A stretch of DNA of 29,414 nt from a virus: IMG/VR virus record IMGVR_UViG_3300032217_000716, positions 1 through 29,414 of that record. One strand, 5' to 3'. This document shows positions 1 through 29,414 of this stretch, one piece after another; positions within the stretch are counted from its first letter, which is position 1, and every line of letters starts with the position of its first letter. Made by a program: the position numbers and the translations under genes. The notes under the pieces are model-generated. The model saw only the letters and a program-made list of their open reading frames with translations. It was not told the origin of the DNA and did no database searches.

Positions 1-1008
1 CTAGTTGTAGTTCCAACTGTTGGTCTTGTATCACAGATGTACAGCGACTTTGAGGATTACTCAAAGGAAAATAAATGGTCGGTTGGAAGACATTGCTATA
101 CCATTTCATCTGGTAAAGAAAAAGACACACATAAGCGTGTGGTTATTTCTACTTGGCAAAGCATCTATAAGATGCCAAAAGAATTCTTTGATCAATTTGA
201 CATGGTAGTAGGTGATGAATGTCACTTGTTTAAAGCCAAATCTTTATCATCACTTATGTCCAAACTTACAAGTTGCCCAATTCGTGTTGGTACAACTGGA
301 ACACTTGATGGAACCCATACACACAAACTAGTGGTAGAGGGATTATTTGGAAGGGTATTACATGTTACTACAACCGCTACACTCATTGAAAAGAACCTCT
401 TATCAAATCTGTCTATTGACTGCATTCTACTTCAATACTCTGATCGAGACATTGAAGAAGCAAAACGAATGCTCTACAAAGAAGAAATAAAGTGGATCAT
501 TCTTAATAACAAACGAAACAAATTTATAAAGAATCTTTGCTCTAGTCTTAAAGGTAATACATTAGTTCTGTTTAACTTTGTAGAGTTGCATGGTAAACCG
601 CTATATGACATGTTCAAAAAAGAAATACCAGACAAAGACATTTACTTTATTCACGGTGGAACTGATGTGGATCAACGAGAAGAAATACGAAAGGTAGTAG
701 ATAGAAATGACAACTCAATTCTCTTGGCTTCCTATGGAACCTGTTCAACTGGTATTAATATTCGGAATATTCACAATGTCGTATTTGCTAGCCCGTCGAA
801 ATCTGTTGTACGCGTGTTACAATCGATTGGAAGAGGTCTACGCAAAAGTGAAACAAAAACTGCGGTGAATGTTTACGATATTGGTGATGACTTGCGACAT
901 AAGAAGTATCGAAACCATTCACTGAATCATATGGATGAACGCATCCGAATATATACTAAAGAGAAGTTTAAGTATAAGTTGGTGTCGCTTCAACTCAAGG
1001 AGAACTGA
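1..1008 (+). CDS. uvsW: UvsW-like ATP-dependent DNA helicase (5' truncated by window edge)
   Basis: The frame is open from base 1, where it already reads LVVVPTVGLVSQM, the helicase motif Ia region, so the start and Walker A lie upstream of the window. A DECH Walker B box sits at bases 214-225 (context VVGDECHLF). It is followed by TTGTLDGT (motif III-like, about 289-312) and, near the C-terminus, QSIGRGLRK (motif VI, about 820-846). This matches superfamily 2 helicases of the T4 UvsW type, which unwind branched DNA, drive recombination-dependent repair and restart forks. The gene ends in TGA immediately before the next ATG, and the AAGGAG just inside its 3' end serves the next gene. It is followed by gp55, gp47 and gp46, as expected of a T4-type module. 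The family is clear; the N-terminal third cannot be judged. Confidence 0.93.
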   Translation, partial: LVVVPTVGLVSQMYSDFEDYSKENKWSVGRHCYTISSGKEKDTHKRVVISTWQSIYKMPKEFFDQFDMVVGDECHLFKAKSLSSLMSKLTSCPIRVGTTGTLDGTHTHKLVVEGLFGRVLHVTTTATLIEKNLLSNLSIDCILLQYSDRDIEEAKRMLYKEEIKWIILNNKRNKFIKNLCSSLKGNTLVLFNFVELHGKPLYDMFKKEIPDKDIYFIHGGTDVDQREEIRKVVDRNDNSILLASYGTCSTGINIRNIHNVVFASPSKSVVRVLQSIGRGLRKSETKTAVNVYDIGDDLRHKKYRNHSLNHMDERIRIYTKEKFKYKLVSLQLKEN

Positions 1009-1734
1009 ATGGAACAAATCTATAAAGTAATCAAATTAAGAAGTGGTGAAGAACTGATTGCTGAGATTGCTAGTTCTGAAAATGACAAAGTGACTCTTCT
1101 TAAGCCTATGGTATTTAAATCAATAGTGCTTCCTGATCCAATGGGTATGCCAAAGGAAGGTATTGTTCTTAAGAATTGGTTAGCATTTGGTAACCAAACA
1201 GAAACAACCATTCCATCAGATTTTATTGCTACTATTTTAGAACCAACTCAAGATGTTGTGTCGTATTATTTGGCTGAGAAAGATAGACAAGGTGGGTTTG
1301 AAAAAACACCACTTGATGAATTTACTAATCAGATAAAACCAAAGATTACACCTGAGCAAGACATGAGTGCGGCTGACTATGAAGATATGATATCTGAAAT
1401 GTTTGACACTATTTTTAATGACATATCAGAACCAAAAAAGAATGATTCTAAGCCAGGTAAGAAAAAGAAAAAAGTAAAAGAAGAAGTAATCCATATGAGT
1501 ATGGTCTTCTCTCCACAAGCCTTGGCTTTTATGATTAACGAGGGAATGATTGACCCCCGTGATATTATGGATATGATAAAACACTTCAACTTGGATAAAC
1601 CAAAGAAGAAGAAGAAAAATAATCGTGAATCAATTAATGATCAAAAATATACCGGAGAACAAAAAGACCGGGAAGATTTTGGTAATAAATGGACTGACTG
1701 GAACCCAGATCCGTCCTCTGATGAGTATATGTAA
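1009..1734 (+). CDS. Hypothetical protein, possible Sm-like beta domain with lysine-rich C-terminal half
   Basis: 241 aa, starting directly after the helicase stop with AAGGAG 8-13 bases upstream. Residues 1-90 (YKVIKLRSGEELIAEIAS, then KPMVFKSIVLPD and WLAFGNQTETTIPSDFI) have the length, hydrophobic pattern and KL-x-SGEE start seen in small Sm/LSm-like beta barrels. That assignment is by eye only. The rest is charged, with two lysine runs (about residues 149-155 and 199-205) flanking a more hydrophobic stretch, VIHMSMVFSPQALAFMINEG. No catalytic motif is visible. The operon position between a helicase and late-transcription/recombination genes suggests a nucleic-acid-related or accessory role, which is inference. 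An inverted repeat covers its stop codon. Confidence 0.8.
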   Translation: MEQIYKVIKLRSGEELIAEIASSENDKVTLLKPMVFKSIVLPDPMGMPKEGIVLKNWLAFGNQTETTIPSDFIATILEPTQDVVSYYLAEKDRQGGFEKTPLDEFTNQIKPKITPEQDMSAADYEDMISEMFDTIFNDISEPKKNDSKPGKKKKKVKEEVIHMSMVFSPQALAFMINEGMIDPRDIMDMIKHFNLDKPKKKKKNNRESINDQKYTGEQKDREDFGNKWTDWNPDPSSDEYM

Positions 1735-1748
1735 TACTCAGAGTATTA
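1732..1748. repeat. 8-bp perfect inverted repeat over the stop codon
   Basis: TAATACTC, one A, then GAGTATTA. The first arm contains the TAA stop of the preceding gene. No T-run follows, so it does not look like a classical intrinsic terminator. It could form a small 3' hairpin or be a protein-binding palindrome. Confidence 0.6.
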
Positions 1749-1814
1749 TTAAGTATCTTAGAGAAACTAATATCTTTCTCATACCATACACAGAAAGTGT
1801 AATAAAGTCGTCAA

Positions 1815-1845
1815 GAGAAATCAAGTGATTTTTCTTGATTTTCTC
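1815..1845 (+). repeat. Hairpin-forming inverted repeat overlapping the -35 region of the next promoter
   Basis: GAGAAATCAAG (1815-1825) pairs with CTTGATTTTCTC (1834-1845): 11 base pairs with one bulged T and an 8-base T-rich loop. The 3' arm contains the TTGAT bases of the promoter's -35 region. It may be a terminator-like hairpin for the upstream transcript, an operator, or both. No U-tract follows the stem. Confidence 0.55.
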
Positions 1846-1861
1846 ATAGGCGTGTTATAAT
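1833..1861 (+). promoter_or_regulatory. Sigma70-type promoter with extended -10, ahead of the gp55 segment
   Basis: A perfect TATAAT at 1856-1861 is preceded by TG at 1853-1854 (extended -10). A -35 TCTTGA lies at 1833-1838 with a 17-base spacer; TTGATT at 1835-1840 with a 15-base spacer is the alternative. Start of transcription is expected near 1868, giving a leader of about 14 bases that holds AGGA before the ATG at 1882. It would use the host sigma factor and drive the small protein, gp55 and gp47/46. Confidence 0.75.
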
Positions 1862-1866
1862 ACTCG

Positions 1867-1897
1867 CATAGGAAATAACTTATGGCTAAAAAGAAAA
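1867..1897 (+). repeat. Duplicated translation-start region, copy 1
   Basis: CATAGGAAAT (1867-1876), 5 bases, then ATGGCTAAAAAGAAAA (1882-1897). Both blocks recur at 2077-2086 and 2090-2105, where the gap is 3 bases. Confidence 0.85.
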
Positions 1898-2097
1898 TAC
1901 TGAATAAGAACAAAAAACCAACAGAAAATAGTTCGTATTATTTTGTTGGACATGTTGATTCTGATGGAGAAGTAACACCTCTTCTTCTTACTGATGTAGA
2001 ATATGAAAAAGCAAAAAAGAGAGCAGAAAAGAATCCAGAGGATGTTCCTGTAGATTTTATAGTTTTCTCCCAACAACATAGGAAATGCAATGGCTAA
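1882..2097 (+). CDS. Small hypothetical protein upstream of gp55
   Basis: 71 aa, first gene after the sigma70-like promoter, with AGGA at 1871-1874. It begins MAKKKILNKNKKP and continues SSYYFVGHVDSDGEVTPLLLTDVEYEKAKKRAEKNPEDVP. The basic tail and compact acidic/aromatic body show no signal peptide or membrane segment. I do not recognise a family. Its last 8 bases (ATGGCTAA) are the start of gp55, so translation is probably coupled. The first 16 bases of its reading frame and 10 bases of its leader are repeated at the gp55 start. A role linked to gp55 or host RNA polymerase is possible from position only. Confidence 0.75.
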   Translation: MAKKKILNKNKKPTENSSYYFVGHVDSDGEVTPLLLTDVEYEKAKKRAEKNPEDVPVDFIVFSQQHRKCNG

Positions 2098-2105
2098 AAA
2101 GAAAA
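2077..2105 (+). repeat. Duplicated translation-start region, copy 2 (gp55 start)
   Basis: CATAGGAAAT (2077-2086), 3 bases, then ATGGCTAAAAAGAAAA (2090-2105). It is identical in both blocks to copy 1, and the duplicated part includes the ribosome binding site and the first five codons. Confidence 0.85.
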
Positions 2106-2692
2106 AGAAACAAGAAGAAAACGACGATCTAGAAGATATAGAATTGGAAGAAGTTATAGAAGAACCGGAAGTAGAAGAAGTCAAAAAAGATCACTATATT
2201 GACAATAAGGCTTTCTATAAGGAAATGGTAGAGTGGAAGCAACTCTGCAAAGATGCAGAGGAGTCAGACGAATCTCGTCCTCCCATTACAAACTATATCG
2301 GTGAATGCTTCATGAATATCGCGGAGCATCTATCCCGTAAAGCCAATTTTATGAACTATCCGTATAGGGAAGAGATGGTATCTGACGGCATAGAAAACTG
2401 CCTGATGTATGCCCATAACTTCGACCCAGAAAAATCAAAGAATCCATTTTCCTATTTCACTCAGATCATCTATTATGCATTCTTAAGACGGATTGAAAAG
2501 GAAAAGAAACAAGCATATGTCAAACTGAAGATGACAGAACTCCTAGACGATGGATCTTTCCACCGATGGTTTAAGGAAAACTATTTTGAGAAAGATACTG
2601 TTCAAGAAGCCATAACTGAACACTTCCAAATATCAGAAAATGATATAATGAAGTTTGAACCAAAGAAGAAAAAGAAAAAGCGCAAGAAATGA
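2090..2692 (+). CDS. 55: Late-transcription sigma factor, T4 gp55-like
   Basis: 200 aa. Residues 35-150 follow T4 gp55: YIDNKAFYKEMVEWK, then IAEHLSRKANFMNYPYREEM, SDGIENCLMYAHNFD and KNPFSYFTQIIYYAFLRRI. This is the highly diverged sigma region 2 that binds host RNA polymerase core and reads the TATAAATA late promoter. In T4 it acts with the sliding clamp gp45 (encoded at 10285) and the coactivator gp33, which is not seen here. Oddities are an acidic/basic N-terminal extension starting MAKKKKK and a C-terminal run of nine Lys/Arg after ENDIMKFEP. T4 gp55 ends instead in a hydrophobic-acidic clamp-binding tail. The gene overlaps the preceding one by 8 bases and gp47 by 4. Confidence 0.93.
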   Translation: MAKKKKKQEENDDLEDIELEEVIEEPEVEEVKKDHYIDNKAFYKEMVEWKQLCKDAEESDESRPPITNYIGECFMNIAEHLSRKANFMNYPYREEMVSDGIENCLMYAHNFDPEKSKNPFSYFTQIIYYAFLRRIEKEKKQAYVKLKMTELLDDGSFHRWFKENYFEKDTVQEAITEHFQISENDIMKFEPKKKKKKRKK

Positions 2693-3729
2693 AGATTGCA
2701 ATTATTAATGATACCCACTTTGGCGCTCGTAATGATTCGCCATTGTTTCTTGAATACTTCATGTCATTTTTTGAGAAACAATTTTTTCCTTACTGCAAGG
2801 AACACGGTATCACTAAAGTTCTGCATTTAGGTGATCTAATGGATCGCCGTAAGTATGTAAATTTCAATACACTTGCTGAAGTTCGAAAGAGATTTGTTGA
2901 GTGGTTTGATGCTAATGGTGTAGAGTTTCATTGCATTTTAGGCAATCATGATACATTCTTTAAGAACACAAACCATGTAAACAGCATTCGTGAATTGTTC
3001 CATGATAAGTATAAATCAATTTACTTATACGAAGAACCAACAGTTATTGAGATCGATGGACTCAAGATTGCTATGGTTCCGTGGATCAATAAAGAAAATG
3101 AACAGCAATTTCAAACATTCATCAAGAGTTGTCCTGCATCAATTATTTGCGGGCATTTTGAACTGAATGGTTATGAAGTGATTCAGGGAATCAACTTTGA
3201 AGGTGGGATGGAAGATAAAATCTTTGCCTGCTATGAGATGGTTCTATCTGGACATTTTCATGGCAAAGCATCAAAGAAGAATGTTCACTACTTAGGAACA
3301 CAGTATCAAATTACATTCTCTGATGCCAGATTGGACAAGGGGTTCCATGTTCTTGATACACAAACACGAGAACTAGAATTTATTCAAAACCATGATCGCA
3401 TTTATCATGTTATGGTTTACGATGATTCAAAGTCCGACCCAATGGGTATAGATTTTGCTTCTTATAAGAATTCTTATGTAAAGGTTCTGGTTGCAAAGAA
3501 GGCAGATCCTGTTAAGTTTGATCTGTGGGTAGACCGTATGGTTCAGGCTGGTGTTATCAATCTAAACATTGTTGAGGAACTGATTGAAACATCAGAAGAT
3601 GCGGTTGATGTGGCGCAAGATACAATGAGTATTATCAATGAAGAGATTGATAAACTTGAAATTTCTGAAGATAAAGGTAAACTGAAGTCGTTGATTCACG
3701 AACTTTATATTGAGAGCCTTTCCGTATGA
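2689..3729 (+). CDS. 47: Recombination endonuclease subunit gp47 (Mre11/SbcD family)
   Basis: 346 aa. It has the full calcineurin-like metallophosphoesterase motif set: D8-x-H10 (NDTHFG), GD49 (LHLGDLMDRR), GNHD at 85-88, H156 in CGHFE, and GHFH at 188-191. With gp46 it forms the T4 homologue of the Mre11-Rad50/SbcCD complex, which resects double-strand ends for recombination-dependent replication. The ATGA overlaps on both sides (gp55 stop at 2690-2692; gp46 start at 3726) fit balanced synthesis of the two subunits. Length is close to T4 gp47 (339 aa). All metal ligands appear intact, so it is predicted active. Confidence 0.96.
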   Translation: MKIAIINDTHFGARNDSPLFLEYFMSFFEKQFFPYCKEHGITKVLHLGDLMDRRKYVNFNTLAEVRKRFVEWFDANGVEFHCILGNHDTFFKNTNHVNSIRELFHDKYKSIYLYEEPTVIEIDGLKIAMVPWINKENEQQFQTFIKSCPASIICGHFELNGYEVIQGINFEGGMEDKIFACYEMVLSGHFHGKASKKNVHYLGTQYQITFSDARLDKGFHVLDTQTRELEFIQNHDRIYHVMVYDDSKSDPMGIDFASYKNSYVKVLVAKKADPVKFDLWVDRMVQAGVINLNIVEELIETSEDAVDVAQDTMSIINEEIDKLEISEDKGKLKSLIHELYIESLSV

Positions 3730-5447
3730 TCGTATTTAAGAAAATTCGTTTTAAGAACTTTGGATCGTTTGGTAATAACTTCACTGAAATACATCTTGAT
3801 ACCCGAAAGAATACACTTGTTTCTGGTACAAATGGTAACGGTAAGTCTTTTGCTTTTCTAGATTCAATTACATTTGCTTTATTCGGCAAACCATTCCGTA
3901 AGATCAATATCCCTCAACTTGTAAATACAATCAATAAGAAAGATTGTTTAGTTGAATTAGATTTTGAGATTGGACAGGATAAGTATCTTGTTCGTCGTGG
4001 TTTGTCTCCAAAAGTATTTGAGATTTTCCACAATGGAAATATGATTAATCAGTCTGCAAAGAATAAAGATTATCAAGACCATTTTGAAGAACAGATTCTA
4101 CGAATGAATTACAAGTCATTCACGCAGGTTGTGATTCTTGGTAGTTCTTCTTTTGTTCCATTCATGCAACTTCCTGCTGCCGATAGACGATCTGTAATTG
4201 AAGACATTCTTGATATCAATGTATTCACAAGTATGAATACAATTCTTAAAGGAAGAATAACACAAACAAAGTCTATCCTTTCTGCATATGACAATGATCT
4301 TTCTTTAAACAATGAGACTATGAATCTCAAAAAGAAATTCATTCAGTCACTAAAAAATAAGAGCAGTGAATCTACCGGAAAGATTAAAGACAAACTAAAG
4401 ACTTTGAATGAAACATGCGATGATCTGATGGAAAAGAAAAAGAAGCAAGAAGAAAAACTTGCTTCCATTTCATTTGATCAATTGGCAAAAGCAAAGACAG
4501 AAAAGGTAATCAAAGCACTTGAAAAACTTAAAACACAGATTTCACAAAATCACGACAACTGCAATAAAGAAATTGGGTTTTACCACGACAATGATAATTG
4601 CCCAGTATGCAAGCAGGCGATTACTGAAGAGTTTAAGAAAGATCAAGTAGAGACTAAGAATAGCAAGTTAGAAGAGTATACTAATGCTCTTTCTGAACTA
4701 TCTGCTAAATTAAGTTCGGAAGAAACTCAACTGGAAGAACACGAAAAGACTTTAGAAGAGATTCGAAATCTTAAGTTGTCTATTGCTCAATTAAATACTT
4801 CTTATGATGGTGTGTTAAAGAACATTAAAGAACTGACGAAAGATCTTGAGCAATCAAATGTTAGCGGTGATGAGATTGAATCTGAATTAAAAGAACTAGA
4901 GAAGATCCAAACCAAGATTGACAAGATCACTGAAGATCGTAAGGCTCTTCAGGAAAATATTCGATGTATGGAAATTGCTTCTATTCTTCTACGCGACTCT
5001 GGTATCAAGGGCAAGATTATCAAAAACTATTTGCCAATTATTAATAAGACAGTAAACAAGTTTCTGTCTGCTATGGACTTCTTTGCCCAGTTCAATCTAG
5101 ACGAAGAGTTCAATGAAACAATTAAAAGCCGTAATCGTGACACCTTCAGTTATATGAGTTTTAGCGAAGGTGAAAAGATGCGGATTGACTTGTCTCTTCT
5201 GTTGGCTTGGCGTGAAGTTGCCCGTGTAAAGAATAGTGCCAACTGCAATCTTCTAATCCTAGATGAAGTATTTGATTCATCTCTAGATGCCGTGGGTGCT
5301 GAGGAGTTTATGAAACTTCTAACTGGATTAGATTCAAAGACAAACATCTTTGTCATCTCACACAGAGCCGACTCCCTGATTGACAAGTTTTCTACGGTTA
5401 TTACTCTTGAAAAGAAGAAGAACTTTAGTAAACTAAATGTCTCATGA
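3726..5447 (+). CDS. 46: Recombination endonuclease subunit gp46 (Rad50/SbcC-type ATPase)
   Basis: 573 aa. Walker A GTNGNGKS lies at 34-41, followed by a Q-loop region. Long heptad-like, Lys/Glu-rich helices flank a zinc hook CPVC at 292-295. The ABC signature SFSEGE starts at 478 and Walker B LLILDE ends at 513-514 with a downstream ISHR switch histidine. This is the short-armed phage form of Rad50: the ATPase heads clamp DNA and gate the gp47 nuclease, and the hook dimerises through zinc. It overlaps gp47 and the next gene by 4 bases each. T4 gp46 is 560 aa, so the length is normal. No anomaly is seen. Confidence 0.97.
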   Translation: MIVFKKIRFKNFGSFGNNFTEIHLDTRKNTLVSGTNGNGKSFAFLDSITFALFGKPFRKINIPQLVNTINKKDCLVELDFEIGQDKYLVRRGLSPKVFEIFHNGNMINQSAKNKDYQDHFEEQILRMNYKSFTQVVILGSSSFVPFMQLPAADRRSVIEDILDINVFTSMNTILKGRITQTKSILSAYDNDLSLNNETMNLKKKFIQSLKNKSSESTGKIKDKLKTLNETCDDLMEKKKKQEEKLASISFDQLAKAKTEKVIKALEKLKTQISQNHDNCNKEIGFYHDNDNCPVCKQAITEEFKKDQVETKNSKLEEYTNALSELSAKLSSEETQLEEHEKTLEEIRNLKLSIAQLNTSYDGVLKNIKELTKDLEQSNVSGDEIESELKELEKIQTKIDKITEDRKALQENIRCMEIASILLRDSGIKGKIIKNYLPIINKTVNKFLSAMDFFAQFNLDEEFNETIKSRNRDTFSYMSFSEGEKMRIDLSLLLAWREVARVKNSANCNLLILDEVFDSSLDAVGAEEFMKLLTGLDSKTNIFVISHRADSLIDKFSTVITLEKKKNFSKLNVS

Positions 5448-6211
5448 TTTTAGCAACACCCGATGACTATTTGAGCATGGTTGAGGGTTGGAAAGATCCC
5501 AATCCTCTTCCTATTATTACACAAGAAGAGGGCATTTATGTTGTGCGCGATGATCTTCTTGGTGGTGGTTCAAAGATGCGATTCATAGATCATATGATTG
5601 AAGCATGGCCATACAAAGAGTTTGTGTATGGTAGTTCTCCGGCTACTGGTTATGCTCAGATCAGTTTTGCAAAAGCAGCCGTTCGACATGGTAAGAAGGC
5701 TGTAATCTTTATGGCTCAACGAGACATGAATAAACTACATCCATATCAGCAGGAAGCAATTGCTTCTGGTGCAGATATGCGTTGGGTTCCAAATGGAATG
5801 TTGAGTGTTACAGAGAAGCGAGCCAAAGACTATGTAAAAGAAGATCCTACCAATCGTGTATTGATTCCAATCGGTGGAGATCATCCTGATGTTTTGGCTT
5901 GCATTGTTAAAGTTGCTCGTTATAATATCGGTATGATTCCTGATGAAGTTTGGACGGTTGGATCTAGCGGTACTCTTACTCGCGGATTGCAACTTGCATG
6001 GCCAGAAACAAAGTTCAATGTTGTTACAGTTGGACATAAGGGAAACTACGGAAGAGCAAAGATTTATGAATGCAAAATACCATTCAATAAACCAACAACA
6101 GTTCTTCCCCCATTTCCATCAGCACCAACCTATGATGCAAAGGCTTGGGAATTTATAAAGAAGTATGCCAGTCGAAACAAAACAGTTTTATTTTGGAATG
6201 TGGGAGCATGA
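5444..6211 (+). CDS. PLP-dependent enzyme-like protein, ACC deaminase / D-cysteine desulfhydrase-like fold
   Basis: 255 aa. VVRDDLLGGGSKMRF (residues 33-47) resembles the RDD-x-GGNK-R segment of fold-type II PLP enzymes, with K44 the candidate Schiff-base lysine. YGSSPATGYAQISFAKAA (about 62-79) resembles the substrate/phosphate loop that follows. VGSSGTLTRGLQLA resembles the later Ser/Gly-rich PLP-phosphate loop, and the C-terminus VLFWNVGA resembles the family's final strand. ACC deaminase and D-cysteine desulfhydrase are usually about 330 aa, so this is a compact version. It shares 4-base overlaps with gp46 and with the methyltransferase behind it, so the three are probably translated together. 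Possible roles are amino-acid or SAM-linked metabolism, or supplying a group for DNA modification. The fold is fairly likely; the reaction is unknown. Confidence 0.68.
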   Translation: MILATPDDYLSMVEGWKDPNPLPIITQEEGIYVVRDDLLGGGSKMRFIDHMIEAWPYKEFVYGSSPATGYAQISFAKAAVRHGKKAVIFMAQRDMNKLHPYQQEAIASGADMRWVPNGMLSVTEKRAKDYVKEDPTNRVLIPIGGDHPDVLACIVKVARYNIGMIPDEVWTVGSSGTLTRGLQLAWPETKFNVVTVGHKGNYGRAKIYECKIPFNKPTTVLPPFPSAPTYDAKAWEFIKKYASRNKTVLFWNVGA

Positions 6212-7791
6212 ATAACTACGGATTTTACGAACGAAACGATTATATGATCAACTCAAAAGTCAATGTACTTTTTGAGGATCTTCTTGCAATGACTCCTGAT
6301 GATTTTAAGGAGTGGGTAAAGGAGATGCGTGGAGAGATTCTGTATTCGTGGGACACTTATGGTTGTCCTCCACGCACAGGAAAGAATGAAACAGATATTG
6401 TTGATCAATTCAATAAGATGACAACATATCCAGTTTCTCAGTTTACTCATACTGATGATCTAAACACAGATGGAACTGTTGATGATGTAATTATTAATAA
6501 GGCTAGAATTGGTGGAGAAGCAGATCAGTGGTTCTCCAACATGATGAAGACTCGTATCAATTACACAGAAAAAGATAATGGTTATTCTGTTTATGATCTC
6601 TTCGCAGACGACAAATTTCAAGATCGTGTTGTTCGCGGCGCCATGCGTCATCTTCGCCGTGATTCGTTTTATCGGCATGCTTTGTCTGCCATAAAGCATA
6701 ACACAAAGTATGCAATCGTTGATGTTGATTCTGGTGAAGAATGGTTAGAAGCATTCTTTGGAAGTCCTTCTATTTTTGAGGGATATGACTTTATGCTAGA
6801 AGAAGTTGAAATTCGAGATGGTCTAAACACCGGATACTTTCAGATTCAACAGAGTGATATTCTACAGATCACTAAAGATCAATTTGTCATGTGGAAGCCA
6901 AAGATGTCATACAGACATTACTCCACATTTGATTCAGAGAACCTACAGGACAATAAAGTATATTCTATACGGATTTACAAGAAAGGCGAACGAGTATTTC
7001 CAGCCGGTTTTGCTTCTTTCCGTATTGGGTATATTCAAGTTGCTGTAAACTTCCCACCTCTAACTGCTAAATATTTGTATGAGCGATACACAAACCATAT
7101 TAAACAAGATAATGCAATTCATATCTACGATCCTTCAAGCGGTTGGGGAGGTCGTATTCTGGGTGCTATGTCTGTTCGTGATGATCGGGTTATTCACTAC
7201 ATTGGTACTGATCCTAATAGTGACAACCATCATGGAACTGGTTCTAGATATGGGCAACTTGCTTCATTCTTCAATGAAAAAACTTATCGAAGCAATCCAT
7301 TCTTCAGCCACACAAATACATTCGAAGTTTTCTGCGAAGGTTCAGAAGTAATAAAGGACAATCCATCTTTCCAGAAATATAAGGGAAAGATTGATCTTAT
7401 CTTTACTTCGCCACCATACTTCAATCGTGAAGCCTATTCTGACGATCCTGAACAATCATATAAGAAGTTCAGTACATATGAATCGTGGCGTGATGGTTTC
7501 TTAAAGCCAACTCTTCAAACTTGCTTTGAGTATCTTAAGAACGACCGTTATCTATTATGGAATATTGCTGACCTATTAATTAGTGGTGAGTATCTTCCAC
7601 TTGAAAAAGATTCAAGAGATGTTCTTGAGAGCCTTGGTATGGAATACAAGGGCATGTTAAAGATGGCTCTAGAATCTATGCCGGGGCAGAATCGACTTGA
7701 TGAAAATGGTGTGCCAAAGTGTAAAAACTATTGCAAAGTTGACGGAACTTATCTAAAATATGAACCGATATTCGTATTCTATAAGCCATGA
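6208..7791 (+). CDS. Large SAM-dependent methyltransferase, TSPPYF-type (probable DNA methyltransferase)
   Basis: 527 aa from the ATG at 6208, which overlaps the previous stop as ATGA; an upstream in-frame TTG inside that gene is less likely. SAM-binding motif I is YDPSSGWGGRI (from residue 307). The catalytic motif TSPPYF lies at 400-405, typical of N6-adenine/N4-cytosine amino-methyltransferases. The motif order is SAM motif first, then catalytic motif. The 300 residues before motif I (for example DLFADDKFQDRVVRGAMRH and YRHYSTFDSENLQ) match no domain I know and could hold target recognition or partner binding. No restriction-endonuclease gene is adjacent, so self-protection against host restriction is the simplest role. 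Coupling to a PLP-fold enzyme leaves room for a non-standard base modification. Confidence 0.82.
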   Translation: MNNYGFYERNDYMINSKVNVLFEDLLAMTPDDFKEWVKEMRGEILYSWDTYGCPPRTGKNETDIVDQFNKMTTYPVSQFTHTDDLNTDGTVDDVIINKARIGGEADQWFSNMMKTRINYTEKDNGYSVYDLFADDKFQDRVVRGAMRHLRRDSFYRHALSAIKHNTKYAIVDVDSGEEWLEAFFGSPSIFEGYDFMLEEVEIRDGLNTGYFQIQQSDILQITKDQFVMWKPKMSYRHYSTFDSENLQDNKVYSIRIYKKGERVFPAGFASFRIGYIQVAVNFPPLTAKYLYERYTNHIKQDNAIHIYDPSSGWGGRILGAMSVRDDRVIHYIGTDPNSDNHHGTGSRYGQLASFFNEKTYRSNPFFSHTNTFEVFCEGSEVIKDNPSFQKYKGKIDLIFTSPPYFNREAYSDDPEQSYKKFSTYESWRDGFLKPTLQTCFEYLKNDRYLLWNIADLLISGEYLPLEKDSRDVLESLGMEYKGMLKMALESMPGQNRLDENGVPKCKNYCKVDGTYLKYEPIFVFYKP

Positions 7792-8915
7792 CTAAACAAA
7801 ACACTGAAGACATTTTCTACGGTAAAGAACCCAATTGGAAACTTTGGAACAAGGAAGACTTTGCAGACATTGAAAAAGTTGCATGGTCGCTTGCTCTAGC
7901 AGCGAACTGGTATAATGTTCGATACAGCGAACGAGATTATCGTTCTGCTGTTCTTGATTATGCAGATCGACTGAAGATCACAGATCGTGAATTCTTGCGT
8001 AAGTTAGGAACTGAAGCATTTGAGTTCAGAGCGATTGGTGGAAAGTGCCAAGCATCAAACAAGGGTTGTATTCTTCCACCTATGTTTCAACAGAGAGTAG
8101 ATGAAACAATTGCTTCCCTTATTCAAAAGGGAAAATTGATTTCCACTGATGAAAGTCCAGTAGAAACTATTTCTGTTCGAGATCGTGTTCGAGCGCAATC
8201 ATGTGAACTTGCTTCTGAATTAGAAGAGCAAGTTGATGAATACATGGAATATCTTCGTGGAAATAGACCACACTATAAGCAATTCGATATTGAAGCATGG
8301 CTAACTTCTGCTGAACCAAGTGGAATGCATTGTGAGTTTATGCTTCAAACATTTGATCCACGCACCGAAGAACTTAAGATGGCTCTTCTTGGAGAAAACA
8401 AAGAACTTTTAGAAGGTTATAGTTTCTTTTCTAAGCCAAAACTTAGAAAGTTTTATGACTTTCATAAGATGCTGTGTGATCATCTAAAGTTGCGTATGTC
8501 TATTGTGAAGAGCAATAGAAAGCCAAGAAAGAAGAAGAAGCGTAAGCCAGAACAATTGGTAAAGAAGTTGAAGTATCTTGCAAAGGATACTAATACTGGC
8601 GCAGAATCTATTATGCCAGAAGATATCATTGGTGCTTCTACAGTGATCACATATAACACAAAGACTCGTAAGGCTACTTTGTTTGTTGGTGATCCAAGTC
8701 AGGGTGGATTGGTTGTTAAGGGATCTAGCATCATTGGTTTCGATCTAAATGAATCCAAGGAAAAGACAGTCAAGAAGCCCACAGATTTTATCAAGGTAGC
8801 AAAGAAAGATGGTATCCGTGCTATAAATAATGCATGGAAGGCAATCAATACTAAAGAATCTTTGCCAAAGGGCAGAATCAACGGACATACGCTAATTCTT
8901 AGAGCCATTAAATGA
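7788..8915 (+). CDS. Hypothetical lysine-rich protein coupled to the methyltransferase
   Basis: 375 aa, overlapping the methyltransferase stop by 4 bases. I do not recognise the family. The N-terminal half looks helical and charged (DIEKVAWSLALAANWYNVRYSERDYRSA). It contains two cysteines close together, GGKCQASNKGCILPP (about residues 85-99), which could be a metal site only if further ligands exist. A basic linker NRKPRKKKKRKPE (about 244-256) separates it from a beta-rich C-terminal part (ASTVITYNTKTRKATLFVGD and later GRINGHTLILRAIK). The basic linker suggests nucleic-acid contact. Its N-terminal TEDIF string also occurs at the RegA N-terminus. Function is unknown; the operon context links it to the modification cassette. 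Confidence 0.8.
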   Translation: MTKQNTEDIFYGKEPNWKLWNKEDFADIEKVAWSLALAANWYNVRYSERDYRSAVLDYADRLKITDREFLRKLGTEAFEFRAIGGKCQASNKGCILPPMFQQRVDETIASLIQKGKLISTDESPVETISVRDRVRAQSCELASELEEQVDEYMEYLRGNRPHYKQFDIEAWLTSAEPSGMHCEFMLQTFDPRTEELKMALLGENKELLEGYSFFSKPKLRKFYDFHKMLCDHLKLRMSIVKSNRKPRKKKKRKPEQLVKKLKYLAKDTNTGAESIMPEDIIGASTVITYNTKTRKATLFVGDPSQGGLVVKGSSIIGFDLNESKEKTVKKPTDFIKVAKKDGIRAINNAWKAINTKESLPKGRINGHTLILRAIK

Positions 8916-9220
8916 ATTTTGAAAAACTAAACTTTAGAGGCAAGTATCGAGCATATGATGAGAACGGAATACTCATCGTATATAACGCTGGCGATGTTGT
9001 TAATTATAACGGAAAAACATATGTTGCCAACTATACAATTTCTGAAACATCGCCAGCCCATACTGGGTGGTCTGCAATTGGTGGCGGCGTTAATTTTTAT
9101 TCTACATCAACACCACCCTCAAATGCAAATCCCGGAGATGAATGGCTAGATGTTGATACTGGGAAAATTTACAAATACATCAATGACGGTAATAGCAGCC
9201 AATGGGTAAATATTTATTGA
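8912..9220 (+). CDS. Small fibre/carbohydrate-binding-like protein
   Basis: 102 aa, overlapping the previous gene by 4 bases. Residues 22-57 (VYNAGDVVNYNGKTYVANYTISETSPAHTGW) resemble the W/Y-rich repeat of chitin-binding type 3 (CBM5/12-like) modules, in which a GD-V-x-Y-x-G-x-x-Y core is followed by a terminal W. Residues 64-102 (PPSNANPGDEWLDVDTGKIYKYIND, ending SSQWVNIY) are a small beta module common in phage fibres. Related wording appears at the end of the collagen-like protein and the start of the long fibre in this window. It is therefore likely a virion decoration or fibre accessory protein, although it sits in a DNA-metabolism operon. The stop codon overlaps the -35 box of the next promoter. 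Confidence 0.72.
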   Translation: MNFEKLNFRGKYRAYDENGILIVYNAGDVVNYNGKTYVANYTISETSPAHTGWSAIGGGVNFYSTSTPPSNANPGDEWLDVDTGKIYKYINDGNSSQWVNIY

Positions 9221-9244
9221 CTTCTTCACTCTTTCGCTTATAAT
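9217..9244 (+). promoter_or_regulatory. Sigma70-type promoter ahead of RNase H
   Basis: -35 TTGACT (9217-9222, five of six consensus bases), a 16-base spacer, then a perfect -10 TATAAT (9239-9244). Expected start is near 9251, just before the GAGGTG ribosome binding site. The -35 overlaps the TGA stop of the preceding gene. It would drive RNase H, a small gene and gp45, up to the terminator at 10991. Confidence 0.8.
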
Positions 9245-9252
9245 AAAGCAAA

Positions 9253-9258
9253 GAGGTG
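9253..9258 (+). promoter_or_regulatory. Ribosome binding site that decides an ATT start
   Basis: GAGGTG is a six-base match to the 16S anti-Shine-Dalgarno. It sits 4 bases before ATT at 9263 and far (55 bases) from the first ATG at 9314. There is no in-frame ATG, GTG or TTG between them. Confidence 0.75.
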
Positions 9259-9262
9259 CAAC

Positions 9263-10102
9263 ATTATACTCCTAGATAACAACCAAATAATTCTCGCTAG
9301 TATCTTTCAATCAATGAAGGATTACCCCGAACTGAATGAAGAATATATTCGCCATATGGTTCTGAATACTTATCGTAAGTACAATTCAGAATTTCGTGGT
9401 GAATATGGTCAACTTGTAATCTGTAACGATTCAAGTAACTGTTGGCGTAAGAAGATCTTCCCACAGTACAAGCAAAACAGAAAGAAAAGTCAGAGTAATT
9501 CTGATATGGATTGGGATGCAATTTACGATAGTCTCCACAAGATTCGTTCGGAGATTCGTGAAGTTTTCCCATACAAGAGTGTCACGGTTGAGACAACCGA
9601 AGCCGATGACATCATCTTTGTTCTTGCAAAGCATTTTCATAAGTTGGAAAAGATTCTTATCTTATCTAATGATAAAGATTTCATGCAACTTGGTGTATTT
9701 GAAAATGTGTTTCAATACAGTCCGTTGAAGAAGTCTTACATTAACGCGGACAATCCAAAGATGTTTCTATTGGAACATATTGCCCGTGGGGATTCCTCTG
9801 ATGGAGTTCCAAACATTCTCTCTGATGATGATACCTTCGTGAACGAAGAAAAGTCACAGAAGAGACTTACAACCAAGGTTATGTCTAAAGTTATGGACGA
9901 CATCGTGAATAACCGCATTCAGGAGTTGCCATTCTATGACAGAAATAAGTCTATCATTGATCTATCTTGTATTCCTGTGGATCTGGAAGAGAAGATACTT
10001 GAAGAGTTCGAAAAGCCAACTGTTGGCTCAAAGACGAAGGTTATGTCTTACATGATCGAAAAGAAACTAAAGAATTTGATTGAGAATATTGAGGATTTTT
10101 AA
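9263..10102 (+). CDS. rnh: RNase H / 5'-3' exonuclease (T4 Rnh, FEN-1 family), probable ATT start
   Basis: 279 aa if translation begins at ATT 9263. It aligns by eye with T4 RNase H throughout: ILLDNNQIILASIF (2-15) against T4 ICLIDFSQIALSTAL, then D56 near CWRKKIF, EADD at 113-116, SNDKDF (D137, D139), and GDSSDGV (D177, D180). These acids bind the two metals that cleave RNA primers and flaps. D5 equals the first essential Asp of T4 (D19). It would be lost if translation began at the ATG at 9314, which also lacks a good ribosome binding site. A sequencing error changing ATG to ATT is the main alternative. The enzyme removes primers behind the fork and works with gp45 and gp32. Confidence 0.9.
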   Translation: MILLDNNQIILASIFQSMKDYPELNEEYIRHMVLNTYRKYNSEFRGEYGQLVICNDSSNCWRKKIFPQYKQNRKKSQSNSDMDWDAIYDSLHKIRSEIREVFPYKSVTVETTEADDIIFVLAKHFHKLEKILILSNDKDFMQLGVFENVFQYSPLKKSYINADNPKMFLLEHIARGDSSDGVPNILSDDDTFVNEEKSQKRLTTKVMSKVMDDIVNNRIQELPFYDRNKSIIDLSCIPVDLEEKILEEFEKPTVGSKTKVMSYMIEKKLKNLIENIEDF

Positions 10103-10282
10103 ATGTCAGAAAACTATAAAGGAAGAGAACCCGATAATCGTGACTTCAAGCGCACAGTAAAGAAAACCCGTGTGAAGAAGAACAAAGGCGCGCGTCATGA
10201 TACCCGACGCCTTATGGATGATTTTAAGCACGGAACTGTTGACATCGAAGATATTATGGATAGAATGGAAGACGAGGAATAA
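10103..10282 (+). CDS. Small charged hypothetical protein between RNase H and gp45
   Basis: 59 aa. The ATG follows the RNase H stop with no gap, and GAGG lies 8-12 bases upstream. The sequence starts MSENYKGREPDNRDFKRTV, has a basic patch KKTRVKKNKGARHDTRR, and ends acidic (DIEDIMDRMEDEE). No known domain is recognised. T4 encodes DsbA next to rnh, but this protein is shorter and I see no similarity. Its tight packing between two replication genes and in-frame coding composition support a real gene. Confidence 0.72.
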   Translation: MSENYKGREPDNRDFKRTVKKTRVKKNKGARHDTRRLMDDFKHGTVDIEDIMDRMEDEE

Positions 10283-10284
10283 AA

Positions 10285-10974
10285 ATGACTACATCTACAA
10301 CTATGAAAATTTCAAAGCAAACACAAACAATTCTAAAGAACTTTACTTCAATCAACTCCAATCTTCTTGTCAAGCCAGGCAACAAGATTGCTACCGTTGC
10401 TCCAGCCAAGAATGTCATGGCTGAGGCGACCGTTGATGAGAAGTTTGATACCGAGTTTGGTATTTGGGACATGAACAAGTTCCTTGGTACAGTTTCACTG
10501 TTCAAGGATGCTGAGTTTGAGTTTGAGGATAAGTATGTTACCGTTTCTGGTGGTAACGGATCGAAGGTTAAGTATTACTATTCTGAGCCAAAGTTGCTGA
10601 CTGTTCCTACAAAGTCAATCAGCATGCCAGAAGCAGTAGTTAACTTTGATCTGACTGAGAGTATGTTCGATGAACTCGTTCGTGCTTCATCAGTTCTACA
10701 ACTTCCCCATCTCTCCGTTACAACTGATGGTAAGAAGATCATTGGCGTTGTTTGCGACAAGAATGATCCGACTTGCAATCAGTTTAGCGTAACTCTTGGT
10801 GATCATAAGGGTGACGCAGAATTCTCATTCGACTTCCGTATTGAGAATCTGAAGTTCCTTCCCGGAGAATATGAGGTACAGATCGCCAAGTCTGTTATCA
10901 GCCAATTTACTCACAAGGATCTTTCCTTGAAGTATTGGGTTGCACTAGAGTCATCTAGCAGTTACAATAACTAA
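10285..10974 (+). CDS. 45: Sliding clamp, T4 gp45-like (DNA polymerase processivity factor)
   Basis: 229 aa (T4 gp45: 228). It matches T4 gp45 closely: MKISKQTQTILKNFTSINSN against T4 MKLSKDTTALLKNFATINSG. The same holds for IWDMNKFLGTVSLF and the C-terminal SLKYWVALESSS. As a trimeric ring it tethers the polymerase and, in T4, activates gp55-dependent late transcription. The ATG at 10285 has GAGGAA upstream; the internal ATG at 10303, which would give the T4-like N-terminus, has none, so the protein probably carries six extra residues. It is followed by a strong terminator. Confidence 0.96.
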   Translation: MTTSTTMKISKQTQTILKNFTSINSNLLVKPGNKIATVAPAKNVMAEATVDEKFDTEFGIWDMNKFLGTVSLFKDAEFEFEDKYVTVSGGNGSKVKYYYSEPKLLTVPTKSISMPEAVVNFDLTESMFDELVRASSVLQLPHLSVTTDGKKIIGVVCDKNDPTCNQFSVTLGDHKGDAEFSFDFRIENLKFLPGEYEVQIAKSVISQFTHKDLSLKYWVALESSSSYNN

Positions 10975-10990
10975 AAGAAACCGCGAGTTC

Positions 10991-11024
10991 AAAAGGACGA
11001 TTGGGTTTCCAGTCGTCCTTTTTT
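10991..11024 (+). terminator. Strong intrinsic terminator after the clamp gene
   Basis: A 14-bp stem joins 10991-11004 (AAAAGGACGATTGG) to 11009-11022, with one G-T pair and a GTTT tetraloop at 11005-11008. Its 3' end runs into a T-run ending at 11024. It is the clearest terminator in the window. Confidence 0.92.
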
Positions 11025-11037
11025 ATTGGAGTATATT

Positions 11038-11976
11038 ATGAGCGAAATCAATCTATTTGTAGAAAAGTATCGTCCAAAAACAATCGATGATTGTATTCTT
11101 CCAGAATCTCTGAAGAAAACTTTCACGGATATCGTAGAGTCTGGTGAGTGTCCTAATCTTCTCCTATCCGGTAAAGCAGGAACAGGAAAGACTAGTGTGG
11201 CTCGCGCACTCTGTAATCAACTTGGCGCGGATTGGATTATAATCAACTGCTCAGAGGATGGCAATATTGATACTCTGCGTACCAAGATTCGTCAGTTTGC
11301 TTCTACCATTTCACTGTCTGCATCTAAGAAGGTAGTTATCCTTGATGAGTTTGATTATTCAAATGCTCAATCTATTCAGCCAGCATTGCGTGGTGCGATT
11401 GAGGAGTTTGCTAAGAACTGCCGATTTATTCTGACTTGTAATTACAAGAACCGGATCATTGAGCCAATTCATTCTCGTTGCACCTGTATCGACTTTAGCA
11501 TCCCCACAAAAGAGAAGCCAGAATTAGCCAAGCAGTTCCTGAAGCGGTGTGAATTTGTGCTAAAGAATGAAAAGATCGACTTCGATAGCAAAGTTCTGTC
11601 CCAACTCATTATAAAGCATTTCCCTGACTTCAGAAGGACTTTAAACGAACTCCAGAGGTATTCTGCTGCGGGTGTGATTGATGTCGGTATTCTCAGTGAA
11701 GCCGGTCAACTGAAGATCAAGGATCTGATGGGGTATATGAAGGAGAAGGACTTTAGTTCGGCTCGTTCTTGGGTTGTCTCCAACATGGACAACGATCCAC
11801 AGCATATCTTCCGTAAACTCTACGAGGGTCTATATGAGTATCTGAAGTCTGGATCTATTCCCACTGCCATTCTGACTATTGCGGAGTATCAGTACAAGTC
11901 AGCGTTTGTGGCTGATCAGGAGATCAATATGGTGGCTTGTGTGGTTGAACTAATGATGGGATGTGAATTCAAATGA
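11038..11976 (+). CDS. 44: Clamp loader large subunit, T4 gp44-like (AAA+ ATPase)
   Basis: 312 aa from ATG 11038, chosen over the in-frame TTG at 11026 because GGAG at 11028-11031 precedes it correctly. It starts FVEKYRPKTIDDCILPE, as clamp loaders do. Walker A GKAGTGKT is at 45-52, Walker B ILDEFD at 101-106, and the SRC arginine-finger motif at 146-148. T4 gp44 is 319 aa. Four gp44 plus one gp62 use ATP to open gp45 and load it at primer junctions. This stretch is visibly more GC-rich (30 of 60 bases at 11881-11940) than the glycan genes. No promoter is obvious between the terminator and this gene, so it may rely on read-through. Confidence 0.96.
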   Translation: MSEINLFVEKYRPKTIDDCILPESLKKTFTDIVESGECPNLLLSGKAGTGKTSVARALCNQLGADWIIINCSEDGNIDTLRTKIRQFASTISLSASKKVVILDEFDYSNAQSIQPALRGAIEEFAKNCRFILTCNYKNRIIEPIHSRCTCIDFSIPTKEKPELAKQFLKRCEFVLKNEKIDFDSKVLSQLIIKHFPDFRRTLNELQRYSAAGVIDVGILSEAGQLKIKDLMGYMKEKDFSSARSWVVSNMDNDPQHIFRKLYEGLYEYLKSGSIPTAILTIAEYQYKSAFVADQEINMVACVVELMMGCEFK

Positions 11977-12356
11977 AATTAGGCGACTTCTTAACAGCAA
12001 TTAACTACTCAAAGGAAAGTCTCCTAGATGGAGAGAATAACCTGAACGAAAAGGACTACACCCCCTATGTCGTAAATCGGTGTTTATCCTACTTTCCTGA
12101 CACCGTGCTGCAATCTAATCAGATGAACGAGGTTCCATCCATCCCAAAGAAGATGCACTTCGATTATCTGCGTCTTTCTGTACGGCAAAGAAAGCGTTTC
12201 AGCAAATGGCTCAAGGATGAGGAGAGTGAAGTAATTGATATGCTCAAGCAAGTTTATAATTACTCTCACAAGACAGCCAAAGATGTGCTTCCTCTGCTTT
12301 CTGAGAAGGACATTCAACTACTAAAGGAACAGACCTTTACTGGTGGTCAAAAGTAG
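11973..12356 (+). CDS. 62: Clamp loader small subunit, T4 gp62-like
   Basis: 127 aa, overlapping gp44 by 4 bases (ATGA). YTPYVVNRCLSYFPDTVLQSN resembles T4 gp62 (YNSFVINRSLSYFPDT), and FDYLRLSVRQRKRFSKWLKD resembles T4 YDYYRKLIRAKKRFGKWHK. T4 gp62 is 187 aa, so this is a shortened form. gp62 has no ATPase site and acts as the single structural subunit of the loader. Coupled translation with gp44 is also how T4 sets the 4:1 ratio. Confidence 0.92.
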   Translation: MKLGDFLTAINYSKESLLDGENNLNEKDYTPYVVNRCLSYFPDTVLQSNQMNEVPSIPKKMHFDYLRLSVRQRKRFSKWLKDEESEVIDMLKQVYNYSHKTAKDVLPLLSEKDIQLLKEQTFTGGQK

Positions 12357-12362
12357 CCATAT

Positions 12363-12370
12363 ACTAAATA
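12363..12370 (+). promoter_or_regulatory. Candidate T4-type late promoter ahead of regA
   Basis: ACTAAATA, 7 of 8 to TATAAATA if the second-position C is discounted. It lies 49 bases before the regA ATG in the only gap between gp62 and regA. Such AT-rich octamers arise by chance, so this is tentative. Confidence 0.35.
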
Positions 12371-12418
12371 TCTGTGCCAATAATGAAGAGGCATTAGGTA
12401 TTTAAGAAATGGTTTACT

Positions 12419-12820
12419 ATGAATAACACGGAAGATATTTTTCAAGGATACGGCGTTGAAGTTAGTCTAAAGCATGAAGATGACTTCCTCAAAGTAAAAG
12501 AAACGCTAACACGAATTGGCGTTTCTTCCCGCAAAGAAAAAAAATTATATCAAAGTTGTCATATACTGCATAAACGAGGCAGATATGCAATCCTTCACTT
12601 CAAGGAACTGTTGGCTCTTGATGGGCTAGAGACAGATACTAGTGAAAATGATATTGCAAGACGCAATACAATTGTTAAACTACTCACTGAATGGGGATTG
12701 ATTACTCCACTAGATGAGAAGTATAAGAATCATCAATTAAGTATTGCTCAACTTAAAATCATTCCATATAAAGAGAAAAAGGAATGGGAATTAGTTCCTA
12801 AATACCATATAGGTAAATAA
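12419..12820 (+). CDS. regA: RegA translational repressor
   Basis: 133 aa. It is nearly colinear with T4 RegA: HEDDFLKVKETLTRIGVSS against T4 PEDFLKVKETLTRMGI, then LYQSCHILHKRGRYAILHFKE, WGLITPL and the ending EWELVPKYHIGK. RegA binds start regions of early mRNAs and blocks ribosome entry, shutting down replication genes, including its own, late in infection. Here it has about 12 extra N-terminal residues (MNNTEDIFQGYG) compared with T4. In T4 and relatives the next gene is polymerase gp43; here a glycan block follows. Confidence 0.96.
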   Translation: MNNTEDIFQGYGVEVSLKHEDDFLKVKETLTRIGVSSRKEKKLYQSCHILHKRGRYAILHFKELLALDGLETDTSENDIARRNTIVKLLTEWGLITPLDEKYKNHQLSIAQLKIIPYKEKKEWELVPKYHIGK

Positions 12821-12821
12821 T

Positions 12822-13481
12822 ATGAATACACTTGTGATTAGTTATTTTTGTGATGTAGATGGTAGAACCTATTATAGCGATCATGCAAAAAGGTTTGTTT
12901 CGGAATGTAATCAATTTGGCATTCCTCATGAAGTTTCTGAACTTCAATCTCAAGGCAGTTATCAAAATAACTGCCTATTAAAACCAAAATACATTTATTC
13001 CAAACTCACACAGCATCAAAGACCACTTCTTTGGTTGGATATTGATACCTTTATCATGAAGCAACCAATTGCGTTTGATGGGCTTAGTAATATGGGAATC
13101 AATGTTGGTGTTGCTGGTGAAGATCCACGGAATCTCATCACAACCAAAGCATCTCCACTTTGGTTTAATTATAATACAGACACACTAGACTTTCTTCGTA
13201 CATGGATTGCTCATTGTGAGTTTGTTCGTCAAACCAAAGGAAATCTATTTGATCATGAAACTTTTCTTGGTTGTCTTTCTCAATATATTAAAAATAAGAA
13301 AATTGCAATATTAGATAGAAATTATTGTGTTTGGCCTGGAAAGCAAGATGAGAATACTGTATTCATGATGGGACTTTCAGATGCACCTTCAAAGAAAGAA
13401 GCATTAAAGGTCATGGGTTATAGTGATAACTTAATTGAATGGCAATCTCCCGGTAATTCTTTTATGGAGGTAAAGGTGTGA
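12822..13481 (+). CDS. GT-A-like nucleotide-sugar glycosyltransferase
   Basis: 219 aa. It opens with a beta strand NTLVISYFCDVDG. A DxD-type site LLWLDIDTFI is at 69-78 (D73, D75), the metal/nucleotide-sugar motif of GT-A enzymes, and NCLLKPKYIYSKL precedes it as in GT8/GT77-like proteins. FDHETFLGC lies downstream where an acceptor-side acid often occurs. It has no signal peptide or membrane helix, so it would act in the cytoplasm. It is the first gene of the glycan block, starts one base after the regA stop, and ends overlapping the fucosyltransferase-like gene by 4 bases. Sugar and acceptor are unknown. Confidence 0.78.
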   Translation: MNTLVISYFCDVDGRTYYSDHAKRFVSECNQFGIPHEVSELQSQGSYQNNCLLKPKYIYSKLTQHQRPLLWLDIDTFIMKQPIAFDGLSNMGINVGVAGEDPRNLITTKASPLWFNYNTDTLDFLRTWIAHCEFVRQTKGNLFDHETFLGCLSQYIKNKKIAILDRNYCVWPGKQDENTVFMMGLSDAPSKKEALKVMGYSDNLIEWQSPGNSFMEVKV

Positions 13482-14332
13482 ATATACTTTATGGTTATGG
13501 GTTTCCATTTGAACCACAACATTCTTCCTGCTCTAATCGTAAACCAAAGAATTTTAGATGGGAATTTGCACCACATGGTCCATTAGATCATCTGGTATTA
13601 ATCGATAATGCCATTCAGCACTATAACTTAATTCCTGTTACTGTTAAAAATTTATATGGATGGGTATGTGAATCTAGATCAATAGTAAAAGACACATCAA
13701 CTTTTTTAAGTTGGAATTTTGCTGATCTAGAAAAAAGATTCAAGAAAATCTTTGTTTCTGATAAACAACTTGCAAGTTTTTCCCCAGTATTTCAATACTG
13801 TCCATCTGGAAGTAATTTACCTTGGATTCCTGATACTGAATATGGTGTATATTCAAAAACAAAACTAACCAGCATGGTTGCATCTGCTAAACAAATGACT
13901 AAAGGTCATATGATTCGTCATCAATATGCAGATAGGTTTAAACAACATTTAGATTTATTTGGTGGTGCATGTGGTTCACCTCGGCTACCAGATACAGATC
14001 CAACTCGTCCGTGGATGAGCAAAATGTATGGTCTAAAAGACTATATGTTTTCTGTTGTTGTTGAAAATGATTTCTATGACAACTATTATACGGAAAAGAT
14101 AACTGATTGTTTTGCAACTGGAACTATACCTGTGTATTTGGGAAGCCCAACAATAGGCGATGTTTTTAATATGGATGGTATCATCCAATTAGATTCTAAT
14201 TTTGATATTACTATGTTAACAGAAGAATTGTATAAATCTAAATTAGATGCAGTGCATGACAATTTAAACAGAGTGATAAATTTAGCATCTGCGGATGATA
14301 AGTTATATCAATTGATACAGCATTTACTATAA
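13478..14332 (+). CDS. GT10 (alpha-1,3-fucosyltransferase-like) glycosyltransferase
   Basis: 284 aa with a GTG start at 13478 preceded by GGAGG at 13466-13470; no in-frame ATG is better placed. YMFSVVVENDFYDNYYTEKI (from residue 189), then IPVYLGSP, is the GT10 nucleotide-sugar signature seen in alpha-1,3/1,4-fucosyltransferases, including bacterial LPS fucosyltransferases. The family moves fucose (or a related sugar) from GDP-sugar to GlcNAc-containing acceptors. No GDP-fucose synthesis gene is in the window, so the donor would come from the host or from genes elsewhere. The gene overlaps the preceding stop by 4 bases. A TATAAATA late-promoter match covers its stop codon. Confidence 0.88.
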   Translation: MNILYGYGFPFEPQHSSCSNRKPKNFRWEFAPHGPLDHLVLIDNAIQHYNLIPVTVKNLYGWVCESRSIVKDTSTFLSWNFADLEKRFKKIFVSDKQLASFSPVFQYCPSGSNLPWIPDTEYGVYSKTKLTSMVASAKQMTKGHMIRHQYADRFKQHLDLFGGACGSPRLPDTDPTRPWMSKMYGLKDYMFSVVVENDFYDNYYTEKITDCFATGTIPVYLGSPTIGDVFNMDGIIQLDSNFDITMLTEELYKSKLDAVHDNLNRVINLASADDKLYQLIQHLL

Positions 14333-14335
14333 ATA
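14328..14335 (+). promoter_or_regulatory. Late promoter, exact TATAAATA
   Basis: Eight of eight bases match the T4 late promoter read by gp55. It overlaps the TAA stop (14330-14332) of the gene before and lies 23 bases upstream of the FkbM start. The expected transcription start is about 14341. Confidence 0.65.
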
Positions 14336-14354
14336 AAATAAAGGATAATTTTAT
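14333..14354 (+). promoter_or_regulatory. AT hairpin with the ribosome binding site in its loop
   Basis: ATAAAAT (14333-14339) pairs with ATTTTAT (14348-14354). The 8-base loop holds AAAGGA, the binding site of the gene at 14358. The 5' arm lies at or before the predicted late start, so only read-through RNA could form it. An all-AT stem is weak. Confidence 0.4.
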
Positions 14355-14357
14355 ATT

Positions 14358-14906
14358 ATGAATCAAACAAATTTTAAATCACAAATTGGTCAAGATCAAG
14401 TTGTACTACAAATAATAGGTGAAAAACAAAATGGAACATTTGTTGATATTGGATGCTTTGAACCATTAAAAATAAGCAACACATTTTTCTTTGAAACCGA
14501 GTTAAATTGGACTGGAATTGGTGTTGATATCCAAGATTATATTGGAAGTAATGGAGAGACTTGGAAATCACACAGACCAAAAACTAAGCATGTTCTATCA
14601 GATGCTTTAATTATTGATTATATCAAATTATTTGAAGAAAATAATATGCCAGAAACTATTGATTATTTGTCTTTAGATTTAGAACCACCTGAACTGACTC
14701 TTGAATGCTTGATGAAAATTCCTTTTCATAAGTATAAATTCAATGTAATAACATTTGAGACAGATGAATATAGAGAAGGTGGACAGCAACGAGTAGATAT
14801 CAGCAGGGCACATTTGGCGAAATATGGTTATAAATTTGTTGGTTGCATGAATCGACAAGATGATGTTTATGTGCATAATGATTTTAAATCTACATTAATA
14901 GCATGA
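14358..14906 (+). CDS. FkbM-family methyltransferase
   Basis: 182 aa. It starts with the family opening SQIGQDQVVLQII, then GTFVDIGCFEPLKISNTFFFE (26-46), the SAM motif I with the family's conserved P and N. WTGIGVDIQ (acidic end of strand 2) and YLSLDLEPPE (about 103-112) follow. FkbM proteins are O-methyltransferases commonly found in polysaccharide and LPS gene clusters, where they cap sugars. It is slightly shorter than typical members (about 200-280 aa) but all visible core motifs are present. It overlaps the next gene by 4 bases. Confidence 0.87.
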   Translation: MNQTNFKSQIGQDQVVLQIIGEKQNGTFVDIGCFEPLKISNTFFFETELNWTGIGVDIQDYIGSNGETWKSHRPKTKHVLSDALIIDYIKLFEENNMPETIDYLSLDLEPPELTLECLMKIPFHKYKFNVITFETDEYREGGQQRVDISRAHLAKYGYKFVGCMNRQDDVYVHNDFKSTLIA

Positions 14907-15589
14907 AGTGGTCTTTTATAATATCTTATTTGGATGGTATTTACTTAGATAAAATTATAGATTCGATTAAAAACCAAACGAATTTAACAAAAAGCAAATT
15001 TGAAATTATATTAGTTGGTCCAAATAATGAATCTTTAGAAAAAAATAAATCTAAGGTAAATTATAATATTGTATTTGAAGAAACCATAGTTCCTGGCTGG
15101 ATTACTATGAAGAAGAATCTAGGCGTACAAAATGCAAAATATGAAAATGTTTGCGTTATGCATGATTATATTGCTCTGTGTGAAAATTGGTATACTGGTT
15201 ATCTACAGTTTGGTGATGATTGGGATGTTTGTTCAAATCCTATTAGAACTACAAAAGGAAATCGATATTGGGATTGGATTACATTAAACCGACCAATAGA
15301 ATATATTTCATACAATGATTTATCTCAAACTAAAACAAACATGTATGTTGGCGGTTCATATATGTGTGTAAAACGAAAGTTTATGTTAGAGAATCCACTT
15401 GACTATAGACGAGTATGGGGACAGGGAGAAGATGTAGAGTGGGCTTACAGATGTAAAGATAAATGGAATTACACACTCAATACATTTTCTGTAGTTAGAC
15501 TATTAAAAGACAAAGAAATAACAATACCAGATCCATCAACAGATCCAAATAAAAATGTGAATTATAATACTTTCAAGGTGCAAACATGA
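14903..15589 (+). CDS. Glycosyltransferase family 2-like protein
   Basis: 228 aa. It has a GT-A start WSFIISYLDG, ILVGPNNES strand, and MHDYIALCENWY at 86-97, where the usual DxD is replaced by HDY. GGSYMCVKRKFML and VWGQGEDVEWAYR (ED about residue 175) follow, the latter typical of the GT2 catalytic base region. The gene is strongly AT-rich (12 GC of 60 bases at 15001-15060). It starts at an ATGA overlap with the FkbM gene and ends in another with the GT25 gene. Donor and acceptor are unknown. Confidence 0.8.
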   Translation: MKWSFIISYLDGIYLDKIIDSIKNQTNLTKSKFEIILVGPNNESLEKNKSKVNYNIVFEETIVPGWITMKKNLGVQNAKYENVCVMHDYIALCENWYTGYLQFGDDWDVCSNPIRTTKGNRYWDWITLNRPIEYISYNDLSQTKTNMYVGGSYMCVKRKFMLENPLDYRRVWGQGEDVEWAYRCKDKWNYTLNTFSVVRLLKDKEITIPDPSTDPNKNVNYNTFKVQT

Positions 15590-16341
15590 ATATAGCAGTA
15601 AAAGTAATAAGTAGAAAAACTTCAAATAGAAGATTACTAATAGAAAAACACTTAAACGATAAACAAATTTCTTTTTGTTTTTTTGATGCAGCAGATAAAT
15701 CAAACATTACATGGTCAGATACATTATTTAAATTTAATGATCTAACTCTTAAATTAAAAACTGACAGTTTGGTATTTGATTCATTCGCTAAGAGAAAATT
15801 ATTAAAGATTGGAGAAGTTGGTTGTTTCTTTAGCCATTATACTTTATGGAAAGCACTAATTAATAGTGATGTTGATTCATTTCTAATTTTAGAAGATGAT
15901 GCATCTCTTATGTTTGATAAAACTGAATTGGATAAATTTTGTAAAACTGAATTTCCAGAAGAAATTGATATGATTTTATGTCAATCAGTTGCACCTAATT
16001 TTCCAAATGGTAAAAGAAAGTTTCTAAGTATAACAGATGCACTAACTGTAAAGATGCAACCTGGCGTTTTGGATTGGGAAACAACGGAAGGAACTACTGG
16101 TTATATCGTTACTAAAAGCGGAGCAGATAAATTAGTAAAATTAGTTGAAGAATACCAACTGTTTAATCCAGTAGATTGTTTCATAACTCGTGTAATTGCC
16201 CGATCAAATTTTACAACATATCTTTGCCCAAATTATCTTCAAGTTGGTATGGGTGAGTATTGGAAAGATACAGAGATTCATTATAATAAAGAAGATGGCA
16301 AAACAACCTCAATTGAGGGGATAGTATTTAAATATGAGTAA
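15586..16341 (+). CDS. Glycosyltransferase family 25-like protein (LPS-type)
   Basis: 251 aa. KIGEVGCFFSHYTLWKAL (74-91), then FLILEDDASLMF (99-110), is the hallmark of GT25, which includes Lgt/Lpx-type beta-galactosyltransferases of lipooligosaccharide. TTEGTTGYIVTKSGADKL further on matches the family's Gly-Tyr segment. No membrane segment is visible. It shares a 4-base overlap with the previous gene and an 8-base overlap (ATGAGTAA) with the next. Confidence 0.87.
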   Translation: MNIAVKVISRKTSNRRLLIEKHLNDKQISFCFFDAADKSNITWSDTLFKFNDLTLKLKTDSLVFDSFAKRKLLKIGEVGCFFSHYTLWKALINSDVDSFLILEDDASLMFDKTELDKFCKTEFPEEIDMILCQSVAPNFPNGKRKFLSITDALTVKMQPGVLDWETTEGTTGYIVTKSGADKLVKLVEEYQLFNPVDCFITRVIARSNFTTYLCPNYLQVGMGEYWKDTEIHYNKEDGKTTSIEGIVFKYE

Positions 16342-17092
16342 AATTGTAATTGGTATATTAAGTTATAATAATCCATCTTATACTGATAGACTTTATTTTA
16401 ATTTAAAATCTGTTTTGAAAACCGAGTGTGATATTATCATATTTGATAATGGTTCGGATATTGATAAAATTTCACAATTTACTACTCATAGAATAGAAAA
16501 CAATTGCAGAATGACTTGTGGTTTTAATCACATCATACAAGCTGCAATGAATTCAAATACTAATTTAGAGTATATTTGGTTTTTCACAAATGATTGTTTT
16601 TTCGAAACATCAATTGATCCTCTACACAGTATGATTTCTTTTTTTGAAAAATATCCTAAAATAGGCATATTACATCCTGCTTTGTCAAAAAATGTTAAAG
16701 TTTGTTACGATATAAAACACATCGATAGAGGTGGTATTAAAATTGTATGTGAATATGATTTTGTGTGTCCTATGTTTTCTAGAAAGGCACTAGATGCAAT
16801 AGGAAATGAATTTACTAAAGAATTTTATTTTGGATGGGGAATCGATCATGAAAGTTCATATTTAGTAAGAAAAAATGGAATGAAAGTGGCAATTAATCAT
16901 GATTTAGTTGTGATGCACAACACATCAACAACATATAATTTAGGATTAGATTCTGAGTTTCAAAACTCGAATGAGTACTATACTGCAGCTGGATTGCAGA
17001 TGATAGAAGTTATGACTAAAAAATATGGGCATAATTGGAATCAACTTTTTACACAAAATTATAATGAAGAAGTAGGCATTTGGTATGAATAA
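16334..17092 (+). CDS. GT2-like glycosyltransferase, paralogue A
   Basis: 252 aa. IVIGILSYNNPSY then IIIFDNGSD gives the GT2 N-terminal strand and nucleotide-binding acid. IWFFTNDCFFE replaces the DxD. FYFGWGIDHESSYLVRKNG resembles the catalytic-base and helix region. The ending MTKKYGHNWNQLF is echoed in the proteins at 17085 and 19573, which also share CRMTxGFN or HP-x-x segments, so these are diverged duplicates. The 8-base overlaps at both ends (ATGAGTAA, ATGAATAA) have the same form. Specificity is unknown. Confidence 0.8.
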   Translation: MSKIVIGILSYNNPSYTDRLYFNLKSVLKTECDIIIFDNGSDIDKISQFTTHRIENNCRMTCGFNHIIQAAMNSNTNLEYIWFFTNDCFFETSIDPLHSMISFFEKYPKIGILHPALSKNVKVCYDIKHIDRGGIKIVCEYDFVCPMFSRKALDAIGNEFTKEFYFGWGIDHESSYLVRKNGMKVAINHDLVVMHNTSTTYNLGLDSEFQNSNEYYTAAGLQMIEVMTKKYGHNWNQLFTQNYNEEVGIWYE

Positions 17093-17909
17093 AGTATGTG
17101 TATTACTCGTTAGTCATAATTTTCCGCAGTTAACTGATTCTCTTTGCGAGAATATTATAAAATTAACTAAAGGAGTCGATTACGATCTTCATGTAATTGA
17201 AACTGGTTCCGGCTTAGATAATTGTTCAAAGTATGCAACACTATGGATCAAAGATGGTTGTAGGATGACTCGTGGTTTTAATTTCCTAAAATCATATGCA
17301 GATGCACTTCTTAAATCAAAAACAGGTGAAAAATATGATGCATATATGTTATTTGTGAATGATGCAAAATTTATTGACAATACAGATATGATTAGTATTT
17401 TATATGATGAGATGAAGAAAAATCCAGATTGTGGACAAATCCATCCATATCAGAGTAATATGCATTCGGGATTCCGTCGTTTATGCAAAATGACAGATAA
17501 TGAAACTCGAAAAGAAAGTTTTTCTGAAATAGTTTGTCCTATGATATCAGCACAGGCATGGAATGTATGTGGTGAAAACTTCCTAGACAATAGATTTTTC
17601 TATGGGTGGGGATTAGACTATGATATGCCATATCAATTACATAAAAATGGATTCAGAACTTATATCACCGACAAAGTTGGTGTGTTTCATGATCCATTTA
17701 CTTCGTACAAGAATAAAGAAATAACCAGAGAGAAACTAGAAGTAAATCAATTTGCAACTTTGGCTAGACAAAACATGAAGGAAGGGTTTGTTGCCAAGTA
17801 TGGCGAAGATTGGATGCAAGTCTTAATGGATGCAGTACCATCGGATGTATCTAAAGAGGCATTGTATATGTGGTTAGCAAATAACGATGGATTCAGAGGT
17901 AGAGCATGA
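17085..17909 (+). CDS. GT2-like glycosyltransferase, paralogue B
   Basis: 274 aa. It parallels the preceding gene: VCVLLVSHNFPQLTDSL, then a nucleotide-binding strand DLHVIETGSG. DGCRMTRGFNFLKS, MLFVNDAKF (in the DxD position), CGQIHPYQSN and FFYGWGLDYDMPYQLHKNG follow. The C-terminal AKYGEDWMQVL is the shared tail of this paralogue set, followed by about 30 extra residues. It overlaps the HAD gene by 4 bases. It is likely a cytoplasmic sugar transferase acting on a glycan built by its neighbours. Confidence 0.78.
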   Translation: MNKVCVLLVSHNFPQLTDSLCENIIKLTKGVDYDLHVIETGSGLDNCSKYATLWIKDGCRMTRGFNFLKSYADALLKSKTGEKYDAYMLFVNDAKFIDNTDMISILYDEMKKNPDCGQIHPYQSNMHSGFRRLCKMTDNETRKESFSEIVCPMISAQAWNVCGENFLDNRFFYGWGLDYDMPYQLHKNGFRTYITDKVGVFHDPFTSYKNKEITREKLEVNQFATLARQNMKEGFVAKYGEDWMQVLMDAVPSDVSKEALYMWLANNDGFRGRA

Positions 17910-18514
17910 ATAAAGCAATTTTATTTGATTTAGATGGAGTTTTAGTAGATGCATGTGATTGGCATTATGAAGCATTAAATGCAGCATTAATCATGAAGCA
18001 AAAGCAACCAATTCCTAGAGATCTTCATCTTACAGTTTATAACGGATTACCAACACATGTGAAATTAAACATGTTGGGAATATCAGATGATGAGGCAAAA
18101 GATATAAACCGACTAAAGCAATTATATACTTTGTCTACAATCACAGAACATGCAAAAATTATGCCAGAAAAGATAGAAATGCATAAACACATTAAAGCAT
18201 GTGGTTATAAAATTGCATGTGTTACTAATTCTATACGAGAAACTGCGAAAGAAATGCTTAAAGCAACTGGTCAATTAGAATACATGGATTTACTGATTAC
18301 CAATGAAGATGTAAAAAATAATAAACCAGCACCAGATTGTTACAATATTGCGATTGAAAAATTAAATGCAGATCCAAATCAAACCATTATTGTAGAAGAT
18401 TCCCCAAAAGGAATAGAGGCAGCCAAAGCATCAGAAGTTGGTAAATGTTTTATAGTTAAAAATACTACTGAAGTTAATCTAAATATAATTAGTTCACTTT
18501 TAAGGAATTCTTGA
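17906..18514 (+). CDS. HAD-superfamily phosphatase/phosphomutase (beta-phosphoglucomutase-like)
   Basis: 202 aa with all HAD motifs: DLDGVLVD (nucleophile D8, general acid D10), VTNS (motif II), NNKPAPDCY (motif III Lys), and VEDSPKGIEAA (motif IV acids). The helical cap between motifs I and II is of the C1 type found in beta-phosphoglucomutase and sugar-phosphate phosphatases. It stands directly before a sugar nucleotidyltransferase, so processing of a sugar phosphate for activation is the natural reading. The substrate cannot be told from sequence. Confidence 0.9.
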   Translation: MNKAILFDLDGVLVDACDWHYEALNAALIMKQKQPIPRDLHLTVYNGLPTHVKLNMLGISDDEAKDINRLKQLYTLSTITEHAKIMPEKIEMHKHIKACGYKIACVTNSIRETAKEMLKATGQLEYMDLLITNEDVKNNKPAPDCYNIAIEKLNADPNQTIIVEDSPKGIEAAKASEVGKCFIVKNTTEVNLNIISSLLRNS

Positions 18515-18516
18515 TT

Positions 18517-19233
18517 ATGAAAATTCTGATACCAATGGCCGGTGAAGGTAGTAGATTTGCAAAAGAAGGTTATACTTTTCCAAAACCACTTATAGATGTA
18601 AACGGAAAACCAATGATTCAAGTTGTAACTGAAAACTTGGACTTTGATGCAACCTATATTTTTTTGGTTCGTAAACAACATCTAGAGAAGTATAGTGGAT
18701 TGCGTACCACACTTGATCGGATTACAAACGGTAAGTATAAAGTTGTAGAAGTTGATGGTCTAACGGAAGGTGCTGCTTGCACCACTCTATTAGCAAAAGA
18801 TCTGATCAATGACGATGAAGAACTTTTAATTGCAAATTCAGATCAGGTCATAGAATACTCTGCTGAAAATTTTAAACTACTAAAATCACTGACACCAGCC
18901 GATGGAATAATTTTTACATTTAACGCACTACATCCAAAGTGGTCGTTTGTTCGTGTTAATTCCCGTGGAGTTATTACCGAATTACAGGAAAAGAATCCAA
19001 TATCAAATATTGCAACATGCGGTATATATTGGTATCGAAAAGGATCAGATTATGTCAAGTATGCAGAGCAGATGATACAGAAAAACATCAGAGTAAATGG
19101 TGAGTTTTATGTTGCTCCTGTGTATAATGAATACATTTCAGATGGAAAGATGTTAATTCCATTTTATGTGAGTAAAATGCATGGAATCGGTACACCTGAA
19201 GACTTGAATACATATTTAAAATCAATATCATAA
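18517..19233 (+). CDS. Sugar-phosphate nucleotidyltransferase
   Basis: 238 aa from ATG 18517 (an in-frame TTG six bases earlier is ignored; AAGGA lies about 10 bases before the ATG). ILIPMAGEGSRFAKEGYTFP, then KPLIDVNGKPM, is the G-x-G-x-R...PKPL nucleotide-binding signature of the NTP_transferase family (RmlA/GalU-like). LIANSDQVIEY holds the metal-binding Asp, and NGEFYVAPVYNEYI and GIGTPEDL are family C-terminal motifs. It would make an NDP-sugar (or NDP-alditol) for the surrounding transferases. It is followed by a cupin that overlaps by one base (TAATG). Confidence 0.9.
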   Translation: MKILIPMAGEGSRFAKEGYTFPKPLIDVNGKPMIQVVTENLDFDATYIFLVRKQHLEKYSGLRTTLDRITNGKYKVVEVDGLTEGAACTTLLAKDLINDDEELLIANSDQVIEYSAENFKLLKSLTPADGIIFTFNALHPKWSFVRVNSRGVITELQEKNPISNIATCGIYWYRKGSDYVKYAEQMIQKNIRVNGEFYVAPVYNEYISDGKMLIPFYVSKMHGIGTPEDLNTYLKSIS

Positions 19234-19559
19234 TGTTTAAAAACAACAATCTAAATCTTTTCATTAAAGGATGGTTAGTTGGTGATTTTTTACCATCGTT
19301 ATTTCAATCTAAGGATATAGAAATTGGAATAAAGCGGTACAAAAAGGGAGATAAAGATCCAAAACATTATCATAAAGAAACAACAGAATATACTGTTGTT
19401 GTCAGTGGTGTTGTGTTTATGTTAGGAAAGATTTGGAGACAAGATGACATCATTTACATCCCACCAAATGTTGAAAATGAATTTGAATGTATTGAAGATG
19501 CATGTTTGTTGGTTATAAAAACACCATCACTCGTTGACGATAAATATATGTGTAAATAA
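19233..19559 (+). CDS. Cupin-fold protein, possible sugar epimerase/isomerase or binding protein
   Basis: 108 aa. Cupin motif 1 reads PKHYHKETTEYTVVVSG (H45, H47, E52), close to the G-x5-H-x-H-x3,4-E pattern. Motif 2 reads DDIIYIPPNVENEF, where the usual histidine after PP-x-x is replaced (N/E). Metal binding would therefore be altered or weak. Small cupins in surface-polysaccharide clusters include sugar isomerases and proteins of unknown function. One-base overlap with the nucleotidyltransferase suggests the same pathway. Confidence 0.8.
   Translation: MFKNNNLNLFIKGWLVGDFLPSLFQSKDIEIGIKRYKKGDKDPKHYHKETTEYTVVVSGVVFMLGKIWRQDDIIYIPPNVENEFECIEDACLLVIKTPSLVDDKYMCK
19539..19546 (+). promoter_or_regulatory. 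Candidate late promoter GATAAATA
   Basis: Seven of eight to TATAAATA, inside the 3' end of the cupin gene and 27 bases before the ATG at 19573. A second near-match, GTAAATA, lies at 19552-19558. Confidence 0.45.
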
Positions 19560-19570
19560 AAGGATTTATA
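19551..19570 (+). promoter_or_regulatory. Hairpin with the ribosome binding site in its loop
   Basis: TGTAAAT (19551-19557) pairs with ATTTATA (19564-19570), including one G-T pair. The loop AAAAGG is the main part of the binding site for the gene at 19573. It is a weak AT-rich stem. Confidence 0.35.
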
Positions 19571-19572
19571 TT

Positions 19573-20331
19573 ATGTTGCCAAAAGTTGGTATTGCTCTTC
19601 TTAATTACAATCTTCCAGTAGAAACAGATTATGCCTATGAGAACTTGGTTAAGAATTTAACTAAGACAAACTATGAAATCTGTGTTCTTGATAATGCTTC
19701 AGATAAAGCACCACCATCGAAACATACTACAATCAAGACATTAGTTAACGGAAGAACAATGGGTGCCATTCTTATGGCTGCTCATTACTTTAATCGTAAG
19801 CAAGATGTTAAATACATCTTCTTCTTCCACAATGATATGACATTTAGATCTGAACCAGATATTCTTCATGATATGGTGGTTCATATGGAAGACAATCCAA
19901 ATATAGCAGTAATCCATCCAGCACTAAATCAGGATGCAACTCCAGTTTATATTGGTGATCGATTTACCGTTTATGATCCAAACAACAATGGGGGATATCG
20001 AAGAGTTATGCCAAATCAACATGGTATGATTACTATGGACGATACTTCACCAATTTTAGTTCGTAAAAGTGATTGGAATCTTGTTGGTGGTCAAGACCCA
20101 AGACTGAGCAGATGTTATGGTTCTGGTAAAGATTTCTATACTCAATTACACAAGGCTGGTAAAGAAATTTACATGTATGATGGTGTAGTAATTAATCATC
20201 ATGGACAATACACATACCGTAAAAATGTTGGTGATGAAACATATTCTAATTTAGATAAAGAAGCATATGTAGAAATGGAATGGGTAATGTCTGAGAAATA
20301 TGGATCAAATTGGAAAGAATTGTTTAGATGA
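19573..20331 (+). CDS. GT2-like glycosyltransferase, paralogue C
   Basis: 252 aa from ATG 19573 with AAAAGGA upstream; an in-frame TTG at 19534 inside the cupin gene is disregarded. VGIALLNYNLPVETDYA, then ICVLDNASD, is the GT2 nucleotide-binding start. IFFFHNDMTFRSE stands in the DxD position, and IAVIHPALNQDATPVY and SPILVRKSDW follow. The ending MSEKYGSNWKELF matches paralogues A and B. It is less AT-rich than the genes around 15000. It overlaps the next gene by 4 bases. Confidence 0.8.
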   Translation: MLPKVGIALLNYNLPVETDYAYENLVKNLTKTNYEICVLDNASDKAPPSKHTTIKTLVNGRTMGAILMAAHYFNRKQDVKYIFFFHNDMTFRSEPDILHDMVVHMEDNPNIAVIHPALNQDATPVYIGDRFTVYDPNNNGGYRRVMPNQHGMITMDDTSPILVRKSDWNLVGGQDPRLSRCYGSGKDFYTQLHKAGKEIYMYDGVVINHHGQYTYRKNVGDETYSNLDKEAYVEMEWVMSEKYGSNWKELFR

Positions 20332-21113
20332 ACGATTTAACAATAGTAATACCTATTGGTGTTTCATCTCCCGGAACACCTGTAGTAAAATATCTAAAAT
20401 GGTGTGTTGAATCTTTAAGAAATCAACAGACGACCTATTCATATAAAGTAGTGTTTGCTGCTGATAATAATCTTCCATCTGAAGCCGCTCATGTATTGGC
20501 TGAATCTGGATTTGATATTAGTCTATATGAACCATATTACTTTATGCGTCGTGGTGGAATATGGAAGAAGATCTATACCGAATGGGAAAAATATGAATCA
20601 AAGTATATCGCATTTTCTCATTATGACGATATGTGGTCTTTGGATAAAATACAAAATCAAATTTCTTTCATGAAATCAAACGAATTGGAATTATCTTGGA
20701 GTAAAGTTCAAGTTATAAATGAAACTAATGGTGTAGTTAGTCCTGATATCTGTAAGCATTCAATTCTTTCTAAAGACACAATAAGAACTGGGTCTTATGC
20801 TTTTTCCCATTCTAGTATGATGAAGAAAGATGCTTGGCTCAATTCTGGTATAGTGGATAAAGTAGAAAAAGGTTCAGCCATTTATGAACAATTACAGTTC
20901 ATATATTCACATAAATTGAAAGGAGCAAAAGATGAAAGTTCTATATTTTACCACAGAACACATCTTAATAGTGTTTCTTGTCAATTTAGTACTGAAAAAG
21001 ATTTCATGGTAGAGCAAAGAAAAATTGCAGACTATTCTATACAGCAAGTATGGCAAGATGCAGAAGAACTAAATGTTAATTCAATCATAGCAGAGGTTGA
21101 AAATACATTATGA
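20328..21113 (+). CDS. GT2-like glycosyltransferase with YDD motif
   Basis: 261 aa. LTIVIPIGVSSPG, CVESLRNQQTTYSYKVVFAAD and YIAFSHYDDMWSLDKI give a regular GT2 layout with an intact DD metal site. FSHSSMMKKDAWLNSG is the post-DxD acceptor loop region. It is not obviously a member of the KYG-tail paralogue set. It sits between paralogue C and the phosphodiesterase-like gene with 4-base overlaps on both sides. Substrates are unknown. Confidence 0.82.
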   Translation: MNDLTIVIPIGVSSPGTPVVKYLKWCVESLRNQQTTYSYKVVFAADNNLPSEAAHVLAESGFDISLYEPYYFMRRGGIWKKIYTEWEKYESKYIAFSHYDDMWSLDKIQNQISFMKSNELELSWSKVQVINETNGVVSPDICKHSILSKDTIRTGSYAFSHSSMMKKDAWLNSGIVDKVEKGSAIYEQLQFIYSHKLKGAKDESSIFYHRTHLNSVSCQFSTEKDFMVEQRKIADYSIQQVWQDAEELNVNSIIAEVENTL

Positions 21114-21547
21114 AAATTATAAGTCATCGTGCAAATCTTAATGGGTCTGATTTAAAAAGAGAAAATCAACAATGGGCAATTGATGAATGTATATCTCTTG
21201 GTTTTGATGTTGAGATTGATTTATGGTTGCAAGATAACAAATTGTATCTTGGACATGATAAACCAGAAACTAATATAAGTAAATACTTTTTGTTTGCTAT
21301 CTCTGATTTTGCATGGATACACGCAAAAAACTTTGAAGCAGTTTCTTGGCTTAATTCAAACCAAAACTATAACTTAAATTGGTTCTGGCATGAGAGCGAC
21401 AAAATGACATTAACCAGTAAAAAGATACCGTGGTGTTACCCAAATAATTATATTGAAACTGGTGTTACTGTTGTTTTAGAACAAAAACTAATTCCAGTAA
21501 ATGTTTATGGTGTTTGCACAGATTACCCACAAATTTGGAATAAATAA
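21110..21547 (+). CDS. Short GDPD-like phosphodiesterase
   Basis: 145 aa. IISHRANLNGSDLKREN (H6, R7, E19) and GFDVEIDLWLQDNKLYLGHD (E35, D37, H49) reproduce the start and metal/catalytic residues of the glycerophosphodiester phosphodiesterase TIM-barrel family. The family is normally about 240 aa or more, so the protein is a reduced version lacking part of the barrel or with very short loops. It might cleave or recognise glycerophosphate-linked sugars. The context in a glycan block fits this, but activity is uncertain. Confidence 0.75.
   Translation: MKIISHRANLNGSDLKRENQQWAIDECISLGFDVEIDLWLQDNKLYLGHDKPETNISKYFLFAISDFAWIHAKNFEAVSWLNSNQNYNLNWFWHESDKMTLTSKKIPWCYPNNYIETGVTVVLEQKLIPVNVYGVCTDYPQIWNK
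21539..21546 (+). promoter_or_regulatory. Candidate late promoter AATAAATA
   Basis: Seven of eight to TATAAATA, overlapping the TAA stop at 21545-21547 and 20 bases before the ATG at 21566. AT-rich pairing of 21544-21549 with 21559-21564 would place AAAAGGA in a loop, as at two other late-type starts. Confidence 0.45.
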
Positions 21548-21565
21548 AGTAAAAGGATTTTTATC

Positions 21566-22771
21566 ATGTCAACTATTTGTCTTTCAATGATCGTAAAAAA
21601 CGAAACGCACATTATCAAAGAATGCTTTGATACAATTTATGACCAGATTGATTACTGGGTAATCGTTGACACTGGTTCCACTGATGGAACCCAAGAACTA
21701 ATCAAAAATTATTTTGCAGAGAAGGGTATACCCGGAGAACTCATTGAGCGTCCGTGGGTAAGTTTCGGACACAATCGATCCGAAGCCCTTCAATTATGTG
21801 ATGGTAAAGCCGATTATATCTTCATGATCGATGCAGACGATTATGTAGAAGGTAAGTTCCCACTAGATCAAATCAAAGATGCAGATGGTTATGCGGTTTT
21901 GATGGGTCGCGGAGATTTCTCTTGGTGGAGAACTCAGATTTTTAAAGCCAATTCTGGTTGGAAGTATTTTGGTGTTCTACACGAATATCCATCCATAGAG
22001 GGAAAGACACCAAACATTCAGCGTTTAGAAAATGGCTACAGAATAGTTGCTAGAACTATGGGTGCAAGAAATGTTGGTATTGATCCGGTAGAGAAGTATA
22101 CCAGAGATGCTGAACTTCTAGAAAAGGCACTTATTGATGAGCCAGGAAATATTCGCTACCAGTTCTATCTGGGGCAAAGTTATTTTGATTCTCAACAGTG
22201 GGAAAAGGCAGAAGTTGCATATACTAAAAGAGTAGAGATGGGTGGATGGCCAGAAGAAATATATTACTCAATCTATAGAATTGCTATGTGTCGTGCATTA
22301 CAGAATAAACCTTGGCTTGAGATTCAACAGGGATTCTTAGATGCATACAATGCTCGTCCTACTAGGGCAGAACCATTTTACCAAATTGCTAGAATATATC
22401 GTCTAAACGGTAAACCTGCTCTATCTTATGCTTTTGCTCGTATGGCTGCTGAAATTCCATATCCAAAGGATGATATTCTATTCATCGATAATGATGTATA
22501 TCGTTATGGTATTTTGGATGAAATCGGAAGTACTGCTTTCTATGCTGGAAAGATTCAGGAAGGTTATAACGCTTGCAAGGCTCTACTTGATCGTAAACTC
22601 ATACCAGAAAAAGAACTGGAAAGAGTAAAGAATAATTTAAATGAATATGAAAAAATTATTACTGACATAAAAATCAAACAATTAGAGTCTAAAGCAGAAA
22701 AAAAGATTGAAAAGAAGCAAGAACAGAAGAAAGTCAAAGCCTTCAAGCAAAAAGAGCGAGTTAGCCGATAA
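21566..22771 (+). CDS. GT2 glycosyltransferase fused to a TPR-like region
   Basis: 401 aa. Residues 1-160 are a classic GT2 domain: ICLSMIVKNETHIIKECFDT, WVIVDTGSTDGT, then MIDADDYVEG with an intact D89-x-D91-D92, and a GVLHEYP acceptor segment. Residues about 180-340 show TPR-like helix pairs (RYQFYLGQSYFDSQQWEKAE, EPFYQIARIYRLNGKPALSY). The last 45 residues are Lys/Glu/Gln-rich and probably coiled coil. Such GT2-TPR proteins act on peptide-linked or growing glycans in bacteria and large viruses; here the acceptor is unknown. It is the last gene before the fibre genes. Confidence 0.87.
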   Translation: MSTICLSMIVKNETHIIKECFDTIYDQIDYWVIVDTGSTDGTQELIKNYFAEKGIPGELIERPWVSFGHNRSEALQLCDGKADYIFMIDADDYVEGKFPLDQIKDADGYAVLMGRGDFSWWRTQIFKANSGWKYFGVLHEYPSIEGKTPNIQRLENGYRIVARTMGARNVGIDPVEKYTRDAELLEKALIDEPGNIRYQFYLGQSYFDSQQWEKAEVAYTKRVEMGGWPEEIYYSIYRIAMCRALQNKPWLEIQQGFLDAYNARPTRAEPFYQIARIYRLNGKPALSYAFARMAAEIPYPKDDILFIDNDVYRYGILDEIGSTAFYAGKIQEGYNACKALLDRKLIPEKELERVKNNLNEYEKIITDIKIKQLESKAEKKIEKKQEQKKVKAFKQKERVSR

Positions 22772-22778
22772 CTAAATA
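22771..22778 (+). promoter_or_regulatory. Candidate late promoter ACTAAATA ahead of the virion genes
   Basis: A CTAAATA-type late element immediately after the glycosyltransferase stop (TAA 22769-22771). The expected start is near 22784. It overlaps the 5' arm of the hairpin at 22777-22799. Confidence 0.5.
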
Positions 22779-22799
22779 GATTAGTTAGGAGCTAATCTA
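22777..22799 (+). promoter_or_regulatory. Hairpin sequestering the ribosome binding site and start codon
   Basis: TAGATTAG (22777-22784) pairs perfectly with CTAATCTA (22792-22799). The 7-base loop TTAGGAG carries the AGGAG binding site, and the A of the ATG start closes the stem. Eight uninterrupted pairs make this the firmest of the start-site hairpins here. Confidence 0.65.
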
Positions 22800-23203
22800 T
22801 GTCAGCCAATTACGATATACCAGCAGAACAGGGTTCGGACTTTTTCCTCCATATTCGTTATTTGGATGAAGATGATAACCCAGTAGACTTATCAGATTAT
22901 ACAGCAGAAATGCAAGTTCGTCGTTCATACGAAATGGACGGTGTTCTTGCGTTCTTCACATCAGATCCATGTGGTGCTACTATCGGTAATACTTTTGGAT
23001 ATGGTGGTATAACCCTAAACTGTTCCTATGATGGAGTAACTGGTTATACTGGTGGTGTGTTCATAACTGCAACTGGAACTGGAATGTCTAACATGCCTAT
23101 TGGTAAGTTTGTATATGATCTTCGTATTCTAGGCATAACTGGTAATAATGTTGTAAGAATGCTTGAAGGACGATTTGATTCTTCCCCGAGAGTAACCCGA
23201 TGA
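22799..23203 (+). CDS. Beta-rich virion protein (fibre/baseplate-associated)
   Basis: 134 aa. DIPAEQGSDFFLHIRYLDED, then NPVDLSDYTAEMQVRRSY, resembles small beta-sandwich domains found at the N-termini of, or next to, phage baseplate and receptor-binding proteins. The later Gly/Thr-rich strands (FGYGGITLN, GVFITATGTGMSNMPIGKFVYDLRI) end in a conserved-looking LEGRFDSSPRVTR. There is no enzymatic motif. It is the first of the virion genes and overlaps the 40-aa ORF by 4 bases. Its start lies in a hairpin with a late-type promoter. Assignment to the tail is from context and composition. Confidence 0.72.
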   Translation: MSANYDIPAEQGSDFFLHIRYLDEDDNPVDLSDYTAEMQVRRSYEMDGVLAFFTSDPCGATIGNTFGYGGITLNCSYDGVTGYTGGVFITATGTGMSNMPIGKFVYDLRILGITGNNVVRMLEGRFDSSPRVTR

Positions 23204-23322
23204 AGATAGAACTAACAGAAAAGTATAAAGTAGTAACCAGTAAACAGGTTTACTCTTCTGGTAAGAAAGTTCTATCACTTACTATACAGAATAAATCTAG
23301 GAAGAAAATTCTTCACCCATAA
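23200..23322 (+). CDS. 40-aa basic ORF between virion genes
   Basis: Starts at an ATGA overlap with the preceding gene and ends with TAA whose last A begins the next ATG (TAATG). Sequence: MKIELTEKYKVVTSKQVYSS, then KKVLSLTIQNKSRKKILHP. It is strongly basic with alternating hydrophobic residues, suggesting a beta hairpin pair. No family is recognised. The perfect fit between two genes, with coupling at both ends, is the evidence that it is translated. Confidence 0.6.
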   Translation: MKIELTEKYKVVTSKQVYSSGKKVLSLTIQNKSRKKILHP

Positions 23323-24989
23323 TGAAAAGTTTTTTTGATTATAACAAGAATGAACTCAAGGAAGAAATAAAGGGTTCTTCCAAGATTATTGTTAGCAAAC
23401 CAATTGCTGGCGATAAGTTTGTTCTTTGCAATAATCAGTTTGGTTTGGATGCCGGAACAGTTGTTACAATAACAGAAGAGGTTGGAGATATACAGCAAGT
23501 CGGTTTTGGTCTATCTGTAGTTAATATAAACACACCAAAAGGGATACTAACACTACAGGGATCGACTAAACTAATTCAAGAATCTTTTAATCCATATGTT
23601 GAACCTGTAGTTCTTGAAGAAGAACCAAAGGTTGTTATCGTGAATAAAACAATTCAACAGAGAATTGTAGAAGAAGGAACCCCCGGTGAAAGGGGTCCAA
23701 AGGGCGAACAAGGTCCTCGTGGATTTCAGGGTTCTGTTGGTGATCGTGGAGCAAAGGGAGACAAGGGAGATCAAGGAGAGAAGGGTGATACTGGTGAACA
23801 AGGTATTCCCGGAATTCAAGGTCCTCAGGGAGAACGCGGAGAGAAGGGCGAGCAAGGAGAAAAGGGTGATGTTGGTCCTCAAGGACTACAAGGTAAACCC
23901 GGTTCTTCTGGTAAGCAAGGCAAGGATGGAAAGCCTGGTTCGCAAGGACCAAAGGGTGATCGTGGAGAACCGGGACTCAAAGGCGAACCCGGCTCCACTG
24001 GCGCGACCGGAGCAAAAGGTGAAAAAGGAGATAAAGGTGAAAATGGGCTTGCTGGCAAAGATGGTAAGAATGGTAAAGATGGAAAAGCCGGAAAAGATGG
24101 TAAAGATGGAACTCCCGGAAACCCCGGAAAGCAAGGAGAGAAGGGTGATCAAGGAGAACCAGGACCCTCTGGTATTATCTCTGCATCATATCCCCTTGTA
24201 TATGACGCAAAAGCGCGTTCTTTAAGTTTTGATTCTACTAAGATTGAGAAGTTAATTACTTCTCTATCTGGAACAAAGGGAACATTTGATCTTACTTCTC
24301 TTGGTGGTGGTGCTGTTGGTATACAATTTAATAAAACGCAGTTACTAAAATCGGTAAATGACATTAACTTTACTGGTTCTGGTGTCAATGTAGTTCGTAG
24401 GGGTAAAGGTGTAGAAGTTCAGATTTCTGGTGGTGGTGGCAGTGGTTCTACTGGACCAACAGGTCCCACCGGCCCTGCTGGTTCTGGAATCAGTGGTCCT
24501 TATATTACGACATTCAATGGATTAAGTGGTGGTATTACTCTTAGTTTTGGTCAGGGTATAACCGGAACTTATAAGGGAAACACTTTAACTATTGGATTGA
24601 ATTATATAAATGCCGGGCAAACAATGGCAAATGCTGCTCCCGGTAATTTAGATTTTATTGCGTATCAAGCAAAAAGTGGTGCTATGCGTATTGTTAACTT
24701 CACTACGCTATTTGGTGCATTTAATGCACCATTATACACAGCACCACCGGGCGAAACAATTGAGGCTCCTGGACCCGGATCTTACTTTCTTCAGCAATCT
24801 GGATCTTCAAACTATTCTGTAGGTTTTACTGGTGCTGCACAAACTATCAGAGCAGCAGGATTTACTGAGGGATTAACTGCACCAAATTTGGCAGATATAG
24901 TAGCAGGAGATCGTTGGTTTAGAACCGATGAAGGTATTTTATACACCGCAATTACAGGTGTTTCTGGTTACATATGGGTAGAACTTTAA
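23322..24989 (+). CDS. Collagen-like phage fibre protein
   Basis: 555 aa. Residues 1-118 form a globular head (IIVSKPIAGDKFVLCNNQFG). Residues 119-283 are 55 uninterrupted Gly-X-Y triplets rich in KGE/KGD and GER/GEQ, charge pairs known to stabilise collagen helices without hydroxyproline. A second short run, GSTGPTGPTGPAGSG, follows later. The part after the main run includes YITTFNGLSGGITLS, a module shared with the next protein. The C-terminus ADIVAGDRWFRTDEGILYTA, then WVEL, is a small fibre-tip-like module. It should form a trimeric rod as a tail or whisker fibre. Its stop overlaps a TAATAAATA element. Confidence 0.9.
   Translation: MKSFFDYNKNELKEEIKGSSKIIVSKPIAGDKFVLCNNQFGLDAGTVVTITEEVGDIQQVGFGLSVVNINTPKGILTLQGSTKLIQESFNPYVEPVVLEEEPKVVIVNKTIQQRIVEEGTPGERGPKGEQGPRGFQGSVGDRGAKGDKGDQGEKGDTGEQGIPGIQGPQGERGEKGEQGEKGDVGPQGLQGKPGSSGKQGKDGKPGSQGPKGDRGEPGLKGEPGSTGATGAKGEKGDKGENGLAGKDGKNGKDGKAGKDGKDGTPGNPGKQGEKGDQGEPGPSGIISASYPLVYDAKARSLSFDSTKIEKLITSLSGTKGTFDLTSLGGGAVGIQFNKTQLLKSVNDINFTGSGVNVVRRGKGVEVQISGGGGSGSTGPTGPTGPAGSGISGPYITTFNGLSGGITLSFGQGITGTYKGNTLTIGLNYINAGQTMANAAPGNLDFIAYQAKSGAMRIVNFTTLFGAFNAPLYTAPPGETIEAPGPGSYFLQQSGSSNYSVGFTGAAQTIRAAGFTEGLTAPNLADIVAGDRWFRTDEGILYTAITGVSGYIWVEL
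23676..24170 (+). repeat. Collagen Gly-X-Y repeat tract
   Basis: 55 consecutive triplets encoding residues 119-283 of the collagen-like protein, with no interruption of the glycine register. DNA-level repetition is moderate because codons vary. Confidence 0.92.
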
Positions 24990-24995
24990 TAAATA
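24988..24995 (+). promoter_or_regulatory. AATAAATA element before the long fibre gene
   Basis: Seven of eight to the late consensus and overlapping the preceding TAA. However, a start about 6 bases on would leave only some 4 bases of leader and exclude the AGGA binding site at 24995-24998. It may therefore be chance or just AT-rich spacer. Confidence 0.25.
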
Positions 24996-25004
24996 GGAAT
25001 ACCA

Positions 25005-28000
25005 ATGGCAATAAATTTTCCTAACAATCCAACTGAAGGCGATTCATACACATTTAACGGTATAACATGGATATGGAATGGTTATGCATGGGATAAAGTA
25101 TCTTCCGGTATAACTGGTGGGTATGTTAGCAATCTTAATGGACTAAGTGGTGGTGTTACACTATCTGCCGGAAGTGGTATTACCCTAACCTCTTCAGATA
25201 ATATAATAACTATTTCGTCATTTGGTGGTGGAACTGGTGCTGGTATTTCATCTGTAAATAGTGTTTCTGGTGGTGAAACCGGAAATGTTAATGTGTATCA
25301 ATTAATCAACAATACAAAGATAGTTACACTTGATACTGATGGTGTATTAACATTACCTCTGGGTGGAAGAATCGGTGAAACCGGAAGTGATATGATATTG
25401 ACCCCACCAAATGGTTTGACTGGTCAAGGACTTGTAATTCGTCCAACTAGTATATTTGGTATAACAGCAAGCGGTTATATTGTAAATGATCAAAATCTAA
25501 TTATAACCATAACAAATCTTAATTATTCAATTGCTAATTATTCTGTTCAGTTTGAATATGAAATAACAGGAATAGCAGATCCAGCACAATTAGGTTTAGC
25601 AGGTTTAACCGGAGTTTTTACCGAATTACTTCCTTATGGTGAACTAAATCAAACTGCAACAGTTACTTTACCAATTCCTGCAAACTCAACAGCAACTACA
25701 TTTACTTTAACTGTTGTTGGTGTTACTGCCGGTTCTTGGGGTGCTAATGGTACACAAATTACTGTTACTGATAATGGTGCACACGCTGTAGAAAATCATC
25801 ATATACATCTAGTTTCAGCAGATCCAACAACAGTTGATCTTTATTTGGGTGAAGATGATCATTATGTAAAAGTTGAGAAAAATAATGGTAATGTTATTGT
25901 TGGAACAGATTCCGATACTTATAACTGGGTATTTGGTACTACTGGTATACTTTTATTGCCTGGTGATGCTAACCTAGGTGAATTATCTAATGGTGAAATA
26001 TATTTGGGAGTAAATTCACCAAATAAAATAGTTGGTTTAAGCAATTATAACACTTCCGCCGCATATCTTACAGAAAATAATTTTAGTTTAACATTTCCAA
26101 ATTATAGTTGGAATTTTGATAAAAACTTAACGATTCCTTTTGATGGAGATATCCAACGAAATAATAAATCTGTTATAATAAATCAAGATGTATGGAGATA
26201 TGTTTCTGCTGGTGGTTTATTTACTGTAGCGATTAAAACTGATGGAACTTTATGGTCTTGTGGAATTAACACAAATTCCGAATGTGGAAATCCAAATGCT
26301 AATAGATCAATTTTTACGATAGTTGATGATAATCCAGTCTGGAGTGTGGTAGATTGTGGTTTTGATCATACCCTTGCACTCAAAAATGATGGAACTCTGT
26401 GGGTATGGGGAAGTGATCAATATAATCAATGTGCTAGTAATGGAGATCCAGTAAATACACCAACACAGATTCTTATGAATGATGGTGGTTCTGAAACTTG
26501 GAGTGCCATAGCGGCTGGTAATGGTTTTAGTTTGGCTATTAGAAGTAATAATGGTAGACAATTGTATGGATGGGGACGTAACAATAGAGGACAGTTAGGT
26601 TTAAATGATACAGATAATCGTTCAGTCCCTACTCTGATTGATGATCAGGAGTATTGGACTCGTATTAGTGCTGGTAATAATCATAGTATGGCACTCAAGG
26701 GTGTAATTGGTCCTTATGAATTGTGTATTTGGGGTGGAAATTCACACGGACAACTTGGTGATGGAACTATAGATGATATAATTACTCCTTATAATTTAAC
26801 TTCTGATACTGGCATTTATTTTACAAAAATCGGTGCAGGAGATGAATATAGTATTGCACTCGATGATTCTAATCTATTATACGGTTGGGGCAGAAATGAT
26901 TTAGGTCAATGTGGTTTAGGTGTAACTGGTGATACAAATACACCAACTCAGTCTGGTAATGCTTCATATAGACAAATAAAAGCAAGTAAATTTGCAACAT
27001 CTTATGGAATTGCTAATGATTCTAGTATATGGGGCTGGGGTGATAATTCATATGGACAGTTAGCATACAATCCAACACAAGAACCTTTTTTTCTTACTCA
27101 TAGACAAATTGGTTATTCCCCTATAACTAGTGCCGAAAATGTACCGGGAACTATAGCGGGTGGTTATGTACACACCGTAATGCTTTATGTCACAGACAAA
27201 AACATTTACGATTCTAATATTAGATCATTATTATATTCATGCGGATATAACTTCGAAGGACAACTAGGAACTGGTGATCCTACACAAAACAACAATAGAT
27301 GGTATTTTGAACAAGTATTTGGTGGTAATGTTACTGTACCTTGTTTAACAAACACGGATGGCACAGATGGTACAGAATACAAAGTTTCATTAGAAAGTAA
27401 CGGATCTGTTCTTCTACCAACACTCACAGTACCTCTCAGTGACAATTCTAGTCCAATTGGTACTGGACAAACATTAAAATTTGCTAGCCCACAACAAGCA
27501 ATAATTTATGGACCAGAATCAACTTCTGGATCATTTAATGCTCAAAGATTAATAATCCAAGGCGCGCCTGGATACACCGGAACCTCTGGCGAAGGTGGTG
27601 ACATTTATATGTGGGCAGGTCCTGGTGGAAATGTCGATGGTAATGGTGGTGATATAAAAGTTCGTGCTGGTCGTGGTTCTGGAAATGGTTCGGGTGGATA
27701 TTTAAATTTACAAGCAGGAGATTCCTTTGGTGGTTCTGGAGCAGGTGGTTGGATTAATATTGAAAGTGGTCAAACTAGCACAGGAACTGGTGGCGGATAT
27801 ATCAGATTAAATGCTAGAGATGGTGGCAATATTAATTTGCGGACATACAATAATGGTACTAAAGATTGGGTATTTGATGCTGATGGTGCATTAACATTAC
27901 CAAATGGTGCAAAACTTGGTGATTTTTATAATGCTAGTGGTATAGATTTAGTTGCACCAACTGGCACAGGTGGTTATGCTGGAATAGTCAGTAATGATTT

Positions 28001-29414
28001 GAATCAATTTGTTGCTGCTTCTGATACTGAAGTTCAAATTGGAACAGATTTTAATGGATTTGGTTATACTTGGATATTTGATAAGAGTGGTGTATTATCA
28101 TTACCATCTGGTGGTTATATTAATGGTCTTGAAATAGGAACTGATGTTCAAGCATATAGTTCAGTTCTTGATTCTGTTGCTGGTGGAACTTATATTTCTT
28201 CATTCAATGGACTGATAGGTGGAGTAACCCTAGCAGCCGGATCGAATATCACATTGACTCCGGTGGGCAATACAATTACGATTTCGTCTAGCGGAGGTGG
28301 TAATACTGGTTCTGGTGCAACAGGAGCCACCGGAGCCAAAGGTGATACAGGTGCTACCGGATCTACTGGTGTCACGGGAGCAACAGGTGCAACAGGTTCT
28401 CAAGGTATTCAAGGAAATACTGGTGCCACTGGTCCCGTTGATTCTTATGTAATTTCTTTCAATGGTCTTACTGGTGCTGTAACCGGAGTCACCACAGGAA
28501 CTGCAAATAACTTTGTTGCATTGCAAACCTTTAGTGCTGGTATTTCGGCTTCAGGTGGAATTACATTTAATGGCGGCAAGGTATGGACATCTGCTAATGA
28601 CGGCGCAGGTTCAGGATTGGATGCTGATGCCGTAAGAGGAGTGAGTGGTGATCGTCTTCTTGAAGAAATTCAAACAGGACTCCTGTACGGTGGTGTCCTT
28701 ACAATCAATTCAGGAAATACAGCAGCAGTGGATGTTTCCGCAGGAGCAGGAATCATTGTCACGGTAAACGCTAACACAGGAGGATATCCTGCACCTAGTC
28801 TACAAACCATACAATGGACTGCCAAGACAGGTGTTACTCTTGCAGGAATGACATCATCGGACTTTACTTTCTTCCGTATTGATTCATCAGGAAATCTACA
28901 GCAGTCGTCTAGCAATTTCTCGCAAACCGAATACCTGAACAGCGTAATAATTGGTAATGCGGTTCACCAATCACGGGCTTATGTGAACCGAGTTCATTAC
29001 CACCCAATCGTAGCCTACGCTTCAAGCGCACAATACGAAACATTTATTCGTTACTTTGGTGGACTCAAGGTAGACGGTTATGTGATGAGTGGATACGGAA
29101 CCACAGGCGGCATACAGCACACTACAGGTACTGCGTTTGCTTTGGGCGCAAACATGGATGTTGACCCCAACAATCCAAGTCTTGTCACAGACAGTTCTTC
29201 TGTGCCTGTGCAACAACTATTCTACCTGTACAGAAATGCTGGTGGTACTTATAGAACAGATCCTACTGCCCGCACTACCGTTAATTTTGGAAATTACGAT
29301 GACGGGGACGGAACTCTTGGAAATGTCGGCAACCAAAGTTGGTCTATACAGCGAGTCTACAAGATTCCGGGACTAAACAATGCGCTGTACATCTACTACG
29401 GCACAGCAGTCTAC
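25005..29414 (+). CDS. Giant modular tail fibre / adhesin with RCC1-type propeller (3' truncated by window edge)
   Basis: At least 1470 aa, open to the last base. The ATG at 25005 has TAGGAA upstream. N-terminus FPNNPTEGDSYTFNGITWIW resembles other fibre modules. Then come an NGLSGGVTL module (about 38-75) and repeats of the W-x-F-x-x-x-G-x-L-x-LP-x-G type (for example TLDTDGVLTLPLGGRIG, YNWVFGTTGILLLPG, DWVFDADGALTLPNG, YTWIFDKSGVLSLPSGG). Seven RCC1-like repeats span about 395-765, and tandem Gly-rich repeats about 864-947. Further on are another FNGL module (about 1062), 14 collagen triplets (1104-1145), and a third FNGL module. The C-terminal region has the fibre motif GLDADAVRGVSGDRLLEEI. 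No enzyme motif is seen. It is likely the long receptor-binding fibre. GC rises towards the 3' end. Confidence 0.92.
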   Translation, partial: MAINFPNNPTEGDSYTFNGITWIWNGYAWDKVSSGITGGYVSNLNGLSGGVTLSAGSGITLTSSDNIITISSFGGGTGAGISSVNSVSGGETGNVNVYQLINNTKIVTLDTDGVLTLPLGGRIGETGSDMILTPPNGLTGQGLVIRPTSIFGITASGYIVNDQNLIITITNLNYSIANYSVQFEYEITGIADPAQLGLAGLTGVFTELLPYGELNQTATVTLPIPANSTATTFTLTVVGVTAGSWGANGTQITVTDNGAHAVENHHIHLVSADPTTVDLYLGEDDHYVKVEKNNGNVIVGTDSDTYNWVFGTTGILLLPGDANLGELSNGEIYLGVNSPNKIVGLSNYNTSAAYLTENNFSLTFPNYSWNFDKNLTIPFDGDIQRNNKSVIINQDVWRYVSAGGLFTVAIKTDGTLWSCGINTNSECGNPNANRSIFTIVDDNPVWSVVDCGFDHTLALKNDGTLWVWGSDQYNQCASNGDPVNTPTQILMNDGGSETWSAIAAGNGFSLAIRSNNGRQLYGWGRNNRGQLGLNDTDNRSVPTLIDDQEYWTRISAGNNHSMALKGVIGPYELCIWGGNSHGQLGDGTIDDIITPYNLTSDTGIYFTKIGAGDEYSIALDDSNLLYGWGRNDLGQCGLGVTGDTNTPTQSGNASYRQIKASKFATSYGIANDSSIWGWGDNSYGQLAYNPTQEPFFLTHRQIGYSPITSAENVPGTIAGGYVHTVMLYVTDKNIYDSNIRSLLYSCGYNFEGQLGTGDPTQNNNRWYFEQVFGGNVTVPCLTNTDGTDGTEYKVSLESNGSVLLPTLTVPLSDNSSPIGTGQTLKFASPQQAIIYGPESTSGSFNAQRLIIQGAPGYTGTSGEGGDIYMWAGPGGNVDGNGGDIKVRAGRGSGNGSGGYLNLQAGDSFGGSGAGGWINIESGQTSTGTGGGYIRLNARDGGNINLRTYNNGTKDWVFDADGALTLPNGAKLGDFYNASGIDLVAPTGTGGYAGIVSNDLNQFVAASDTEVQIGTDFNGFGYTWIFDKSGVLSLPSGGYINGLEIGTDVQAYSSVLDSVAGGTYISSFNGLIGGVTLAAGSNITLTPVGNTITISSSGGGNTGSGATGATGAKGDTGATGSTGVTGATGATGSQGIQGNTGATGPVDSYVISFNGLTGAVTGVTTGTANNFVALQTFSAGISASGGITFNGGKVWTSANDGAGSGLDADAVRGVSGDRLLEEIQTGLLYGGVLTINSGNTAAVDVSAGAGIIVTVNANTGGYPAPSLQTIQWTAKTGVTLAGMTSSDFTFFRIDSSGNLQQSSSNFSQTEYLNSVIIGNAVHQSRAYVNRVHYHPIVAYASSAQYETFIRYFGGLKVDGYVMSGYGTTGGIQHTTGTAFALGANMDVDPNNPSLVTDSSSVPVQQLFYLYRNAGGTYRTDPTARTTVNFGNYDDGDGTLGNVGNQSWSIQRVYKIPGLNNALYIYYGTAVY
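26187..27299 (+). repeat. Seven RCC1-type repeats (predicted seven-bladed beta-propeller)
   Basis: Seven copies of the pattern W-x-x-I-x-A-G-x-x-H-(T/S)-x-A-L-...-L-(Y/W)-x-W-G-x-N-x-x-G-Q-L-G. Examples: VVDCGFDHTLALKNDGTLWV, ISAGNNHSMALKG then CIWGGNSHGQLGDG, IGAGDEYSIALDD then YGWGRNDLGQCG. Seven is the number of blades in RCC1. Confidence 0.85.
27594..27849 (+). repeat. Tandem glycine-rich repeats of about 16 residues
   Basis: Five to six units beginning GG(D/Y/W)(I/L): GGDIYMWAGPGGNVDGN, GGDIKVRAGRGSGNGS, GGYLNLQAGDSFGGSGA, GGWINIESGQTSTGTG, GGYIRLNARDG, GNINLR. Alternating strand residues and AG turns suggest a beta-roll or polyglycine-type stack. Confidence 0.8.
28314..28439 (+). repeat. 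Short collagen Gly-X-Y tract in the long fibre
   Basis: 14 uninterrupted triplets (GAT GAT GAK GDT GAT GST GVT GAT GAT GSQ GIQ GNT GAT GPV). They are mostly Gly-Ala-Thr and lack the charge pairs of the upstream collagen protein. Confidence 0.85.

Follow-up and report, generated by a model that had tools for sequence, protein, structure and literature searches.

The fibre gene and its surroundings

The window, by which we mean the whole stretch of DNA that was analysed, is a complete IMG/VR virus record of 29,414 bases. Its upstream genes are T4-like and encode a gp41-like helicase, a late sigma factor, SbcCD-like gp46/47 proteins, a sliding clamp and a clamp loader (gp44/45-like), the clamp loader being closest (56-59%) to those of Pelagibacter and cyanobacterial T4-like phages. 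Judged by these genes, the record belongs to a T4-like phage. A threonine dehydratase-like gene of the PALP fold is also carried by this T4-like phage (5444-6211). A cluster of glycosyltransferase genes (13478-22771), with GT2, GT10 fucosyltransferase-like and GT25-like members, precedes the fibre genes. The last glycosyltransferase of this cluster and the ORF that follows it have homologues in L042, a locus with a fibre bearing a related distal module.

Two fibre-like ORFs adjoin at the 3' side of the window, both on the + strand. The first is collagen-rich and encodes 555 aa (23322..24989). The second, the fibre ORF considered here (25005..29414), is uninterrupted for 1470 codons and still open where the record stops on the 3' side, so that the C-terminus of the fibre lies beyond it; relatives with the same distal module (L038 and L039) extend approximately 470 to 790 residues further. 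The fibre ORF begins with the motif FPNNPTEGDSYTFNGITWIWNGYAW (25005..25100, +), which is common to the starts of many IMG/VR fibre-like ORFs and is probably the attachment end. A pre-propeller fibre module (aa 100-385; 25302..26159, +) has 41% identity over 257 residues to L031, and a post-propeller module (aa 793-960; 27381..27884, +) has 65-68% identity to L066 and L067. These are followed by a collagen-like stretch (aa 1103-1143, GATGATGAKGDTG...; 28311..28433, +), matched by Pfam over 41 residues with E=0.001, under the Pfam cut-off, and by the distal module (aa 1145-1470; 28437..29414, +), which has 84-94% identity to L038 and L039 and 66% to L040. The N-terminus and the shaft modules recur in other phage fibres; together with the collagen-like stretch, they support the identification of this ORF as a phage fibre.

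RCC1 matches were sought in the records of L031, L066, L067, L038 and L039, including the 146-kb record of L038, and none was found. As the flanking modules thus occur elsewhere without RCC1, the propeller is an optional module in this family of fibres. The L040 record encodes a separate RCC1-containing protein of 581 aa, whose C-terminal GWVYCDGKNGTPN resembles, by eye, a tail-collar motif. In the L067 fibre (L067:1-3912), a stretch upstream of the shared module has weak NCBIfam matches, below the cut-off, to a delta-60 repeat (E=7.6e-10) and an SBBP propeller lipoprotein (E=1.1e-8) and no PDB or Pfam match; it is possibly a propeller of a different type, which we mention as a lead.

Seven RCC1 repeats and their predicted fold

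Between its two fibre modules, the ORF has seven RCC1 repeats at aa ~390-775. Seven segments are recognised by Pfam RCC1 (PF00415; E=1.3e-45 for the whole protein, 154 bits where 21.7 is the cut-off), and WD40_RLD (PF25390), the model of the RCC1-like domain, gives E=3.6e-62 (211 bits, cut-off 150). An HMM built separately from phage RCC1 repeats likewise finds exactly seven repeats, at aa 390-769 (26172-27311). At such E-values a chance origin of these sequence matches is excluded. Among PDB chains, phmmer matches the propeller to HERC2 (E=4.9e-39) and UVR8 (1e-36). All repeats lie on the + strand: repeat 1 at aa 390-442 (26172..26330), repeat 2 at aa 439-490 (26319..26474), repeat 3, the top-scoring Pfam repeat, at aa 493-546 (26481..26642), repeat 4 at aa 544-599 (26634..26801), repeat 5 at aa 599-651 (26799..26957) and repeat 6 at aa 648-701 (26946..27107). 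Repeat 7 (aa 716-769; 27150..27311) contains an insertion and has a lower model confidence.

The repeats differ from one another to an unusual degree. Their mean identity of 27% is the lowest among 162 phage RCC1 sets (median 60%) in a sample that is biased to consensus-like repeats and, with that caveat, would fit a ring that is old and specialised rather than newly amplified. All eight cysteines of the 1470-residue ORF fall within aa 419-780. Two replace the conserved W of LWxWG (C419 in repeat 1 and C746 in repeat 7) and three replace the L of GQLG (C427 in repeat 1, C476 in repeat 2 and C636 in repeat 5), while repeats 2 and 4 also contain C451 and C574. Of 1506 motif-matched repeats taken from other RCC1 proteins of phages, 46 (3%) have Cys at the W site and 4 (0.3%) at the L site; these repeats are not mutually independent and the figures serve as a contrast, not as a probability. 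Judged by this comparison, the substitutions are real and unusual.

For structure prediction, AlphaFold2 was supplied with aligned RCC1 domains of phages and was run on the propeller both with its flanks and as the domain alone. With flanks, 256 of 503 residues reached a pLDDT of at least 90, the flanks themselves being without resolved structure; the domain alone gave a pTM of 0.84 and a mean pLDDT of 82.9. The model has about 26 strands in the order that seven blades require. Foldseek aligned it over the full length of the seven-blade ring of UVR8 (4dnv/4dnw; TMq 0.76-0.77, TMt 0.81-0.83) and with other whole rings, namely RPGR (TMt 0.80), HERC1/2 (TMt 0.77-0.81) and human RCC1 (TMt 0.71). 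Because the alignments span entire seven-blade rings, the propeller is predicted to close as a ring whose topology is that of solved RCC1 structures, closure at blade 7 being of low confidence. Blade 7 has an insertion near aa 730-740 with lower confidence and its outermost, last strand is poorly predicted, so that the exact mode of ring closure is modelled with less certainty than the ring itself. In the alignment, stand-alone phage RCC1 proteins begin at the LWxWG strand and finish at the HTxAI strand. The domain in the fibre, by contrast, begins at the WxxVSAG strand and runs on beyond the LWxWG strand. The closing point therefore appears to be shifted, plausibly as an adaptation to the in-line position.

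The original prediction, made from the sequence, was of an RCC1-like propeller of exactly seven repeats inside a phage fibre, with Cys in place of W or L in several blades, and it proposed structure prediction of residues 390-770 as a check. The repeat searches, the cysteine positions and the AlphaFold2 and Foldseek results all agree with this description, with less certainty for blade 7.

RCC1 domains in other phages and their fusion to tail parts

The RCC1 domain is not new in phages, being common in databases and annotated there. An alignment-based scan of IMG/VR gave at least 589 confirmed RCC1 stretches among the matches listed, from which 80 loci were kept. Most of the phage RCC1 ORFs fetched, a sample biased to consensus-like repeats, are either stand-alone single rings (7-8 repeats, ~370-415 aa), which often occur as several successive genes, or RCC1-only arrays of up to 67 repeats. 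A role in fibres is therefore not the sole role of RCC1 in phages. One dockerin-annotated RCC1 protein (L191) comes from Aphanizomenon phage Yong-DA (ON073792.1), where it is surrounded by polysaccharide export, sugar transferase and methyltransferase genes; this entry, although named a phage, resembles bacterial DNA.

Where a phage RCC1 domain has a recognisable fusion partner, the partner is mostly a tail part. The L172 fibre has seven RCC1 repeats in mid-chain, matches long-tail-fibre families and has a Peptidase_S74 chaperone. L165:2-5812 and L166:3-3071 encode a string of RCC1 propellers with long collagen-like segments between them and a Peptidase_S74 chaperone at the end. In L095:1921-7539, an RCC1 array follows a 713-residue N-terminal part that matches phage baseplate-wedge families (E=4e-53). 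The RCC1 array of L079:2047-7677 is of the same kind, the baseplate-wedge match having been tested in L095. Other fusions are to a tail protein in L105 (E=2e-34) and to a tail fibre in L183 (E=8e-29). One frame, in L001 (IMGVR_UViG_3300032241_001347, record G009), has 8626 residues and ~70 RCC1 matches in a 39-kb record. A 1000-residue piece of this protein joins RCC1 to concanavalin-type lectin domains (Laminin_G_3). Gene order points in the same direction, as three RCC1 genes of S-SRM01 come after its baseplate and long-tail-fibre genes.

PollyC and SeaP2, two cultured phages of Pseudomonas, provide a further form. Their RCC1 gene comes after an internal virion protein or transglycosylase gene, and the protein has a T7-type tail-fibre N-terminus, an Ala-rich probable coiled coil (a helical shaft) and a C-terminal RCC1 head. 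The tail-fibre N-terminus is slightly under the cut-off in Pfam (E=6e-5) and matches PHROG tail families with E-values down to 3e-67. PollyC gp12 (L194:2085-4688) bears on PHROG 4219, a family filed as 'regulator of chromosome condensation' under DNA metabolism: up to residue 472, the PollyC protein aligns with this family (867 positions) over 1-456 with E=2e-256. As PHROG 4219 thus matches the T7-type tail-fibre N-terminal half of PollyC, it is by sequence a tail-fibre family, and its name and category look wrong. An RCC1-like protein of GAP32 has been found in virions by mass spectrometry (PMC5259590).

The occurrence of the repeat in other phage fibres, which was proposed at the outset as a check, is therefore seen in L172, L165, PollyC, SeaP2 and other tail fusions. 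A wide prior description of the same domain in related fibres had been named as grounds for setting the idea aside. The domain itself is indeed common and annotated in phages; however, in the open-access papers searched we found no description of RCC1 as a tail-fibre module, and the Littlefixvirus paper does not mention RCC1. The suggestion that the propeller is a captured host-surface module is not supported. Phage relatives of the propeller at 30-40% identity are abundant, whereas a narrow pattern-based scan of genome contigs gave four cellular relatives (33-41% identity over part of the domain), scattered among Paenibacillus, Clostridiales, Parcubacteria and Deltaproteobacteria. These relatives do not allow a donor to be named, and it is simpler to assume that the propeller descends from within the phage pool.

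The role of the propeller

We consider it probable that the window encodes a seven-blade RCC1-like propeller set in line in a fibre shaft, that the fibre is homotrimeric and associated with the tail of a T4-like phage, and that the propeller is exchangeable and binds the host surface. It would belong to a wider stock of such propellers, which phages join to their tail fibres and baseplates as exchangeable modules. The shaft of each chain would lead into the ring, which would be held sideways off the fibre axis, and the chain would then leave the ring for the next shaft module, such that three propellers are arranged around the axis as in the receptor-binding protein of phi11. The three-lobed protrusion that was originally predicted would follow if the fibre is a trimer, which is proposed from the 41-residue collagen-like match (E=0.001, sub-cut-off). 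During adsorption the exposed face of each propeller would contact a host glycan or surface protein, and the distal tip would make a second contact. The repeats, the ring fold as predicted, the mosaic flanks and the recurrent joining of RCC1 to tail parts in other phages come from the computations themselves, while the trimer, its place on the virion and the binding of a ligand are inferred; that the host surface is what the propeller binds seems likely. The fusion of phage RCC1 propellers to tail-fibre, baseplate and collagen/S74 parts makes the binding platform that was first proposed the best reading. The distal part of the fibre, some of which lies beyond the record, may nevertheless be the only receptor-binding part.

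It is unlikely that the propeller instead serves the shaft in a purely structural way, as a spacer, a hinge or a stabiliser, with no host binding. Its position in mid-shaft, far from the tip and followed by at least 700 residues, would suit such a role, and the strong divergence of its repeats (27% mean identity) could reflect selection for the fold alone. However, the related fibres L031, L066, L067 and L038 have no propeller, so the shaft does not need one, and in PollyC and SeaP2 RCC1 forms a terminal head. Docking of another virion or phage-encoded protein, such as an accessory adhesin or a lateral fibre, rather than direct contact with the host, we regard as improbable. Eukaryotic RCC1 rings are protein-protein platforms, as the titles of the Ran-RCC1, RPGR-PDE6D and HERC2 complex structures indicate, and the stand-alone RCC1 genes of S-SRM01 adjoin fibre genes; against this, no partner gene was identified in the window and the terminal propeller of PollyC argues for an outward-facing role.

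There is only a slight chance that the RCC1-fibre join is a chimera, made in metagenome assembly from two separate genes, one for a fibre and one for RCC1. Such an origin would fit the presence of the flanking modules elsewhere without RCC1 and the finding of no second copy of the exact propeller-in-fibre arrangement in two IMG/VR viral scans, but very near IMG/VR records may be left out of such scans, a single reading frame crosses both junctions without a stop, GC content has no sharp step at the junctions, and independent records (L172, L165/L166 and L157) have RCC1 inside a fibre chain. That the protein acts in the manner of RCC1 to regulate chromatin, the packing of DNA or nucleotide exchange is very unlikely, since the domain sits within a collagen-containing fibre chain, the PHROG 4219 protein matches tail-fibre families across its N-terminal half and bacteria are not known to have Ran. 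The PHROG names and category are in favour of such a function, as is the suggestion by the authors of the phAPEC6 study that an RCC1-type protein orders DNA in an inner body (PMC7247149).

Host-surface binding by an in-line propeller may be one instance of something broader. We lean slightly towards the view that RCC1 propellers are widespread, unrecognised and exchangeable receptor-binding modules of phage tails that have been misfiled as DNA or chromosome-condensation proteins, and that they take the forms of T7-type terminal heads, T4-type in-line platforms, collagen bead strings and baseplate fusions. At least 589 IMG/VR stretches match the RCC1 family search, while the family names point to chromatin or DNA; if these are tail adhesion modules, many host-range determinants of phages have been overlooked. 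PollyC and SeaP2 on Pseudomonas are a cultured system for a direct test, and the in-line arrangement illustrates how a shaft can carry a putative lateral binding platform besides its tip.

The fibre domain shares with the cellular proteins UVR8, RPGR, HERC1/2 and RCC1 (PF00415, PF25390) the seven repeats, the LWxWGxNxxGQLG signature and the seven-blade ring. It differs in being ~20-27% identical to them, in its location in a phage fibre and in the Cys at W and L sites; Ran nucleotide exchange by this propeller is implausible. The repeat family is also shared with known phage RCC1 proteins, including S-SRM01 gp335/337/344, GAP32 gp1 and its phAPEC6/121Q relatives, proteins of Clostridioides and Brevibacillus phages and PHROG 7220, 4219 and 16766. 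These often adjoin tail-fibre genes but, unlike the fibre domain, are mostly stand-alone or RCC1-only arrays, and within one protein their repeats resemble each other far more closely (median identity 60% versus 27%). The tail fibre of PollyC and Ppr_SeaP2 (PHROG 4219) likewise bears an RCC1 propeller, but as a C-terminal head behind a T7-type anchor and a probable helical shaft, whereas the propeller is in line here. The IMG/VR fibres L172 and L165 have seven-repeat propellers in line between fibre-repeat or collagen shaft segments, as in the window, but differ in their shaft repeats and terminal Peptidase_S74 chaperone, L165 being a string of propellers.

Among other propellers, a precedent for the proposed arrangement is phi11 Gp45, a receptor-binding protein of a Staphylococcus aureus phage. 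This protein is a trimer whose three propellers form a platform, with a tower and further domains after it; ligand binding by the propeller rests on modelling, soaking having been unsuccessful (PMC4901313). The Gp45 propeller has five blades rather than seven. PhiKZ gp131C, a putative phage receptor-binding protein, has a seven-blade propeller at its C-terminus, and in both cases the likeness does not imply RCC1 kinship. Finally, the eBAP3 fibres of eCIS belong to a contractile injection system rather than a phage and have a TNFR-like end, but they combine a propeller with a collagen-like shaft, as does the fibre in the window (PMC12923769).
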